A stretch of DNA of 64,000 nucleotides from Flavobacterium cyclinae (GTDB lineage Bacteria > Bacteroidota > Bacteroidia > Flavobacteriales > Flavobacteriaceae): assembly GCF_021172145.1 (NCBI RefSeq), contig NZ_CP089095.1:1860001-1924000 (forward strand), in the 5' to 3' direction. Each line of letters begins with the position of its first letter. Positions within the stretch are counted from its first letter, which is position 1. Made by a program: the position numbers and the translations under genes. The notes under the pieces are model-generated. The model saw only the letters and a list, made by a program, of their open reading frames with translations, had not been told where the DNA came from and ran no database searches. Positions 1 through 64,000 of the stretch are shown here, piece after piece.

Positions 1-136
1 ACTAAAATTTGGTTACTATTAAAAACGTTAATAAATTACAATTAGTACAAAACATTTAGAAATTCTACATTCTAAAACAAAAAATTCAAGATTAAATCAA
101 AAATTACTACTTTAGTCTTTCCTTAGAAACAAAAAA

Positions 137-1777
137 ATGTACCTAAAAAAACAACTACTATTTTTTCTTTTTTGTACTCTAATTTCTTGTAAAAATCAAG
201 AAGAAAACCCACCATTAGATAGTAGTTTAGAAAAAGCCGAACAACTTTACTCTAATAAAGAATTTAGAAAAGCATATTATCATTACAACCAATCTTTTCT
301 ATACAATCAAAATGAAAATAATACAAAAAGGGCGGTTTACAACTTATTAAGAATGGCACACATTGAAAGTATTGAATGTGATTACATTGGAAGTGAAGCA
401 ACTACCACACAGGCAATTCAATTGTTTAACAAAAGTATTCCTGTTGCCTATCAAACTAATGCATATACTTCTTTAGGGTTAAATTATTTGCATCTTGCAA
501 ATTATGAAGAAGCTCATAAGATGTTTAAAAAATCAATGCAAATTACAGATGATTCCCTTACTGTTTATATTGCAAAAAATAATATTGCCTATTCTTATAT
601 TAAGCAAAAAGAATATAAAAAAGCCATTTACCTTTTATCTGAAGTAGAAAATGAGAAAGTACTACAAGATTCGCCATTAGATTTTGCTCGCGTTTTAGAT
701 AACAAAGGAATTGCATTGTTTCATTTAAATGATTTATCTGCTCTATCTTATCTACAAAAAGCTAAAGCAATTAGAGAAGCCAATAACGACAATTCGCAAA
801 TTGTTTCATCGTATGTTCACTTAGCAGAATATCACCAAAATAAAGATGTTAAAACGGCTAAACTTTGGGCTGAAAAAGCCTATCATGCAGCAACCAAAGC
901 TTTTATTCCCGATGACCGATTAGAAGCTCTAAACCTTTTATTTACAACTACAACAAACAACAACCTAAAAAACGAATATCACCATACTTATATTCATATT
1001 AATGATAGCTTACAAAAGGCAAGACAACAAGCTAAAAACCAATTTGCAAAAATCAAATATGATTCTGAAAAAGCTGAAAATGAGAAAACTGCTTATCAAT
1101 ATAAAATGTATGCTTTTATCGCCTTACTGATATTAAGTATCGCTATTTTCATTTTGCTTTATCGTTTAACCATTCAAAAAAACAAACGTAAAATTTTAGA
1201 AACTCAATATGCCACAGAGACTAAAATTGCCAAACGCTTGCATGACGAATTGGCTAATGATGTACACAATACTATAGCTTTTGCCGAAACCCAAAACTTA
1301 GAAAACGAACAAAACAAAGAAACTTTATTGGAAAATTTAGATACTATTTACCAACGTGCGCGCAACATTTCCAATGAAAACAAACAAATCAATACTGGAG
1401 AAGCTTATGTAGAGCAATTGAAGCACATGATTCATTCCTATAGTTCAGAAAAAATAAATGTGATATTAAATACTGCAGCATTACATGATATTCAATTAAA
1501 AGAAGAAGTCAAAATTGCTTTATATCGCGTATTGCAGGAACTCATGGTTAACATGAAAAAACACAGCGAATCTACTTTAGTTGCAATAGCATTTAAAAAC
1601 CTTCCCACAACAATAGAAATTACCTATTCGGATAATGGAAAAGGCGTAGAAAATCAATTACAAGTAAAAAATGGTTTACAAAATGTGGAAAACCGCATTT
1701 TTTCTATCAACGGAAACCTTACTTTTGAAACAGAACCTAATAAAGGGTTTAAAGTAAAATTTTCAATTCCGAAATAA
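137..1777 (+). CDS. TPR-containing sensor histidine kinase (lipoprotein-like N-terminus)
   Basis: The 546-aa protein starts with a signal-like segment ending in a lipobox-like LISC (Cys18). A helical region of TPR-type repeats follows (about residues 25-290), then one membrane segment (about 325-346). The cytoplasmic half has a short dimerisation helix with RLHDELANDVHN (His369 as the likely phospho-acceptor) and an HATPase domain with an N-box near ELMVNMKKH and a G-box DNGKGV near 499. This is the HisKA_3/NarL-type layout common in Bacteroidota, where the TPR region is presumed to sense an unknown periplasmic signal. The response regulator begins 2 bp after the stop, so the two are co-transcribed partners. 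The signal and targets cannot be read from the sequence. A lipid anchor together with an internal membrane helix is odd, so the N-terminus may instead be a cleaved or uncleaved signal. Confidence 0.88.
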   Translation: MYLKKQLLFFLFCTLISCKNQEENPPLDSSLEKAEQLYSNKEFRKAYYHYNQSFLYNQNENNTKRAVYNLLRMAHIESIECDYIGSEATTTQAIQLFNKSIPVAYQTNAYTSLGLNYLHLANYEEAHKMFKKSMQITDDSLTVYIAKNNIAYSYIKQKEYKKAIYLLSEVENEKVLQDSPLDFARVLDNKGIALFHLNDLSALSYLQKAKAIREANNDNSQIVSSYVHLAEYHQNKDVKTAKLWAEKAYHAATKAFIPDDRLEALNLLFTTTTNNNLKNEYHHTYIHINDSLQKARQQAKNQFAKIKYDSEKAENEKTAYQYKMYAFIALLILSIAIFILLYRLTIQKNKRKILETQYATETKIAKRLHDELANDVHNTIAFAETQNLENEQNKETLLENLDTIYQRARNISNENKQINTGEAYVEQLKHMIHSYSSEKINVILNTAALHDIQLKEEVKIALYRVLQELMVNMKKHSESTLVAIAFKNLPTTIEITYSDNGKGVENQLQVKNGLQNVENRIFSINGNLTFETEPNKGFKVKFSIPK

Positions 1778-1779
1778 AT

Positions 1780-2445
1780 ATGTTTACAAAAGTATTAATA
1801 GCCGAAGATTTTGACAGCATTAACATAGCGTTAATTCAAACCCTAGAAAGTATGGGCGTTACGAAAATTGAACACGCTAAATATTGTGATGATGCCTTAT
1901 TGAAAGCAAAAAAAGCACTACAAGACAAAGCTCCATTTGATTTATTGATAAGCGATTTATCATTTGAAACAGATTACAGAACTGTAGCTTTGAAAAATGG
2001 AGAAGCCTTAATTGCTGCAGTGAGACAAATTCAACCCTCGCTACCTGTTTTAGTTTATACTGTAGAAGATAAATCTTTTGTAATCAAATCATTAGTAGAA
2101 GACTTAAAGGTAAATGCTTTTGTTCATAAAGGTCGTAACAGCATCAGCCAACTTAAAACTGCCATGGAAACTATACTTTTTGGAGGCACTTTTATATCAC
2201 AAAACTTGGCTCATGCTTTAAAAGAAAACACATTTAATGAAATTGAAGATTATGATATTCAGATTTTAAAGCATTTATCAGATGGTGTTACCATAGAAGA
2301 AATGGAACATTTATTTAAGAATAAAGACATTAAACCCAATAGTAAAAGTTATATTGAGAAACGTATCAGTAAACTTAAAGACATCTTTAAAGCCAAAACA
2401 ACCATACATTTAGTTTCACTATCAAAGGACTTGGGCATTATTTAA
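1780..2445 (+). CDS. Response regulator, REC plus LuxR-like HTH
   Basis: The 221-aa protein has an N-terminal receiver domain (about 1-125) with acidic residues in LIAEDFD, a probable phospho-acceptor Asp59 in LLISDLS, and the conserved Lys near VHKG. The C-terminal 65 residues (from DYDIQILKHL) are predicted to form a NarL/LuxR-like helix-turn-helix, with IEEMEHLF and YIEKRISKLKDIF as likely scaffold and recognition helices. The HTH is diverged from textbook LuxR sequences, so DNA binding is inferred. It follows the histidine kinase by 2 bp and is its obvious partner. The gene ends 5 bp from the convergent ytxJ. Confidence 0.88.
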   Translation: MFTKVLIAEDFDSINIALIQTLESMGVTKIEHAKYCDDALLKAKKALQDKAPFDLLISDLSFETDYRTVALKNGEALIAAVRQIQPSLPVLVYTVEDKSFVIKSLVEDLKVNAFVHKGRNSISQLKTAMETILFGGTFISQNLAHALKENTFNEIEDYDIQILKHLSDGVTIEEMEHLFKNKDIKPNSKSYIEKRISKLKDIFKAKTTIHLVSLSKDLGII

Positions 2446-2450
2446 AAAAA

Positions 2451-2786
2451 CTACAAATACTTCGCAATTTCTTCCGCCTGTATACTATGATGGGAAACAC
2501 GATATACCACTACCCCATCTTTCAACACAATGATCTGTGGCGATTGGTGAATCACATTTAATTCATCGGCAATAAAATTAGAGACACTTCTATAGGATAG
2601 CAAATCCAAATAATTAAAATCGGCTTTAGCAATTAACACATCATTTCCACTAACCAAGCGTTCCTTCGCATAAGCACTAATACCACAAGTCACACTGTCT
2701 TTAAAGATGATTTGCGGTTTTTCATTTGATTTTTCAACAATTTCTCTTACCTGTTGTTCAGTAGTAATGGGATTCCAGTTTTTCAT
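2451..2786 (-). CDS. ytxJ: Monothiol bacilliredoxin-like protein YtxJ
   Basis: This 111-aa cytoplasmic thioredoxin-fold protein has a single reactive cysteine, Cys34, in SVTCGIS, where Bacillus YtxJ has TCPIS. YtxJ proteins belong to the bacillithiol system and are thought to remove bacillithiol from mixed disulfides on proteins. Its presence suggests that the organism makes bacillithiol, as other Flavobacteriaceae do, but no bsh gene lies in this window. The length fits the family. It is convergent with the response regulator and stands alone as a transcription unit. Confidence 0.85.
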   Translation of the reverse strand: MKNWNPITTEQQVREIVEKSNEKPQIIFKDSVTCGISAYAKERLVSGNDVLIAKADFNYLDLLSYRSVSNFIADELNVIHQSPQIIVLKDGVVVYRVSHHSIQAEEIAKYL

Positions 2787-2976
2787 ATTTTATATTTTTT
2801 TTTTTAACACATAGACACATAAGTCTATATTTTATGTTGATTTTAGGCGTTTCACTTTTCATAGTACACACAAACTATCCGTATAGTTTGTCATGCTGTC
2901 AAGCATCTCTTTTATGAACTTAATTATCCGAAACAATACACTTCTTTTTTCTTATATGTTATATGTTTAAATTAAC

Positions 2977-3016
2977 CTTTGTGTGACTTTGTGAATACAT
3001 TGTGCAACTTAGTGCT
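2977..3016. repeat. Imperfect ~10-bp tandem repeat (TTGTG units)
   Basis: Four imperfect units (CTTTGTGTGA, CTTTGTGAATA, CATTGTGCAA, CTTAGTGCTA) follow one another in the intergenic space between ytxJ and selO. The short plus-strand reading frame crossing this area is an artefact of the repeat and of selO. It resembles degenerate decamer strings common between flavobacterial genes. The rest of 2787-3023 is AT-rich and I see no other feature in it. Confidence 0.5.
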
Positions 3017-3023
3017 ACTAAAA

Positions 3024-4583
3024 CTAAGAACTACAAGACAACATCGAACACCCTACTTTATTTCGCGCCCAATCAGGTCGCTTTGCAAACCATTTTTCAT
3101 TTTCTGGCTGCTCATCGTAAGGTTTTTTCAGTAACTCATGAAGTTCGTTTATCAAAGAATAATCTTCCTTCTCTGCGGCTTCAATAGCCAATTGAGCCAT
3201 GTAATTGCGTAATACATATTTCGGATTTACTTGATTCATTTTAGCTTTTCTATCAGCATCCGAAAGCGATTCATCATTTAACTTTTGCAAATAACGTTCC
3301 ATCAAATTCATCCAATTCGTTTTCAATGTAGCTACCAAAGCTTCAGGCTTATAAAACGCATATTCTATTTTCGATATCGCTATTTCTGGTGTATCTGATT
3401 TTAATATATTAGCTAAGTTGCGATAGAAAATCGTCATATCCGTTTCAGAAGCGGTTAACAACGTAGTCAACTCATCTTGGAAATCGGTATCATATTCTGA
3501 TGTTAAACCCAATTTCTCTTGCATCATAACAGGAAACTTCGCATCAAAACGATGACTATAACTATTCAAAATAGCCTCCATTGCTGGAACATCTTCAATC
3601 AAAGGATACAATGCATTTCCTAACTGAATCAAATTCCACAACGCAATATCAGGTTGGTTTCTAAAACGGTATCTTCTACCTTCTGCATCGGTAGTATTTG
3701 GAGTCCAATCGGGATTATAATCTTCTAACCATCCATACGGACCGTAATCAATCGTAAGTCCTAAAATCGACATATTATCGGTATTCATTACCCCGTGAAC
3801 AAAACCCACGCGTTGCCATTCCAAAATCATATCCACCGTTCGATTCACCACCTCTTGATAAAAAGCCAAATACTTCTCTTTACCAATTAAGGTAATTTCG
3901 GGATAAAAATAGTGAATGGTATAATCTGCTAAAGCTTGTAAATTCAGAATATCTTTTCGAGCTGCTAACAATTCGAAATTCCCAAAACGAATAAAAGAAG
4001 GCGCTACTCTGCATACTACCGCTCCATCTTCATAAGCAGGATTTCCGTTGTATAAAATATCGCGCAACACCTTATCGCCTGTACTTACCAAAGACAACGA
4101 ACGCGTTGTAGGAACACCCAAATGAAACATCGCCTCACTACACAAATGCTCCCGAATAGAAGAACGCAACACTGCCAAACCATCAGCATTTCGAGAATAT
4201 GGCGTTTCCCCTGCTCCTTTTAACTGTAATGCCCAACGTTGATTATTATTTACTACTTCAAACAAATTAATCGCTCTTCCGTCACCTAATTGACCTGCCC
4301 AATTCCCAAATTGGTGACCGGCATACGCCATAGCATAAGGTTGGGTTTCAGGATATACTTTACTTCCTGAAATTAATTCCAAAAAATCATTTGAAGCCAC
4401 ATCTTCTTTTGATAATCCTATCAAATCTGCTACCTCAGCCGAAAAATGAAGTAATTTAGGACTACTTGGAACTCGTGGCGTTACATAAGAAAAACAAGCT
4501 CCAAAAACTTGTCTTCTGTTGTTAGAAGTTTCAGCATCAGCTGGAAGTTGCTTGTTAAATGTATCGTTTAGATGTAATTTCAT
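3024..4583 (-). CDS. selO: Protein adenylyltransferase SelO (YdiU)
   Basis: The 519-aa protein is full length for the SelO/YdiU pseudokinase family, which transfers AMP from ATP to Ser, Thr or Tyr of target proteins and is linked to oxidative stress. Visible family motifs include QLKGAGETPYSR (nucleotide-binding region), REHLCSEAMFHLGVPTTRSL, and the metal/active-site stretch GVMNTDNMSILGLTIDYGP. The C-terminus is CSMLSCSS. The Cys third from the end occupies the position held by selenocysteine in vertebrate SelO. It lies 1 bp downstream of yaaA on the same strand, so the two are almost certainly co-transcribed as a stress pair. Confidence 0.95.
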   Translation of the reverse strand: MKLHLNDTFNKQLPADAETSNNRRQVFGACFSYVTPRVPSSPKLLHFSAEVADLIGLSKEDVASNDFLELISGSKVYPETQPYAMAYAGHQFGNWAGQLGDGRAINLFEVVNNNQRWALQLKGAGETPYSRNADGLAVLRSSIREHLCSEAMFHLGVPTTRSLSLVSTGDKVLRDILYNGNPAYEDGAVVCRVAPSFIRFGNFELLAARKDILNLQALADYTIHYFYPEITLIGKEKYLAFYQEVVNRTVDMILEWQRVGFVHGVMNTDNMSILGLTIDYGPYGWLEDYNPDWTPNTTDAEGRRYRFRNQPDIALWNLIQLGNALYPLIEDVPAMEAILNSYSHRFDAKFPVMMQEKLGLTSEYDTDFQDELTTLLTASETDMTIFYRNLANILKSDTPEIAISKIEYAFYKPEALVATLKTNWMNLMERYLQKLNDESLSDADRKAKMNQVNPKYVLRNYMAQLAIEAAEKEDYSLINELHELLKKPYDEQPENEKWFAKRPDWARNKVGCSMLSCSS

Positions 4584-4584
4584 G

Positions 4585-5343
4585 TTATCGGGTAAAGACT
4601 AAGGTGTTCCCTTTTGACAAATTAGCATCAAAAGCATACCCTTCGTAATTGAATTTTTTTAAATCATCAATCGTTTCAGTATTGGTATCAATAATGTATC
4701 GTACCATTAAGCCTCTTGCTTTTTTAGCAAAGAAACTAATCATCTTTAGTTTTCCATCTTTATAATCCTTAAATTCTGGAGTAATAACTGGTACTTTTAA
4801 AGCTTTAGCATCAACTGCAGAAAAATACTCATTACTTGCTAGATTTAAAAATAATTCATTCGGCTGCAATTCGTCATTTAGTGCTTTCGTTAGTTTCTTT
4901 TTCCAAAACTCGTACAAATTTTTTTTCGTACCAATTGGTAAAGAAGTTCCCATTTCTAAGCGATACGGTTGCATCAAATCTAGTGGTTTTAATATACCAT
5001 ACAAACCTGACAGAATGCGTAATTTATCTTGTAAAATCTGCATTTTATCTTCTGAAATCGTATAAGAATCTAATCCAGTGTATACATCACCATCAAAAGC
5101 ATATACAGCCGGACGTGCATTTTCAGGCGTAAAAGGTAATGACCAATTTTGATTGCGTTCCCAATTCAAATCAGCCAACTTTTCTGAAATATCCATCAAC
5201 TCCATTAACTGTTTTGGTTTTTTCTTTTTTAATGTTTTTTGAATGGTTTCCGCTTCTTTTAAAAATGAACTTTCAGTAAAATTTTGGGAAGGAAGTGGCG
5301 ATTCAAAATTTAAAGATTTGGCTGGTGAGATAACAATTTTCAT
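4585..5343 (-). CDS. yaaA: Peroxide stress protein YaaA
   Basis: The 252-aa protein matches the YaaA/DUF328 family across its length, with the N-terminal signature MKIVISPAKSLNFESP and the later SNEYFSAVDAK and EFKDYKDGKLKMISFFAKKAR motifs. In E. coli YaaA lowers intracellular free iron during peroxide stress and binds DNA. It is cytoplasmic with no signal peptide. It is the first gene of a two-gene operon with selO (1-bp gap). Confidence 0.93.
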   Translation of the reverse strand: MKIVISPAKSLNFESPLPSQNFTESSFLKEAETIQKTLKKKKPKQLMELMDISEKLADLNWERNQNWSLPFTPENARPAVYAFDGDVYTGLDSYTISEDKMQILQDKLRILSGLYGILKPLDLMQPYRLEMGTSLPIGTKKNLYEFWKKKLTKALNDELQPNELFLNLASNEYFSAVDAKALKVPVITPEFKDYKDGKLKMISFFAKKARGLMVRYIIDTNTETIDDLKKFNYEGYAFDANLSKGNTLVFTR

Positions 5344-5449
5344 AACAATAATAGGGTATTTAACTTACACTTTCAAAAATACGAAAATATGAGCAAATGA
5401 AATTTAACAAACCATAAATAATACTTATGATACCATTACAAATAAAAAC

Positions 5450-5469
5450 TCCCGAAATAATTCGGGAGA
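5450..5469 (-). terminator. Rho-independent terminator of the HMA gene
   Basis: An inverted repeat, CTCCCGAA and TTCGGGAG with a 3-4 nt loop, is followed on the minus strand by TTTTTATT. It lies 6 bp past the stop codon of the HMA protein gene. Confidence 0.8.
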
Positions 5470-5474
5470 GCATA

Positions 5475-5741
5475 CTAAGACATTTTTCCAATAGCGCAAC
5501 TCACATACGATTTTGCTTTTGAACCTAGTGTATTGGCTTCACCATCTTCGGGATAACCTAATGATTTCAATTTATTTTTTACTTCTTCTACTTGTTCTTC
5601 TTTGTCATAAGAAAAAGTAATGGTGCTTTCTTCGACATTAACAAGTACATTTTGTATAGCTTCAATTGAAGAAATTCCTTTAGAAATAGTATTGGCACAG
5701 CCACCACACTTTAAATTTTGTATATGAATTGTAGTTTCCAT
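5475..5741 (-). CDS. Heavy-metal-associated (HMA) domain protein
   Basis: This 88-aa protein has one ferredoxin-like HMA fold with the metal-binding loop LKCGGCANT (CxxC at Cys12 and Cys15), typical of copper chaperones and of P-type ATPase N-domains. The last 20 residues extend past the fold and contain one more Cys. It has no signal peptide, so it should act in the cytoplasm. No copper ATPase lies beside it. Downstream are the YeeE/YedE genes on the same strand, separated by 77 bp, so co-transcription is uncertain. It has its own terminator. Confidence 0.85.
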   Translation of the reverse strand: METTIHIQNLKCGGCANTISKGISSIEAIQNVLVNVEESTITFSYDKEEQVEEVKNKLKSLGYPEDGEANTLGSKAKSYVSCAIGKMS

Positions 5742-5818
5742 CGATATTAAATTTATATTAACAAATTTACTAATTTCAAATGGAAATGATAGGTAACAAA
5801 AGTTACTTTAACTTAATT

Positions 5819-6232
5819 TTAATGTGGTAATTTATCTTTTACTAAACCGTAAATATAAGTACCTAACAAAGCTCCAATTAAAACTACAGCAATTGCATAG
5901 GTTCCAGTTCCAAGTAAAATAAATATTGGACCTGGACAACAACCTACTATTGCCCATCCTAAACCAAACAAAGTTCCTCCAATAATGTAACGCCAAAATC
6001 CACGTTCTTTTTCAATGATTGTAATGGGAAAACCATTGTAGTCTTTGATTTTTAATTTTTTGAACAATTGAAGTCCAATAATCCCTGTAACCAAAGCTAC
6101 TCCAATGATTCCAAACATATGAAAAGATTGAAATTGAAACATTTCGTAAATACGATACCACGATACCGCTTCCGCCTTTGTTAAAACAATCCCAAAGAAA
6201 ATACCGGTTAAAAAAAATCGAGCTAATTTCAT
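5819..6232 (-). CDS. YeeE/YedE family sulfur transporter half (DUF6691-like)
   Basis: The 137-aa membrane protein has about four hydrophobic helices and the motif GWAIVGCCPGP (two adjacent Cys). YeeE/YedE proteins take up sulfur compounds such as thiosulfate through conserved membrane cysteines. In many Bacteroidota the transporter is split into two small proteins encoded together, and this is the DUF6691-like half. It starts 2 bp after the stop of the partner half, so the two are one operon and probably one complex. Confidence 0.85.
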   Translation of the reverse strand: MKLARFFLTGIFFGIVLTKAEAVSWYRIYEMFQFQSFHMFGIIGVALVTGIIGLQLFKKLKIKDYNGFPITIIEKERGFWRYIIGGTLFGLGWAIVGCCPGPIFILLGTGTYAIAVVLIGALLGTYIYGLVKDKLPH

Positions 6233-6234
6233 GA

Positions 6235-6801
6235 TTATATTGTTTTAAAAATTAGAGGTAAAATAAAATGAGCCATTGTTAATCCGCCAATAAAAAATCC
6301 GATTACGGCTACTAAAGAAGGTAATTGAAAATTACTCAAACCTGAAATGGCATGTCCAGAAGTGCAACCACCAGCATAACGAGTTCCAAAACCAATTAAT
6401 AACCCTCCTATCAATAAAATAGCAAAACCTTTAGGCGATTGCAACGTTTCTACACTAAAAATTGTGTCAGGCATTAATTTTCCATTTGGAGCATCAATAC
6501 CTAAGATTTGTAATTGTGAAACTGTATCGGGATTAAGATTAACGCCACTTCCGTTAGAAAGAAAATAAAAAGCGATAAATCCTCCAAAAAAAGCGCCTAA
6601 AACAACGGCTAAACTCCATTTTTGCTCTCGCCAATCCAACTTAAAAAAATCACTAAACTTCCCTGCTCCTGCCATTGTACATAAGGTACGAAGATTGGAT
6701 GACATCCCAAAAGATTTCCCAAAATAAGTCAGTAGTAGCATTGTTATTCCAATTAAAAAACCAGAAATAGCCCAATGCCAAGTTCCATAAATATATTCCA
6801 T
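6235..6801 (-). CDS. YeeE/YedE family sulfur transporter half
   Basis: The 188-aa product read from the ATG at 6801 (MEYIYGTWHW) has about five membrane segments and the family signature YAGGCTSGHAISGLSNF, whose Cys is the expected sulfur-relay residue. A longer frame runs back to 6885, but its extra 28 residues are poorly conserved in character and overlap the divergent promoter region, so the internal ATG is preferred. It is the upstream gene of the split pair. The substrate is probably thiosulfate or a related sulfur species, by family analogy only. Confidence 0.85.
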   Translation of the reverse strand: MEYIYGTWHWAISGFLIGITMLLLTYFGKSFGMSSNLRTLCTMAGAGKFSDFFKLDWREQKWSLAVVLGAFFGGFIAFYFLSNGSGVNLNPDTVSQLQILGIDAPNGKLMPDTIFSVETLQSPKGFAILLIGGLLIGFGTRYAGGCTSGHAISGLSNFQLPSLVAVIGFFIGGLTMAHFILPLIFKTI

Positions 6802-6897
6802 TTTATTGCAATTTTGTGCAAAAATAGAAATTATAGATGGGTTATGGTAACTTATATGACTATTTTGGCTAATTTTGAACAGCAAATTTGTAAAACA

Positions 6898-7392
6898 ATG
6901 AAAAAATTTAAAATTGAATTTAAGTGGTCTATCATTATATCCTTTATATATTTAGCTTGGATGACATTAGAAAAACAATTAGGATTTCATGATGATAAAT
7001 TAAAATGGCAAATTCTATTTAATCTTCTTATTGTATTTCCCAATTTTGTTCTGTACTATTTAGCATTAATTGATAAAAAGAAAAACTATTACAATGGAAT
7101 TATGAATTGGAGACAAGGATTTATTTCTGGAGTCGTAATTTCATTTATCATTGTTCTTTTATCACCTATCATTCAATTCATAACTCACGAATTTATTACA
7201 CCATTATTCTTTGAAAAAATGATTTCCTTATCAGTAGAAAGTAAAAGAATGACTTTAGAACAAGCTCAAAATTATTTTAATTTAACAGCCTACATTTGGC
7301 AAAGTATTTCTGGTGGATTATCATTTGGAGTAGTAATTGGCGCGATTATTGCTTACTTTTTAAAACCAAAAGAACTAAAAAACACCTTGTAA
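6898..7392 (+). CDS. DUF4199 domain membrane protein
   Basis: The 164-aa product read from the ATG at 6898 (MKKFKIEFKW) has four predicted membrane helices: near 8-25, 38-55, 75-97 and 137-158. It matches the DUF4199 pattern of small Bacteroidota membrane proteins with a final short basic tail. An upstream frame start at 6775 would overlap the divergent YeeE/YedE start and is less likely. Function is unknown. A lipoprotein gene follows after 1 bp, so they form an operon. Confidence 0.8.
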   Translation: MKKFKIEFKWSIIISFIYLAWMTLEKQLGFHDDKLKWQILFNLLIVFPNFVLYYLALIDKKKNYYNGIMNWRQGFISGVVISFIIVLLSPIIQFITHEFITPLFFEKMISLSVESKRMTLEQAQNYFNLTAYIWQSISGGLSFGVVIGAIIAYFLKPKELKNTL

Positions 7393-7393
7393 A

Positions 7394-7843
7394 ATGAAAC
7401 ATTTATTTTCTATTGCTATAGTTATACTTTTAACAAGTTGTGTGAGTACTAAATCAACTTTAAAAAACGTAGATCCTACGGCAATTCGCCCTTTGGTTAA
7501 AGATAAAGCTTATGTCATAACTGAATATGCCACAGATGGCAAATATGGATATGATCCAGATTATCCTATTAACATTGGTAATATTAGAGAAAATCAAGAA
7601 GATATCAATATTGCCTATTATTTTAATGGTTTAGAAGGTCCAAAAGGAGAAAAAATCTCATTTAAAAAAGTAGATACGTGTTGCCCTTTTCCTTCAAAAA
7701 ACACTACAATGGGAGCTGGTACATTAGGAATTTACGAGGTTACTTTTGAGGGAAATGATAAAAAGACAATGCTTTACTTCAATATTTACGAAAAAGGTAA
7801 AATTTTATGTCCAAAGGGTTTTACCATAAAAAAACTACTGTAA
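7394..7843 (+). CDS. Small lipoprotein, unknown function
   Basis: This 149-aa protein has a lipoprotein signal peptide (MKHLFSIAIVILLTSC, lipobox LTSC, Cys16). The mature part contains a KVDTCCPFPSKN segment with adjacent cysteines and ends in ILCPKGFTIKKLL. It recalls hypothetical flavobacterial lipoproteins, but I cannot assign a fold. It is co-transcribed with the DUF4199 gene just upstream, so the pair may act together at the envelope. Confidence 0.75.
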   Translation: MKHLFSIAIVILLTSCVSTKSTLKNVDPTAIRPLVKDKAYVITEYATDGKYGYDPDYPINIGNIRENQEDINIAYYFNGLEGPKGEKISFKKVDTCCPFPSKNTTMGAGTLGIYEVTFEGNDKKTMLYFNIYEKGKILCPKGFTIKKLL

Positions 7844-7882
7844 TCAATAATTAAAACTTTTTTACTTATAAGTAACATATGT

Positions 7883-7918
7883 AACCTTTTCAACTGCTGT
7901 AGAAAAGGTTTTTATTTT
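7883..7918 (+). terminator. Terminator after the DUF4199-lipoprotein operon
   Basis: The stem AACCTTTTC / GAAAAGGTT with a 10-nt loop is followed by TTTATTTTT. It closes the upstream operon immediately before the kdsA promoter. Confidence 0.65.
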
Positions 7919-7926
7919 TATCTTTG
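7919..7926 (+). promoter_or_regulatory. kdsA promoter, -7 element TATCTTTG
   Basis: TATCTTTG matches the Bacteroidota -7 consensus TAnnTTTG, 21 bp upstream of the kdsA ATG at 7948. I see no clear -33 TTG, because the region is occupied by the preceding terminator stem. Confidence 0.6.
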
Positions 7927-7947
7927 CAACTTCAAAATCAACACAAA

Positions 7948-8766
7948 ATGAATTTAAAAAACATTCCACAAATAAAACATACCGATAGCGGCAACTTTTT
8001 TCTATTAGCTGGACCTTGTGCCATTGAAGGAGAAGAAATGGCTATGCGAATTGCTGAAAAAATTGTAACGGTTACTGATAAATTAGAAATTCCTTATGTC
8101 TTTAAAGGTTCTTTTAAAAAAGCAAACCGTTCAAGAGTAGATAGTTTTACTGGAATTGGAGATGAAAAAGCTTTAAAAATTTTACAAAAAGTATCAAAAG
8201 AGTTTGGCGTACCTACGGTTACTGATATTCACACTAACGAAGATGCGGAAATGGCGGCTGCTTATGTGGATGTTTTGCAAATTCCTGCCTTCTTAGTTCG
8301 TCAAACTGATTTAGTAGTAGCAGCTGCTAATACAGGAAAAACGGTAAACTTAAAGAAAGGACAATTCATGAGTCCAGAAAGTATGAAACATGCCGTTCAA
8401 AAAGTTTTAGATAGCAATAACCAAAATGTTATGGTTACCGATAGAGGTACCATGTTTGGTTATCAAGACATGATAGTAGATTTTAGAGGAATTCCAACCA
8501 TGCAACAATATGCTTCTACGGTTTTGGACGTTACACATTCGTTACAACAACCTAACCAAATGACAGGTGTTACTGGTGGTCGTCCGGATATGATTGAAAC
8601 TATCGCTAAAGCCGGAATTGCTGTTGGGGTTGATGGTATTTTTATTGAAACTCATTTTGATCCTGCAAATGCCAAAAGTGATGGTGCCAACATGTTACAT
8701 TTAGACTATTTTGAAAGTTTAATGACAAAGCTTGTTGCTATCAGAAAAACTGTTAATCAATTCTAA
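7948..8766 (+). CDS. kdsA: 3-deoxy-8-phosphooctulonate synthase (KDO-8-P synthase)
   Basis: The 272-aa enzyme condenses phosphoenolpyruvate with arabinose 5-phosphate to make KDO-8-phosphate for lipopolysaccharide core. Motifs include LLAGPCAIEGEE near the N-terminus, FKGSFKKANRS, the phosphate-binding TDRGTMFGY, and FIETHFDP. The Cys in AGPCAIE indicates the metal-dependent class of KdsA rather than the metal-free E. coli type, which has Asn there. The ATG at 7948 is chosen over a TTG at 7924, which overlaps the -7 promoter box. An outer-membrane-like gene follows after 19 bp. Confidence 0.95.
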   Translation: MNLKNIPQIKHTDSGNFFLLAGPCAIEGEEMAMRIAEKIVTVTDKLEIPYVFKGSFKKANRSRVDSFTGIGDEKALKILQKVSKEFGVPTVTDIHTNEDAEMAAAYVDVLQIPAFLVRQTDLVVAAANTGKTVNLKKGQFMSPESMKHAVQKVLDSNNQNVMVTDRGTMFGYQDMIVDFRGIPTMQQYASTVLDVTHSLQQPNQMTGVTGGRPDMIETIAKAGIAVGVDGIFIETHFDPANAKSDGANMLHLDYFESLMTKLVAIRKTVNQF

Positions 8767-8785
8767 TTACATATTTTTTATTTTA

Positions 8786-9631
8786 ATGAAACATCCATTT
8801 TTAATGGCTGTACTAACTTTTTGTGTTTTTTCACAGTACACCTTTTCGCAAGAAACAGTCGAAAATCCTGAAAAATACACAGCACACAACAAAGGAAAAT
8901 TTTATATTTTTTGGGGAGGTAATCGCGAATCATACTCTAAATCAGATGTTCGATTTAAAGGGGCAGATTACGACTTTACTTTGTATGATATTCAAGCGCA
9001 TGACAAACCTAAAGGATTTCATTTGGATTACTTTAATCCGTTACGAATGACTATTCCTCAAACCAATGTAAGAATTGGGTATTTTATTTCAGACCATTAC
9101 AATATTTCCATTGGATTAGATCATATGAAATATGTAATGTATAATGACAGACGTGTTAGCTATTCTGGATATTATCCAAATGCTGGTACTTATGGCGAAA
9201 ATCCGACTGGAAACGAATTAACGCTAACCGAAGATTTTTTATTATTTGAACATACGGATGGTTTAAATTACATTAATACAGAAATTGCTAGAGTAGATGA
9301 TATTTCAAAGCTATTTGGAATTCGTAACACAGATAAATTTCAAATTAACCTTACAGAAGGATTTGGAGGAGGATTTTTATATCCAAAAACAAACACTACC
9401 CTATTAGGGAAAGAACGTCATGATGATTTTAATGTTGCAGGATTTGGTTTAGGTGCAAAAGTGGGGTTAAACTTTACTTTTTTCAAATACTTTTTCATTC
9501 AAACCGAATTAAAAGGAGGTTACATTGAAATGAATAATATCAGAACCACAAAAGATACAGCAGATTCAGCCGAACAAAATTTTTGGTTCCTACAAAGAAT
9601 CCTTACTATAGGAGGAATCTTTAGAATCTAA
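8786..9631 (+). CDS. Predicted outer-membrane beta-barrel protein, unknown function
   Basis: The 281-aa protein read from 8786 has a cleavable signal peptide (MKHPFLMAVLTFCVFSQ...FSQ). The rest alternates hydrophobic and polar residues with aromatic strand ends and glycine-rich turns (YFISDHYNISIGLDHM, GAKVGLNFTFFKYFFIQTELKG), which fits an 8- to 10-stranded outer-membrane barrel. No family is recognised with certainty. The upstream alternative start at 8732 lies inside kdsA and would bury the signal peptide. It probably shares the kdsA transcript and ends at a strong terminator. Confidence 0.75.
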   Translation: MKHPFLMAVLTFCVFSQYTFSQETVENPEKYTAHNKGKFYIFWGGNRESYSKSDVRFKGADYDFTLYDIQAHDKPKGFHLDYFNPLRMTIPQTNVRIGYFISDHYNISIGLDHMKYVMYNDRRVSYSGYYPNAGTYGENPTGNELTLTEDFLLFEHTDGLNYINTEIARVDDISKLFGIRNTDKFQINLTEGFGGGFLYPKTNTTLLGKERHDDFNVAGFGLGAKVGLNFTFFKYFFIQTELKGGYIEMNNIRTTKDTADSAEQNFWFLQRILTIGGIFRI

Positions 9632-9634
9632 AGT

Positions 9635-9668
9635 AAAAAACTCGAAGTAATACTTCGAGTTTTTTTTT
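9635..9668. terminator. Bidirectional terminator between the barrel gene and bcp
   Basis: The near-perfect palindrome ACTCGAAGTA / TACTTCGAGT is flanked by A and T runs on both sides. It serves both the plus-strand gene ending at 9631 and the minus-strand bcp ending at 9667. Confidence 0.85.
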
Positions 9669-10119
9669 ATTTTAAAATTTGGGCTGTGTGAGCTTTGGTT
9701 TTTACATCTGAAATTACTTCTTCTATAATTCCGTTTTCATCAATTACAAAGGTAGTTCGGTGAATTCCATCGTATTCTTTTCCCATGAATTTCTTTGGAC
9801 CCCAAACACCAAAGGCTTGAATTACCGATTTATCTTCATCTGCTAATAATGGAAATGGTAAATCATATTTTTCAATAAACTTCGCTTGCGCTTTAGCACT
9901 ATCCGCACTTACTCCTAACAAAGCATAATTGTTAGCTTTAAAGCGATCAAAATTGTCTCTTAAATCGCAAGCTTCTGCTGTACAACCTGGCGTACTTGCC
10001 TTTGGATAAAAGAAAACTACTAATTTCTTTCCCTGGTAATCTGCTAATGTATGTGTTGCACCATTTTGGTCTAAACCAGAAAAGTTTGGCGCTTTATCTC
10101 CTGCTTTTAATGTTGTCAT
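9667..10119 (-). CDS. bcp: Thioredoxin-dependent thiol peroxidase (BCP/PrxQ)
   Basis: The 150-aa peroxiredoxin reduces hydrogen peroxide and organic peroxides in the cytoplasm using thioredoxin. The active site is YPKASTPGCTAEACDLRD, with peroxidatic Cys46 and the resolving Cys51 five residues later, as in atypical 2-Cys PrxQ/BCP. The later FGVWGPKKFMGKEYDGIHRTTFVID is also typical. It is divergent from nth and shares with it a short upstream region holding GTTTAAA repeats. Confidence 0.95.
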   Translation of the reverse strand: MTTLKAGDKAPNFSGLDQNGATHTLADYQGKKLVVFFYPKASTPGCTAEACDLRDNFDRFKANNYALLGVSADSAKAQAKFIEKYDLPFPLLADEDKSVIQAFGVWGPKKFMGKEYDGIHRTTFVIDENGIIEEVISDVKTKAHTAQILK

Positions 10120-10129
10120 TTTATTTTTA

Positions 10130-10160
10130 GTTTAAAAGTTTAAAGTTTAAATTTGTTTAA
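10130..10160. repeat. Four GTTTAAA direct repeats between bcp and nth
   Basis: Four copies of GTTTAAA at 7- to 9-bp steps fill the divergent intergenic region. It is low-complexity and of unknown role, and it may overlap promoter elements. Confidence 0.55.
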
Positions 10161-10182
10161 AGTTAAGCATAAAATTATAAAA

Positions 10183-10830
10183 ATGACAAAGAGTGAAAAA
10201 GTAACATTTGTTATAAATACGTTAAATGAATTATATCCCGAAATTCCTATTCCCTTAGACCATAAAGATCCTTATACTTTACTTGTTGCGGTATTACTTT
10301 CTGCTCAATGTACCGATGTTCGTGTGAATCAAATTACGCCAATTTTGTTTGCGAAAGCAGATAATCCATATGATATGGTTAAAATGAGTGTAGAAGAAAT
10401 CAAAGAGATTATTCGTCCTTGTGGATTATCTCCAATGAAATCAAAAGGAATTCACGGTTTATCAGAAATATTGATTGAAAAATACAACGGTGAAGTTCCT
10501 CAAAGTTTTGAAGCTTTAGAAGCTTTACCAGCAGTAGGACATAAAACGGCGAGTGTGGTTATGAGTCAAGCTTTTGGAGTTCCTGCTTTCCCGGTTGATA
10601 CACATATTCATCGCTTGATGTATCGCTGGGGATTAACAAATGGCAAAAGTGTTCAACAAACTGAGAAAGATGCCAAACGTATTTTCCCAGAAGAATGTTG
10701 GAATGATTTACACTTGCAAATTATTTGGTACGGTCGTGAATATTCACCAGCTCGAGGATGGAATTTAGAAAAAGATATTATTACGAGAACCATTGGAAGA
10801 AAAAGTATTATTAATGAAATTAAAAAATAG
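10183..10830 (+). CDS. nth: Endonuclease III-type DNA glycosylase lacking the Fe-S cysteines
   Basis: The 215-aa base-excision repair enzyme has the helix-hairpin-helix LPAVGHKTASVV with catalytic Lys121 and the catalytic Asp139 in FPVDTHIHR, matching E. coli Lys120 and Asp138. The start at 10183 (MTKSEKVTF) gives the normal family length. The four C-terminal cysteines that hold the [4Fe-4S] cluster in E. coli Nth are absent. The tail reads YSPARGWNLEKDIITRTIG and has no Cys. The DUF2200 gene begins on the base after its stop codon, so the two are translationally coupled. Confidence 0.93.
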   Translation: MTKSEKVTFVINTLNELYPEIPIPLDHKDPYTLLVAVLLSAQCTDVRVNQITPILFAKADNPYDMVKMSVEEIKEIIRPCGLSPMKSKGIHGLSEILIEKYNGEVPQSFEALEALPAVGHKTASVVMSQAFGVPAFPVDTHIHRLMYRWGLTNGKSVQQTEKDAKRIFPEECWNDLHLQIIWYGREYSPARGWNLEKDIITRTIGRKSIINEIKK

Positions 10831-11181
10831 ATGGCATCAAGAAGTATTAATAAAATGATCTTTGCTGGAGTTTATCCTCATTATGTTGCTAAAGCAGAAA
10901 AGAAAAACCGTACAAAAGCTGAAGTTGATGAAATTATTTGTTGGTTAACAGGTTATACACTTGAAAGCCTTCAAAACCAAATTGATACAAAAGTAGATTT
11001 TGAAACCTTTTTTGAACAAGCGCCACAATTAAACGAAAACGTTTCTAAAATTACAGGTGTTATTTGTGGTTATCGTATTGAAGAAATTGAAGATCCTTTA
11101 ATGAAAAAAGTTCGTTATTTAGACAAATTAATTGACGAATTAGCCAAAGGAAAAACAATGGATAAAATTTTAAGAAAATAA
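10831..11181 (+). CDS. DUF2200 domain protein
   Basis: The 116-aa cytoplasmic protein matches DUF2200, with the conserved [18 protein letters not shown] and EIICWLTGY segments. No biochemical role is established. The ATG directly abuts the nth stop codon (TAG-ATG), so translation is likely coupled to the repair enzyme. A strong terminator follows. Confidence 0.85.
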
Positions 11182-11212
11182 AAAATGCCTCAAATCTCTT
11201 TGAGGCATTTTC
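11182..11212. terminator. Bidirectional terminator after DUF2200
   Basis: The 13-bp stem AAAATGCCTCAAA / TTTGAGGCATTTT with a TCTC loop has T runs on both strands. It serves the nth-DUF2200 operon and the small minus-strand gene ending at 11214. Confidence 0.88.
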
Positions 11213-11213
11213 T

Positions 11214-11357
11214 TTAATTAGCGATGATTTCAAAATTAGAATTTCCCACTTTATGTATACTCAATGCTTTTGAATAATTAAGTATAAACGAAATCGTTTC
11301 TTTTTTAGGTTTCATTTTTTGAGTCACTAATTTACGTTTCGAGTAGAGTTTTGCCAT
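11214..11357 (-). CDS. Small basic conserved-looking protein (47 aa)
   Basis: This short gene runs from an ATG at 11357 to a TAA at 11214. The product begins MAKLYSKRKLVTQKMKPKKE and continues with a helix containing FILNYSKALSI. It is strongly basic, soluble and free of cysteines. The frame fills the space between the DUF2200 terminator and the sigma factor. Flavobacterial genomes often carry small basic proteins with a similar ETIxFxLNYSKAL core, which supports it as real. Function is unknown, and nucleic-acid or ribosome binding is only a guess from charge. Confidence 0.65.
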   Translation of the reverse strand: MAKLYSKRKLVTQKMKPKKETISFILNYSKALSIHKVGNSNFEIIAN

Positions 11358-11408
11358 ATATGTTATTAGTATTATTAATTCAATAACGACAAAAAAATAC
11401 TTTTAGTA

Positions 11409-11993
11409 TTAGTTGGTCAAAATAATTTGATTTTTTTCAATTAATTTTCTCAAATTAATAACTGCATAACGCATTCTACCTAGAGCTGTATTAATGCTAA
11501 CACCAGTTAAATCAGCAATTTCTTTAAAACTAAGATCTTGATACATGCGCATCATAAGTACTTCTTTTTGATCATCTGGAAGTTCATTTAATAATTTTAC
11601 AATATCATTTTCTACTTGTTCAGATATCATTTGCCCTTCTATATTTAAACTATTATCCGTCATATAATTAAATATGGAAAACTCTTCAGTTTCACGTTGA
11701 TAAGGCATTTTTTTAGCTTTTCTATAATGATCTACCACCAAATTATGAGCAATACGCATAACCCAAGGCAAAAATTTACCTTCTTCGTTATAGGATTGCG
11801 ATTTTAGTGTTTTGATTACTTTGATAAACGTATCTTGAAAAATATCGTCAGATAAATCTCTATCGTTCACTTTAGAATAAATAAATCCGAAGATTTTTGA
11901 TTGATGTCTTTCGATCAATGAAGCTAAAGCTGACTCATCGCCGCTTATATAATTTTTCACCAATACCGCATCTGGAAGTACAAGATTAGCCAT
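11409..11993 (-). CDS. ECF-type RNA polymerase sigma factor
   Basis: The 194-aa sigma-70 family protein has region 2 (about 22-90) with DLSDDIFQDTFIKVI and the -10-recognition stretch LPWVMRIAHNLVVDHYRK. Region 4 (about 130-185) has LPDDQKEVLMMRMYQDLSFKEIA and a helix-turn-helix ending TALGRMRYAVINLRK. No anti-sigma gene is adjacent, unlike the cassette at 44 kb, so it may be an orphan or housekeeping-type ECF. A complete promoter lies 86-117 bp upstream and gives a long leader. Confidence 0.93.
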   Translation of the reverse strand: MANLVLPDAVLVKNYISGDESALASLIERHQSKIFGFIYSKVNDRDLSDDIFQDTFIKVIKTLKSQSYNEEGKFLPWVMRIAHNLVVDHYRKAKKMPYQRETEEFSIFNYMTDNSLNIEGQMISEQVENDIVKLLNELPDDQKEVLMMRMYQDLSFKEIADLTGVSINTALGRMRYAVINLRKLIEKNQIILTN

Positions 11994-12078
11994 AACAATA
12001 CCTTTTAGTTAATTTAAGATTCGGGTTCTAAAAAGTATTTTTATTGTATAGGCAATCGTTTTTATGAGATTAATAAGT

Positions 12079-12110
12079 CAAATTTAACATAAAATTTAAT
12101 TAAAAAACAA
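12079..12110 (-). promoter_or_regulatory. Promoter of the ECF sigma gene (TTG-N21-TAAATTTG)
   Basis: On the minus strand, TTG (12108-12110) and TAAATTTG (12079-12086) are separated by 21 bp, matching the Bacteroidota promoter pattern. The predicted leader before the ATG at 11993 is about 80 nt. Confidence 0.55.
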
Positions 12111-12155
12111 ATTTTAATTAAAAATTTAACACTTTGAATGCAATAAAAAAAGAAA

Positions 12156-12186
12156 AATGCTTACAAAATTGGAATCTGAAAGCATT
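12156..12186 (-). terminator. Probable terminator of the glucan operon
   Basis: On the minus strand, an AATGCTT / AAGCATT stem with a large loop is followed by a T-rich run (TTTCTTTTTTTATT). It lies just past the last gene of the laminarin locus. Confidence 0.55.
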
Positions 12187-12201
12187 ATGACTTGGAAGAA
12201 A

Positions 12202-13899
12202 TTAATTTATAATAATTTTTCTAATTCCTTTTTTATGTTCAGAATATACTACCATAAGATATATTCCTTTAGACAAATTACTCACATCAATTTGATTTGT
12301 ATTTTCAGATTGTGTTATAACTTTATTTCCAATAAGATTAAATATTTCAACAGTGTCTATTGAAAAATCAGAAGCAATAGAAATAAAATCATGAGAAGGA
12401 TTTGTGAAAGTAAAATCAGTAAATGTATTTGTTTCTTGATGTAACGAACAATTATTTCCTACAACATAAGAAAAATAACGTGTTACTGACATGCCATTTG
12501 AATAAGCAAATTTAACTGCATAATTGATTGTTGCCCCCGGAATTTGACCCGTTAAAGTATAAGTAAATGTATTTCCTGAATCATTAGACATTGGAGTTTC
12601 TGCAAATGGTGTTTGTCTCCATAAATAAGCAACTACACCTATTTTATCTGTATCTAACAACTCAAATGTAACTTTTACAGAATTCGTTCCAAGGGTTTCA
12701 AAGGAATAAGTATAACCTGTTGAAAAAGCTCCTTGAGATGCCTCGTTACTAGTTCCTGAACATCCTACAAATCCTAAAGTGGTTGCATTTAATACAATGG
12801 CATTGTTAGCAGCATTATTACCCGTTGGATCGGAAGCTGCTATTGAAAAAGTATAATTGGTATTCGGAGTTAAATTTGGAACGATAACTGATTTTTGAAC
12901 TCCAGAGGTACCAAATGTATTAATCGAATTGCTTCCATAATTAATATCATAATTTACAGTTCCAAAATTATCGGAAGCATTCAATAACAATTCGATAGAA
13001 GAACTTGTAATGTTTCCTATGGAAGCAGTAAAATTTGTAGGTGCTTGATTATCAACAGCAACATTTTGATAAACTCTAACATAATCAATCTCCATAGTAG
13101 CTTGTGTGAAATTACTAGGAATTGTTCCTGCAACACCACCCATAGCAATGTTCAACAACAAATATTGTTCGGCATTAAAAGGCCAAGTGGAAGCATTTTT
13201 GACCGTTGGATTGTAGGTATAAAAGGCAACACCATCAAGCAAGAATGTAATTTGATTAGGTGACCAATTCATAGAATACACATGAAAATCACTTCCTAAA
13301 TTGTTTGCTATAGTTCCGCCATGATTTATTGTGCTTCCAAAAGAAGATGGTGTATGTATAGCACTTTGAACATATCCAGCAGGTTGCCATGAAGTAATTC
13401 CATGTTCCATAATGTCTATCTCTCCACAAGCAGGCCAAGAAGTTGTTCCATATGTAGATGAAAAATAGGCTCCTGGTTCTATAATATTCTTACCTAACAT
13501 CCATAAAGCCGGCCACGTACCTTGATTAGTTGGTATTTTAGCACGAATGTCAACTCTACCATAAGTAAAAGCAAATTTAGAATTTAAACGAGCAGAAGAA
13601 TATTGCTTAGTATATCCTTGACTAGTATAGACTTCTTTTTTAGCTACAATTTTAAGTACTCCATTTTCTACAAAAGAATTGGTTAATTCATTAGTATAAT
13701 GCTGTTCTTCTCCATTGTACCAATTTCCACCTGGTGGTATTTGAGTTTGATGATGCCAATTTGAACTGTTGATTGCTCCATTTCCATCAAATTCATCAGA
13801 CCAAACTAAATCAGAGTAAATTACATCTACTTGAGAGGTAATCTCTTGAAAATTCAAAAAACATAAGATGATGCCGATAACTTTTAGAAAATTTTGCAC
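12202..13899 (-). CDS. Secreted GH16 beta-glucanase (laminarinase-like) with T9SS sorting domain
   Basis: The 565-aa protein has a signal peptide (about 1-22). A GH16 jelly-roll catalytic domain follows (about 28-280) with the signature GEIDIMEHG: nucleophile Glu160, Asp162 and acid/base Glu165. Next come an Fn3-like module (about 285-375) and a further beta-sandwich (about 380-490). The C-terminal sorting domain (about 495-565) ends in LSKGIYLMVVYSEHKKGIRKIIIN-type sequence, so T9SS should place it outside the cell. GH16 enzymes of this subtype cut internal beta-1,3 or mixed beta-1,3/1,4 glucan bonds. It is the last gene of the operon, 10 bp after a GH17 gene, and should release oligosaccharides from polymer. 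Confidence 0.92.
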   Translation of the reverse strand: MQNFLKVIGIILCFLNFQEITSQVDVIYSDLVWSDEFDGNGAINSSNWHHQTQIPPGGNWYNGEEQHYTNELTNSFVENGVLKIVAKKEVYTSQGYTKQYSSARLNSKFAFTYGRVDIRAKIPTNQGTWPALWMLGKNIIEPGAYFSSTYGTTSWPACGEIDIMEHGITSWQPAGYVQSAIHTPSSFGSTINHGGTIANNLGSDFHVYSMNWSPNQITFLLDGVAFYTYNPTVKNASTWPFNAEQYLLLNIAMGGVAGTIPSNFTQATMEIDYVRVYQNVAVDNQAPTNFTASIGNITSSSIELLLNASDNFGTVNYDINYGSNSINTFGTSGVQKSVIVPNLTPNTNYTFSIAASDPTGNNAANNAIVLNATTLGFVGCSGTSNEASQGAFSTGYTYSFETLGTNSVKVTFELLDTDKIGVVAYLWRQTPFAETPMSNDSGNTFTYTLTGQIPGATINYAVKFAYSNGMSVTRYFSYVVGNNCSLHQETNTFTDFTFTNPSHDFISIASDFSIDTVEIFNLIGNKVITQSENTNQIDVSNLSKGIYLMVVYSEHKKGIRKIIIN

Positions 13900-13909
13900 G
13901 TGTTGATTT

Positions 13910-14830
13910 TTAAAATTTTATTTTTTCATTTTTATCCCAAATACCCCAATGAGCTCCAACTTCTCCTTCGGGTCCTACTTTCCAAGATTCGTCAAAAGAA
14001 GAAAAGTAAAAAATCTCGATTTGCTCTGATTTTGACCATAATTGAGTATTGATAAAATACTTCATTGCATTTTCAATTGAAGGATGTGAATCTTTGAAAC
14101 TTTCGCCTTGACTTGGCCAACCTGTTTCTGTAATAATCACTTTTTTACCATTGGCTGCAGCTAAAGCTTGATGATACATACTTTTCATATGTGCTAATGC
14201 ATATTCTTGATTGGTTCCTTCCCAATACGGATAACAATTGGTTAAGATTACATCACATGCTTCTGTAATTCGAGGCTTAATGGTAAACTCATAATAAGCA
14301 TCTACATATCCCACTGGAATGTGAGCTGGTATTTCGTCTCTTCCTTTTTTTATAAAAGCCAAAAGTTCATCTTCAGTTAAGTCTTTCCGATACATAACTT
14401 CATTTCCTATAGCAGCAATATCAACATAACCTTCATTTGCTAATTGAATTAAGGCATCCATTTCTTTTTCATTTTTCTCTGCATCATCACCTAACCATGC
14501 TCCAACAAGAGTTTTCATTCCTAGTTCACGTGCAATTTTCGGAACAAATTCGTTTCCTTCAGTACATGAAAAAGAACGAACCCATTTGGTGTAAGGAGCC
14601 ATTATTTTTAAACGTCTTCTCACCTGTTCTTCAGAAATTTGGTCACCTGGTTTTTGGCCTTCTTCGTACATACTAAAACATAGGCCATGCATACCACTTT
14701 GAAGGCATTGAGAAAAAACTACAGATAACACCTCTGGAGAGGTATCTGTTAAATTAAGGCCGCTGCTAAATTCTGTATTAGCATTCTCATTATTCTTAGC
14801 ATATAAAATATAATCGGTTCTAAATGACAT
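13910..14830 (-). CDS. GH17 beta-1,3-glucan hydrolase without signal peptide
   Basis: The 306-aa TIM-barrel enzyme has GH17 catalytic residues Glu144 in AAIGNEVMYR (acid/base) and Glu235 in VIITETGWPS (nucleophile). GH17 enzymes act on beta-1,3-glucans and their oligosaccharides. The N-terminus (MSFRTDYILYAK) has no signal peptide or lipobox, so it is predicted to be cytoplasmic, unlike the GH17 lipoprotein encoded 3 kb upstream. It directly follows the sugar symporter (15-bp gap), which supports a role on imported laminari-oligosaccharides. Hydrolysis or transglycosylation are both possible. Confidence 0.88.
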   Translation of the reverse strand: MSFRTDYILYAKNNENANTEFSSGLNLTDTSPEVLSVVFSQCLQSGMHGLCFSMYEEGQKPGDQISEEQVRRRLKIMAPYTKWVRSFSCTEGNEFVPKIARELGMKTLVGAWLGDDAEKNEKEMDALIQLANEGYVDIAAIGNEVMYRKDLTEDELLAFIKKGRDEIPAHIPVGYVDAYYEFTIKPRITEACDVILTNCYPYWEGTNQEYALAHMKSMYHQALAAANGKKVIITETGWPSQGESFKDSHPSIENAMKYFINTQLWSKSEQIEIFYFSSFDESWKVGPEGEVGAHWGIWDKNEKIKF

Positions 14831-14845
14831 AGTCTTATATATTTA

Positions 14846-16285
14846 TTAAAGTATTCCTCTTCTACTTTCTAACTCTTCTTTAATTTCTTTAGCTCTTTTT
14901 TCATCTAAACTATATGACCACATTACCCAAATTGCTAAAGCAGCAGTTAAAACTGGAAGCGCAATATCAGTAATTCGCATACCTGTTAATGCTTCTGCCG
15001 TTTGAGTTGATGCCTTTGGATCATAACCTAAAACACTTAATATTATTCCTGAAAAAACTAAAGCTATTCCTTGACCAACTTTTATCATCCACCAATAAAC
15101 AGCACCAAATGTTCCTTCTTTTCTTGGCATACCATTTTCTAACTCATCTAAATCACAAACATCGGCTGTCATACTCATCATAAGTGTAAACAAACATCCC
15201 ATTCCAAATGCCATCAATGGAATAGGTAAAAATAACATATAAGGATTTTCTGGATCAAATCCCCACCATTTTAATATATATCCAAAAATAGAAATTGCAG
15301 TTGCATATATAAATGCTTTTCTTTTACCAAACTTGTTTGCCATGATGTTGATAATTGGAATTGCAATAAACGCAGTATAAAATGCTGTTACAGCTGGAAA
15401 AATTGCTATCCACCATTTTGATGCACCCCAATCACCATTAAACATATAATAATTTATAATAAATACACCAAATTCAGCAACAATTTGAAAACCGTTAAAA
15501 ACTAAAAAAGTTGCTAAACATAACTTTACAAAAGGTTTGTTTTTTAATATTTGTTTAATATTGTAAAATATTTTAGCTCCACTTAAAAGAACATTTTTAA
15601 ATGTCATTTGTTCTCTACCTTCAATTTTACTATCATCAATTCCTTTACAAAAAATTGCAGGTAAAATACCTAAAATGATTATGATAATCCCTCCTACTAA
15701 TGCTATAATTCTTACACCTTGAGCTTGACTTGTAAATAAATCTTTATCAGGAATTAAAACATATAAAAAAGGAACAATCATCCAAGCTAATTGTCCTATT
15801 GTATTAGCAAATCCCATTAGTTTAGTTCTTTCCTTATAATCAGAAGTCATTTCATAACCTAATGCAATTAATGGTGTTGAAAAAATTGTATTACCAAAAA
15901 TTAATAAAATCGAAAATATAAGTAAATACCAAAAATTGTACATTTCTGGACTTGTATCATGAATTTGCCAAAGAATAATAAAAATAATTCCTGTAAATAT
16001 TGAACCTATAAAAATATAAGGTCTTCTCCTTCCATATTTAGATGTTGTATTGTCAGAAATATAACCCATTATTGGATCGGTTAATGCATCAAATATTCTG
16101 GGGATACCAACAATTAAACCAGCTAATATTGTATTCATTGCAAAACCTTCAGGAGATTTTAAAAACACAACAAATACACCTAGCAATCCTGGTATTAAAT
16201 TATTAATTAAATGTCCTGAACCAAATGCCATTTTTTGAGTAAAAGGCACTTTATTTCTTGTTGATATTGAAACAATTTCTTTCAT
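14846..16285 (-). CDS. GPH-family sugar:cation symporter (MFS)
   Basis: The 479-aa inner-membrane protein has about 12 hydrophobic helices and family features of glycoside-pentoside-hexuronide symporters: IPRIFDALTDPIMGYISDNT in the helix 2-3 loop, GRRRPYIFIGS, and a central loop near IEGREQMTFKNV. It should import a mono- or oligosaccharide with Na+ or H+. Its place between the GH30 and the signal-less GH17 points to glucose, gentiobiose or laminari-oligosaccharides. The phosphorylase in the operon makes oligosaccharides the most attractive cargo. Confidence 0.9.
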   Translation of the reverse strand: MKEIVSISTRNKVPFTQKMAFGSGHLINNLIPGLLGVFVVFLKSPEGFAMNTILAGLIVGIPRIFDALTDPIMGYISDNTTSKYGRRRPYIFIGSIFTGIIFIILWQIHDTSPEMYNFWYLLIFSILLIFGNTIFSTPLIALGYEMTSDYKERTKLMGFANTIGQLAWMIVPFLYVLIPDKDLFTSQAQGVRIIALVGGIIIIILGILPAIFCKGIDDSKIEGREQMTFKNVLLSGAKIFYNIKQILKNKPFVKLCLATFLVFNGFQIVAEFGVFIINYYMFNGDWGASKWWIAIFPAVTAFYTAFIAIPIINIMANKFGKRKAFIYATAISIFGYILKWWGFDPENPYMLFLPIPLMAFGMGCLFTLMMSMTADVCDLDELENGMPRKEGTFGAVYWWMIKVGQGIALVFSGIILSVLGYDPKASTQTAEALTGMRITDIALPVLTAALAIWVMWSYSLDEKRAKEIKEELESRRGIL

Positions 16286-16299
16286 AATATAAAATTTAT

Positions 16300-17787
16300 T
16301 TATTCTATCACCACTGTTTGCAAAGCTTTTGCAGGAATGGAAATTTCACTTTTGTTGTTATTTACCGTTATTTCAATTGAATGAGATTGTTCTGTAGGAT
16401 TAAAAATGACCAAAGCAATTGAGTTATCTGGATTTTGAACAGCGGTTGCTTTTAAATCATTATTATTGATTTCGCAACCTATTTTAACAGCACCTGGACG
16501 CATGAACTTACTAAAATGCGACATCACATAATACAATGGCGTGAAGTAAACCTCATCGTTTTTATCATCTACAATAACAGGAGCAACACACCAATTTTTG
16601 AACCAATTTGGGCCACCTTGTCTATCTAAAACCATGTTCCAATCTACCCAACCATCAACTTGGTTATTCAAACAACCGATAATGTCTTCTGCATAGCGAT
16701 TAACGGGAGCGTATTTTGGATGTAAATATTTATCTTGTTCACTTGCCCAATCCCAACCCCAATCGGTTGCTTCTTTTTTCCAATACCATGCGTCGTCTTG
16801 CCAATGTGGCATTTCTGAATCTACACAAGCTTCGGTTTGAATCAAATGTTTGTTTGGTGCTTTATTATGAGCATATTGTAAGGCTTCTGGGAAAACTTCA
16901 TACGTACTTTCGTACCAATGAATTGCTGTTCCTGCGAAGTATTTTGATGTATTTTCATCTTTATACATCGCATCTACCCATTCTTGTAGACCAGCTCTGT
17001 TTTGGTCGTAACCTAAAATTTTAATAGCATTCCAACCGTCTTTTTCTAATTTTGGTCCCAAATGATTTTGGACAAACAAAGTCATTTCTTCAGGTGAAAA
17101 TAATGTACTTTCCCAATTATTTCCATTGCCATGAGGTTCGTTAATAACAGTTAAACCCCAAATATCAATACCTTCTTTTTTGTAAGCTTCTAGATATTTT
17201 GAAAAATACAAAGCAAAAGTGTCGTTATATTCTGGCAGCAATTTTCCACCAACATAACTTTTGTTGTCTTTCATCCAAGGTGGACATGACCAAGGAGAAG
17301 CGATAATGTTAAATCCTTCTTTAGAAATTGCTTTTGCTTCTAAAATCATGGGAATAATATCGTCTTTATCGTCTTCGATAGTGAAATGTTCTAAGGCTAA
17401 GTCGTTTTCAACTTTAGCGTAAGTATAATTCTTTAGAGAGAAATCGCAAGAAGCTATAGTTGTTCTTGTTAGTGAGTAATTGGCACCATTTTCACTGAAG
17501 TAGGCCTCTAAAATTTTCTTTCTATTTTCTTTACTCAATTTATTCAATAAATGTGCAGAAGCTTCTGTAAAAGAACCTCCAAAACCAGTTATCGTTTGAA
17601 ATTTTTTTTCAGGAATAAGATGAATTTCAATTTTGTTTTCAGATGTAGAAAATTCATTTACTTTTTTCAAAGCATTCCCACTTTCAGAAGTTTCATAAAC
17701 CGTTACTTCTATCGCACTATCGACTCCTTTACAATTCATCATTGTTACAAGAATTAAAAAACTTACTATGTAATGAACAAACTTCAT
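16300..17787 (-). CDS. GH30 glucosidase/beta-1,6-glucanase lipoprotein
   Basis: The 495-aa protein has a lipoprotein signal (lipobox TMMNC, Cys19). The GH30 TIM barrel (about 60-430) contains FGGSFTEASAHLLNKL, ASPWSCPPWMK, acid/base Glu217 in TVINEPHGN and nucleophile Glu319 in LIQTEACVD. The C-terminal beta-sandwich typical of GH30 completes it. Bacterial GH30 enzymes in laminarin loci usually cut the beta-1,6-linked glucose side chains, which inferred context supports here. It begins 1 bp after the GH17 lipoprotein stop and precedes the symporter by 14 bp. Confidence 0.9.
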   Translation of the reverse strand: MKFVHYIVSFLILVTMMNCKGVDSAIEVTVYETSESGNALKKVNEFSTSENKIEIHLIPEKKFQTITGFGGSFTEASAHLLNKLSKENRKKILEAYFSENGANYSLTRTTIASCDFSLKNYTYAKVENDLALEHFTIEDDKDDIIPMILEAKAISKEGFNIIASPWSCPPWMKDNKSYVGGKLLPEYNDTFALYFSKYLEAYKKEGIDIWGLTVINEPHGNGNNWESTLFSPEEMTLFVQNHLGPKLEKDGWNAIKILGYDQNRAGLQEWVDAMYKDENTSKYFAGTAIHWYESTYEVFPEALQYAHNKAPNKHLIQTEACVDSEMPHWQDDAWYWKKEATDWGWDWASEQDKYLHPKYAPVNRYAEDIIGCLNNQVDGWVDWNMVLDRQGGPNWFKNWCVAPVIVDDKNDEVYFTPLYYVMSHFSKFMRPGAVKIGCEINNNDLKATAVQNPDNSIALVIFNPTEQSHSIEITVNNNKSEISIPAKALQTVVIE

Positions 17788-17788
17788 T

Positions 17789-19081
17789 TTATCCTTTTTT
17801 TGGTGGTGCTAAAACGGTTCTCATAACTAATTCTTTATTGCCTGAAAACGTTTTTTCAATTGGCTGCCCATTTCTTTTTAAATTGGTAAAAACCTTATCA
17901 TCTACTGAATTCCACAACGTGAACTTTGCTTTTCCATCAACCGTAAAAATCCCGAAATGATTTTCTGAACCCTTTGGATTTTGACTGTCTTTCCAAGGTT
18001 CGTCAAATGCTTCAAAATAGAAACATGTGATTTTCTCTTTATTTGTCCAAGCTCGCATACTTTGGTAATACAAAGCTTGTTTATATTCGTCTGAAGCTTT
18101 TGAACCTTCAATTCCGTAGAAGCCATCTGAACTAGAAGCCCAACCCGTTTCTCCAATATGAATAGGTTTGTTTGGACTAATAGTGTGCACATAAGCTTTT
18201 ACATTTTCATATTGTTTTTGAGCAAATAATTGTGCTCGAATCATTGCAGTTTCCACTTTTTGTAATTCATCAAAATGATTTTCATTACTTGACGTTTGCC
18301 AAAAATCAGGATTGTAATGCGTGTTGTGATACGGATACGTATGCATTGAAACATAATCAACCGCTTTTATGATTTCCTCTAAATCTTTAGTGTGATAACT
18401 TGTATCGCCTCCACCCCAAGAAGCAAAATCATCAGAACTAGTAATCCAAACCTGTTTCGGTAATTTATTTTGTTTTTTAAGATCTTGTAAATGGTTCACC
18501 CATTTTAAAATGATATTGGGTGTAACGTAATAACTGGTTGCCCAATTTACCATTGCCTCATTTCCAACAGCGATAATTTTTATAATTTCTGGATAGGCAT
18601 TTGTTAAACGAACTGCTTCAGCAATTTCAATGGCATTTCTATCGCTTTCTTCGTTATGAATGGGTTCTAAATTTGTCCAAGCGTTTTTACAATCTATCCA
18701 AGCTCCAAGCATAACATACATTTCGAAATTGGAATCTTCCCTTTTTAATTGGGTAATTGCTTCTAATAAATTCGAAACTTCTTTGTAATGAACATTGTAC
18801 GTTCTAACTATTTTGATATTTAATGCGGCTAAAATTTTTAAATCCTCTTTAATTTCAGCAATTGTAGGTTCAATTTCGCGTGTGTTTTTGCGATAACCGC
18901 CATAACAAATAGCTTGATAGTTGGGATTTCCTAATATTTGTTTAGCCGTTATTTCCATTGGTTTAGCATTCATTTCTTGGCTTTCTGATTTGGAATTACA
19001 TGAAAAAAGCAAACACAAACTTCCCATCAAAAGAAAAACTTTTGAAAATGATGAAATAGCTATGTTTGTTTTGATTTTCAT
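17789..19081 (-). CDS. GH17 beta-1,3-glucanase lipoprotein
   Basis: The 430-aa protein has a lipoprotein signal peptide (LLFSC, Cys28). The GH17 barrel has acid/base Glu175 in IAVGNEAMVNW and nucleophile Glu311 in IHIGETGWASS. It should sit in the periplasm or on the outer membrane and trim beta-1,3-glucan oligosaccharides. Compared with the cytoplasmic GH17 of the same locus, it has an N-terminal anchor and a longer loop region (about 215-270). It is 12 bp downstream of the phosphorylase gene and 1 bp upstream of GH30. Confidence 0.9.
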   Translation of the reverse strand: MKIKTNIAISSFSKVFLLMGSLCLLFSCNSKSESQEMNAKPMEITAKQILGNPNYQAICYGGYRKNTREIEPTIAEIKEDLKILAALNIKIVRTYNVHYKEVSNLLEAITQLKREDSNFEMYVMLGAWIDCKNAWTNLEPIHNEESDRNAIEIAEAVRLTNAYPEIIKIIAVGNEAMVNWATSYYVTPNIILKWVNHLQDLKKQNKLPKQVWITSSDDFASWGGGDTSYHTKDLEEIIKAVDYVSMHTYPYHNTHYNPDFWQTSSNENHFDELQKVETAMIRAQLFAQKQYENVKAYVHTISPNKPIHIGETGWASSSDGFYGIEGSKASDEYKQALYYQSMRAWTNKEKITCFYFEAFDEPWKDSQNPKGSENHFGIFTVDGKAKFTLWNSVDDKVFTNLKRNGQPIEKTFSGNKELVMRTVLAPPKKG

Positions 19082-19093
19082 TTTGTAATCCTT

Positions 19094-22000
19094 TTATTTT
19101 AAATTGGTAGCAACTACACTTACAATTAGTTTCTCAATAATTCCTTTTCTGCCAAAGACATCTTGACTTGTTTTACCATCTAAAGATAATTGGTTCATTA
19201 TTTTTGAATTTCCTTGATTATCAAATATTTCGATAGAAGATGACTCTGACAATTGATATACAACAGGAATTTGACAGAATGTAAACGCCAATGAATTTTC
19301 TTTTAATTCAATCGTTTTGTGTTCGAAATGAACATTTACATAATTAAACGTTTTAGGTTGTGTTAAAAACTCATCTTTTCTTAATAAACACGGGTTAAAA
19401 TGTAAAACTCCATCTTTAATAAAAACACCTAGTTCACCAAAACGACTCAAAATATCTTCTTTTACTTGACCTGTCATTCCAGGTTGTTGTGCGCCTTTTC
19501 CTGCTGGTGTGTGCGAATAAGCATCGGTTGGGAAAGCACCGTAAAGTGTTGGCGATTTGTGAACGCCAATTCCTTCGTTTATTTCGTAATAGTGCTCTAA
19601 TAAACGTCCGATAACTTCTGGTGATTCGTTTTCTTCGATGGCTTTTAGGCAACATTCTTGAACGGCTAATTGTAGTTTTGAAACCATGTGCCAATAAATT
19701 GAACCTAAGCCTTCGTAACCATAAAATGTTCCTGAACGACCAGTAAATGCTTTATGATTGAATATTTCCTCAAAGATTTCTAAAACTACATTTTCTTCTT
19801 TTTCAACTAATGCTTTAAAAGTGGTATTTTGTTTTACTTCTGCTAAAGCATTTTTCAAATCGTTGGCATTGTGGAAGTTTCCGTTGAAATGATAATTTCC
19901 TAAAACATCTTGATTAATGATTTGAGCATTTTTATTCGCTAATAAATTTTGTAATAATTCCGATTTTGCAACCGCTTCTTTGGATATAGTATTTTTTTCG
20001 ATGAATTTTGGTAATTCTTTATTCGGATATAATAAATAACTGTATTGATCGTGTCTAAACAATTTACTTGTTTTTAATGCATCTAAAACTTTTAGATTTT
20101 CTTTTGATGACAAATAACCAGAACTCAAAACAGCCACTTGACCTTCTAACATTTCACTTAAATAAGAAATTGAAATTGAGTTGTTACTTTCAATCGTCAT
20201 TAAGTTGTAGGCATGATATAAATCATCAGCACGTTTGTTAACTTCAATAGAATGTTCGATAAATTTCAAACTAACTTTAGTGAAGTTTTTCAAACCTTGC
20301 ATAGAATGTGTTCTTTTTTTACCCCAAAATCCGCTGTTGTAAATTTGGTAACGGTAATCTGAAGCTGCTTTTCCTAATCGGTCTAATATTGCTTTTCTGG
20401 TAACATCGTCGATTTTACCTGAAAGTAGGTGTTCGTTTTCTAACAAACATTCTCTAACTTCATGATAGAATTCGACCATTTCATTAGAAATTTTGATGTT
20501 CTCTAAGTTCGAATTGTCTAATAATTGTTCGAAAAACTTCAAGAAACGTCTCAAATAATACAACGTAACCATCGAAACTCCGTTACCTACTAAAGCGTTG
20601 TTGGCGTCGTTCCATTCTGGTCGTTGTGTGTTCATCCAAATGCCGGCTTCTGGAATAAAGTTGGACATTTTAGATAAAACCGTAGCTAATATTTTTTCGA
20701 TGAAATTTACGTGATAAATGCTCTTATCGTTACTGTGTAACAAAGCACCATCCGCACCTAATTGTTGTTTTCTATCGTTGATTAATTTTTCCCAAGAATG
20801 ACTGTATTCAATAGTATCTTTTGGATTTTTTAGAATTTCATCATACGGTTTAATGATGTACGGAACAGCTGCATATACGAAACAATCGGTTTCAAAATAA
20901 TCGTTTAGTTTTCCTGGAGCATATTTTTCACAAAATTCTAAGAACTTCAACAAATAAATGATTTGGTGATCGCCCCAATATCCAATATATGACCAAGGAT
21001 TATCAGGTTCAATCGCTTCCCAATCGAAACCATCTTTGGTAACACGATATGGATTATACCCATCAAAAGTAGAAGCATTTAAGAATTTGTGAATCATATT
21101 ATCGATAAACTCTGGATACGAATGCGCTAGCGCTTCCCAATTTTGGAAAATATCACGCCAGTTACCTTGATAATCTAATATTTTAGAACCATCTATTTCA
21201 TTGGTAGTATTAATCGAAAACTTATTCCAAGGTCGGCTTGGATCACCGTGTCTTCTACTAAATTTTAAAGGTAAATATTCAAAACTTAAACGTTCAAAAT
21301 TTAAGTTGTTTTGTTTTTTTGCAAATTCTTTTAAGGATTGAAGCGAAAATATTTCAGGTAATTGTCCGATTTTATCTGCTAACAAACGATAGACTTCAGT
21401 ATTTGCTTTTTTAATGTATACTATAAAATCCTGTTTTTCAATATGGTAGTTGTAATCGAAAATTCCTCCACGCATAATATTGAAAAGCGTGTTTGAAAAG
21501 TGTCTTGTATCGCGAAGATGATCTTCGGTAGCTTGAAGTGCATCAGATGACGCATTGATTTCAATTAATTTTTGAGTACCAAGATTTATATCTTCTTTAA
21601 TTTGATATTCTAAAGTTCCATCATTAGAAATAGTTTCGATTAATTGAATGATGTCAGCATGATTTTGATTCACATTAGCAACAATCATCCAATTTTTATC
21701 TGAATTTTGATTTAAGTTAAAAGTTGTATTGATGAAATAAGCGCCTTTCTCTCCTTTGATATCCAATTCTGGAAGTACATTTTGATTTCTTCTGAAATTA
21801 GCAAGTTGTAGCGATGATAATAAATACGTTGGGTTATCAAATCCTAAAGAGAAAACCGTATTGGCTTTTAATGCTTCGCTTGGTTCGGCTTTATCAACGA
21901 TGATAGCACTTAAAGCGAAAATTCCTAATCCACTGTTTGGATGTAATTCACTTCTTTTATAAGCATCTACTAAGTTACTGGTTGATGCTTGTAAATCGCT

Positions 22001-22570
22001 ACTTACTCCGTGTGGCATGATGTTTTGAATTCCGTCTAAAACAGAAATTTGATAGGATTTATCGGAATAATTTTTAATGGAAGCTTGTTTTACAAATCCG
22101 AATTTATTACTTGAATTCCATTCGTAAGAAAAAGAAAGTTCTAAATCGTGATTGATTTCTTCGAATATAATTTTATTACCGTAAAAGTTTTTATATAAGT
22201 TTCTAGAAATGGAATACTTATCTGTAAAACGTTCAGAAAATGGTTCCCAAATTAATGTTTGGTTGTTGTACGAAACTTGAAAAATAGTTTTACTACCTGT
22301 AATTTCTGCAGATTCGGTAATTTTATCATCGGTGTAATATGGAAAAAGAGCAAACTCTGCATTTTTTCTTCCGGCAGTTAATCCGCCATTGCTTGAAATA
22401 AACATCCAGTGATTGGAATCGCTTACGATACTCATAAAAAATGGTCGCATGCAATCGCTATTGCTTATTTTATAAAATTGTTCACCGTTAAACGTTACGA
22501 CATCCATAGAAACCGATTTATTATTGTTTTCTAAAGCTACATTAACATTGTCTTTCATTCCTAAAATCAT
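19094..22570 (-). CDS. Cytoplasmic beta-1,3-glucan phosphorylase (GH149/GH94-like)
   Basis: The 1158-aa protein has no signal peptide. The N-terminal half is beta-sandwich in character (GGLTAGRKNAEFALFPYYTDD is typical of GH94-like phosphorylases). The (alpha/alpha)6 half contains SRPWNKF, DWEAIEPDNPWSYIGYWGDH, and PEWNDANNALVGNG, in which Asp655 is the expected general acid. The length matches GH149, whose known members reversibly phosphorolyse beta-1,3-glucan oligosaccharides to glucose 1-phosphate; GH94 enzymes are usually shorter. Family placement is from memory of motifs and size. The operon context (GH16, GH17, GH30, symporter) supports laminari-oligosaccharide phosphorolysis. An alternative start is the Met at 22558. 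Confidence 0.82.
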   Translation of the reverse strand: MILGMKDNVNVALENNNKSVSMDVVTFNGEQFYKISNSDCMRPFFMSIVSDSNHWMFISSNGGLTAGRKNAEFALFPYYTDDKITESAEITGSKTIFQVSYNNQTLIWEPFSERFTDKYSISRNLYKNFYGNKIIFEEINHDLELSFSYEWNSSNKFGFVKQASIKNYSDKSYQISVLDGIQNIMPHGVSSDLQASTSNLVDAYKRSELHPNSGLGIFALSAIIVDKAEPSEALKANTVFSLGFDNPTYLLSSLQLANFRRNQNVLPELDIKGEKGAYFINTTFNLNQNSDKNWMIVANVNQNHADIIQLIETISNDGTLEYQIKEDINLGTQKLIEINASSDALQATEDHLRDTRHFSNTLFNIMRGGIFDYNYHIEKQDFIVYIKKANTEVYRLLADKIGQLPEIFSLQSLKEFAKKQNNLNFERLSFEYLPLKFSRRHGDPSRPWNKFSINTTNEIDGSKILDYQGNWRDIFQNWEALAHSYPEFIDNMIHKFLNASTFDGYNPYRVTKDGFDWEAIEPDNPWSYIGYWGDHQIIYLLKFLEFCEKYAPGKLNDYFETDCFVYAAVPYIIKPYDEILKNPKDTIEYSHSWEKLINDRKQQLGADGALLHSNDKSIYHVNFIEKILATVLSKMSNFIPEAGIWMNTQRPEWNDANNALVGNGVSMVTLYYLRRFLKFFEQLLDNSNLENIKISNEMVEFYHEVRECLLENEHLLSGKIDDVTRKAILDRLGKAASDYRYQIYNSGFWGKKRTHSMQGLKNFTKVSLKFIEHSIEVNKRADDLYHAYNLMTIESNNSISISYLSEMLEGQVAVLSSGYLSSKENLKVLDALKTSKLFRHDQYSYLLYPNKELPKFIEKNTISKEAVAKSELLQNLLANKNAQIINQDVLGNYHFNGNFHNANDLKNALAEVKQNTTFKALVEKEENVVLEIFEEIFNHKAFTGRSGTFYGYEGLGSIYWHMVSKLQLAVQECCLKAIEENESPEVIGRLLEHYYEINEGIGVHKSPTLYGAFPTDAYSHTPAGKGAQQPGMTGQVKEDILSRFGELGVFIKDGVLHFNPCLLRKDEFLTQPKTFNYVNVHFEHKTIELKENSLAFTFCQIPVVYQLSESSSIEIFDNQGNSKIMNQLSLDGKTSQDVFGRKGIIEKLIVSVVATNLK

Positions 22571-22608
22571 AATTGCGTTGCTTCAATTTGTTTTGCATAG
22601 AAATCCAC

Positions 22609-22640
22609 TACTAGACTTTTTTATGTAAAAAAGTCTAGTA
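22609..22640. other. 14-bp perfect intercistronic hairpin in the glucan operon
   Basis: The stem TACTAGACTTTTTT / AAAAAAGTCTAGTA has a 4-nt loop (ATGT). It lies in the longest gap inside the operon, between the GH16 lipoprotein and the phosphorylase. It lacks a following U run on the minus strand, so it may act as an mRNA-stabilising or partial attenuation structure rather than a full terminator. Confidence 0.75.
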
Positions 22641-22669
22641 AATGAATTTAAATTATATCAAAATTTATT

Positions 22670-23482
22670 TTATTGGTAAATTCTTACGTAATCCACTAAC
22701 ATTTCTTGTGGGAAAGTTGTTTCACTATTTGGTGATCCAGGTAAATTTCCACCCACAGCCATATTTAAAATGATGTAAAATGGTTTATTAAAAACCCATT
22801 CGCCAGGAACATCTTCTGGAGTAATTTGATTGTAAAGTTTATCATCTATATAATAATTGATGTAATCTTCACCCCATTCAATTCCAAAAATGTGGAAATC
22901 AGTATCAAAACGACTATTGGTTAAAGTGAAATTTTTAGAAATAGAAGCTCCTCCTGAATAACCAGGACCATGAACGGTACCAAAAGCAGTTATTGGATTA
23001 CTTCCTAAATACTCCATAATATCAATTTCACCACAGTTAGGCCAACCTACTTCGTCAATATCTTCACCTAACATCCAGAAAGCAGGCCATAAACCTTGTC
23101 CTAACGGACATTTGATTCTAGCCTCAATTCTACCATATTTTTGTTCTACTTTACCTTTAGTCAAAATTCTAGCTGAAGTGTAGTTCGATCCCATATATAA
23201 TTCTTGTCGAGCGGTAATTTTTAGCATTCCGTTTTCTACAACAATATTCTCAGGACGACTAGTGTAATACTGTGATTCATTATTTCCCCAGCCGTTATTA
23301 CCTGTACCAATATCATAACTCCAATAGGCACTATTTGGCGCACCATCTACATCAAATTCATCTTGCATTACTAAATTATTCATAGTAGTAACCGTTTGTT
23401 TTTCATCTGTAGAACATCCCATAATGGATACTATAACAGTAATTAATGCTAAAGACTTTATGGTTCTATATTTTATACTCAT
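22670..23482 (-). CDS. GH16 beta-1,3-glucanase lipoprotein
   Basis: The 270-aa protein is a compact single-domain GH16 enzyme with a lipoprotein signal (lipobox IMGC, Cys23). Catalytic residues are Glu152, Asp154 and Glu157 in GEIDIMEYLG. The substrate-cleft tryptophans in GLWPAFWMLGEDID and GNNGWGNNESQYY are those of laminarinase-type GH16. It should act at the cell surface or in the periplasm as an endo-beta-1,3-glucanase. It follows the glycan-binding lipoprotein by 33 bp and precedes a hairpin and the phosphorylase. Confidence 0.92.
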   Translation of the reverse strand: MSIKYRTIKSLALITVIVSIMGCSTDEKQTVTTMNNLVMQDEFDVDGAPNSAYWSYDIGTGNNGWGNNESQYYTSRPENIVVENGMLKITARQELYMGSNYTSARILTKGKVEQKYGRIEARIKCPLGQGLWPAFWMLGEDIDEVGWPNCGEIDIMEYLGSNPITAFGTVHGPGYSGGASISKNFTLTNSRFDTDFHIFGIEWGEDYINYYIDDKLYNQITPEDVPGEWVFNKPFYIILNMAVGGNLPGSPNSETTFPQEMLVDYVRIYQ

Positions 23483-23515
23483 GATGTTTAGTTTAAATTA
23501 AATTACTTACTGATA

Positions 23516-24931
23516 CTAGTTGTAGAAATAAACGTTATCTACATAAATTACAGAACCATCACCGCCTTCAAGGATGATTTGCGCAAGATGAGATCTACTT
23601 GCAAGTCCAGGCATTGCTGAGAATGGAATATCAATTGACATCCAATTTTGTGACACCACAAAAGGAGCAGTAAAAGTTGTAGAATGTCTAGTATCATCAC
23701 CTCCACTATAAGCACCATTAGCTCCAAAATCAACAATAATAACTCTCAATTGTCTACCTGGTGCTATTGTTCCAGGAATGAATGCATCCATGTGAAAATG
23801 TGTCATAGTAGTTGCATCTACAGTAGGAGCACTAAATTCTATACCTACGAAATTGAAAATGGTATAATTTAAAATATTATCTCCATTTACCGAAAAATCG
23901 TTAGAAACTGTTGTTTGCCATGGTTGCCAATAACCATTGTAATAATTAACCGGTACATTATTATATGCATCTGAGAAAATTGAAATTACATTTGCTTGGC
24001 TCCTAGAAGGTGTTGGCGCATGAACAAAATTACCAGCGCAATTGATAGTTAAACTACCAGTTGCTTGAACACCATTCACAGTAGCAGTAATTACAGCAGT
24101 TCCTGCACTAAGAGAAGTAACCATTCCATTAGTATCCACTGTTGCAACAGATGGATTTGAAGATGAAAATTCGAAATAACCTGGGCTTAAACTTACTATT
24201 TGATTTTGACCACTAGGAAGATTGAAAGTAGAAATAATTCCAGTTACACTTGAGTTAACTCCAACAAACGTATTGATAGAAGCATTATTTCCATCCATTA
24301 TAGAAGCACTAATTGTTCTAATTGTTCCTAATTTTTCAAATTTTAAATCATCAATCCAAAAAGTGTATCCCATTCCATTTGTTCCTTGCGTTCCAGCTGC
24401 ATAACGAAACATACCTCTTTCTTGTACAAGCTTTGTTGGATCTGGGATTGGGATAATTACTTTAGTCCAATTCGTACCCACACTAACATTAGTAATGGTA
24501 GCCATGTATTTATTTGGATAAAAATCTTCACCAAAACCTAACTCAGCAATTGTAACTCCTTGAGAAGCTTTAATGTAAAAAGTTAAAGCATCAAAATCAG
24601 TTAAATTTCGACCTGCACCTTCGGTTCTAAATATAGCGCCAGCGTAATTTCCTTCTGGATCATTTGCATTTGGTACATCAAAACGTAAAGACACATTACT
24701 GTTATATCCTTCAGATCTATCAATTGACCAAGCGGTTGCTTTAGACCCTCCATAAGGAAAGTAAAAATCTGACCCCATTCCTACAAAATCATCGGTGAAG
24801 ATATTTCCAATTTTTGGAAAAGTAGCAACAGTAGCTTCATCAGATAATTCTCTCTCGCAACTTGTAATCATTGTTGTTACTGTTGCAAGAAGAAAAAATG
24901 CTTTTAAATAATTAAACTTACTATTTTTCAT
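23516..24931 (-). CDS. Surface glycan-binding lipoprotein with Ig-like and repeated C-terminal domain
   Basis: The 471-aa product read from 24931 (MKNSKFNYLKAFF) has a lipobox ITSC (Cys25). A longer frame to 25006 runs into the upstream gene and lacks a signal at its start. A beta-sandwich module (about 45-195) is followed by a BIG2-like Ig domain (about 215-290: VATVDTNGMVTSLSAGTAVI). The C-terminal domain (about 300-471) starts HAPTPSRSQANVISIFSDAY. That last domain is also found twice in the protein encoded at 31239-33311. No catalytic motif is visible. By position it plays the role of a SusE/F-type laminarin-binding protein. It lies 16 bp after the fusion gene. Confidence 0.8.
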   Translation of the reverse strand: MKNSKFNYLKAFFLLATVTTMITSCERELSDEATVATFPKIGNIFTDDFVGMGSDFYFPYGGSKATAWSIDRSEGYNSNVSLRFDVPNANDPEGNYAGAIFRTEGAGRNLTDFDALTFYIKASQGVTIAELGFGEDFYPNKYMATITNVSVGTNWTKVIIPIPDPTKLVQERGMFRYAAGTQGTNGMGYTFWIDDLKFEKLGTIRTISASIMDGNNASINTFVGVNSSVTGIISTFNLPSGQNQIVSLSPGYFEFSSSNPSVATVDTNGMVTSLSAGTAVITATVNGVQATGSLTINCAGNFVHAPTPSRSQANVISIFSDAYNNVPVNYYNGYWQPWQTTVSNDFSVNGDNILNYTIFNFVGIEFSAPTVDATTMTHFHMDAFIPGTIAPGRQLRVIIVDFGANGAYSGGDDTRHSTTFTAPFVVSQNWMSIDIPFSAMPGLASRSHLAQIILEGGDGSVIYVDNVYFYN

Positions 24932-24947
24932 ATTTTTCAATTTTTTA

Positions 24948-27900
24948 TTATTTACCAATATTAATGTGAATATATGTTCTGATTTCCCACTCTGAACCAT
25001 TACCAAAACCTACCGGACTTAATACTGGTACTGGAGGATAAGTGTTTTCAGGAACATATGTTGGTGAATATCTTGGAGAATATTGATCTAAAGATCTCCA
25101 AATACCCATGATTCCTATACGTGTATCAGGTAAGATGAACCAGCTTGGTTTTCCTACAGATGTAGAAATATCAATTGAACTTTGAACAGGATAAGTCAAG
25201 TTAAAATCGCGGTGGTAGTCAAATGGTCCCCAATCGTTGAATTTCAAAGAAGAAACTACTTTAACTTTTTTGTAAATCATTCTAACATCTCCCCCTGCTC
25301 TATTAATAGTTCTTTGAGAGTCACCGTTAGCTTGTCCATTTCCAAAATATAAGTTAGCAATAAAACCTAAATCAGGAGAAATTTTTGAAACAATTCTTGT
25401 GTTTGATTCCCATAAATCTTTTGCTGGAGCAGAACGTTCAAACGCAAATTGGGTTCTATTTGATAAAAATCCGATGGCAGCATCCATTGTTGTTGGTAAA
25501 TGACGATAAACAAATCCTGTACTGATAGCAAATTTTGCATCTTCCACCATATCATTGTTCCATTCGTACATCCAAGTTCCAGGTGTTGGATCATACGTTA
25601 ATAATAACTCTCCTCCTACTGTTTCACGGTTAGCTCTTACAATAAATGGATCATCTAAAATATTTCTTAATCTACCTGGTGCATCAACTCCGTTTGGCAT
25701 AGCATCAACTAGAGGCTTTTGCCATAAGAAGTTTGGAGCAATTTGTAAATTTGAATTCACATTATAAGTAAAACCAGCTAAGAAGTTCATTTGGTTTCCA
25801 CTTCCGCTATCTTTTAATCTCCAACCCGTAAATGTTTGAGTATAATCGCCACCACCATTAGCAACTAATCCTTGAATAGCTCCCTGTGTGTATGCATTGA
25901 ATCTTCCTTTTGAGAAAGTTAATTTTGCTTTTCCTCCCCAATTGTCTTTGTTGTTAATTTTATCTACTTTAACTACATCACCATCCATCATTTGGAATTC
26001 TCTTCCGTTTAAAGGTTGTCCTCCCCAAATACCCCCAACTTCAACACCTAAATTTCCTAATTTAGTTTGGAAATAAACGGTTGCTCTTCTTGTTTTTGGT
26101 TGTGGAATAAAAATAGATGTATTGGCTTGAGCAGCACTTGAAACGTCTTCATGATAAACTGCTGCTGCATTAACTTTTCCAATTTTTGTGTTGTATTTTA
26201 ATAAGTATGCTGGGTTAGCTCCCCACCATAATTGCGGACCAAAAGCAGCTTTTAATCCGTCTAAACTTCCTCTACCATCAATTTCAAAACCTAGAGTTTC
26301 TCCGTTGTAGATATCTAAATTAGGTCCGTAATTAGCCTCAGGATACAATCCGAAGAAATCACCTTCATAACCCCAATGATAATGACCTGTTCTGTAAAAA
26401 CCTCTTAATTCAAAATCTTTAGCAGTCCATTTATAAGACGCATTATAAATTTGAACTCTATTAACATCAGTTGTTGTAACTTCGCCTTCGTCAGTTACAA
26501 TATTTTGAGCTCTACCTCTATTCTCGTAGAAAATTTCGTTTATTGGATTTTCAGCAACATGACCTAAGATATTAAAATTCACATTTGCTTTCATATTTGC
26601 AGAAGGATTTCCTTCTACACCAATAAAATAAGATTGCATGTGGTCAAAACCTAATCGATTTGGATAGGTATTCGTATTTGGATCATCAGCCTCTGGAGTA
26701 GTTAGTAAACTTCCACCTGTGTTAAAAGTTGTAAACTCTGCTCTTAGGTTACTTAATTTTATAATTCCACCATCATTTGCAGCTAAAGCAGCTTTATCAC
26801 CACGTGCTCTCAAGGTAGCATCCATTAAATTAGTTTCATTAAAGTGACTAGAAATAACTTGATTACTAACACCTTCTTTAAATGGATTTAATTTGTGAAT
26901 GTCTTTTAATACATAATATGCAGCTCTTGGATATAATTGATAATGCCCTTTTTCGTTTGTTGGCCCTTTAGCACATATACCAAACCACTCTTCGTTCATG
27001 TTATTTTGACCTTCAGTATAATCTTTTTGATATCCTCCGTTTGACCATGAAGCATTAGAATCATGTAAATCTAAATTTTTAGTTTGACCGTATTTCCACC
27101 AACCGTCACTAAATTGAAAAGTATAACCTCCAATAGCATTTCCAGTTTTACCTAAACCTGCAGCATTTTCATAAATTTCTTTCCAATTACCTTTCAAATA
27201 GAAAGCTTGTGCATTTTGATCTTCTTGATTCGTTTGAACATTGAAAGCATCAGCACCAAACTCTGTAAATAATACTGGTTTTCCGTATTCTTTTTTAACT
27301 CTTTCAAATAAATCTCCAAAAGAAACCCCACGATAAACGTTAGTACCAAAAACATCTACATCTTTACATTCTTTAGCAATAATATCAAGGAAAAGTAAAT
27401 CTCCATTACAAATTGCAATTGGATGATTTGAATCGATTGCTTTCATTGCAACTGTAGCTTCATTAAAAAGTTTATACATTGAGTATGCACGAACTGTTGA
27501 TTTTCTATCTTCAATAGGAATATCTTCTGTTTCCGCACCATCCCAAAATAGTCCGTAATTATTTTCATTTCCTAGTAGGAATAATAATAATCCTTTAGTG
27601 TCTTTATATTCTGAAGCAAGTTCTGTAACTTCCTTTAAAAGTAATTCACGAGTTTTAGGATCTGAATATTCAGTATTAGGTTTCCATACACCATCTATAG
27701 TAAGTCCATATCTACCAAAAGAATGATTTAACATGGTATAAATACCATAATTCTCATATATGTATTCAATCCATTTTTTTGGAATACCTGAATAAACACG
27801 TATCGAGTTAACCCCCATGTTTTGAAGTAATCCCATTTCGTCATCTAAAGCTTGACGTATAAAATCATCTGATTGATTCCATAGACTGTAGGAATAGTTA

Positions 27901-28064
27901 GTTCCAATAGGAAAATAATCCCAGTTCATTCCGTTAATCATAAAATCTTTTCCTCCGACTTTAAGTTTCATACCAGAATCGCTATTCTCAATTACTACTT
28001 TCTCTGTTTGAGCATACATAGTAAAAGAATAACATAAGATTAATGACAAAATAATTTTTCTCAT
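24948..28064 (-). CDS. Glycoside hydrolase (clan GH-A, GH2-like TIM barrel) fused to predicted outer-membrane beta-barrel
   Basis: The 1038-aa protein has a signal peptide ending near YAQ (residue 19). Residues about 30-400 form a TIM-barrel hydrolase: INGMNWDYFPIG, GVNSIRVYSGIPKKW, a probable acid/base Glu in LLFLLGNENNYG and a probable nucleophile Glu in PVLFTEFGADAF. From about 430 to the end the sequence changes to alternating-residue strands, aromatic ends and glycine-rich turns (AAFGPQLWWGANPAYLLKY, VYFQTKLGNLGVEVGGIWGG, EIRTYIHINIGK), as in outer-membrane porins. I infer a single polypeptide with a surface or periplasmic enzyme joined to a barrel. It is the first gene of the operon, in the position where susC/susD would be expected. 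The exact GH family is not certain. Confidence 0.78.
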   Translation of the reverse strand: MRKIILSLILCYSFTMYAQTEKVVIENSDSGMKLKVGGKDFMINGMNWDYFPIGTNYSYSLWNQSDDFIRQALDDEMGLLQNMGVNSIRVYSGIPKKWIEYIYENYGIYTMLNHSFGRYGLTIDGVWKPNTEYSDPKTRELLLKEVTELASEYKDTKGLLLFLLGNENNYGLFWDGAETEDIPIEDRKSTVRAYSMYKLFNEATVAMKAIDSNHPIAICNGDLLFLDIIAKECKDVDVFGTNVYRGVSFGDLFERVKKEYGKPVLFTEFGADAFNVQTNQEDQNAQAFYLKGNWKEIYENAAGLGKTGNAIGGYTFQFSDGWWKYGQTKNLDLHDSNASWSNGGYQKDYTEGQNNMNEEWFGICAKGPTNEKGHYQLYPRAAYYVLKDIHKLNPFKEGVSNQVISSHFNETNLMDATLRARGDKAALAANDGGIIKLSNLRAEFTTFNTGGSLLTTPEADDPNTNTYPNRLGFDHMQSYFIGVEGNPSANMKANVNFNILGHVAENPINEIFYENRGRAQNIVTDEGEVTTTDVNRVQIYNASYKWTAKDFELRGFYRTGHYHWGYEGDFFGLYPEANYGPNLDIYNGETLGFEIDGRGSLDGLKAAFGPQLWWGANPAYLLKYNTKIGKVNAAAVYHEDVSSAAQANTSIFIPQPKTRRATVYFQTKLGNLGVEVGGIWGGQPLNGREFQMMDGDVVKVDKINNKDNWGGKAKLTFSKGRFNAYTQGAIQGLVANGGGDYTQTFTGWRLKDSGSGNQMNFLAGFTYNVNSNLQIAPNFLWQKPLVDAMPNGVDAPGRLRNILDDPFIVRANRETVGGELLLTYDPTPGTWMYEWNNDMVEDAKFAISTGFVYRHLPTTMDAAIGFLSNRTQFAFERSAPAKDLWESNTRIVSKISPDLGFIANLYFGNGQANGDSQRTINRAGGDVRMIYKKVKVVSSLKFNDWGPFDYHRDFNLTYPVQSSIDISTSVGKPSWFILPDTRIGIMGIWRSLDQYSPRYSPTYVPENTYPPVPVLSPVGFGNGSEWEIRTYIHINIGK

Positions 28065-28286
28065 TTGTTGTATGGATTTAAAAAATTAATATTCTGTAAA
28101 AATTGAATTCGCTAATGATTTTATAAAAATAACTAGTAAATATTACATTTTTGATAAAATTAACCTCAACAAAAAACATACATCGCAAAAAAGTACTATA
28201 AAATCCTAAAAAATCGCCATAAATAATTGATTTAGCAAGAATAAAAAGATTAAAACTAATTGTTAAATCATAAACTAAATATTAAA

Positions 28287-28319
28287 TGTTGAGGTGTTGT
28301 ATAGGTATTTTTAAGGTAT
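28287..28319. promoter_or_regulatory. Three 11-bp imperfect direct repeats upstream of the glucan operon
   Basis: TGTTGAGGTGT, TGTATAGGTAT and TTTTAAGGTAT follow each other without gaps, one helical turn apart. They lie about 225-255 bp upstream of the first operon gene and next to the regulator stop codon. A similar TGTATAG pair lies upstream of 33311. They are candidate regulator-binding sites. An ACCTCAACA at 28163-28171 is the inverse of TGTTGAGGT. The remaining leader (28065-28286) is AT-rich, with no clear TAnnTTTG box. Confidence 0.4.
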
Positions 28320-31129
28320 TAAATTGATAATAAATACTCCACTAGACCTGTTTCATGCGGAAGATTCATTTTTTTACGCAAACGATATCGTTTTATCTCA
28401 ATACTTCTTACTGAAATATTAAGAAGCGGAGCAATTTCTTTAGAGGATAAATTCAATCTTAAATAGGCACAAAGCCTCAAATCATTAGGCGTTAAAGTTG
28501 GATGATTTTCTTTAACTTTCTTCAAGAAATTGTTATCGGCACTATCAAATGCTTCTTTAAAAATATTCCAAGTATTTTCTTCTTTTACATTCTTATTAAT
28601 AGTTGAAATTACCGATTTAATACTTCGATTTGTTGAACTATCTGTTGAGTTTTTTAAATCGGCTTTAATGATGTTGAGTAGCTCTGTTTTTTTAATCAAA
28701 TTCATATTGGTTACCGCCAACTCTTTGTTTTTCTTATCAACATCTTGAGCTAATTGCTCATTTTTAATTTTCATTATCTGTTGTTCGTTCTCCAACTCCT
28801 TAAGCTCTAGAAGCATATTATTTTCAGCAATTATCTTTTGATGTCTTTTCTCATGATAAATGGTGTAAAATTTATGAATATAAAATGCTAAAATGATTAA
28901 CAGAATAAAATAAATAAACATCGCAAAATTATTCGCATACCAAGGCTTATTAATTTCAAAAGAATAGGTTGCAATGTTGTCTGTCATAGAATTTGCTACT
29001 TTAGCTCGAACACTAAACAGATAGTTACCAGATGGTAAATTTTCAAAAAATACTTGTGAATTAAAAGACCAATCGCTCCATTCTTCATGCAAACCTTCTA
29101 ATTTATATTGGTACTCAGCATTGATATACTTATCATATTCTGGTACAGCAAAGTAAAATGCTAGATTATTATCATCATAATCAAAACTACCTTCTTCTTG
29201 AATAGAAACATTAGTAGATTTTTCATTAATTGAATTATTTGTAATCCCAAAAATGGAAACTTTATAATTATTAAATTTAAAATCGTTATTTTTTAAAATA
29301 TAAAAACCATCTGTTGTTCCTATAAGATAATTATCGTCTTCTAATTGAAGAATATTTTCATATCCAGGCATCGAATTTGTCAACGAAGATGGTATTGGTA
29401 AACTATTTCTTTTTAAATCAGGAGTCAGTTTTCCTGCTGAATAGTAATAAATATAATGCTTTGTAAAAAACCAAAGTTTGTTAGATTTATCCACTATCAT
29501 CTTTCCTGTTACATATTCATCATTTTGAAACATTGAACTTAACGATGAATCTAAATCAAATGATTTAGTTTTGTTATTCATTTTAAATACACCTGCTTTA
29601 GAAGCATAATAAATATGATCATTATATTTAATTAAAGAGGCATTTTTACCTTTTTCAGGATTTTTATATTTGAAAATATTGGAAGCAGATGTTAATTGTG
29701 AATCAATTGTAAAACGGTAAACACCTTTGTACTCATGACTTACAAATACTTCTTTTGAATTTAAAATTTCAAAATGTTTAGAGGAATAATTAAATCCGTT
29801 GATTTTGTTCCTAAAAACCCAGTTATTATTTTTTTTCTCTAAAACCGAGATACCATTATAATTTCCTTGTAATATAAGATTACTAGAAACTGTTGAAGGA
29901 ACAAATTTCCATGTACCAGAAGCGGAGTAAATTAAATTTGCTACCCCATCATTCACTATAAAAGTTCCAGAATCATGTCCGCAAAAAAGTGTGTTTTGAT
30001 AAGAAAATAAATTCCAAACCTGACCTTTAGTATTTTTTACAAATTCAAACTTAGCAGAAGAAAATAAATCTTTACAAAACAACCCTTGATTTGTACCAAT
30101 ATATAACTTATTGTTATGTGTTATAGAAGTATAAATTGTACCTAAAATCCCCGTATTATCTAAATAATTTTTAATTGGTGATTTTATATTTAAACAATTT
30201 ATTCCATTATCTAACCCTATCCACAAATTTTTATCTAAATCTTCAAAAAGTGAAAGCGCTGTATTATTACTTAAACCTGAATTTTGTGTAATATGATATA
30301 TTAAATTTCCTTCCTTAGATAAAATAAATACTCCATTAGAAATAGAGCCCAAAGCAATACTTTGATCCGATAGAATTTGACAACTGTATATGTTACTTTG
30401 TTCTATTTCAGCATCAATATTTGTGAAAAATTTAGATAAAATTCCGTTTTGATATTTAAAAATTCCTTTCTTTTGAGTTACTAGTAGCAAACCATTATTG
30501 GTATCAAAAATTGTAATGATTTTATTTTGATTGATAATTTCGTTGTTTAAAAATAGTTTGCTTTTTCCTTGATCAATTTCATATAACCCTTTATTTGTTT
30601 GGAAATATATGGTATTAACTGTTTGAAAAGCTTTTAAAATTGTACTATTTGGATTTATGATAGTGAACAATTTTGTTTTAGTATTATAAGCATAAATTTT
30701 CTCTAATGATTGAAAAAGAATCCAATTATCAAAAGGAAATATACCCCAAAACTGTTCATCATCATTAATTTTATCTTTAATGGCATGGCTTAATGAAGTG
30801 TAAACCAACTGACCGTTTTCGGCTCTTTTCCAAAAACCAAATTCCATGAAGGAACCTGTATAAACAACATCATTAATACATTTTACAGATCGAATAATAG
30901 TTTCATTTGGAGAAGGATATAGAATCCATTTTGAACCATTAAATTCAAGTAATCCTTCATTATTTGCAAAATACATAAAACGATGATTATCTTGTGAAAT
31001 CATCCAATTCTGAATACCCGCTTTATAATCTTCTTTTGAGTATTTTACAATAGGAGGCAACTGCTGTGCTAATCCAAACAAAGAAAATAAAGCTAAAAAG
31101 AGCTTGAAAATTGTTTTTGAAAATTGCAT
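28319..31129 (-). CDS. Membrane-tethered LuxR-type regulator with Reg_prop/Y_Y_Y sensor
   Basis: The 936-aa protein has a signal peptide (about 1-21). A large periplasmic sensor of beta-propeller repeats follows (about 30-640; repeated WIG, LFEDLDKNLWIGLDNGI), then a Y_Y_Y domain (about 655-725; YQYKLEGLHEEWSDW). It has one membrane helix (about 735-753), a long cytoplasmic coiled coil (about 755-835) and a LuxR-type helix-turn-helix (about 876-936; LRLNLSSKEIAPLLNISVRSIE). There is no kinase or receiver domain. It therefore resembles a one-component relative of hybrid two-component glycan sensors. Its position suggests it senses glucan oligosaccharides and controls both flanking transcription units. 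Confidence 0.88.
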   Translation of the reverse strand: MQFSKTIFKLFLALFSLFGLAQQLPPIVKYSKEDYKAGIQNWMISQDNHRFMYFANNEGLLEFNGSKWILYPSPNETIIRSVKCINDVVYTGSFMEFGFWKRAENGQLVYTSLSHAIKDKINDDEQFWGIFPFDNWILFQSLEKIYAYNTKTKLFTIINPNSTILKAFQTVNTIYFQTNKGLYEIDQGKSKLFLNNEIINQNKIITIFDTNNGLLLVTQKKGIFKYQNGILSKFFTNIDAEIEQSNIYSCQILSDQSIALGSISNGVFILSKEGNLIYHITQNSGLSNNTALSLFEDLDKNLWIGLDNGINCLNIKSPIKNYLDNTGILGTIYTSITHNNKLYIGTNQGLFCKDLFSSAKFEFVKNTKGQVWNLFSYQNTLFCGHDSGTFIVNDGVANLIYSASGTWKFVPSTVSSNLILQGNYNGISVLEKKNNNWVFRNKINGFNYSSKHFEILNSKEVFVSHEYKGVYRFTIDSQLTSASNIFKYKNPEKGKNASLIKYNDHIYYASKAGVFKMNNKTKSFDLDSSLSSMFQNDEYVTGKMIVDKSNKLWFFTKHYIYYYSAGKLTPDLKRNSLPIPSSLTNSMPGYENILQLEDDNYLIGTTDGFYILKNNDFKFNNYKVSIFGITNNSINEKSTNVSIQEEGSFDYDDNNLAFYFAVPEYDKYINAEYQYKLEGLHEEWSDWSFNSQVFFENLPSGNYLFSVRAKVANSMTDNIATYSFEINKPWYANNFAMFIYFILLIILAFYIHKFYTIYHEKRHQKIIAENNMLLELKELENEQQIMKIKNEQLAQDVDKKNKELAVTNMNLIKKTELLNIIKADLKNSTDSSTNRSIKSVISTINKNVKEENTWNIFKEAFDSADNNFLKKVKENHPTLTPNDLRLCAYLRLNLSSKEIAPLLNISVRSIEIKRYRLRKKMNLPHETGLVEYLLSI

Positions 31130-31147
31130 TTTTTTATAATTTGTTAC

Positions 31148-31155
31148 TAAAGATA
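31148..31155 (-). promoter_or_regulatory. Probable -7 element of the regulator gene (TATCTTTA)
   Basis: On the minus strand TATCTTTA differs from TAnnTTTG only in the last base. It lies 19 bp upstream of the ATG at 31129. No -33 TTG at correct spacing is evident. Confidence 0.4.
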
Positions 31156-31190
31156 TGTATTAATTTATTTATAAAAAAATGATAGCAAAA

Positions 31191-31218
31191 AAAAGACTGT
31201 CATTTCTGACAGTCTTTT
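31191..31218 (-). terminator. Terminator of the secreted carbohydrate-binding gene
   Basis: A 12-bp stem, AAAAGACTGTCA / TGACAGTCTTTT, has a TTTC loop and a following T run on the minus strand. It separates this gene from the regulator, so the regulator has its own promoter. Confidence 0.88.
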
Positions 31219-31238
31219 ATAAAAATACAAAATAGTAT

Positions 31239-33311
31239 TTATTCTTTTATAAACTTAGTTGAAGAAACATTTCCGTCAATCATAGTTTTAATAACATAGA
31301 TACCTGAATTCAAGCTTGAAACATCTAAACTAATTGAAGTACCTTCTGTTTGTTTGTTCATTACTTCTTGTCCTAAAACATTATAAACTGCTATGTTTTG
31401 AATAACTCCATTAGCTTCTATATTTAAAATATTTGAAGTAGGATTAGGATATAATTTTACTTTAGTTGTTGCAAAGCTATCATTAGATAATACAGTATTT
31501 TTATGTAAATAAATATTGTCAACATAAACTGATCCTAAATTTGATGTAATCAAAAATTGATATAATGCTTCTCTACTTTGTGCTCCTGCAAAAGATGTTA
31601 AAGGCACATCAATAGAAACCCATGAACCAGTTGTAGTTGGTAAATGCGTTAACAATAAAGCTGAAGTTTCACCAGCTTGACCTGCATGATTTGACCATTT
31701 AGGATTTAATACTTTTCCAACTAAATCAGTTCCTGCATCGATATAATAATCCATATGAAAATGAGTCATTGAAGTTGCATCTTCATAATTTGCTAATTGA
31801 ACACCTAAGAAGTTTCCAAAATTAATTTTCTTCATAGCATTACCAGATAATGTTATATCTTGAATGTTTGAATCATCCCAAGAGGTTGACCATTCTGATA
31901 CTGGAACATTAGTGTAAGCATCACTAAATAAAGAAATAACATCAGAAGTTGCTCTGTTTGGTGGTGTTGGTGCATTTGTAGATGGACCAGTTAAAACAAA
32001 ATTAACAGTGTAAATACTTGTTTCTAAACCATTAGCTGAAGTTACTGTAATTGTAGCTGAACCTGGTAAAGTTGAAGCTTGTGAAATAATATATGAAGCA
32101 GATGCATTTGTAGTCGTAACACTAGTGATTTGAGGTACAACTGTAGTTCCTGTTAATAATTCATAATTATAGGTTTGAATTGTAGAACCAAATCCTGGAA
32201 TAGTTGAACCATCTACTTGAAGGTCACTCAATGTTGCATCAGCAGTAGGATCTACAGAATTTTTCCAAAAATAAATATTATCAAAATAAAAATCTGCTGG
32301 AACAGAACTACCAGGACCATTTGCAGCAAATTTCATTTGATAAACATTAGTCCAAGTCATTCCTGTAAACGCTGACTTAGGAATATCTACACTATACCAT
32401 TGTCCTTGAACGTGGTTAATTGTTACTAAAAACTCAGAAGCACCACCTGCATTACTAATTGGACTTACTTGTAGTATAGTATTTGCAGGATTTGCATTAG
32501 ACCAAACATCTACATGCAAGTATTCCATTGCTGATAAATTAGTACCTGTTAATTCTGTACCTTGATAATTAAAATTTGTATATGCTAATATATTGTTACC
32601 AGAAGTTACAGTAAAATTAGGATTTACAGAACCACTTTGACCCCAGTTTGGATTTAGATTAGTTGCTATACTAGTGTAAGAATCACTAAAAACAGAAACT
32701 ACATTAGCTTGTAAATGTGTAGGTGTTGGTGCATTTGTTGTTGGCACTGATGTAGAACATGGAGCACATGTACCTCCACAATCAATTCCCGTTTCAGTTC
32801 CATCTTGAATACCATTAGAACAAGTATTAACAACTTCAACTACAGATACATTATCAATAAAAACATATCCAACAGCTGCTCCCATATCAAAAATAACTCT
32901 GTCTGTCACAGTATTACCATAATTAATAGTAATATCATAAGAAAAAGTTTGAGGAGTTGAAGTTAATGTTGGCGTATAAGTTAAAGCGGCATAAGGAGCA
33001 TTATTTTGACCTAAACCAGCAATAATTGTTCTTGAACCTGTAATAAGGTCAGTGTATGCATCAAAAGTAAATCTATATGTTTTACCATCTTCTAATACAA
33101 CATCTTGACTTAAATTAACGTCCCAAGGATTACCAGCGGCACCAATGTTAGCTTCGTTTACAAAGTTACCTCCGCCTAAATCTACTACATTCGCAGCATT
33201 GTTGTACCAAGGAGCTGCAGATCCCGTTTGAAAATCACCATTAGTTACTAGATTTTGAGCAAAACCTAATGAAGCGGTAATTAATGTTAACAAAAAAGTA
33301 ATTTTTTTCAT
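31239..33311 (-). CDS. Secreted multi-domain carbohydrate-binding protein with T9SS sorting domain
   Basis: The 690-aa protein has a signal peptide (about 1-18) and a CBM4/9-like beta-sandwich (about 20-155; NLVTNGDFQTGSAAPWYNN). A Cys-rich linker (about 163-185; DGTETGIDCGGTCAPC) leads to a first copy of the VVSVFSDSY domain (about 190-350). Then come a cadherin-like sandwich (about 355-440), a second copy (about 445-615; VISLFSDAYTNVPV) and a T9SS type A sorting domain (about 625-690; LYPNPTSNILNI). No catalytic residues are seen. It is expected on the surface or released, binding beta-glucan. It is transcribed alone, upstream of the regulator. Confidence 0.85.
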   Translation of the reverse strand: MKKITFLLTLITASLGFAQNLVTNGDFQTGSAAPWYNNAANVVDLGGGNFVNEANIGAAGNPWDVNLSQDVVLEDGKTYRFTFDAYTDLITGSRTIIAGLGQNNAPYAALTYTPTLTSTPQTFSYDITINYGNTVTDRVIFDMGAAVGYVFIDNVSVVEVVNTCSNGIQDGTETGIDCGGTCAPCSTSVPTTNAPTPTHLQANVVSVFSDSYTSIATNLNPNWGQSGSVNPNFTVTSGNNILAYTNFNYQGTELTGTNLSAMEYLHVDVWSNANPANTILQVSPISNAGGASEFLVTINHVQGQWYSVDIPKSAFTGMTWTNVYQMKFAANGPGSSVPADFYFDNIYFWKNSVDPTADATLSDLQVDGSTIPGFGSTIQTYNYELLTGTTVVPQITSVTTTNASASYIISQASTLPGSATITVTSANGLETSIYTVNFVLTGPSTNAPTPPNRATSDVISLFSDAYTNVPVSEWSTSWDDSNIQDITLSGNAMKKINFGNFLGVQLANYEDATSMTHFHMDYYIDAGTDLVGKVLNPKWSNHAGQAGETSALLLTHLPTTTGSWVSIDVPLTSFAGAQSREALYQFLITSNLGSVYVDNIYLHKNTVLSNDSFATTKVKLYPNPTSNILNIEANGVIQNIAVYNVLGQEVMNKQTEGTSISLDVSSLNSGIYVIKTMIDGNVSSTKFIKE

Positions 33312-33504
33312 AATATCTAAATTTAATTAGTTAAATAATAATAATTGTAAATTTAAATTATATTTTTTTTAAACAATTCACAATTTATATATACAAACTA
33401 TACAACATGACTTTTAAAGCTATAATGTAAGAAAAAAACATTGAAAACATAAAATATTGATTTACAATACTTTATATTTATTAAAAAATGTTAAATTTTT
33501 TAAA

Positions 33505-33526
33505 TGTATAGTTAATGTATAGTTTT
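33505..33526. repeat. Tandem TGTATAGTT repeats, 11-bp period
   Basis: TGTATAGTTAA and TGTATAGTTTT lie end to end, about 195-215 bp upstream of the secreted carbohydrate-binding gene. They have the same orientation and period as the repeats at 28287-28319 before the operon. A shared regulator-binding site is an inference. Confidence 0.4.
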
Positions 33527-33628
33527 TAATTTGATAAAATTAGTAACTATAACGATTTCTTAATAGTAAAATTAATAAAATCAAACATCTAAAAACTGTA
33601 GTAAAGTAATAACTTAAATTAGATTAAT

Positions 33629-33636
33629 TATCTTTG
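33629..33636 (+). promoter_or_regulatory. uvrA promoter, -7 element TATCTTTG
   Basis: This is a perfect TAnnTTTG match 20 bp upstream of the uvrA ATG. No convincing -33 TTG was found at 17-23 bp. Confidence 0.6.
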
Positions 33637-33656
33637 CACATCATTTAAAAACTGCC

Positions 33657-36446
33657 ATGAAAAAATTTGATTTTTCAAAACTAGAACCCAAAAAAAACAT
33701 TTTAATAAAAGGAGCCCAATTACACAACCTTAAAAATTTAGATGTTGCTATTCCTAGAAATAAGTTAGTAGTAATTACTGGACTTTCGGGTTCAGGAAAA
33801 TCAAGTTTGGCATTCGATACATTGTATGCCGAAGGACAACGTAGATATGTGGAAAGTTTATCATCATATGCTCGTCAGTTTTTAGGTAGGTTAGACAAAC
33901 CAAAAGTAGAATATATAAAAGGGATAGCACCCGCAATCGCAATCGAACAAAAAGTAAATACTAGTAATGCTCGTTCTACTGTAGGAACTTCAACTGAAAT
34001 TTATGATTATTTAAAATTGCTTTTTGCTCGAATTGGAAAAACCTACTCGCCTATTTCTGGTAAAGAAGTTAAGAAAGATACGGTTTCGGATGTTATTAAT
34101 GAAATTAAAACATTTTCTATTGATAGCAAATGGCTTTTACTAGCTCCTATTCATTTAGAAGAAGGAAGAGCTTTAGAAGACAAACTAAAAGTATTATTAC
34201 AACAAGGCTTTGCTCGTATTTTAGTGGATAACGAAATGGTTCGTTTGGATACCATAAACCAACATCAATTAGACAACAAAGACATTCTCCTTATCGTTGA
34301 CCGAATCGTAGTTAAAGACGAAGAAGAATTCTATAATCGATTAGCCGATGCCGTTCAAACTGCTTTTTATGAAGGAAAAGGTATTTGTTATTTACAAGAA
34401 GTTGATTCACAAAAACGTTTAGAATTCAGTTCTAATTTTGAATTGGATGGCATTACTTTTTTAGAGCCGAACATTCACTTATTCAGCTTCAATAATCCTT
34501 ATGGTGCATGTCCAACATGTGAAGGCTACGGAAGTGTTATCGGAATTGATGAAGATTTAGTGATTCCAAACACTGCTTTATCAGTTTATGAAAATGCTAT
34601 TTTCCCTTGGAGAGGTGAAAGCATGAGTTGGTATCGCGACCAATTAGTAAATACCGCTTATAAATTTGATTTTCCTATTCACAAACCCTTTTTCGAACTT
34701 TCAGACGAACAAAAACAACTGATTTGGGATGGAAATTCGTATTTCACTGGTTTACATGATTTCTTTGCCGAATTAGAAGAAAAAAATTATAAAATTCAAA
34801 ACCGTGTATTACTTTCGAGATATCGCGGAAAAACAAAATGTACCACTTGTAAAGGAAAACGTTTACGTTATGAAGCTAATTTCATTAAAGTTGGAGGAAA
34901 AACAATTTCTGATTTAGTGGATTTACCAATTGTAAACTTAATAGAATTCTTCAAAAAATTAGAATTAAACGAATATGATGCTAAAGTTGCCAAACGCTTA
35001 TTAATTGAAATCAACAATCGTTTAGACTTCTTATACAATGTGGGATTGAGTTATTTGACTTTAAATCGTAATTCTAATACACTCTCTGGTGGAGAATCGC
35101 AACGAATTAACTTAGCGACTTCATTAGGTAGTAGTTTGGTAGGTTCGATGTATATTTTAGACGAACCAAGTATCGGTTTACATCCAAAAGATACGGAACG
35201 ACTAATTGATGTTTTAAAAAATCTTCGCGATTTAGGAAATACCGTAATCGTAGTAGAGCACGACGAAGACATCATGAAAGCAGCCGATATGATTATTGAC
35301 ATTGGACCAGAAGCAGGAACTCATGGCGGTGAATTAGTAGCGCAAGGAACGTATAATGAAATTTTGAAAGCTGATTCATTAACAGCTAAATATCTGAACG
35401 GAAAAGAAGAAATTTCAGTTCCAAAAACTAGAAGAAAATTTAAAAATCATATCGAAGTTATTGGTGCAAGAGAAAATAACTTGAAAAATGAAAATTTCAC
35501 TTTCCCATTAGAATGTCTGACAGTGATTACTGGAGTTTCAGGAAGTGGAAAAAGTACCTTGGTGAAGAAAATTTTATTTCCTGCCATTCAAAAGAAATTA
35601 GAAGGTGTTGGAGAAAAAGCAGGTCAATTTACCGAATTAGCTGGAAGTTTTTCACACATTAAACATATAGAATACGTTGACCAAAATCCGATTGGAAGAA
35701 GTTCGCGTTCGAATCCGGTTACCTATATTAAAGCTTACGATGATATTCGGGATTTATTTGCCAAACAAAACGTTTCCAAATTACGAAATTATCAAGCAAA
35801 ACATTTCTCATTCAATGTTGATGGTGGAAGATGTGAAGTATGTAAAGGTGATGGCGAAGTAACGATTGAAATGCAATTTATGGCCGATGTTCACTTAGAA
35901 TGTGAAGCTTGTAATGGAAAACGTTTCAAAAAAGAAGTGTTAGAAGTTACATTCGAAAACAAAAACATTGATGACATTTTAAAAATGACAATTGATGAAG
36001 CTTTATTATTCTTTACGGAACACAAACAGACCAAAATCACGCAAAAATTACAACCTTTGCAAGATGTAGGATTAGGTTATGTTCAATTAGGACAATCCTC
36101 TTCTACCCTTTCTGGTGGCGAGGCGCAACGTATAAAATTGGCTTCTTTTTTAGTAAAAGGCACTATTAAAGACCGAGCTTTGTTTGTATTTGACGAACCA
36201 ACAACTGGATTGCATTTTCACGATATCAAAAAATTATTAGCTTCGTTTGATGCGTTGTTAGAAAAAGGTCATTCAATTATCGTGATTGAACACAATTTAG
36301 ATTTAATCAAATGTGCTGATTATATTTTAGATATTGGTCCAGAAGGTGGCGAAAATGGAGGAAAATTAGTAGCTTTCGGAACACCTGAAGAAGTAGCTAA
36401 AAATAAAAATTCAGTTACAGGAAAATACTTAAAAGAAAAACTATAA
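33657..36446 (+). CDS. uvrA: Excinuclease ABC subunit UvrA
   Basis: The 929-aa DNA damage-recognition ATPase of nucleotide excision repair has two ABC modules: Walker A GLSGSGKSSLAFDTLY in the first half and GVSGSGKSTLVKKILF in the second. LSGGESQRINLA and LSGGEAQRIKLA are the signature motifs. Zinc-finger CxxC pairs are visible at ACPTCEGYG with CTTCKGKR, and at CEVCKGDG with CEACNGKR. The length is close to standard UvrA. Flavobacteria often have two uvrA copies, and I cannot tell which paralogue this is. A LETM1-like gene begins 2 bp after its stop. Confidence 0.95.
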   Translation: MKKFDFSKLEPKKNILIKGAQLHNLKNLDVAIPRNKLVVITGLSGSGKSSLAFDTLYAEGQRRYVESLSSYARQFLGRLDKPKVEYIKGIAPAIAIEQKVNTSNARSTVGTSTEIYDYLKLLFARIGKTYSPISGKEVKKDTVSDVINEIKTFSIDSKWLLLAPIHLEEGRALEDKLKVLLQQGFARILVDNEMVRLDTINQHQLDNKDILLIVDRIVVKDEEEFYNRLADAVQTAFYEGKGICYLQEVDSQKRLEFSSNFELDGITFLEPNIHLFSFNNPYGACPTCEGYGSVIGIDEDLVIPNTALSVYENAIFPWRGESMSWYRDQLVNTAYKFDFPIHKPFFELSDEQKQLIWDGNSYFTGLHDFFAELEEKNYKIQNRVLLSRYRGKTKCTTCKGKRLRYEANFIKVGGKTISDLVDLPIVNLIEFFKKLELNEYDAKVAKRLLIEINNRLDFLYNVGLSYLTLNRNSNTLSGGESQRINLATSLGSSLVGSMYILDEPSIGLHPKDTERLIDVLKNLRDLGNTVIVVEHDEDIMKAADMIIDIGPEAGTHGGELVAQGTYNEILKADSLTAKYLNGKEEISVPKTRRKFKNHIEVIGARENNLKNENFTFPLECLTVITGVSGSGKSTLVKKILFPAIQKKLEGVGEKAGQFTELAGSFSHIKHIEYVDQNPIGRSSRSNPVTYIKAYDDIRDLFAKQNVSKLRNYQAKHFSFNVDGGRCEVCKGDGEVTIEMQFMADVHLECEACNGKRFKKEVLEVTFENKNIDDILKMTIDEALLFFTEHKQTKITQKLQPLQDVGLGYVQLGQSSSTLSGGEAQRIKLASFLVKGTIKDRALFVFDEPTTGLHFHDIKKLLASFDALLEKGHSIIVIEHNLDLIKCADYILDIGPEGGENGGKLVAFGTPEEVAKNKNSVTGKYLKEKL

Positions 36447-36448
36447 AC

Positions 36449-37648
36449 ATGATAAACCCTTCTGCAAACGGATGGATTGACAAATTTTTTATTGAGAATA
36501 ATGATAACTTCATTGATTTTCAAGGAAATACATTGTCTTTTTACGAAGATTGTAGAGCCACTGGTTTTATTTACGGATATGTAGTTTGTTACCAACTTCA
36601 AAATCAAATTAACACCACAAAATGGTCGTATGATGAAGTAACAAAAGTAGGATTTCTAAATACTTTATTTTCTGTTTATTGTTTAGAAAAAAATAATGGA
36701 TCTAAGGAAGAATTTATTGACTTAGTGTATCAATTTTATAAAATAATTCAGCCTGAAAACTTAAATTTCATTAAGAAATTATTACCAGAAGGTTCCTTAA
36801 GTTATCGTTTAGAAAGTATTATTGACGAAAGAATTCAAACAAATAGTAATACGATAAGTAAGAATTTCTCTCATATTATTACAAATGCATTATTATTTAT
36901 TGATGTATTAGCATTTGAGCACTTTTTAAAAAACAATACTTTGCCAGCTGATTATTTAAAAAATATAGAATCAGATTGTATTAAAATTGTTTCCTTGGCT
37001 TTAAAAATCAAAGAGAAAAAGTCGAAATACGATGAATTATTGGTGAAATTATTTGAAAATTCGATTCGTTATACCAAATTTAATTCTATAGAAAATATTG
37101 AATTAGCAGAAATCAAACTAATTCGCTATTCTTCATTCATGGAAAAATTATATTTACTTGATATAGCCCAAATGGCATTATGGAGTGATGAAAAATTAGA
37201 ACCTAAAGAAATTGATTTCTTGAAGCAATTAAGTTTGGATTTGGAATTAGATGCATCATTACTTGAAAAAAGTTCTAATGAAATCAATAATTTCATAACA
37301 AAATACAAAGAAGAAATTCCGTTTTTCAACTACTCAAATCCAATAAAGCATTTTTACGATCAAGCCAATAAAAATGTAACCAAACTTATTATTCGCAACA
37401 AAGATAGATTAACTAAAGAAATCAAAGAAAGTGGCGAATTGATGCAACTTTTAGCGAAATCCACCACAAAGGATTTAAGCAAAGAAGAAAAAAAGAAAGT
37501 AAAAAAACAAATACTCGATATCTGCAAAACCGTTCCATCACTAACTATCTTTTTACTTCCTGGTGGCGGACTTTTATTGCCTATTTTGATAAAATTTATT
37601 CCGCAATTATTACCTTCAGCTTTTAATGAGAATTTAGAAGATTCTTAA
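36449..37648 (+). CDS. LETM1-related membrane protein
   Basis: The 399-aa protein is mostly helical and unrecognised for the first 300 residues. Its C-terminal region (about 320-390) has the LETM1-like pattern LSKEEKKKVKKQILD followed by VPSLTIFLLPGGGLLLPILI, a hydrophobic segment with a GGG turn. Bacteroidota homologues are annotated as LETM1-related, biofilm-associated proteins; mitochondrial LETM1 is a cation/proton exchanger. The role here is unknown. It starts 2 bp after uvrA and should be co-transcribed. A terminator follows. Confidence 0.75.
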   Translation: MINPSANGWIDKFFIENNDNFIDFQGNTLSFYEDCRATGFIYGYVVCYQLQNQINTTKWSYDEVTKVGFLNTLFSVYCLEKNNGSKEEFIDLVYQFYKIIQPENLNFIKKLLPEGSLSYRLESIIDERIQTNSNTISKNFSHIITNALLFIDVLAFEHFLKNNTLPADYLKNIESDCIKIVSLALKIKEKKSKYDELLVKLFENSIRYTKFNSIENIELAEIKLIRYSSFMEKLYLLDIAQMALWSDEKLEPKEIDFLKQLSLDLELDASLLEKSSNEINNFITKYKEEIPFFNYSNPIKHFYDQANKNVTKLIIRNKDRLTKEIKESGELMQLLAKSTTKDLSKEEKKKVKKQILDICKTVPSLTIFLLPGGGLLLPILIKFIPQLLPSAFNENLEDS

Positions 37649-37663
37649 ATTATCTTTTAAAAA

Positions 37664-37693
37664 AATCCCCAATTACATTTGTAATTGAGGATT
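37664..37693. terminator. Terminator after the LETM1-like gene
   Basis: The stem AATCCCCAATTAC / GTAATTGAGGATT (one mismatch) has flanking A and T runs. It lies between the convergent uvrA operon and secA. Confidence 0.75.
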
Positions 37694-37719
37694 AATTTAT
37701 CTGATTTTTGTAATTACTA

Positions 37720-40700
37720 TTACTCGTTTACCAAAACCCATTCGCCAGAAGCTAACATGCTTTCTGCTTTTTTGTATTTCATGGTTTCGCTTTTTCCACT
37801 CATTACGTGTTTGATGGTAACGGTGTCATTACGATTGATTTTTGGCATCTCTCTCGTAATCGTTTCTGTAACTTGAGGTCTTTGACTTGCCATTTCTCCA
37901 GCTTTTTTAGCTTCTGAAGCTGGTGCATTTAAATCTTCTTTAGTTTCTGTATATTGCTCTTTACGAGTTTCTTGTCTTGCTTCTTGAATGTTTTCATTTC
38001 GATGTGGTAAATCACCTTTAAATAAGAACGAAATTACTTCTTTATTTACATCGTCAATCATTTTCTTGAACAAGTTGAATGCTTCAAATTTGTAAATCAA
38101 TAGTGGATCTTTTTGTTCGTGAACCGCTAACTGAACTGATTGCTTCAATTCGTCCATTTTACGTAAGTGTTTTTTCCAAGCTTCATCTACAATTGCTAGT
38201 GTGATGTTTTTCTCAAAATCAGCCACTAACGAACGCCCTTCAGTTGTATACGCTTTTTCTAAATCGGTTACTACGTTTAACGTTTTAATTCCGTCTGTAA
38301 ATGGAACTACAATTCGTTGGTATTGACCGTTATTATTTTCGTATACATTTTTAATAATTGGATACGATTCACTTGCATCTCTTGCTATTTTCTCTTCATA
38401 ATGCGCTAAAACGGCTTTGTACACTTTACCAGTGATTTCTCTAACTGATAATTTTGAGAATTCCGCTGTTGTAACTGGCGCACTGATTGAGAAATAACGA
38501 ATTAATTCAAACTCGAAGTTTTTGAAATCTTCTGCCAGTTTGTTTTGCTCCACTACTAATTCGCAAGTATCGTACATCATATTCGCAATATCCACTTTCA
38601 AACGTTCTCCATGTAAAGCGTGACGTCTTCTTTTGTATACTACTTCTCTTTGAGCATTCATAACGTCATCATATTCTAACAAACGTTTACGAACACCAAA
38701 GTTATTTTCTTCTACTTTTTTCTGCGCTCTTTCGATAGATTTTGTCATCATCGAATGTTGGATTACTTCTCCTTCTTTCAGACCAATTCTATCCATAACT
38801 TTCGCTACTCTTTCTGAACCGAATAAACGCATTAAGTTATCTTCCAAAGACACATAGAATTGAGAACTACCTACATCTCCTTGACGACCCGCACGACCAC
38901 GTAACTGACGGTCTACACGACGCGAATCGTGACGTTCTGTTCCGATAATAGCTAAACCACCTGCTTTCTTCACTTCGTCAGACAATTTAATATCGGTACC
39001 ACGACCTGCCATATTCGTTGCAATTGTAACTACTCCAGGCTTACCTGCTTCCGCTACAATTTCAGCCTCGCTTTTGTGCATTTTAGCATTCAATACGTTG
39101 TGTTGAATACCTCTTAATTTCAACATTCGGCTTAATAATTCCGAAATCTCTACTGAAGTTGTTCCAATCAATACCGGTCTTCCTGCATTTGATAATTGCA
39201 CTACATCTTCGATAACGGCGTTGAATTTCTCACGAACCGTTCTGTAAATTAAATCGTCTTTATCTTTACGAGCAATTGGACGATTCGTTGGAATTTCTAC
39301 TACATCTAATTTGTAGATTTCCCAGAACTCTCCTGCTTCTGTTGAAGCTGTTCCCGTCATACCTCCCAACTTATTATACATACGGAAATAATTCTGTAAA
39401 GTAATAGTAGCGAAAGTTTGCGTTGCTGCTTCGATTTTTACATTTTCTTTAGCTTCGATTGCTTGGTGTAAACCATCCGAGTAACGACGACCATCCATGA
39501 TACGTCCTGTTTGCTCATCTACAATCATTACTTTATTGTCCATGATAACGTATTCTGTATCTTTTTCGAATAAAGTATACGCTTTTAATAACTGCGTTAA
39601 CGTGTGAATACGCTCTGATTTTACAGAGAAATCACGGAATAATTCTTCTTTTTTCTCAGCTGCTTCTTCTGGAGATAAATTTTCTCTTTCGATTTGGGCA
39701 ATTCCTGTTCCAATATCTGGTAAAACGAAGAATTGAGCATCCGTATCTGTTGATAAAAACTGAATTCCGTTATCCGTTAATTCAACTTGGTTATTTTTTT
39801 CTTCGATAACAAAGTACAATGCCTCATCAATTTTTGGCATCTCTTTGTTGTTATCTTGCATGTAATAATTCTCTGTTTTTTGAAGTAATTGTTTAACTCC
39901 TTCTTCCGATAAGAATTTGATTAACGCTTTACTCTTTGGTAATGCTCTGTGCGAGCGTAATAAATAGAAACCAGCGTCTTTAGTATTTCCTTCTTTGAAT
40001 AAACGTTTTGCTTCTGTCAAACAATCTGTAGCTAATTTACGTTGTAACGTAACTAAGTTTTCAACTTTTGGTTTTAATTCTAAGAATTCGTGACGATCTC
40101 CTTGCGGTACTGGTCCAGAAATAATTAATGGTGTTCTAGCATCATCAATTAATACCGAATCAACCTCATCGACAATAGCATAATTGTGTTTACGTTGTAC
40201 CAAATCTTCTGGAGCATGCGCCATGTTATCACGAAGGTAATCGAAACCAAATTCGTTATTGGTTCCGTACGTAATATCTGCTTCGTATGCTTTTCTTCTT
40301 TCTGGAGAGTTTGGTTGGTGATTATCAATACAATCAACTGTTAATCCATGGAATTCGAATAAAGGAGCTTTCCACGTACTATCACGACGCGCTAAGTAAT
40401 CATTCACGGTTACTAAGTGCACTCCGTTTCCTGTTAACGCATTCAAGTATAATGGTAATGTTGCTACTAAAGTTTTACCTTCTCCTGTTTGCATTTCGGC
40501 AATTTTACCTTGATGCAACACCACTCCACCAATCAGCTGAACATCGTAGTGAATCATATCCCAAGTGATGGCTTTACCAGCAGCATCCCAAGAGTTTGCC
40601 CAAGTAGCATTATCACCTTCAATATTGATATATGGTTTTGTAGCTGATAACTCTCTGTCTTTTGGAGTAGCAGTTACAGTAATTGTTGTATTGTCTTTAA

Positions 40701-41067
40701 AACGACGAGCGGTTTCTTTCACCACTGCAAAAGCTTCAGGAAGAATTTCATTTAATACTTTCTCAGAAATTTCATAAGCTTCTTTCTCAATTTTATCGAT
40801 TTCTGCGTAGATATCTTCACGAGCATCAATATCTTGAGTTTGCTCAGCATCTTGTTTTAAAGAAGCAATTTTAGCGTCTTTATCAGCGCGAGCATTTTGA
40901 ATTTTAGCTTTGAATTCGGCTGTTTTAGCACGTAATTCGTCATGCGATAAGGCTTGTAATGCGCCTTCAAATGATTTAATTTTGGTAATGATAGGTTGAA
41001 TCGCTTTTACATCTTTCTCCGATTTATCCCCCACAAAAGCCTTCAATATAGAATTTATGATACTCAT
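37720..41067 (-). CDS. secA: Preprotein translocase ATPase SecA
   Basis: The 1115-aa motor drives protein export through SecYEG. Visible features are Walker [15 protein letters not shown], the DEAD-like [20 protein letters not shown], the preprotein-crosslinking region, [13 protein letters not shown] and [15 protein letters not shown] in the second motor domain, and a helical scaffold. It is longer than E. coli SecA (901 aa), with extra sequence near residues 340-450 and a C-terminal tail. It lacks the zinc-binding Cys motif of SecA1 tails, as usual in Bacteroidota. It has its own promoter. Confidence 0.97.
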
Positions 41068-41092
41068 AATTTTGTTATTTCAATATAGTTTG

Positions 41093-41100
41093 CAAATATA
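41093..41100 (-). promoter_or_regulatory. secA promoter, -7 element TATATTTG
   Basis: On the minus strand TATATTTG matches TAnnTTTG 25 bp upstream of the secA ATG. No matching -33 box is apparent. Confidence 0.5.
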
Positions 41101-41153
41101 ACCAAAAAAAAAGCCTCAGTAAAGAGACTTATTTCTGTTGTGTTTATTTATTT

Positions 41154-41375
41154 TTAATATTCGTCCTCATTCCAAAGATAATCTTCGTCTGTAGGATAAT
41201 CAGGCCAAATCTCTTCCATTGATTCATAGATTTCCCCTTCGTCTTCTATAGACTGTAAGTTTTCCACTACTTCTAATGGAGCTCCAGTTCTAATAGCGTA
41301 GTCGATAAGTTCGTCTTTGGTAGCTGGCCATGGTGCATCGCTCAAATAGGATGCTAATTCTAAAGTCCAATACAT
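41154..41375 (-). CDS. DUF2795 domain protein
   Basis: The 73-aa acidic cytoplasmic protein matches the DUF2795 pattern: SDAPWPATKDELIDYAIRTG and VVENLQSIEDEGEIYESMEEIWPDYP. It has an acidic tail (DEDYLWNEDEY). Function is unknown. It has a complete consensus promoter and is probably well expressed. It lies 87 bp upstream of secA. Confidence 0.82.
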   Translation of the reverse strand: MYWTLELASYLSDAPWPATKDELIDYAIRTGAPLEVVENLQSIEDEGEIYESMEEIWPDYPTDEDYLWNEDEY

Positions 41376-41398
41376 CTTTTTATCGATTTAAGTTTATG

Positions 41399-41428
41399 CA
41401 AAAATAAATTTATTACTTAAAAAGTCAA
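41399..41428 (-). promoter_or_regulatory. Full consensus promoter of the DUF2795 gene (TTG-N19-TATTTTTG)
   Basis: On the minus strand TTG (41426-41428) is followed by 19 bp and TATTTTTG (41399-41406), an exact match to the flavobacterial promoter. The ATG is 23 bp further downstream. Confidence 0.72.
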
Positions 41429-41542
41429 GTTTTTTTTTACTTTTTTTATTAAAATTTAAGAACGTTTTTTTTTAATGTTCAAAACATGACTTTTTATTAC
41501 TATTTTCGGGCATATTGAACACTTAAAACTGATTACTTATTA

Positions 41543-42112
41543 CTATTTTCTAGGAATCCATTTTACTTCATCAGCGTTCAAATCATGGGACAACTTTCGT
41601 GCCAACACAAAAAGGTAGTCAGAAAGTCGGTTTAGGTACTTAATTACGCGTTCATCTGTGGGTTCTATGTCATTCAAATGTACAGCTAAACGCTCGGCTC
41701 TTCGGCATACGCAGCGTGCTATATGACAATATGACACAGTTGTGTGTCCGCCTGGCAAAACAAAATGTGTCATTGGAGGTAACGCTTCTTCCATAGTATC
41801 AATTTCGTTTTCCAAAAATTCAATATCCGATTCCACTATACCAAGGTTTTGCAAGCGTGGCTGACCATTTTTCAAGGTTTCTTTTTCGGGCGGTGTTGCT
41901 AAAATAGCTCCAACAGTAAATAATCTATCTTGAACTTCGATTAGTACTTTTTTGTATAAATCGCTCATGTCTTGATCACGAATTAATCCAATATGCGAAT
42001 TCAATTCGTCAACAGTTCCATAACTTTCAATTCGGATATGATGTTTGGGCACACGCGTTCCTCCAAATAATGCTGTGGTTCCGGTGTCTCCTGTTTTTGT
42101 ATATACTTTCAT
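41543..42112 (-). CDS. Cob(I)yrinic acid a,c-diamide adenosyltransferase (PduO type)
   Basis: The 189-aa enzyme transfers the adenosyl group of ATP to cob(I)alamin. The PduO signature MKVYTKTGDTGTTALFGGTR binds ATP. ESYGTVDELNSHIGL and CRRAERLAVHLN, with the C-terminal NRLSDYLFVLARKLSHDLNA, complete the active site between trimer subunits. The length fits. No other cobalamin gene is nearby. PPK2 lies upstream on the same strand with an 80-bp gap. Confidence 0.93.
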   Translation of the reverse strand: MKVYTKTGDTGTTALFGGTRVPKHHIRIESYGTVDELNSHIGLIRDQDMSDLYKKVLIEVQDRLFTVGAILATPPEKETLKNGQPRLQNLGIVESDIEFLENEIDTMEEALPPMTHFVLPGGHTTVSYCHIARCVCRRAERLAVHLNDIEPTDERVIKYLNRLSDYLFVLARKLSHDLNADEVKWIPRK

Positions 42113-42192
42113 TCTATCAGTTTATTGTTTTTAATTTTAGTTATTCATATAACTTGAAATTGTTCTTAAAATTGTTGTTGATTCTTTCAAAT

Positions 42193-43074
42193 TTATTGTT
42201 CACTTGCCAGTTTATCTCGATACATTTTAATGTTATCTTTTATTTCTTGTTCAAGCTCTGGCTCTTTTATATCCGTATATTTTTCTAGTTCTTTTAAGAT
42301 TGATTTTGCTACTAAATATCGAGCTGTTTCTTTATTATCTGCTGGAATTATATACCAAGGAGCATATGCTTTAGATGTTTTATTGATTGCTTCTTCATAA
42401 CATCTTTGATATTCATCCCACAATTCCCTTTCGTTTAAATCACTTGGAGAAAATTTCCAATTATGTTTTTCAGTTTCTAATCTTCTAATCAAGCGGTGTC
42501 TTTGTTCTTCTTTGCTTAAATGCAAGAAAAACTTCAATATGATAATGCCATTTTGAGAAATATGTTTTTCAAAATTATTAATACTTTCAAAACGATTTTC
42601 CCAAAATTCAGTTGTAATGTTTTCTACAGTTGTAATACCTGGAATATTCTCATTTAAAATATAATTAGGATGCACTCTGGTTACCAAAACATTTTCATAA
42701 TGAGTTCTGTTAAAAACAGAAAATTTGCCTTTTTCTGGTAAAGCTATGTAATGACGCCATAGAAAATCATGCTCTAATTCGTTTGCGTTTGGTGTTTTAA
42801 AACTATGTACCACTACTCCACGTGCATTAAATTCTTTAAATACTTCACGAACAAGACTATCTTTTCCAGCAGTATCCATACCTTGTAAACAAATAAGCAC
42901 ACCATATTTATTGTGCGCATAAAGTTTATCTTGTAATTTACTTAATTTAATTCTGATTTTATCGAGTTCTTTTTCCTTTTTCTTTTCCGAAGCTTCAACA
43001 TCTATATGAGTTGGAATTGAACTCAATTTAATATTTGAAGAAACTTTTAGGTGATCAATTTCGATATTTTTCAT
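42193..43074 (-). CDS. Polyphosphate kinase 2 family nucleotide phosphotransferase
   Basis: The 293-aa protein has the PPK2 P-loop CLQGMDTAGKDSLVREVF (Walker A), the lid region (NRTHYENVLVTRVHP) and the later RLETEKHNWKFSPSDLNERELWDEY motif. PPK2 enzymes phosphorylate AMP, ADP or GDP with polyphosphate or run in reverse. The single domain and these motifs suggest the AMP/ADP-phosphorylating group, but the preference cannot be read safely. It is cytoplasmic and divergent from the gene at 43140. Confidence 0.9.
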   Translation of the reverse strand: MKNIEIDHLKVSSNIKLSSIPTHIDVEASEKKKEKELDKIRIKLSKLQDKLYAHNKYGVLICLQGMDTAGKDSLVREVFKEFNARGVVVHSFKTPNANELEHDFLWRHYIALPEKGKFSVFNRTHYENVLVTRVHPNYILNENIPGITTVENITTEFWENRFESINNFEKHISQNGIIILKFFLHLSKEEQRHRLIRRLETEKHNWKFSPSDLNERELWDEYQRCYEEAINKTSKAYAPWYIIPADNKETARYLVAKSILKELEKYTDIKEPELEQEIKDNIKMYRDKLASEQ

Positions 43075-43139
43075 TTTAATAGGTAATAATGTGGTAAAGT
43101 TAGTATTTTTAAATCTTAAAAAATCGCATTTGTAAAAAT

Positions 43140-43961
43140 ATGGAAAATTTTAAACTTACTACTTTCGCAACCATACAAGGCATTTCTTCAGCATCTGGAT
43201 TGGTGTATTCGCAAGATGTGCTATTTTTAATTTCAGATTCAAGTCAATATTTATATCAATTTGATATGAATAGAAAACTTTTATTAAAATTTCCATTAGT
43301 AAAAGAAGCAAAAGAGCAAATTGAAAAAGAAAACAAACCTGATTTAGAAAGTATTACGCAATATGGAAATCAACTCATTATGTTGGGCTCTGGTTCTACT
43401 GCAAAACGAAACACTATGTACGCTTTAGATTTGGGTTCGGATGCTTTACAATCGCAAGATTTATCGAATCTATATCAAAAATTAAAAGATATTGGTTCGT
43501 TTACTGATGACCAACTAAACATTGAAGGCGCTATTTATGCGCATCAAACTATGTTGTTGTTCCAAAGAGGCAATTCAAAAAACAGTAGAAATGGCATTTT
43601 TATCATACCAAATAACCAAGAAGATGGTATAAAATTTGTACCGATTTCGCTTCCAACGTTAGATGATATTGAAACCACTTTTACCGATGCTGTTTTAGTT
43701 AATGATAAAATTTATTTCTTGGCTTGCGCCGAAAACACGGAATCTACTTATGAAGATGGCGAAGTTTTAGGAACCATTCTAGGTATTATGCATGCACCAA
43801 CTTTTGAAATTATTGATGTGAAATTGTTATCGGAACATCAGAAATTTGAAGGCATTACATTTTACAAGGAATCAGAAATTGAAATTGAGTTTTTATTGTG
43901 TGAAGACAATGATACAGAAAGTTTAGAAGCTGAAATTTATAAGTTAACGTTGAAGAAATAA
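43140..43961 (+). CDS. Conserved hypothetical protein (DUF6929-like)
   Basis: The 273-aa protein lacks a signal peptide. It has repeated short strands around GLVYSQDVLFLISDSSQYLYQF, NKPDLESITQYGNQLIMLGSGS and TDAVLVNDKIYFLACAE, consistent with a beta-propeller-like fold. I believe it belongs to DUF6929, but that is from memory of sequence character. Function is unknown. Its promoter must lie in the 65-bp divergent gap shared with PPK2. Confidence 0.65.
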   Translation: MENFKLTTFATIQGISSASGLVYSQDVLFLISDSSQYLYQFDMNRKLLLKFPLVKEAKEQIEKENKPDLESITQYGNQLIMLGSGSTAKRNTMYALDLGSDALQSQDLSNLYQKLKDIGSFTDDQLNIEGAIYAHQTMLLFQRGNSKNSRNGIFIIPNNQEDGIKFVPISLPTLDDIETTFTDAVLVNDKIYFLACAENTESTYEDGEVLGTILGIMHAPTFEIIDVKLLSEHQKFEGITFYKESEIEIEFLLCEDNDTESLEAEIYKLTLKK

Positions 43962-44020
43962 TTTTTTTCACTTCCTTCCCAACCTTTTACCAACTTTTCT
44001 GCTCTATATAAAAAAGCGAA

Positions 44021-44107
44021 GTCAAGAGCAAGGTCAAAATCAAGAACAAGTTCAATTTCAAAAGCAAAAAAAATTGAACATTGAAGTTGAAATTGAACTT
44101 GATTTTT
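44021..44107. repeat. Degenerate TCAAG/GTTCAA repeat tract upstream of the ECF cassette
   Basis: Short units such as GTCAAGAGCAAG, TCAAGAACAAG and TTCAA alternate, and the second part is roughly complementary (TTGAA, AAGTTGAAATTGAACTTG). A very similar tract lies at 45571-45620 at the other end of the sigma/anti-sigma genes. Confidence 0.55.
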
Positions 44108-44125
44108 GAAAATAAAAACATTTTT

Positions 44126-44659
44126 ATGGATGTAAAACACATACAAGGCTGCCGAAAACAACACCGCGAAGCGCAACGCATGGTGTATGAAATTATGGCA
44201 CCAAAACTCTATCGTTTGTGCAAACGGTATTTAAAAAAGGAGGAAGAAATAGAAGAAGTATTGGCCGATGCTTTTTTTACCATATTCACAAAAATTGAAC
44301 AGCTGAAAGAGGATTTGGCATTTGAAGCTTGGGCACGAAAAATAACGGTGAACAACTGTCTGTTACAAATAAAAAAGAACATCAACTTTAATTTGTATTT
44401 AGAAGACGTGAGTTACAATTCGCAACCCTTAGCTGATGAAGTCACCGATTTAGAAGAAGAAGATTTACTCAATTTACTTCAATACATACCCGATGGCTGC
44501 CAAACGATTTTTAATTTGTTTGTGATTGAAGGTTATTCGCACAAAGAAATTGCCGAACAATTGGGAATAAGTGAAGGAACATCGAAATCGCAATTAAATG
44601 CGGCGAAAAGTAAATTAAAGGAATTGGTAAGAACTTTCTATTATCAAAAAGCAAAATAG
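44126..44659 (+). CDS. ECF-type RNA polymerase sigma factor
   Basis: The 177-aa product read from the ATG at 44126 (MDVKHIQGCRKQ) has sigma region 2 (about 10-85; EEVLADAFFTIF, WARKITVNNCLLQIKK) and region 4 (about 110-170; LQYIPDGCQTIFNLFVIEGYSHKEIAEQLGISEGT...). The upstream start at 44081 lies in the repeat tract and is disfavoured. The next gene, starting 2 bp later, encodes a membrane protein in the anti-sigma position, giving a classic ECF/anti-sigma pair. Confidence 0.9.
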   Translation: MDVKHIQGCRKQHREAQRMVYEIMAPKLYRLCKRYLKKEEEIEEVLADAFFTIFTKIEQLKEDLAFEAWARKITVNNCLLQIKKNINFNLYLEDVSYNSQPLADEVTDLEEEDLLNLLQYIPDGCQTIFNLFVIEGYSHKEIAEQLGISEGTSKSQLNAAKSKLKELVRTFYYQKAK

Positions 44660-44661
44660 TC

Positions 44662-45555
44662 ATGGGAACAGAAGAAAAATTATATAAAAAAATGCAAAAG
44701 GCTGCAGAAAACGCAGAGCAAAAAGACTTTCCAGGTATGGAGAAGATTTGGGCACGTGTAGAAGACAAGCTAGAAACACAAACCTTAAAAAAAGAGAAAC
44801 ATTTGTGGAAAAAAATAGCGGTTGCAGCTTCAATTGTATTGGTAGGAACCTTAACTTTTTTCTTACTACAAGAAAGAGAAAATGTTATAATTCCTGAAAA
44901 CACGATCACTACAATAGATTCATCAAAAAACAATATTCCAACACCAGAATCCACTAGTAGTTATGTAATAACAAACCCCGAAATTAAAAAAGACGCTGAA
45001 CAAATTTTACAACAACAAATCGTGATCCAAAACAACATTGTAATTAACGACACCATAAATTACAAATCAAAAAAAGAAGTTGTAGTTGGTTCACCAATTG
45101 CCGTGGAAGAAGTACAAGAAATGGCAAAAACGAGTTTGGTTCCTTCGTATCAGAATAATATTTCGAATTCGGCTTCGATAAACAATATGGGGTATTTAGC
45201 AAAAGGAAAACAATACGATTTTAAAATGAATTTGGCAGATACAACTCAGGATAAAGATAAAAAAGCAGCAAATGATGATTTACTACTTATTAATGTTGAA
45301 TTGAGTAAAAAATCGCTTTCCAACCTCAATCCAGATGAAATAGAGTCTATTGTTGAACTAAAGGAACCAATTTATTTTATTAATGGTGTTGAATATTCGG
45401 AAGCATCATTATTTGGAGAAAATCCAACGAGTCCGTATGCGCCATTATCTAAACAAAAAATTGAAAAAATTGAAGTCATTCAACCTGTAGATGCTGTAAA
45501 AATATATGGTAAAAAAGGTGAAAAAGGAGTGGTTATTATTTTGATTAAGAAATAA
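44662..45555 (+). CDS. Anti-sigma factor-like membrane protein with TonB-plug-like tail
   Basis: The 297-aa protein has a cytoplasmic N-terminal segment (about 1-48, GMEKIWARVEDKLE), one membrane helix (about 50-67, IAVAASIVLVGTLTFFLL) and a long periplasmic part. Its final 70 residues (YFINGVEYSEASLF ... AVKIYGKKGEKGVVIILIKK) resemble the plug edge of TonB-dependent receptors. Its position just after the ECF sigma gene implies it sequesters that sigma. The plug-like tail could meet a partner plug or barrel, which is inference. Confidence 0.75.
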   Translation: MGTEEKLYKKMQKAAENAEQKDFPGMEKIWARVEDKLETQTLKKEKHLWKKIAVAASIVLVGTLTFFLLQERENVIIPENTITTIDSSKNNIPTPESTSSYVITNPEIKKDAEQILQQQIVIQNNIVINDTINYKSKKEVVVGSPIAVEEVQEMAKTSLVPSYQNNISNSASINNMGYLAKGKQYDFKMNLADTTQDKDKKAANDDLLLINVELSKKSLSNLNPDEIESIVELKEPIYFINGVEYSEASLFGENPTSPYAPLSKQKIEKIEVIQPVDAVKIYGKKGEKGVVIILIKK

Positions 45556-45570
45556 CATAGTTAAATTCAA

Positions 45571-45620
45571 AGTCAAGAGCAAATTCAAGAACAAGTTCAA
45601 TATCAAATTCAAAAATCAAA
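45571..45620. repeat. Second TCAAG/GTTCAA repeat tract
   Basis: It shares GTCAAGAGCAA and TCAAGAACAAGTTCAAT with the tract at 44021-44107. It lies in the 73-bp gap between the anti-sigma gene and the small secreted protein. Confidence 0.55.
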
Positions 45621-45628
45621 ACATAAAA

Positions 45629-45943
45629 ATGAAAAAATTAAAATTCACACTAACAATTGTTATACTATTTTTAGTAAATATCACTTTTAGTCAAGATAAG
45701 AATGTAAAAATTGTTTCCAAAAAAAACGATCCATTAATTGTTGTAAACGATTCCATCTTAAAATATGAAGTTATGGCATATTTAAATCCTAATGATATAG
45801 CATCAGTAATGGTTTGGAAAGATGAAAAAGCGATTGAATTGTATGGTGACAAAGGAAAATTTGGTGTAATTGCAATAACCACTAAAAACATTTCTAAAAG
45901 AAAACTTAGAAAAATTTTTAAAGAATTTAAAGATGAATTTTAA
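45629..45943 (+). CDS. Small secreted protein with plug-like fold
   Basis: The 104-aa protein has a signal peptide (MKKLKFTLTIVILFLVNITFSQ). A short domain follows whose sequence AIELYGDKGKFGVIAITTKN matches the end of the upstream anti-sigma protein (AVKIYGKKGEKGVVIILIKK). Both recall the TonB-receptor plug. It ends with a basic tail (KISKRKLRKIFKEFKDE-like). It probably belongs with the ECF cassette functionally, perhaps as a periplasmic signal or ligand. Function is unproven. Confidence 0.7.
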   Translation: MKKLKFTLTIVILFLVNITFSQDKNVKIVSKKNDPLIVVNDSILKYEVMAYLNPNDIASVMVWKDEKAIELYGDKGKFGVIAITTKNISKRKLRKIFKEFKDEF

Positions 45944-45978
45944 ACATTTGGATAAATGCTCTAAATGAAACTTAGATA

Positions 45979-46018
45979 AAAAATCCTGCAATATTTTAAG
46001 TCTATATTGCAGGATTTT
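45979..46018. terminator. Terminator between the ECF cassette and the ABC-F gene
   Basis: The stem AAATCCTGCAATAT / ATATTGCAGGATTT has a 9-nt loop with A and T runs. It can serve both convergent genes. The following 46037-46070 contains GACTGA repeats. Confidence 0.85.
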
Positions 46019-46078
46019 AAATATTAAGATATTTTCAAACTAAAGTTGAAAACTGAGACTGAGACTGAAAACGCAACA

Positions 46079-47713
46079 CTATTTCTCAATCTCTTTCAAC
46101 GATTCCATTTTCTTGTGTGCTAAGAAACCTTTGATATCTTCAAAATGTTCTTTAACGCGTTTGTGTCCGAATTCAAATACTTTTTCGGCCAAACCATCAA
46201 GGAAATCACGGTCGTGTGAAACTAAAATTAATGTTCCGTCAAAATCACGTAATGCATCTTTGATGATGTCTTTTGTTTTCATATCTAAGTGATTTGTTGG
46301 CTCATCCAGAATTAAAACGTTTACCGGTTCTAACAACAATTTAATCATCGCTAAACGTGTTTTTTCTCCCCCAGAAAGCACTTTTACTTTCTTTTGAATA
46401 TCGTCGCCTTTAAACATGAAAGCGCCCAACATATCTTTAATTTTCGTACGAATATCGCCAACCGCAATTCGATCAATTGTATCAAAAACGGTTAATTCTC
46501 CATCTAATAGAGCGGCTTGATTTTGAGCAAAATACCCAATTTGAGCATTGTGACCAATTTCAACTTTTCCTCCTTCGTATTCAATTTCGCCCATAATGGC
46601 CTTAATCATAGTTGATTTCCCTTCTCCATTTTTTCCTACAAAAGCCACTTTTTGTCCTCTTTCAATAACCAAATTAGCATTATTAAACACTACATGATCA
46701 CCATATTTTTTGGTTAACTCTGATACAACAACAGGATATTGTCCTGAACGTGGTGAAGGTGGAAATTTCAATTTTAATGCCGAAGTATCTACTTCATCTA
46801 CTTCAACTAGAACTAATTTTTCTAACATTCTAACACGCGATTGCACTTGCTCAGTCTTAGAATACGTTCCTTTGAATCGTTCAATAAAAGCTTGATTTTC
46901 CGCAATAAATTTCTGTTGCTCATCGTACGCTTTTTGTTGGTGAATTCTTCTATCTTGACGTAAAACCAAATAATCTGAATATTTCGCTTTGTAATCGTAA
47001 ATTCTTCCCATTGTAACTTCAATGGTACGATTGGTAATATTATCTACAAACGCTCTATCGTGCGAAATAACCATAACCGCTTTAGCCTGATTCATTAAGA
47101 ATTCTTCTAACCATTGAATACTCTCCATATCTAAGTGATTCGTTGGCTCATCTAAAAGAATCAAATCAGGTTTTTTCAATAGGATTTTGGCTAACTCAAT
47201 ACGCATTCTCCAACCTCCAGAAAACTCAGATGTTAATCGAGTGAAATCTTCTCTTTCAAAACCCAAACCTTTTAATACTTTTTCAACCTCTGCTTCATAA
47301 TTTACTTCTTCAATCGAATAAAATTTTTCAGATAATTCCGAAACGCGTTCGATTAACTTCATGTAGTCATCACTTTCATAATCAGTACGAACGGTTAATT
47401 GCTCATTGATATCATCAATTTCTTTTTTCATATTTAAAACTTCAGAAAAAGCTTTTGAAGTTTCTTCCATAACCGTACAATTATCTGAAGTAAGTAAATG
47501 CTGAGGTAAATAAGCAATTACAGCATCACTAGGTGCCGAAATTCCACCTCGTGTAGGTTTATTAGCTCCAGCTACAATCTTTAGTAAGGTTGATTTTCCA
47601 GCACCATTTTTACCCATTAGGGCAATTTTATCATTTTCATTAATAGCAAAAGTAATATCACTAAATAGGGTTGTTCCACCAAATTCTACGGCAATGTCGT
47701 TAACTGTAATCAT
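46079..47713 (-). CDS. ABC-F family ATPase (ribosome-associated type)
   Basis: The 544-aa soluble protein has two ABC domains: Walker A GKNGAGKSTLLKIVAG and GKNGEGKSTMIKAIMG, signatures FSGGWRMRIELA and LSGGEKTRLAMI, and Walker B with the DEPTNHLD pattern in both. A charged linker (about 240-310) joins them. There are no membrane helices, so it belongs to ABC-F, whose members act on the ribosome as translation factors or antibiotic-protection proteins. The length and linker resemble the YbiT/Uup-like housekeeping groups. The exact subgroup is not fixed. Confidence 0.92.
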   Translation of the reverse strand: MITVNDIAVEFGGTTLFSDITFAINENDKIALMGKNGAGKSTLLKIVAGANKPTRGGISAPSDAVIAYLPQHLLTSDNCTVMEETSKAFSEVLNMKKEIDDINEQLTVRTDYESDDYMKLIERVSELSEKFYSIEEVNYEAEVEKVLKGLGFEREDFTRLTSEFSGGWRMRIELAKILLKKPDLILLDEPTNHLDMESIQWLEEFLMNQAKAVMVISHDRAFVDNITNRTIEVTMGRIYDYKAKYSDYLVLRQDRRIHQQKAYDEQQKFIAENQAFIERFKGTYSKTEQVQSRVRMLEKLVLVEVDEVDTSALKLKFPPSPRSGQYPVVVSELTKKYGDHVVFNNANLVIERGQKVAFVGKNGEGKSTMIKAIMGEIEYEGGKVEIGHNAQIGYFAQNQAALLDGELTVFDTIDRIAVGDIRTKIKDMLGAFMFKGDDIQKKVKVLSGGEKTRLAMIKLLLEPVNVLILDEPTNHLDMKTKDIIKDALRDFDGTLILVSHDRDFLDGLAEKVFEFGHKRVKEHFEDIKGFLAHKKMESLKEIEK

Positions 47714-47823
47714 TTTTTTAAGTAAAAAGTTATAAGTAAAAAGCTAAAAGGCATTTACTGAAATTTTTGAAGGTGCAAAGATAATTTAATTGAATCATTT
47801 TAAATTAAAACTTTAGAACTAAT

Positions 47824-47852
47824 TTGTTAATGAAATATTTTATATATTTTTG
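47824..47852 (+). promoter_or_regulatory. Full consensus promoter of the T9SS protein gene (TTG-N18-TATTTTTG)
   Basis: TTG (47824-47826), an 18-bp spacer and TATTTTTG (47845-47852) lie 19 bp before the ATG at 47872. Confidence 0.72.
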
Positions 47853-47871
47853 ATAAACAAAAAACAAACAA

Positions 47872-49281
47872 ATGAAAAAAAGCTACATTCTACTTTCTTT
47901 AATTTTATTAAGCAATTTTATTTTTTCAAAAAGTAATTCATTAGTTCCACCAACAGTAACAGCAACTTTTACATCATCAATTTGTGATGGGTCAGTAACT
48001 GATATTGTCCTAAATAGTGATACGCCTAACACTACTTATACATGGGCTGCCACCACCAATAATATAAGTAATTCCTTTTTACCTTTTGGAAATGAAACAA
48101 ATATCAATCAAACAGTAAATCTAGCAAACTCACAATTGAATGGTAATATAATATTATCAATAACACCGAGAGCAAATGGAGAAGATGGAAATCCAATAAA
48201 TATTATGATTACAGTAAATCCTATACCTGTAGCAATACCATCTCCAAATCTATCTATTTGTAGTAATGAATTCGCAGATCTTTATCTTGCTTCAACATTA
48301 TCTGGAACTTATTTCACTTGGACTTCAACTTCTACTAATTTAACTGGTGCTTCATCTGGGACAGGATTGTCGATTAATGACTTTTTAGCAGTAATTGACA
48401 ACACAATGATTGGTACTGCTATATATTATGTAACCCCTGTTAGAGGTGTTTGTCAAGGAAGCCCAATTACTTTAACTGTATATGTAAATCCTTCGCCCAA
48501 TACAGGACTAGATGGTGATATTTCGGCAAGTGAAACTTCAACTACACCCATTGATCTATTTTCAATAATTTCAGGAGAAGAAGCTGGAGGAACATGGACA
48601 AGAACAGTTGGAACCGGAGGAACTTTTGATGCTATAGGAGGAACATTTACTCCTGAAGCCGGAGCCTCAAATAGTTCATTTAAATATGAATTAATAGATG
48701 ACAATACAGGCTGCTATAGCTTTTCTACAGCTACAGTAAATATTGACATAGTTCCTATTGGAATTGCAAATACAACTAATCAAACTATTAATAATAATGA
48801 TTTTTCTAATATTGTATTATCAAGTAGTAATGTATCAAATTCAAATTTTACTTGGACATTTACAGCAAACAATATTAGCGGAGCTTCAAATGGATCAGGA
48901 ACTACTATTGCACAACAACTTTCTTTAATAGATGTTAACGCAAATGGTTATGTAGATTATACAATTACACCTATAAACAATACTGCTATTGGGAATACTT
49001 TTAGTGCTAGGGTAAATGTCCAATCTACTCTAAATTCTGAAACTTTTATAATTGATAATTTTAAATTAATTCCAAATCCTGTTATAGATAATTTAAATAT
49101 TGAAAGTGATAATCAAATTAGAAATATCAGAATTTACAATCAATTAGGACAAATAATATTTTCAAACGAAATAAATAACAATAAAAGAACTCTAGATTTA
49201 TCGAATCTAAGTTCGGGTATTTACACTATTTTTATTGAAACGAACGCGCGAACTTTAAATAAAAAGATTATAAAACAATAA
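47872..49281 (+). CDS. Secreted T9SS protein with PKD-like repeats
   Basis: The 469-aa protein has a signal peptide (about 1-20). Three modules share the pattern TFTWTSTSTNLTGASSGTG (also TWAATTNNISNS and WTFTANNISGASNGSG), typical of PKD-like domains of flavobacterial adhesins, spread over about residues 25-390. A T9SS type A sorting domain (about 397-469; LIPNPVIDNLNIESDNQ, LSSGIYTIFIE) ends the protein. It has no catalytic motif. It is short compared with giant relatives that carry dozens of such modules. A surface or matrix structural role is likely. Confidence 0.82.
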   Translation: MKKSYILLSLILLSNFIFSKSNSLVPPTVTATFTSSICDGSVTDIVLNSDTPNTTYTWAATTNNISNSFLPFGNETNINQTVNLANSQLNGNIILSITPRANGEDGNPINIMITVNPIPVAIPSPNLSICSNEFADLYLASTLSGTYFTWTSTSTNLTGASSGTGLSINDFLAVIDNTMIGTAIYYVTPVRGVCQGSPITLTVYVNPSPNTGLDGDISASETSTTPIDLFSIISGEEAGGTWTRTVGTGGTFDAIGGTFTPEAGASNSSFKYELIDDNTGCYSFSTATVNIDIVPIGIANTTNQTINNNDFSNIVLSSSNVSNSNFTWTFTANNISGASNGSGTTIAQQLSLIDVNANGYVDYTITPINNTAIGNTFSARVNVQSTLNSETFIIDNFKLIPNPVIDNLNIESDNQIRNIRIYNQLGQIIFSNEINNNKRTLDLSNLSSGIYTIFIETNARTLNKKIIKQ

Positions 49282-49286
49282 AACAT

Positions 49287-49317
49287 AAAACTCCTGAATC
49301 TCTAGGAGTTTTTTTAT
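49287..49317 (+). terminator. Terminator of the T9SS protein gene
   Basis: The stem AAAACTCCT / AGGAGTTTT is followed by a T run, 6 bp after the stop codon. Confidence 0.85.
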
Positions 49318-49344
49318 GTCAAATTCACAAAATATAGTTAAGTT

Positions 49345-49375
49345 TTGGTGTTAGCAGTAAAATAAATTATTTTTA
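49345..49375 (+). promoter_or_regulatory. Promoter of the M3 peptidase gene (TTG-N20-TATTTTTA)
   Basis: TTG (49345-49347) and TATTTTTA (49368-49375) are 20 bp apart. The -7 box differs from consensus only at its last base. The ATG is 19 bp downstream. Confidence 0.55.
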
Positions 49376-49394
49376 CGTTTTAAATTTCACAATA

Positions 49395-51509
49395 ATGAAA
49401 ATCAAAACCATACTATTATTTTCAGCAATTACTTCTGCTATAACAATTAACGCACAAGACAAAACCAATATGAATCCGTTTTTTGAAACGTACACAACAC
49501 CTTATCAAGTTCCGCCTTTTCATTTGATAAAAAATGAACATTTTAAACCCGCAATTTTAGAAGGAATAAAAAAACAAGAAGCAGAAATCAAAGCAATCGT
49601 TTCTAACAAAGAAAAACCTACGTTTGAAAACACGATTTTAGCTATGGAAAACTCAGGTAAACTTTTATCTAAAGTATCCACTGTTTTTTATAATCTTAAT
49701 AGCGCTAATACCAACGAAGAAATTCAAGCTATTGCTAAAGAATTGGCACCAAGATTATCGGCTCATAATGATAATATCAATTTAAATCCTGAATTATTCC
49801 AACGAGTAAAAACGGTTTGGGACAATCAGGCCAACCTAAATTTGAACAAAGAGCAAAGCAAAATATTAGAAAACTTATATAAAAACTTTGTTCGAAGTGG
49901 TGCAAATTTATCAGAAGAAAACAAAAAAAGACTAAGAGAAATTAACGCTGAAATGGCGGTAGCTACTCTTAAATATGGCCAAAATATATTAGCCGAAACG
50001 AATGCATATGAATTGGTTATTTCAGATAAAAAAGATTTAGAAGGATTACCAAATGAGCTTATTGAAGCAGCATCATCTGAAGCAAAATCAAGAGGTAAAG
50101 AAGGTAAATGGGTTTTTACATTATCAAATTCTAGCGTGATGCCATTTCTTCAGTACAGTTCAAACAGAAAGTTGCGTAAGGAAATTTGGAATGCCTATCA
50201 AATGCGTGCAAATCAGAATAACGACAAAGACAATAAAGAATTGGCAATTACAATTGCAAATTTAAGAGGTGAAAGAGCTCGTTTGTTAGGATATAATACA
50301 CATGCTGATTATGTTTTAGAAAAATCAATGGCTAAAAATCCAGAAACGGCAACTAAATTGTTAATGGATTTATGGACACCTGCTTTAAATATGGCAAAAC
50401 AAGAAGCTGATGATATTAAAAAAATGATGGTAAAAGACGGCATAAAAGGTAATGTTGAACCTTATGATTGGAGATATTATGCTGAGAAAATTCGCAAAGA
50501 ACGATTTGATTTAAACGAACAAGAAATGAAACCTTACTTTAGTTTAGATAGAACTAGAGAAGGTATTTTTACCGTTTGTAAAAATTTATATGGTTTACAA
50601 TTTAATCCTTTAAAAGAAGTACCCACCTATCATGAAGATGTAACGGTGTGGGAAGTAAAGGATACTTTCGAAAATCTTATTGGAATTTTATATATGGATT
50701 TTCACCCAAGAGCTTCTAAACGAGGTGGTGCTTGGATGACTTCTTACCGAACTCAAAAAATGGAAAATGGAAAACGTGTTGTTCCAATTGTTTCTATTGT
50801 TTGTAATTTTACTAAACCTACTGAAAATGCTCCTGCTTTACTAACTTTTGATGAAGTAAGTACCTTTTTTCATGAATTTGGACACGCTTTACATGGATTA
50901 TTATCAAATGTGACTTATGAAAGTTTAGCTGGAACAAATGTTCCAAGAGATTTTGTAGAATTACCGTCGCAAATTATGGAAAACTGGGCAGCTGAACCTG
51001 AAGTTTTAAAAATGTATGCAAAACACTATAAAACAGGTGAAGTAATCCCGGATGCAATGATTGAAAAAATGCAAAAAGCAGGAACTTTTGATCAAGGATT
51101 TGCAACTACAGAATATTTAGCTGCTGCATTATTAGATATGGATTATCACACTCAAAAAATAATGATTAAAGTTGATTCTGAAACTTTTGAAAACGAATCC
51201 ATGAAAAAAATTGGATTAACCAATGAAATCATTCCAAGATATAGAAGTACGTATTTCAATCATATTTTTGCAGGTGGATATTCTGCTGGCTATTACAGTT
51301 ATATATGGTCAGGAGTTTTAGATACTGATGCTTTTGAAGTATTTAAATTGAATGGATTATTCAATCAAGATTATGCTAAATCATTCCGAACCAATATTTT
51401 AGAAAAAGGAGGAACAGAAGAGCCTATGGTGCTTTACAAAAACTTCAGAGGTGATGCTCCAAGCGTAAAACCTTTATTACGAAAAAGAGGTTTAGATCAA
51501 GTAAAATAA
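49395..51509 (+). CDS. dcp: M3 family metallopeptidase (peptidyl-dipeptidase Dcp-like)
   Basis: The 704-aa zinc peptidase has an N-terminal signal peptide (MKIKTILLFSAITSAITINAQ), so it should be periplasmic. The active site is FFHEFGHALHGLL, with zinc ligands His493 and His497 and catalytic Glu494. The third ligand region follows near ENWAAEPEVL. The long helical N-terminal half and the FAGGYSAGYYSYIWSGVLD substrate-binding region are typical of M3 enzymes of the Dcp/oligopeptidase A group. It releases dipeptides or short peptides from the C-terminus of oligopeptides. It is monocistronic, bounded by terminators. Confidence 0.93.
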   Translation: MKIKTILLFSAITSAITINAQDKTNMNPFFETYTTPYQVPPFHLIKNEHFKPAILEGIKKQEAEIKAIVSNKEKPTFENTILAMENSGKLLSKVSTVFYNLNSANTNEEIQAIAKELAPRLSAHNDNINLNPELFQRVKTVWDNQANLNLNKEQSKILENLYKNFVRSGANLSEENKKRLREINAEMAVATLKYGQNILAETNAYELVISDKKDLEGLPNELIEAASSEAKSRGKEGKWVFTLSNSSVMPFLQYSSNRKLRKEIWNAYQMRANQNNDKDNKELAITIANLRGERARLLGYNTHADYVLEKSMAKNPETATKLLMDLWTPALNMAKQEADDIKKMMVKDGIKGNVEPYDWRYYAEKIRKERFDLNEQEMKPYFSLDRTREGIFTVCKNLYGLQFNPLKEVPTYHEDVTVWEVKDTFENLIGILYMDFHPRASKRGGAWMTSYRTQKMENGKRVVPIVSIVCNFTKPTENAPALLTFDEVSTFFHEFGHALHGLLSNVTYESLAGTNVPRDFVELPSQIMENWAAEPEVLKMYAKHYKTGEVIPDAMIEKMQKAGTFDQGFATTEYLAAALLDMDYHTQKIMIKVDSETFENESMKKIGLTNEIIPRYRSTYFNHIFAGGYSAGYYSYIWSGVLDTDAFEVFKLNGLFNQDYAKSFRTNILEKGGTEEPMVLYKNFRGDAPSVKPLLRKRGLDQVK

Positions 51510-51513
51510 TTAC

Positions 51514-51548
51514 AAAAAACGCCTGAAGTTATTCAGGCGTTTTTTTTA
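51514..51548. terminator. Bidirectional terminator between dcp and the helicase-like gene
   Basis: The stem AACGCCTGAA / TTCAGGCGTT has a GTTA loop with A and T runs on the two sides. It overlaps the last codons of the convergent minus-strand gene. Confidence 0.88.
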
Positions 51549-52160
51549 TTCTTCCATTTCAAAGAAAAGGGGTTCAATCATAATTTTGTCGGCTAAAATT
51601 TCTACACGCTCAGTAATTTGTGAACAGAAAAACAGTCGTTGTGTTTTTTCTGCACTCATTGAAAGTCGCAAAATAATAGCATCTTCTCGTTTACGTAACA
51701 TTTCATCTACATCGTCAACCACAAACATTTTAATAGTCGTCATATTAAATCCTGCCGATGAAAACATTTCGTTGATTCGAATAGGCGTTCCAATCAACAC
51801 ATCCATCCCAACAGAAATTTGATTTTTATCATAATCGATATCGCCTTTTTCATGAACTCCTATAACTCTCAAACGATTATAATGATTCAACCTCTTAAAC
51901 ATTTCAACAGCTTCGAGTACTTTTTCCTTATCTTGAACTAAAATTAAGGCACGAGTACTTTCTCCAACCGGCTTATCCATTTTCTGAATTACATTCATTA
52001 AAATAGTAGTGGTTTTTCCAGAACCATTAGGCGCCTGAATTACTGCATCTACTCCACTTTTGATAGTTGAAAAAGTCTCTTGTTGCAACTCATTAGCTTC
52101 GATAAAATCGTTTTCTATAAGTGCTTTCTGAAGGCTGGGATTTATTTTTTTTAATTGCAT
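51546..52160 (-). CDS. Single-domain DEAD/DEAH helicase-like ATPase
   Basis: The 204-aa protein has one RecA-like domain: a Q-motif-like LQQETFSTI, Walker A QAPNGSGKTTTILMNVIQ, a motif Ia/Ib region (RALILVQDKEKVLEAVEMFKRL; VLIGTPIRINEM) and a Walker B-like VVDDVDEMLR, where DEAD proteins have DEAD. The motif III equivalent is FFCSQITERV. It ends before the second RecA domain, and no helicase C domain is encoded nearby. It is therefore a half-helicase, intact from start to stop, without frameshift signs. It may bind RNA or partner with another protein. Confidence 0.8.
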   Translation of the reverse strand: MQLKKINPSLQKALIENDFIEANELQQETFSTIKSGVDAVIQAPNGSGKTTTILMNVIQKMDKPVGESTRALILVQDKEKVLEAVEMFKRLNHYNRLRVIGVHEKGDIDYDKNQISVGMDVLIGTPIRINEMFSSAGFNMTTIKMFVVDDVDEMLRKREDAIILRLSMSAEKTQRLFFCSQITERVEILADKIMIEPLFFEMEE

Positions 52161-52167
52161 TGTTTTT

Positions 52168-52232
52168 AATGGTAATGGGGTAAATGGTAAATGGAAATAG
52201 GTACCTTTTACCCATCACCTTTCACCTTTTAC
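52168..52232. repeat. AATGGTAA / CCTTTTACC low-complexity inverted tract
   Basis: GGTAAATGGTAAATGG is followed by CCTTTTACCCATCACC and CACCTTTTACC units on the same strand, forming a loose inverted repeat. It lies between the helicase-like gene and the NtrC-like gene and may fold in RNA. It could act as the terminator for the latter. Confidence 0.5.
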
Positions 52233-52237
52233 CAAAT

Positions 52238-53401
52238 TTATTTACTTGCAAACAGTTTTACATCTTGTTCTGAAATTTCGTTTCCGCCTAAAATAATCAA
52301 GCGTTCTACTACATTTCGAAGCTCACGGATGTTTCCTGTCCAGTCGTATTCTTGTAACAATTTGATAGCTGATTTTGAGAACGATTTTGGTGAAGTCCCC
52401 TGTTCCGAAGCGATCTTTGCAGCAAAATGCTCAATCAATTCTGGAATATCTTCTCTTCTATCATTCAAAGCAGGAACTTTAATTAAAATTACTGCTAATC
52501 TGTGATACAAATCTTCTCTAAATCTTCCTTCTTCGATTTCTTTTTTCAAATCTTTATTCGTAGCCGCCACAACACGAACATTGACTTTTATATCTTTGTC
52601 TGCTCCTACTCTTTGAATTAAATTCTCCTGTAAAGCACGTAAAACTTTGGCTTGAGCTGGTAAACTCATATCTCCAATTTCATCTAAGAAAATCGTTCCG
52701 CCATCGGCAGCTTCAAATTTTCCAGCTCTATCTTTTACAGCAGAAGTAAATGCACCTTTTACATGACCAAACAACTCACTTTCAATTAATTCCGATGGAA
52801 TTGCCGCACAATTCACTTCGATAATGGGAGCAGCGGAGCGTTCACTTTTTTCATGTAATTGATGTGCAACTAATTCTTTTCCGGTTCCGTTTGGACCAGT
52901 GATTAAAACTCGGGCATCTGTTGGAGCTACTTTATCTATCATGGTTTTAATATGATTTATAGCTTCACTATTCCCTATCATTTCGTAGTTTTTAGAAACT
53001 TTCTTTTTCAAGATTTTGTTCTCTACTACTAATTGTTTTTTATCTAATGCATTTCGAACCGTATTTAACAAACGGTTCAAATCGGGTGGTTTTGAAATGT
53101 AATCAAAAGCTCCTAAACGCATTGTGTTAATAGCTGTCTCCAAATCACCATGACCAGAAATCATCACCATAGGAATTTCGGGTTTTATTTTTTTAACAGC
53201 TTCTAATACTTCAACACCATCCATTTTTGGCATTTTGATATCACAAAGAATCAAGTCATAATCTTCATTTTTAACTTTTTCTACTCCTTGTAAACCATCT
53301 TCAGCTTCTTCAACTTTATACGAATCATTTTCTTCGGAAAGTATTTTTACTAATACTCTTCGAATTGCTGCTTCGTCTTCTATAACTAATATTTTAGGCA
53401 T
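52238..53401 (-). CDS. NtrC-like sigma-54 activator without DNA-binding domain
   Basis: The 387-aa protein has a receiver domain (about 1-120; ILVIEDEAAIRR, phospho-acceptor Asp54 in LILCDIKMPKMDG). An AAA+ domain follows (about 140-370) with Walker A GPNGTGKELVAHQLH, the sigma-54 loop as GAFTSA rather than GAFTGA, Walker B GGTIFLDEIGDM and ATNKDLKKEIEEGRFREDLYHRL. It stops at EISEQDVKLFASK, so the Fis-type helix-turn-helix of NtrC is missing. The ATPase should still act on RpoN-RNA polymerase. Without a DNA-binding part it may work from solution. No kinase gene is adjacent. Confidence 0.9.
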   Translation of the reverse strand: MPKILVIEDEAAIRRVLVKILSEENDSYKVEEAEDGLQGVEKVKNEDYDLILCDIKMPKMDGVEVLEAVKKIKPEIPMVMISGHGDLETAINTMRLGAFDYISKPPDLNRLLNTVRNALDKKQLVVENKILKKKVSKNYEMIGNSEAINHIKTMIDKVAPTDARVLITGPNGTGKELVAHQLHEKSERSAAPIIEVNCAAIPSELIESELFGHVKGAFTSAVKDRAGKFEAADGGTIFLDEIGDMSLPAQAKVLRALQENLIQRVGADKDIKVNVRVVAATNKDLKKEIEEGRFREDLYHRLAVILIKVPALNDRREDIPELIEHFAAKIASEQGTSPKSFSKSAIKLLQEYDWTGNIRELRNVVERLIILGGNEISEQDVKLFASK

Positions 53402-53410
53402 TTATAAATT

Positions 53411-53806
53411 TTAAAAAATGATTAATGATGTAGCCAATAAAAACAAAATTCCTGCAATTTGAATTAAAGCTGCACGTTTAAATTGCTTTATATACTCATG
53501 TGGAAATTCATTTTGTTTAAGTTTGTTTACTCTTGTTATGAAGTTGTAAATAATAACAGAAATCAAAAACGAAAATAAAACTCCTAAAAGAATTTTATAA
53601 GATATTGTTGTATATCTAATTGCCACAAAGTAAATCGCTAGAATAAGTATGATAAACAAACTTTTATATTTGTTTTCGTTTTGAAAAACATTCATTAAAA
53701 GCACTTTTTTTTCATCATCTAATAATGAAAGAGCTTTTTGTATTATTGTTTTTGAATACCAAAAACTTAACAACATCAATAATAAACCTACAAAATATAA
53801 TTCCAT
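53411..53806 (-). CDS. Small membrane protein, unknown function
   Basis: The 131-aa protein has four hydrophobic segments: near 1-17, 48-66, 70-90 and 110-130. They are joined by short charged loops (LDDEKKVLLMNVFQNENKYK). No family is recognised. It lies 13 bp after the ABC permease gene and 9 bp before the NtrC-like gene on the same strand, so all are probably on one transcript. Confidence 0.65.
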   Translation of the reverse strand: MELYFVGLLLMLLSFWYSKTIIQKALSLLDDEKKVLLMNVFQNENKYKSLFIILILAIYFVAIRYTTISYKILLGVLFSFLISVIIYNFITRVNKLKQNEFPHEYIKQFKRAALIQIAGILFLLATSLIIF

Positions 53807-53819
53807 TTACTTAAATCAA

Positions 53820-55118
53820 TTAATACTTCAACCATTTAAACAATTCTTTCCAACTTGGTTTTTTACCGTACATTAAAATACCTACTCGGTAGATTTTTGC
53901 AGCAAACCAGACTACAAAGATAAACGTTCCATACAATAAAACTACTGATAGTGCTAATTGCCACATAGGAACTCCAAATGGAATTCGCATTAGCATTACA
54001 ATGGGTGAAGTTAGAGGAATTAAAGAGAATACTACTGCTACTGTTCCGTGAGGATCATTCATTACGGTTAAAAACCCAACATAAACTCCTAACATTAAAG
54101 GCATAATTATGGGCATTAAAAACTGTTGCGAATCTGTTTCTGAATCTACAGCAGCTCCAATGGCAGCGTAGAACGAACTATACAAAAAGTAACCTCCAAT
54201 AAAGAAAATTACAAACCCAATTAATATAGATGCTACAGGGATTTCAGCAATATACAGTTGCAATTTATCTACAAAACTCATAGCAACTTCTGTCTGTTCA
54301 GCAGTAACTTGAGCAGCTGCAACGGTTTCTTGTTGACCACCTAAAACTGCTGACAACGAAAACATTAGAACAAGTCCTAATACAATCCATATTAAAAATT
54401 GTAAAATTCCTGCTAATGAAGTTCCAATAATTTTTCCCATCATCAATTGGAATGGTTTTACCGAAGAAATGATGATTTCGATAATACGATTTGTTTTTTC
54501 TTCGATAACACTTCGCATTACCATATTACCGTAAATAATGATAAACATCATGATTAAATATCCGAAAGCAAAACCAATTCCGATTTTTATTTCATTCAAG
54601 AATTTCAAACCATCTTCACCTGAAAACTTTGCAAATTGTACTTCCGATTTAATTTTGGCTTGTTCAATTTTTTCGGCATCAAAACCTAACTTCTTTAAAT
54701 TCTCTTTATTTAATTTTGAGTCAATGACTTTTTGTAAATTCATAAGGAAATCCATTTTCGGACTTTCATCTGAAATGTATGTGGTTTTTGTGGCCAATTC
54801 GTCAATATTTTGAACTTCTGGTACATAAATTAATCCTTCAAACGCTGAACTAGCTGAATCTTTTGCCTTATCAAATGACAAATTTGAAATATTAATATAT
54901 ATTAAATCCTCTGAATTTTTAAAATCATTTACAAACACATTGGCTCTATCGTGTACACCAATTTTTTTAACATCACCTTTATTAACACTAGATAAATAAG
55001 CAATTAAAAATGTCATTCCTACAATCAATAACGGACCTAAAAAAGTCATTACGATAAATGATTTATTGCGCACTTTAGCAATAAATTCTCTTTTTATAAT
55101 TAATGATAATACACTCAT
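53820..55118 (-). CDS. ABC-2 type exporter permease (NatB-like)
   Basis: The 432-aa membrane protein has an N-terminal helix (about 20-42), a long extracytoplasmic domain (about 43-180) and six more hydrophobic segments (about 185-425). The conserved GNMVMRSVIEEKTNRIIEIIISSVKPFQLMMGKIIG is typical of NatB/ABC-2 permeases. It works with the ATPase encoded immediately upstream (2-bp gap). The substrate could be Na+, a peptide or a lipid-linked compound and cannot be read from sequence. Confidence 0.88.
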   Translation of the reverse strand: MSVLSLIIKREFIAKVRNKSFIVMTFLGPLLIVGMTFLIAYLSSVNKGDVKKIGVHDRANVFVNDFKNSEDLIYINISNLSFDKAKDSASSAFEGLIYVPEVQNIDELATKTTYISDESPKMDFLMNLQKVIDSKLNKENLKKLGFDAEKIEQAKIKSEVQFAKFSGEDGLKFLNEIKIGIGFAFGYLIMMFIIIYGNMVMRSVIEEKTNRIIEIIISSVKPFQLMMGKIIGTSLAGILQFLIWIVLGLVLMFSLSAVLGGQQETVAAAQVTAEQTEVAMSFVDKLQLYIAEIPVASILIGFVIFFIGGYFLYSSFYAAIGAAVDSETDSQQFLMPIIMPLMLGVYVGFLTVMNDPHGTVAVVFSLIPLTSPIVMLMRIPFGVPMWQLALSVVLLYGTFIFVVWFAAKIYRVGILMYGKKPSWKELFKWLKY

Positions 55119-55120
55119 GA

Positions 55121-56041
55121 TTATTGACTTACGGTTTGAATAAATATATCGTTAACAGTTGGGATTTTTTCCATAAAATGCGTCACTTGACCAAATTGTG
55201 TTAGAATAGAAATCAATTCATTAGAAGAATGATTTTCTAAATGTACTTCCAATTTTAAATCATCATTTAACGATTTGAAGTTGGTTTGACCAATGGTAAA
55301 TTTCTGAGTTAAACTTACCATTAATCCTTCTATATTATTAGTTATAATACCCACTTGATAAATATTAGTTCGATGCTGACGTTTCACATCGTCTAATTTT
55401 CCTTCGATAAGTTTATTAGATTTATGAATCAGTGCAATGTAATCGCACATTTCTTCTACTGATTCCATTCGGTGCGTAGAAAAAATTACAGAAGTTCCTT
55501 TTTTATTTAATTCGATGATTTCGTCTTTGATTAAATTGGCATTAACTGGGTCAAAACCAGAGAATGGTTCATCTAAAATCAATAATTTAGGTTGGTGCAA
55601 AACCGTTACTATAAACTGAATTTTTTGCGCCATACCTTTAGAAAGTTCTTGAATTTTCTTATCCCACCAACCTTGAATTTCGAACTTTTCAAACCAATAT
55701 TTTAATTGTTTTTTCGCTTCAGCTTCTGGCATTCCTTTTAATTGTGCCAAATACAAACATTGTTCTCCGACTTTCATAGTTTTGTACAAACCACGTTCTT
55801 CGGGCATGTAACCAATATGTTTTACATGATCTGGATGTAACTTTTCACCATCTAAAATCACATTACCATTATCGGGCATTGTAATTTGGTTGATAATACG
55901 AATTAATGATGTTTTTCCAGCACCATTAGGACCTAGAAGTCCGTAAATACTACCTTTTGGAACTTGAAGTGAAACATTATTTAAAGCGGTATAATCGCCA
56001 TATTGTTTCACCACATTTTGTACTTCGAGAATATTGCTCAT
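55121..56041 (-). CDS. ABC transporter ATP-binding protein (NatA-like)
   Basis: The 306-aa ATPase has Walker A GLLGPNGAGKTSLIRIIN, a Q-loop in QITMPDNG, signature ELSKGMAQKIQFI (LSKGM in place of LSGGQ) and Walker B LLILDEPFSGFDPVN. A C-terminal extension (about 225-306) is typical of ABC-2 exporter ATPases. It pairs with the permease starting 2 bp downstream. The LSKGM signature is common in NatA-type proteins. Confidence 0.9.
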   Translation of the reverse strand: MSNILEVQNVVKQYGDYTALNNVSLQVPKGSIYGLLGPNGAGKTSLIRIINQITMPDNGNVILDGEKLHPDHVKHIGYMPEERGLYKTMKVGEQCLYLAQLKGMPEAEAKKQLKYWFEKFEIQGWWDKKIQELSKGMAQKIQFIVTVLHQPKLLILDEPFSGFDPVNANLIKDEIIELNKKGTSVIFSTHRMESVEEMCDYIALIHKSNKLIEGKLDDVKRQHRTNIYQVGIITNNIEGLMVSLTQKFTIGQTNFKSLNDDLKLEVHLENHSSNELISILTQFGQVTHFMEKIPTVNDIFIQTVSQ

Positions 56042-56106
56042 AAATAAAAAGTAAGATTTTGTGTTGTCTATTAGTAGTAAATATACTGATTTTGTTACAA
56101 AAAAAA

Positions 56107-56132
56107 CCCACCCTTTATTGCTAAAGGATGGG
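56107..56132 (-). terminator. Distal terminator after dnaJ
   Basis: The stem CCCATCCTTTA / TAAAGGGTGGG has a GCAA loop followed on the minus strand by a run of eight T. It is the second of two tandem terminators. Confidence 0.8.
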
Positions 56133-56154
56133 AAAAATTGCTATGAAAAAGAAA

Positions 56155-56180
56155 AACTCACTCTCCTAAGAAAGTGAGTT
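56155..56180 (-). terminator. Proximal terminator after dnaJ
   Basis: The stem AACTCACTTTC / GAGAGTGAGTT has a TTAG loop followed by TTTTTC on the minus strand, 25 bp past the dnaJ stop. Confidence 0.8.
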
Positions 56181-56204
56181 TCAAATGTATTAATATTTAT
56201 TTAA

Positions 56205-57332
56205 TTATGAAAACATATCTTTAACTTTTTCAAAAAAAGATTTGTCTGTCTTTTCAGGCTTTGGAATAAAGTTTTCATCTGTAAGCATTTTCTCAAAAAA
56301 CTGCTTTTGTTCTTTATTTAGGGTTTTAGGTGTCCAAACATTTACATGAACTAGTAAATCCCCATTACCATAAGAATTCAAACTCGGAATTCCTTTTCCT
56401 TTTAAACGTAGAATTTTTCCAGATTGAATTCCTTCTTCTAATTTTATACGAACTTTACCCGAAACAGTATCAATTTCTTTAGAAACCCCTAAAGCGGCTT
56501 CGGCAAAACTAATATATAAATCGAAATGTAAGTTTTCACCTTCACGCTTTAAAAATTCGTGTTCAATTTCTTCGATTGCTACAATTAAATCTCCAGGAAT
56601 ACTATTTGTTCCTGGCGCTTCGTTACCTTTTCCTGCCACTTTTAATTGCATTCCATCAACAACTCCAGCTGGAATTTTGATTGAAACCGTATCGTCTTCT
56701 AACAACATTCCTTGTGCATCAGCACCAGCAGGTTTTTGATCTAAAATTTGACCAGAACCACTACAAACATGACAGGTTGTTGCGGTTTGCATTCTACCTA
56801 AAATCGTATTGGCTACTTTCATAATTTGTCCCGAACCATTACAAGTTGGACAAGTTCTGTAAGTAACGCCTTTAGCTTGAACTTTACGTTTTACTTTTAC
56901 TTTCTTTTCAACACCATTTGCAATCTCCTCTAGCGATAATTTCACTTTAATGCGAAGATTACTTCCTTTCACTCTGCGTTGGCCTCCACCTCCAAAGCCT
57001 CCTCCAAAGCCAGAGAAACCTCCACCTCCAAAAGCACCGCCGAAAATATCACCAAACTGACTGAAAATATCATCCATATTCATATGATGACCGCCACCAA
57101 AACCACCATTTTCAAATGCTTGGTGACCGTATTGATCGTAGCGAGCCTTTTTGTCAGGATCACTTAAAACTTCATAAGCTTCCGCTGCCAATTTGAAATT
57201 TTCTTCTGCTTCTTTATTACCTGGATTTTTATCAGGGTGAAATTCAATTGCTTTCTTGCGATAGGCTTTCTTAATTTCCTCAGGAGTAGCACTTTTAGTG
57301 ATGCCTAATATTTCGTAAAAATCTTTTTTCAT
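56205..57332 (-). CDS. dnaJ: Chaperone DnaJ with a single zinc centre
   Basis: The 375-aa Hsp40 co-chaperone has a J domain (about 1-70) with the HPD motif in [12 protein letters not shown], a Gly/Phe-rich linker (about 74-120), a cysteine region (about 135-215) and C-terminal peptide-binding domains. Only two of the four usual CxxCxGxG repeats are present, CPTCNGSGQ and CHVCSGSGQ. The outer two, which build the other zinc centre, are lost. It forms an operon with grpE, 51 bp upstream. Confidence 0.95.
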
Positions 57333-57383
57333 TATAATCTTGATTAAAATTAGATGCGATACATCGCATCAGTACAGTAAAAA

Positions 57384-57947
57384 TTATTGTCCGATAACAA
57401 CTTTTGGGAAACGGATGATTTTGTCACCTAATTTATATCCTTTTTCAATTACATCAACAATTTTACCTTTTAAATCATCTGAAGGAGCAGGAATTTGAGT
57501 AATTGCTTCTGCAAAATCAGCATCAAAAGCATCACCTGTTTTTACTTCAACTTCTTCTAACCCTTTAGCAACTAGAGTTGATTTTAATTTGTCATGAATC
57601 AATTGAACTCCCGTAACTAAAGCTTCTTCTTGCGATTTAGAAATTTGAGCCCATGCTCTATCAAAATCATCTAAAACAGGTAACATGGCTTGTAAAACTT
57701 CTTGATTTGCTGTTTTAAACAAATCGATACGCTCTTTAGTTGTGCGTTTTTTATAATTTTCAAATTCAGCAAAAAGTCGTAAAAATTTATCTTTTTCTTT
57801 CGCTAATTCCTCTTGTAATTGCTCTTCAATTGTTTGTTCTGGAGCATTAATCCCTTGATTTTCCGAAACATTCTCAGTGTTATTGTTTTCCATTTCGATG
57901 TTTTCAGTACTTTCTTGACTCATATTTTTGAATATTTTTTTAAACAT
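57384..57947 (-). CDS. grpE: Nucleotide exchange factor GrpE
   Basis: The 187-aa protein has an acidic, disordered N-terminus. A long coiled-coil helix follows (about 40-95; LAKEKDKFLRLFAEFENYKKRT), then the four-helix and beta-wing regions with AMLPVLDDFDRAWA and IEKGYKLGDKIIRFPKVVIG. It is the DnaK nucleotide exchange factor. Starts at 57947 (MFKKIFKN) or 57923 (MSQEST) are both possible; the first is closest to the promoter. No dnaK lies next to it. Confidence 0.93.
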   Translation of the reverse strand: MFKKIFKNMSQESTENIEMENNNTENVSENQGINAPEQTIEEQLQEELAKEKDKFLRLFAEFENYKKRTTKERIDLFKTANQEVLQAMLPVLDDFDRAWAQISKSQEEALVTGVQLIHDKLKSTLVAKGLEEVEVKTGDAFDADFAEAITQIPAPSDDLKGKIVDVIEKGYKLGDKIIRFPKVVIGQ

Positions 57948-57970
57948 TTTTACTTTAGTAAATGTGATTG

Positions 57971-58002
57971 CAAATGTATTGCCAAAAGTTGAAAAATGTC
58001 AA
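57971..58002 (-). promoter_or_regulatory. grpE-dnaJ promoter (TTG-N21-TACATTTG)
   Basis: On the minus strand TTG (58000-58002) and TACATTTG (57971-57978) are separated by 21 bp. They lie 23 bp before the grpE ATG at 57947. No CIRCE-like inverted repeat was seen. Confidence 0.65.
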
Positions 58003-58026
58003 ATTGTCAGCAAATTTATTCGATAA

Positions 58027-58050
58027 AAAAAGTAGCAATTGCTACTTTTT
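58027..58050. terminator. Terminator of the TIGR01777 gene
   Basis: The palindrome AAAAAGTAGCAA / TTGCTACTTTTT is followed on the minus strand by more T, 12 bp after the stop. Confidence 0.75.
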
Positions 58051-58062
58051 AAAAATTTGAAT

Positions 58063-58968
58063 TTATTTTAGTAAATCGTGTAAAGCTTTATCGAGCGATG
58101 CAAATTTGAATTGAAATTTCAATTCAAGGAGTTTTCTACAACTTACATGCTGACTTGAAAATAAGATTTGATGCATTTCTCCCAACATTATTTTCATTAC
58201 GAATTTTGGGATATTGGGAAGAAATAATGGTTTGCCCAAAGTTTTTGCAATTGCTTTTGTTAGTTCTAAGTTTGTAACTGGATAAGGGGCTACACCATTA
58301 TAAATCCCTTCAAGTTGATTGTGAATTATAAATTGAAAAATTGCAGCTAAATCTTGAATATGAATCCACGATTGATATTGGAAACCTGATCCAAAAGCAG
58401 CACCAACTCCCATTTTAATTGGTTTTGCCATTTCTTGAAGTGCACCACCATTTTTGGCTAAAACAATTCCAATTCTGATTTTAGCTACTTTAATGTGTAG
58501 TTTTTCAAATTGGTTAACCTCATCTTCCCATTGTTGCACTACATTTCCTAAAAAAGATTCATCTACCTGAAAATCAATCTCATGATAAATATAATTTAAA
58601 TCATCTGGATAAATTCCTATTGCGGAAGCTGATACAATTTGTTTTACTTGATGCGTATTTTTTTGAAGCGTTTGATAAAGCAATCTAGTTGAAAGTACTC
58701 TGCTTTCTATAATTTCTTCTTTATAAGCTGCTGTCCATTTTTTAGCAACAGAAGCACCAGCTAAATGAATAATAACCTCAACATTTGTTAAAGCATTTAA
58801 ATCAATTTCTGCTGTTTTTGGATTCCAATAAAAACCTTTGTAGTTGTTTTGTGAAACCAATTTAGATTTAGAAGTGGACAAATAATGAACAGTATACCCG
58901 TTTTGAAGTAATAAATTCACCAATTCTTGTCCAACTAATCCTGTAGCCCCTGTAATTAAAACCGTCAT
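58063..58968 (-). CDS. TIGR01777 family NAD-dependent epimerase/SDR-like protein
   Basis: The 301-aa product read from 58968 has the Rossmann NAD(P)-binding motif VLITGATGLVGQELV at its N-terminus. It then shows the extended-SDR pattern (VIIHLAGASVAKKW, SASAIGIYPDD) and a C-terminal YfcH/TIGR01777 domain (GEMHQILFSSQHVSCRKLLEL). The Met at 58968 is preferred because AAAGGA lies 7 bp upstream; a longer frame begins at 59001. The SDR catalytic Tyr-x-x-x-Lys is not obvious. It is cytoplasmic and the substrate is unknown. Confidence 0.88.
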   Translation of the reverse strand: MTVLITGATGLVGQELVNLLLQNGYTVHYLSTSKSKLVSQNNYKGFYWNPKTAEIDLNALTNVEVIIHLAGASVAKKWTAAYKEEIIESRVLSTRLLYQTLQKNTHQVKQIVSASAIGIYPDDLNYIYHEIDFQVDESFLGNVVQQWEDEVNQFEKLHIKVAKIRIGIVLAKNGGALQEMAKPIKMGVGAAFGSGFQYQSWIHIQDLAAIFQFIIHNQLEGIYNGVAPYPVTNLELTKAIAKTLGKPLFLPNIPKFVMKIMLGEMHQILFSSQHVSCRKLLELKFQFKFASLDKALHDLLK

Positions 58969-59052
58969 CATCTTATCCTTTTTCATCAAATTTACAATCA
59001 AAAAAACAAGAATAAAAGCATATTAACTTATGTTTAGGAATAGTTTTAAGAT

Positions 59053-59150
59053 GGGAGTTGGGAGATGGGAGTTGGGAGATGGAAGTTGGGAGATGGAAGT
59101 TGGGAGTTGGGAGTTGGGAGTTGGGAGTTGGGAGATGGGAGTTGGGAGAA
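59053..59150 (+). repeat. Heptamer minisatellite (GGGAGTT)14
   Basis: Fourteen heptamer units (GGGAGTT, GGGAGAT, GGAAGTT, GGGAGAA variants) are joined without gaps. The G-rich strand is the plus strand. The long open frame here (59030-59287) only reads through the repeat and is not a gene. It lies upstream of the TIGR01777 gene, in the gap to the DUF4442 gene. Confidence 0.95.
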
Positions 59151-59212
59151 GTAAATTTGAAACTTGTAATTTAAATCAATTACTCAAAACTAATTACTCC
59201 AAACTCACTACT

Positions 59213-59668
59213 CTAACCCCTAACTTTAATCGTCCATTCAAATTGCATTTCGGAAACTTGTTCACCTTTTTCGTTTTTTCCTATTGAAGTCAACCAAATA
59301 GTTTGCCCTTCATTAGTATCGACTGCTTTTTGAATCGTTTCTTTTATTAAGCTACCTTGATTACAAGTAAACGTAATTCTTCCAGTTGCCTTTTTTGTAA
59401 ATACGCTTTTATTTTGTGCTACCAACATTGAAATATTTTTTCCACTTTGTTTGATTTGAAACATTACTAAAGCTCCTGTTGTAAACTCCGCTGCCATGGC
59501 TTGCACTGCAAAATACATTGAGTTAAATGGGTTTTGGTTAAACCAACGATGTTTAACGGTAACCTCGCAAACTTCGGGTGAAATTGATTTTACTCTTACC
59601 CCACTCCAAAAAGCAGAAGGTAATTTTAAAAACATAAAAGCATTCAATTTTGATGGTGTAAACTGCAT
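59213..59668 (-). CDS. DUF4442 hotdog-fold protein
   Basis: The 151-aa cytoplasmic protein matches the DUF4442 family (hotdog fold, related to thioesterases): [29 protein letters not shown] with a core helix, and a C-terminal strand set. The usual thioesterase catalytic Asp or Glu is not evident, and family members often lack known activity. Downstream on the same strand lies the heptamer repeat, then the TIGR01777 gene. Confidence 0.8.
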
Positions 59669-59786
59669 ATTCTATTGATTTTGTTGTAAAAATACAAAAA
59701 ATACTATGCATTCCTACTATTTTTTTATTTGTTAAATTTTTGTTAAATATTAGTACTATGCGTAACATAATACCTGCTTTTAGACT

Positions 59787-59794
59787 TATCTTTG
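59787..59794 (+). promoter_or_regulatory. Promoter of the PadR-PspC-GIN operon, -7 element TATCTTTG
   Basis: This is a perfect TAnnTTTG match 106 bp upstream of the padR-like ATG at 59901, so the leader is about 100 nt. No -33 TTG was found at the usual distance. The rest of 59669-59900 is AT-rich without other features. Confidence 0.5.
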
Positions 59795-59900
59795 TATAAG
59801 AAAATAATAGGTAATCTAATTTTCAATCATCAAATCAATCAATGCGCAAGCAAAAAGAATCAAAAAATGAACAGTCTAATTAAAAAAAACAAGTGGAATT

Positions 59901-60230
59901 ATGAACATTGAAAACACTAAAGCACAAATGCGTAAAGGTGTTTTAGAATTCTGTATCTTATCCGTTTTAAAAGAAAAAGATGCATATACTTCTGAAATAT
60001 TGGATTCGCTAAAGAATGCTAAATTACTAGTTGTGGAAGGCACAGTTTACCCACTACTAACAAGGCTAAAAAACGATGGATTATTAAATTATCGTTGGGA
60101 AGAATCAACATCGGGACCACCAAGAAAATATTACGGATTAACCGATGAAGGCAAAGAATTTTTACAAGAATTAAATGGTACCTGGAAAGAATTATCAGAT
60201 GCTGTAAACATAATAACAAGTCAAAACTAA
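59901..60230 (+). CDS. PadR family transcriptional regulator
   Basis: The 109-aa winged-helix protein has the family segment RKGVLEFCILSVLKEKDAYTSEIL. The wing region TVYPLLTRLKNDGLLNYRWEES and GPPRKYYGLTDEGKEFL are diagnostic. It is the short form with only a C-terminal dimerisation helix. PadR proteins repress neighbouring genes. Here it leads an operon with a PspC protein (5-bp gap) and a GIN protein, so it probably autoregulates them in response to envelope or ligand signals. Confidence 0.92.
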   Translation: MNIENTKAQMRKGVLEFCILSVLKEKDAYTSEILDSLKNAKLLVVEGTVYPLLTRLKNDGLLNYRWEESTSGPPRKYYGLTDEGKEFLQELNGTWKELSDAVNIITSQN

Positions 60231-60235
60231 AGGTC

Positions 60236-62020
60236 ATGAACAAAACAATAAGTATAAATTTAGGAGGTTTTTTCTTTCACATCGACGAAGATGCCTATCA
60301 AAAATTATCGCGTTATTTTGATGCGGTGAAACGTTCACTTTCGCCTGATGGAAGAGACGAAATAATGAAAGATATTGAAAGTCGCATTGCCGAACTTTTT
60401 CAAGAGCGTATAAAAAATGAAAAACAAGTTATAGGTTTATCTGAGATTGAAGAAATAATTTCAATTATGGGACAGCCAGAAGACTATAAAATTGATGATG
60501 AGAAAACATCTTATCAATCAAGCTCATCGTCTTCAACAAATTTCTATTATCCTTCAAAAAGATTATATCGTGATAAAGATAACGGAATGTTAGGTGGTGT
60601 AATGGCAGGATTAGGACATTACTTAGGAATTGATGCCTTATGGTTACGAATCATCATGGTAATATTATTCTTTGGTTTTGGAACAGGATTGTTTGTTTAC
60701 ATTGTATTATGGATTTTAGTCCCAGAAGCAATCACTACTACTCAGAAACTAGAAATGAAAGGTGAACCTATTACTATTTCTAATATCGAAAAAAAAGTAA
60801 AGGAAGGTTTTGACGATATAACATCGAAAATTAACAATTTGGATCATGAAAAGATTGCCAATACAGCAAAAAATGGAGCAACTAGAATTGGTTCAACTAT
60901 TGAAGATGTAATTACAACCATTTTTAAAGTATTTGCTAAATTAATTGGTTCATTTATTATATTTTTCTCAGGTATAGCACTAATTGCTATAATTATTACA
61001 AGTATCATCTTGATATTTTCATCAACAATGCCTGAAAACTATATTTTAAACAATATTGAAACACCTATTGGTTTAGAAACCCCATTGTGGGCTCAAGGAT
61101 TGTTATTTCTATTAGGTTTTGGAATTCCGTTATTTTTCTTATTGATTTTAGGATTAAAATTAATGGTGAACAACTTAAGATCTATCGGAAATTATGTGAA
61201 GTATAGTTTATTAGCTGTATGGATTATTACTGTTGGAATTATTATTTCACTTGCTATTAATGAAGCTTCTCAATTAGCTTTTGAAGGAAAATCGGTTCAA
61301 AAAGAAATGATTACTGTAGCGCCTACAGATACTTTAAAAATCAAATTTAAAAACAATGATTTTTATTCGAAAAGCAAATACAGAAATCATGATTTTAAAA
61401 TAACACAAGATGAAGGTGATAATGAAATCATTTATTCCAATAATGTTTCAATAGAAATCAAGTACACAGACGAAGTTAATCCGTATCTACTTATTGAAAA
61501 ATTAGCACACGGAAAATCAACTTCACAAGCTAAAAAAAGAGCTGAAAAAATTAAATACAATTATACTATTAACGGTAACACTATCGTTTTAGATAATTAT
61601 TTATTAACTGCTGTAGAAAATAAATTCAGAGGTCAAGAAGTTGAGCTTTACTTGTACTTACCAAAAGGAACTCTTTTTACAACCGATGAAAGTTATAGCA
61701 ATTATGACAGAAGTGATTATGACTTTTTTGACGAAAACGAATACGATACAAAAAATCCAATTTACAGAGTAGATTCTGATAAAATTAAATGCTTGAATTG
61801 TTTGAATGAAGATATTGATGATAGTTTAAGTATAAAAGTAGAAGCTGGAGATACTTCTGCATCTATTTACTATGATGAAAATGGTGTACTTGTAAAAAAA
61901 GTGGTAAATAAAGAAGGAAATGGTATTATTTCAAAAAAAGAAGAATACGTTATTAAAGCAGACGAAACAGACAAAAAAGTCTATAAAGAGATAAAAGACA
62001 GAAAAAAAAATAATAATTAA
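60236..62020 (+). CDS. PspC domain membrane protein
   Basis: The 594-aa protein has an N-terminal region of about 95 residues (DEDAYQKLSRYFDAVKRSL, a conserved Bacteroidota PspC N-domain). The PspC domain (about 105-165) contains KRLYRDKDNGMLGGVMAGLG and a membrane helix. Further membrane helices lie near 235-260, 285-310 and 325-345, and a large soluble C-terminal domain fills about 360-594. The C-terminal part shows the DUF2807/GIN-like beta pattern (KIKFKNNDFYSKSKY). It follows padR and precedes the GIN lipoprotein gene, the usual PadR-PspC-GIN arrangement. It probably monitors envelope stress. Confidence 0.88.
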   Translation: MNKTISINLGGFFFHIDEDAYQKLSRYFDAVKRSLSPDGRDEIMKDIESRIAELFQERIKNEKQVIGLSEIEEIISIMGQPEDYKIDDEKTSYQSSSSSSTNFYYPSKRLYRDKDNGMLGGVMAGLGHYLGIDALWLRIIMVILFFGFGTGLFVYIVLWILVPEAITTTQKLEMKGEPITISNIEKKVKEGFDDITSKINNLDHEKIANTAKNGATRIGSTIEDVITTIFKVFAKLIGSFIIFFSGIALIAIIITSIILIFSSTMPENYILNNIETPIGLETPLWAQGLLFLLGFGIPLFFLLILGLKLMVNNLRSIGNYVKYSLLAVWIITVGIIISLAINEASQLAFEGKSVQKEMITVAPTDTLKIKFKNNDFYSKSKYRNHDFKITQDEGDNEIIYSNNVSIEIKYTDEVNPYLLIEKLAHGKSTSQAKKRAEKIKYNYTINGNTIVLDNYLLTAVENKFRGQEVELYLYLPKGTLFTTDESYSNYDRSDYDFFDENEYDTKNPIYRVDSDKIKCLNCLNEDIDDSLSIKVEAGDTSASIYYDENGVLVKKVVNKEGNGIISKKEEYVIKADETDKKVYKEIKDRKKNNN

Positions 62021-62033
62021 TTAAATTGATATC

Positions 62034-62759
62034 ATGAAACATTCATTAAGAATAATTGCGTTATTACTTACTATAACATTTACATCTTGTAATGGCAATT
62101 TAAATTTAATTAACGGAATAGAAGGCAGTGGAAATGTAATTACTGAAAAAAGAGAGATTACATCACCTTTTACAAAAATTGCTGTAAGCACTGGAATTGA
62201 AGTGATTTTAGAACAAGGTTCAAACACAAATGTTGAAGTTGAAGTTGATGATAATTTAATGCAATATATTGTGACCAAAGTAGAAAACGGAACTTTAATT
62301 GTAAAGATTGAGGGTACTATTAACATGATGGAAAGTGCTATTGTACGCATTAAACACAATACGATTGAAGGTTTAGAATCATCTAGTGGCGCAAGTATCA
62401 AAACAATTAATAGAATTACTGGAACAAATTTATCCATCAAATCAAGCAGTGGAAGTACTATTAAAGCAGATGTGGAATATGAAAATGTAAATTGTGAATC
62501 TTCAAGCGGTAGCGAAATTAAAGTAAGTGGTAAAGCATTAACATTAGAAACAAAATCTTCAAGTGGAAGCGATCTTAATGCTAAAGAACTTGCCGCTAAT
62601 GAAATTACATCGCAATCTAGTAGCGGAAGTCATACAACTGTTCAGCCAATTGTAGTATTAAACGCCAAAGCATCTAGCGGAAGTGCTATCAATTATGTAA
62701 AAGAACCTAAACAAGTAATTAAAGAAGAATCTTCAGGAGGAAGTGTGAGCTTTAACTAA
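62034..62759 (+). CDS. GIN domain (DUF2807) lipoprotein with SSSGS repeats
   Basis: The 241-aa lipoprotein (lipobox FTSC, Cys19) has a right-handed beta-helix-like DUF2807 domain. Seven rungs carry a serine-rich turn: SSSGAS, SSSGST, SSSGSE, SSSGSD, SSSGSH, SSGSA and SSGGS, spaced about 17-22 residues apart (about residues 118-240). The stacked turns suggest a flat side of small polar residues. It is the third gene of the PadR-PspC operon, 13 bp after PspC. Function is unknown. Confidence 0.88.
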   Translation: MKHSLRIIALLLTITFTSCNGNLNLINGIEGSGNVITEKREITSPFTKIAVSTGIEVILEQGSNTNVEVEVDDNLMQYIVTKVENGTLIVKIEGTINMMESAIVRIKHNTIEGLESSSGASIKTINRITGTNLSIKSSSGSTIKADVEYENVNCESSSGSEIKVSGKALTLETKSSSGSDLNAKELAANEITSQSSSGSHTTVQPIVVLNAKASSGSAINYVKEPKQVIKEESSGGSVSFN

Positions 62760-62841
62760 TTAACAAATAATTAGTATTTAATTAACAGCTTTATTTTAAG
62801 CATTTTATAATTTTACAATATTAAACTTAAATTCAACTCTC

Positions 62842-62916
62842 ATGATTAAGCTAATAATTCAAGTCGTAGAATTTGTTTTTACCATGATAATAAATTTTAT
62901 AGATTCCTTAATATAG
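62842..62916 (+). CDS. Tiny hydrophobic peptide ORF (24 aa)
   Basis: The ORF reads MIKLIIQVVEFVFTMIIN plus six residues and stops with TAG 5 bp before a strong terminator. The peptide is almost entirely hydrophobic with charges at both ends, as in small membrane peptides and type I toxins. It lies 82 bp after the GIN lipoprotein gene. It could be the last cistron of that operon or chance. There is no homology claim. Confidence 0.3.
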   Translation: MIKLIIQVVEFVFTMIINFIDSLI

Positions 62917-62921
62917 TATGC

Positions 62922-62949
62922 AAGCATCAGTAAAAGCTGATGCTTTTTT
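62922..62949 (+). terminator. Terminator after the PadR-PspC-GIN operon
   Basis: The stem AAGCATCAG / CTGATGCTT has a TAAAAG loop and is followed by TTTT. Confidence 0.88.
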
Positions 62950-63016
62950 GTTTACTATTATTTCTAAAATCAAAAATTCTAGTATTTAATTTTTATTTTT
63001 TGGAATAAATTTTGTG

Positions 63017-63024
63017 TATGTTTG
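63017..63024 (+). promoter_or_regulatory. Promoter of the second GIN gene, -7 element TATGTTTG
   Basis: This is a perfect TAnnTTTG match 19 bp before the ATG at 63044. It also argues against the upstream start at 63014, which would place the start inside the promoter. Confidence 0.6.
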
Positions 63025-63043
63025 TGAAATCAAATCTACAAAA

Positions 63044-63880
63044 ATGACAAAAAAAATTTCTTTCCTAATTGCATTTGTAATGCTTACGACTTTTTCTGTT
63101 GCTCAGAAAAAAGAAAAAATAAAAGGCTCTAAAATTGTAACGGTTTCCGTAAAAGAAATCCCTTCTTTTGAAAGTGTAGAAATTAACGACAATTTTGAAG
63201 TTTTCTTAGTGAAATCTGAAAAACCTTCAATAGAAATTGAAGCAGATGACAATCTTCACGAAATTATTAATTACGAAGTTGCAGGCGGAACATTAAGAGT
63301 TACTTCATTAAGAGACGTTTCGGGTGCTAAAAAATTTGCCATTCGAATAAATTATACAAGTGAACTAAATTTGATTACTGCCAAAAACGAAAGTACTATT
63401 CATGCATTAGCCGATTTAGAATTGGAAAATATTACGGTTAAAAATTATGATAGTTCAAAGTCGTTTCTTAATGTAAAATCTGATTATTTTGCCTTAATCT
63501 TAAATGATAAATCAGAAGCTGAAATTAATGTAAAATCAGATAATACTTCTTTAGAACTAAGTAAAAATGCCGAATTAAGAGCATTAATTAATTCGAAGGA
63601 TTTAAAATTAGATATGTATCAGAAAAGTAAAGCAGAAATTGAAGGGAATACCAAAGATGCTAAAATGAGATTAGACAATAATTCTTTACTTACAGCAAAA
63701 AAATTAGTTATTTCAGATTTAGAACTAATAATTGAAAACTATGCTAAATGCTTTATTAATGTTTCGGATAGCCTTTTATTAATGGCTTCTGGCAAAACAG
63801 AAATCGAATTATTAGGAGATTCCAAAATTCAAATTAGTAAGTTTACCAATAATGCAACTTTGTATAAAAAAGAAAAATAA
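63044..63880 (+). CDS. Secreted GIN domain (DUF2807) protein
   Basis: The 278-aa product read from 63044 (MTKKISFLIAFVML) has a cleavable signal peptide ending near SVAQ. A beta-helix-like DUF2807 domain follows (about 40-260), with GIN-type repeats such as FESVEINDNFEVFLVKS and LRVTSLRDVS. Unlike the paralogue at 62034, its turns are mostly Lys, Asn and Asp rather than Ser-Ser-Gly, and it is not a lipoprotein. It has its own promoter and terminator. Function is unknown. Confidence 0.85.
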   Translation: MTKKISFLIAFVMLTTFSVAQKKEKIKGSKIVTVSVKEIPSFESVEINDNFEVFLVKSEKPSIEIEADDNLHEIINYEVAGGTLRVTSLRDVSGAKKFAIRINYTSELNLITAKNESTIHALADLELENITVKNYDSSKSFLNVKSDYFALILNDKSEAEINVKSDNTSLELSKNAELRALINSKDLKLDMYQKSKAEIEGNTKDAKMRLDNNSLLTAKKLVISDLELIIENYAKCFINVSDSLLLMASGKTEIELLGDSKIQISKFTNNATLYKKEK

Positions 63881-63900
63881 TAGTATTCTATAAAAAATAA

Positions 63901-63924
63901 AAAGCTCGATAAATATCGAGCTTT
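63901..63924. terminator. Terminator after the second GIN gene
   Basis: The perfect stem AAAGCTCGATA / TATCGAGCTTT has an AA centre and T runs. It is shared with the convergent gene ending at 63927. Confidence 0.88.
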
Positions 63925-63926
63925 TT

Positions 63927-64000
63927 TTATGGGTGTTCCTTTTTTATGACATAAGTATAAAACCAAGTAATTGTGAAAGTTGGAATAACATCAACAAAAG
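63927..64000 (-). CDS. C-terminal end of an unknown gene (cut by window edge)
   Basis: A minus-strand frame enters from the right edge and stops at 63927. The visible 23 residues include VDVIPTFTITWFYTYVIKKE and look like the end of a membrane protein with a final helix and basic tail. The gene is convergent with the GIN gene and shares its terminator. The product is not identified. Confidence 0.5.
   Translation of the reverse strand, partial: FVDVIPTFTITWFYTYVIKKEHP

Follow-up and report, generated by a model that had tools for sequence, protein, structure and literature searches.

A glycoside hydrolase fused to a predicted outer-membrane barrel in a laminarin gene set without SusC/SusD

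The uptake of laminarin by Bacteroidota is commonly put down to the SusC/SusD pair (SusCD). A 64,000-nucleotide stretch of Flavobacterium cyclinae DNA, here called the window, carries a gene set for beta-1,3-glucan in which neither partner is found, which raises the question of how laminarin pieces might cross the outer membrane. The first-pass annotation proposed that a single protein, a glycoside hydrolase joined to a porin-like barrel, cuts and imports the glucan in place of SusCD. An enzyme and a predicted barrel do lie in one chain within a gene set lacking SusC/SusD, whereas a single-protein device is improbable and replacement of SusCD is not a rule.

The observation behind that proposal holds, with its strand and its strand count corrected. 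An intact open reading frame encodes a single chain of 1038 amino acids on the minus strand (Table 1); the same positions in plus frame 1 are riddled with stops. The architecture is established by sequence and comparison, and relatives sharing 56-92% identity over nearly the full length rule out an assembly artefact, a one-off or a chance fusion. By our home-made lipobox rule only 5 of 115 fusions have a lipobox. A gap of 254 bp separates the fusion gene from the upstream regulator gene, the fusion is therefore a plausible start of the enzyme operon; a promoter scan gave results at chance level (103 found, 101.2 expected). A gene similar to the regulator is present in 64 of 80 related loci, these being the best 80 by score of at least 591 rather than a random sample, with possible overlap with the separately scanned genomes. 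The beta-1,3-glucan gene set is confirmed, and downstream of the fusion it consists of a CBM lipoprotein, GH16, GH149, GH17, GH30, an MFS transporter, GH17 and GH16. None of 95 GH149 proteins has a lipobox by the home-made rule.

Table 1. Features of the fusion gene and its gene set; positions are those of the window.
Feature	Positions	Strand	Basis or remark
GH-A glycosidase/predicted outer-membrane beta-barrel fusion, P0001, 1038 aa	24948..28064	minus	intact ORF, alignment, model, Foldseek
Presumed signal peptide, residues 1-19, end ...MYAQ, no lipobox	28008..28064	minus	by-eye sequence reading
Predicted clan GH-A TIM barrel and cap, residues 20-394	26883..28007	minus	model DSSP, Foldseek GH158/GH157, PF02836 in relatives, profile match to 6pal
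N166-E167, presumed acid/base, after strand beta4 (159-164)	27564..27569	minus	invariant 50/50; placed like BuGH158 N136-E137
E268, presumed nucleophile, in strand beta7 (264-270)	27261..27263	minus	invariant 50/50; placed like BuGH158 E220
Predicted helical linker, residues 401-432	26769..26864	minus	model DSSP, confidence partly low
Predicted outer-membrane barrel, residues 435-1037, about 24 strands	24954..26762	minus	DSSP of models, Foldseek, amphipathic score
Partner CBM/Big_2 lipoprotein, 471 aa, C-ERELSDE start, surface-type signal	23516..24931	minus	16 bp after fusion
GH16 lipoprotein, C-STDEK start, surface-type signal; likely surface endo-laminarinase	22670..23482	minus	
GH149 1,3-beta-glucan phosphorylase, no lipobox or evident signal peptide (cytoplasmic)	19094..22570	minus	NCBIfam equivalog 1813 bits
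GH17 lipoprotein, periplasmic-type signal	17789..19081	minus	
GH30 lipoprotein, periplasmic-type signal	16300..17787	minus	PF02055 6e-77
MFS sugar transporter, inner membrane	14846..16285	minus	PF13347 4.9e-67
GH17, no evident signal peptide	13910..14830	minus	PF00332 9.2e-15
GH16 with T9SS sorting tail, secreted	12202..13899	minus	
Upstream regulator, Y_Y_Y domain; LuxR-type HTH match just below cut-off	28319..31129	minus	

The porin-like character of the C-terminal 600 or so residues, suggested before from residue patterning, is borne out as a prediction. The structure models are mediocre (pLDDT 75 and 74, pTM 0.53 and 0.70). They contain long membrane strands; a barrel of 14 to 18 strands had been expected, and DSSP gives about 24, a count which, like the assignment of lipid- and pore-facing positions, is a manual reading of one model. 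For a barrel-only model Foldseek listed 50 PDB matches (of 869 at E <=10). Judged by their titles, 49 of these are outer-membrane barrels, and the remaining one, 4q35, is titled just 'membrane protein'; no listed match exceeds a TM-score of 0.37 by query or 0.42 by target. On a home-made amphipathic-strand (dyad) score the barrel reached z 4.1. Six TonB-receptor controls scored 1.4-3.4, nine further proteins of the window -1.9 to 1.3, and the enzyme half of the fusion -1.1. The predicted strands are antiparallel, amphipathic and even in number, with short turns on one side (median 2 residues, exceptions 10 and 21) and long loops on the other (median 27), as is typical of outer-membrane barrels. 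Given the strand score, the number of strands and the structural neighbours, a soluble beta-sandwich was dropped as an explanation for this half.

No curated family covers the barrel. A PDB sequence search with it gave no match, and a Pfam and NCBIfam search gave none in the whole window protein, hence neither a plug domain nor a SusC-type, carboxypeptidase-like N-terminal extension was found. Across 34 barrel members NCBIfam yielded nothing beyond weak TonB-receptor matches, TIGR01786 in four (best 0.0087) and TIGR01785 in one (0.012).

The fusion family is widespread in Bacteroidota, with at least 591 related stretches. The barrel was matched in 35 of 395 genomes, F. cyclinae included, and is attached to or directly beside the enzyme domain in all 35; G261 has one additional piece of 99 aa, presumably the end of the same gene, split off. 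There is thus no example of a stand-alone barrel among these genomes. A CBM lipoprotein gene lies at most 55 bp downstream of the fusion in 111 of 115 fused loci, and of the remaining four, three run into a contig end and one (L162) carries a homologue on the upstream side. An acidic start can mark a lipoprotein for export to the surface. By a home-made lipobox and acidic-signal rule, with SusD as internal control, this surface-type signal is present in 100/108 partner lipoproteins with a lipobox and in 14/14 SusD proteins, versus 10/73 GH17 and 13/49 GH30 proteins. On a tree of 57 rows the barrel and the lipoprotein change together in all six independent barrel changes (sign test p 0.031), with L162 set by hand as 'lipoprotein present', one contig-end row uncounted for the lipoprotein, and the short GH-only rows L175 and L177 left out. 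Because the GH-only rows are nested among fused ones on this midpoint-rooted quick tree, we read the barrel changes as losses. With a surface-type CBM lipoprotein as near-constant partner, the fusion is probably not a single-protein device.

The lack of SusC/SusD in the gene set was upheld, since neither PF00593 nor SusD is matched anywhere in the window. No SusC match exceeds the cut-off, and just two weak TIGR04056 scraps occur at 45343-45928. The nearest SusD is more than 300 kb from the gene set, and apart from the barrel the set shows no outer-membrane conduit. The genome has 14 PF00593 TonB-receptor matches and three SusCD pairs, all outside this set; one is in a starch/maltose-like locus and two have peptidase-like neighbours, so that by our reading, with neighbours labelled by eye, they lie outside laminarin loci. 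Three further genomes that are 98-100% complete (G050, G124 and G311) have the fusion and, among the matches listed, no SusC over the cut-off and no SusD in a search of three Pfam families, PF12741 not among them; weaker SusC-model matches are present, as other TonB receptors would give.

Elsewhere the two systems coexist. Home-made HMMs called SusCD in the fetched DNA of 13/115 fused loci (12/89 with full flanks), and in G038 a SusD lies 11 kb upstream of the fusion, just beyond the fetched stretch; the barrel is therefore no simple substitute. SusCD is near only 3/11 GH-only loci (2/5 with full flanks), therefore barrel and SusCD are no clean alternatives. In GH-only loci without SusCD the enzyme may manage without both, or another porin may serve. 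A tree test of barrel-SusCD exchange was null, and together with the locus counts it leaves a strict exchange unsupported. The phrase 'in place of SusCD' is not a rule, given the 13 fused loci that carry both.

These 13 loci, and the 14 PF00593 matches in the genome itself, would suit an accessory role, in which the fusion is a channel for small products or some other solute and laminarin oligosaccharides enter through a TonB receptor encoded elsewhere. We consider this unlikely, in view of the three fusion genomes without a listed SusC over the cut-off or SusD in the three families, the absence of a PF00593 match from the window and a partner lipoprotein that is SusD-like in place and signal.

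The position of the enzyme bears on a second alternative. Both barrel termini are on the short-turn side in the model, therefore the N-terminal enzyme should be periplasmic, and we take the GH-A domain to lie most likely on the periplasmic side of the outer membrane. The barrel could instead be an anchor or self-translocator that displays the GH domain outside, with no role in sugar import; the order of passenger, helix and barrel is similar to that of autotransporters, with helix 401-432 ahead of strand 1. An autotransporter translocator has 12 strands. The fusion is predicted to have about 24 and its barrel has no Pfam match, and a classical type V autotransporter was rejected on the strand number and the lack of a match to a known translocator family. 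Surface display would also leave the lipoprotein partner unexplained, and GH-only relatives mostly have no surface-type signal (one of six with a lipobox passes, and some of the six are probably not lipoproteins). Presumed pore-facing positions are better conserved than lipid-facing ones (0.80 versus 0.66, the more hydrophobic face being taken as lipid-facing by construction). Conservation of the long loops is 0.89-0.95 in four and 0.53-0.74 in the other eight of the twelve. This pattern, mapped on the model, would favour a route for substrate over a simple anchor, and surface display likewise seems improbable.

The enzyme half is predicted to be the clan GH-A TIM barrel that had been proposed, with eight alternating strands and helices and Foldseek neighbours in GH158, GH157 and GH2; the best matches are a GH158 laminarinase (1.5e-12) and a GH157 laminarinase (3.6e-11). 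In clan GH-A the acid/base Glu follows beta4 and is preceded by Asn, and the nucleophile Glu follows beta7 (PMC7157763). The fusion has this layout: the motifs LLGNENNYG and LFTEFGADAF are both present, and an alignment of 50 sequences, the window protein among them, shows N166, E167 and E268 in all 50. The half shares its predicted fold, catalytic layout and laminarin context with the endo-beta-1,3-glucanases BuGH158 (6pal) and LaGH157 (9fz9/9g5g), but is barely related to them in sequence; for GH158 a single-sequence phmmer search gave E 0.13 and the family profile gave 2.1e-6 to 6pal and 2.9e-4 to 9oro. The Ig-like domain at the C-terminus of BuGH158 (PMC7157763) has no counterpart in the fusion model, where a helix and membrane strands come after the TIM barrel instead. 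The GH2 TIM-barrel family PF02836 is matched by 31 of 35 aligned members (best 7.2e-12) with the window protein unmatched, and one relative (WP_022275059.1) is labelled in the database as a glycoside hydrolase family 2 TIM-barrel protein; the GH2 N-terminal sandwich and Ig-like domains are absent from the model, in which the first TIM strand is already at residue ~43. A GH domain with lost or weak hydrolysis that acts as the sugar-binding gate of the channel is very improbable, since this distance from characterised GH-A families is opposed by the invariant catalytic residues and by unfused versions placed directly before GH149 in 7/11 GH-only loci.

We put slightly better than an even chance on the fusion being a TonB-independent, enzyme-coupled outer-membrane channel for laminarin (beta-1,3-glucan) oligosaccharides that works with a surface lipoprotein partner. 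In this mechanism the surface GH16 would make the first cut in laminarin, and the CBM lipoprotein of the adjacent gene would catch the pieces and pass them to the barrel. The oligosaccharides would cross without TonB energy; no plug domain was found in the fusion. The GH-A domain, attached to the barrel from the periplasmic side, would trim them at the pore exit, after entry. Such hydrolysis would hold diffusion one-way as a ratchet. GH17 and GH30 would complete the breakdown in the periplasm, the MFS protein would bring the products across the inner membrane and GH149 would phosphorolyse them in the cytoplasm. More tentatively, and with somewhat less than an even chance, this may be a categorically new kind of nutrient importer in the outer membrane, a channel with about 24 strands that does without TonB, whose barrel family has been seen only with a glycosidase, which has its own surface CBM lipoprotein and gains direction from periplasmic hydrolysis, and which is widespread in Bacteroidota, including genomes without a detected SusC/SusD pair and one Bacteroides record.

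The proposed channel resembles SusC/SusD in that a PUL encodes a large outer-membrane barrel next to a glycan-binding lipoprotein of surface type. It differs in the absence of a plug or SusC match, in a different barrel (about 24 predicted strands, no curated family), in the fused catalytic domain, and in a partner that is a CBM/Big_2 protein and not SusD. BtuB-BtuG and XusA-XusB also combine a barrel with a surface lipoprotein and are Foldseek neighbours of the fusion barrel, but they are TonB-dependent and contain no enzyme, and their TM-scores to it are at most 0.34. The BtuB and XusA barrels have 22 strands. Formosa laminarin PULs encode an MFS-GH17 fusion with a proposed coupling of cutting and uptake, which likewise joins a laminarin enzyme to a transporter, through inner-membrane MFS helices rather than an outer-membrane barrel (PMC6246565). 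The 'GH2' of Muricauda laminarin PULs (PMC13188888) is probably this gene; in the main text of that paper 'porin' and 'outer membrane' occur nowhere. The terms 'GH0', 'laminarin' and 'susCD' are found together in PMC10108472 and PMC10811738, and the 'variant 1' laminarin PULs of the former include a 'GH0'. Our literature searches for an enzyme-porin fusion found no description of this protein or its barrel.

Laminarin is a major marine energy source (PMC13188888). Where SusCD is the marker of a PUL, loci without it are classed as CAZyme clusters (PMC10108472), therefore a locus carrying this fusion may escape notice. Should the fusion prove to be the conduit, it would provide a second, TonB-independent route for laminarin and would make the coupling of an enzyme to a channel in the outer membrane directly testable, possibly with the Bacteroides relative as a tractable host. 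The fusion is probably an entry route for laminarin where the usual importer genes are missing.

The C-terminal half of the fusion (residues 435-1037) contains about 24 long strands in both predictions, the full-length model (pLDDT 75.2, pTM 0.53) and a model of the barrel alone (pLDDT 73.8, pTM 0.70). The first-pass annotation had expected a TIM barrel followed by a barrel of 14 to 18 strands; eight strands alternating with helices make up the enzyme half of the AlphaFold model, in line with the former, but the strand count given for the latter is below the predicted one. For the barrel-only model 50 PDB neighbours were listed, the best at 1.2e-10; the titles of 49 mark them as outer-membrane barrels and the remaining one is titled 'membrane protein'. 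The maximum TM-score to these 50 is 0.37 (query) and 0.42 (target), therefore none of the neighbours listed clearly shares the barrel fold. In the model, long odd-numbered connections (median 27 residues) alternate with short even-numbered ones (median 2; two exceptions have 21 and 10 residues). The short-connection side of outer-membrane barrels is usually periplasmic, and since both termini of the barrel lie on this side they would be periplasmic. Conservation is 0.80 at pore-facing versus 0.66 at lipid-facing positions, as we assigned them on the model. The long loops of outer-membrane proteins are usually variable; here loops s5-s6, s7-s8, s13-s14 and s21-s22 have conservation of 0.94, 0.95, 0.89 and 0.95, and the other eight 0.53-0.74. 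No account of this membrane barrel was found in the parts of the literature that our searches reached.

The window protein by itself has no match in Pfam or NCBIfam, even at E 0.1. The GH2 TIM barrel model is matched by 31 of 35 aligned family members (best 7.2e-12) and the GH72 glucanosyltransferase model by 12 (best 1.8e-5), and BuGH158 is found with the family profile at 2.1e-6. Foldseek places GH158 and GH157 endo-laminarinases at the top ranks for the enzyme half (1.5e-12 and 3.6e-11). In the predicted model the N166-E167 pair comes after strand 4 and E268 is within strand 7, the clan GH-A catalytic layout described for BuGH158 (PMC7157763). These three residues are unchanged in all 50 aligned sequences. 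We file the enzyme half under clan GH-A, in neither GH158 nor GH2.

The N-terminus of the fusion reads as a signal peptide. On the minus strand, the CBM/Big_2 lipoprotein gene is followed by GH16, GH149, GH17, GH30, MFS, GH17 and a GH16 with a T9SS tail. The hairpin upstream of the regulator gene suggests that the CBM4 gene is its own transcription unit, in a scan where terminator-like sites were at chance level (7 found, 7.2 expected).

Features at the fusion locus, in minus-strand order (window positions)
Feature	Position	Strand	Remark
CBM4/T9SS-tail protein gene	31239-33311	minus	first in listed order
Hairpin then Ts	31218-31191		between CBM4 protein and regulator genes; terminator-like site scan
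Regulator gene	28319-31129	minus	254-bp gap, then fusion
Fusion gene	28064 to 24948	minus	1038 aa
CBM/Big_2 lipoprotein gene	23516-24931	minus	16 bp after fusion

A homologue of this partner lipoprotein lies at most 55 bp after the fusion in 111 of 115 fused genes (median gap 16); in three of the others the contig ends first, and L162 has the homologue upstream. BLAST found it in none of the 11 enzyme-only loci, three of which are cut off, broken or carry a barrel remnant. In one enzyme-only locus, L135, the lipoprotein HMM cross-matches a glycan-binding protein beside SusD (150.8 bits). A tree of 58 enzyme domains requires six changes in barrel presence, which we read as losses, and the lipoprotein changes in the same direction as the barrel in 6/6 independent pairs (p 0.031). 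An acidic surface-type start is present in 100 of the 108 partner lipoproteins with a lipobox; in this they resemble SusD (14/14) and GH16 (87/104) and differ from GH17 (10/73) and GH30 (13/49). In L176 (genome G176) and L177 (G291) the enzyme either precedes a truncated barrel remnant or is split into neighbouring pieces, which would suit a recent loss of the barrel.

The fusion had been proposed to stand in for SusCD, the TonB-dependent glycan importer pair. The three SusC over the cut-off and three SusD of the genome are all over 300 kb away from the window, which fits this proposal, but SusCD is present in 13 of the 115 fused loci, and in 12 of the 89 that have full flanks. By our reading, one of the genome's SusCD loci is starch/maltose-like and two have peptidase-like neighbours. 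Enzyme-only loci have SusCD in 3 of 11 cases (2 of 5 with full flanks). Genome G038 has SusD 11 kb upstream, beyond the counted stretch, and a tree test for exchange between barrel and SusCD was null. Strict replacement is therefore disfavoured. Of the 36 genomes that have the enzyme gene, G030 without the barrel among them, five gave no PF07980 SusD. G050, G124 and G311 gave no PF07980, PF12771, PF14322 or SusC over the cut-off; G109 has no SusD and a single SusC barely over it, and G201 has one each of SusC and PF12771 SusD. At window positions 45343-45928 (plus strand), at and past the end of ORF 44662-45555, TIGR04056 gives TonB-plug/SusC-like matches that are weak and below the cut-off (E 1.0e-11 and 3.1e-5).

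Relatives were found in 11 of the 60 near genomes and, at E 0.001, in 40 of 296 phylum-wide, some weak and partial (own genome counted in both). At least 591 related stretches were found (591 of 593 pattern-matched contig stretches among those listed) and 80 were kept. When the two profiles were run separately on 395 Bacteroidota genomes, the enzyme gave a strong match in 43 (E below 1e-170) and the barrel a match in 35, each barrel being fused to or directly beside an enzyme domain. Outside this rule is one additional 99-aa barrel piece in G261, presumably the split end of that genome's own gene. L181 (NZ_OY725931.1, a record named Bacteroides finegoldii) has the fusion, partner lipoprotein (451 bits), GH16 and GH3, and its incomplete gene table annotates no SusCD within 12 kb. 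This record is labelled a plasmid; with its genes for valine-tRNA ligase and rpsA it looks more like a chromosome. L035, on a contig titled Bifidobacterium breve MAG, has the fusion with a gene set resembling that of Flavobacterium and is probably a mislabelled bin. Three more distant fused loci (L165, L167, L169) have a putative ROK/MarR-like regulator of 415-423 aa, named by eye, between the lipoprotein and GH16 genes; a Y_Y_Y regulator is not labelled within the DNA fetched around each.

Muricauda laminarin PULs have a published cluster of GH2, GH16, GH149, GH17, GH30 and MFS, whose 'GH2' is given as a beta-glycosidase (PMC13188888); this 'GH2' is likely the same gene as the fusion. 'Variant 1' laminarin PULs contain 'GH0', and one PUL lacks susCD (PMC10108472). 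Formosa has a fused MFS-GH17 (PMC6246565). The word 'porin' is absent from the main text of PMC11345257 and PMC6298971.

From predicted compartments, GH16 and the CBM lipoprotein would be at the cell surface, the barrel would lie in the outer membrane, the fused enzyme would share the periplasm with GH17 and GH30, MFS would sit in the inner membrane and GH149 would be cytoplasmic. Because of this layout, and because the gene set shows no outer-membrane passage other than the barrel, the mechanism that we propose as most likely for the fusion is channel-plus-trimming, with a putative transport step. In L135 (G030, Flavobacterium, positions 1-14000), SusC-SusD-CBM-GH16 is followed by a 422-aa enzyme without the barrel and GH149, with no partner lipoprotein after the enzyme. 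L135 and the window offer a natural comparison of both arrangements inside one genus.
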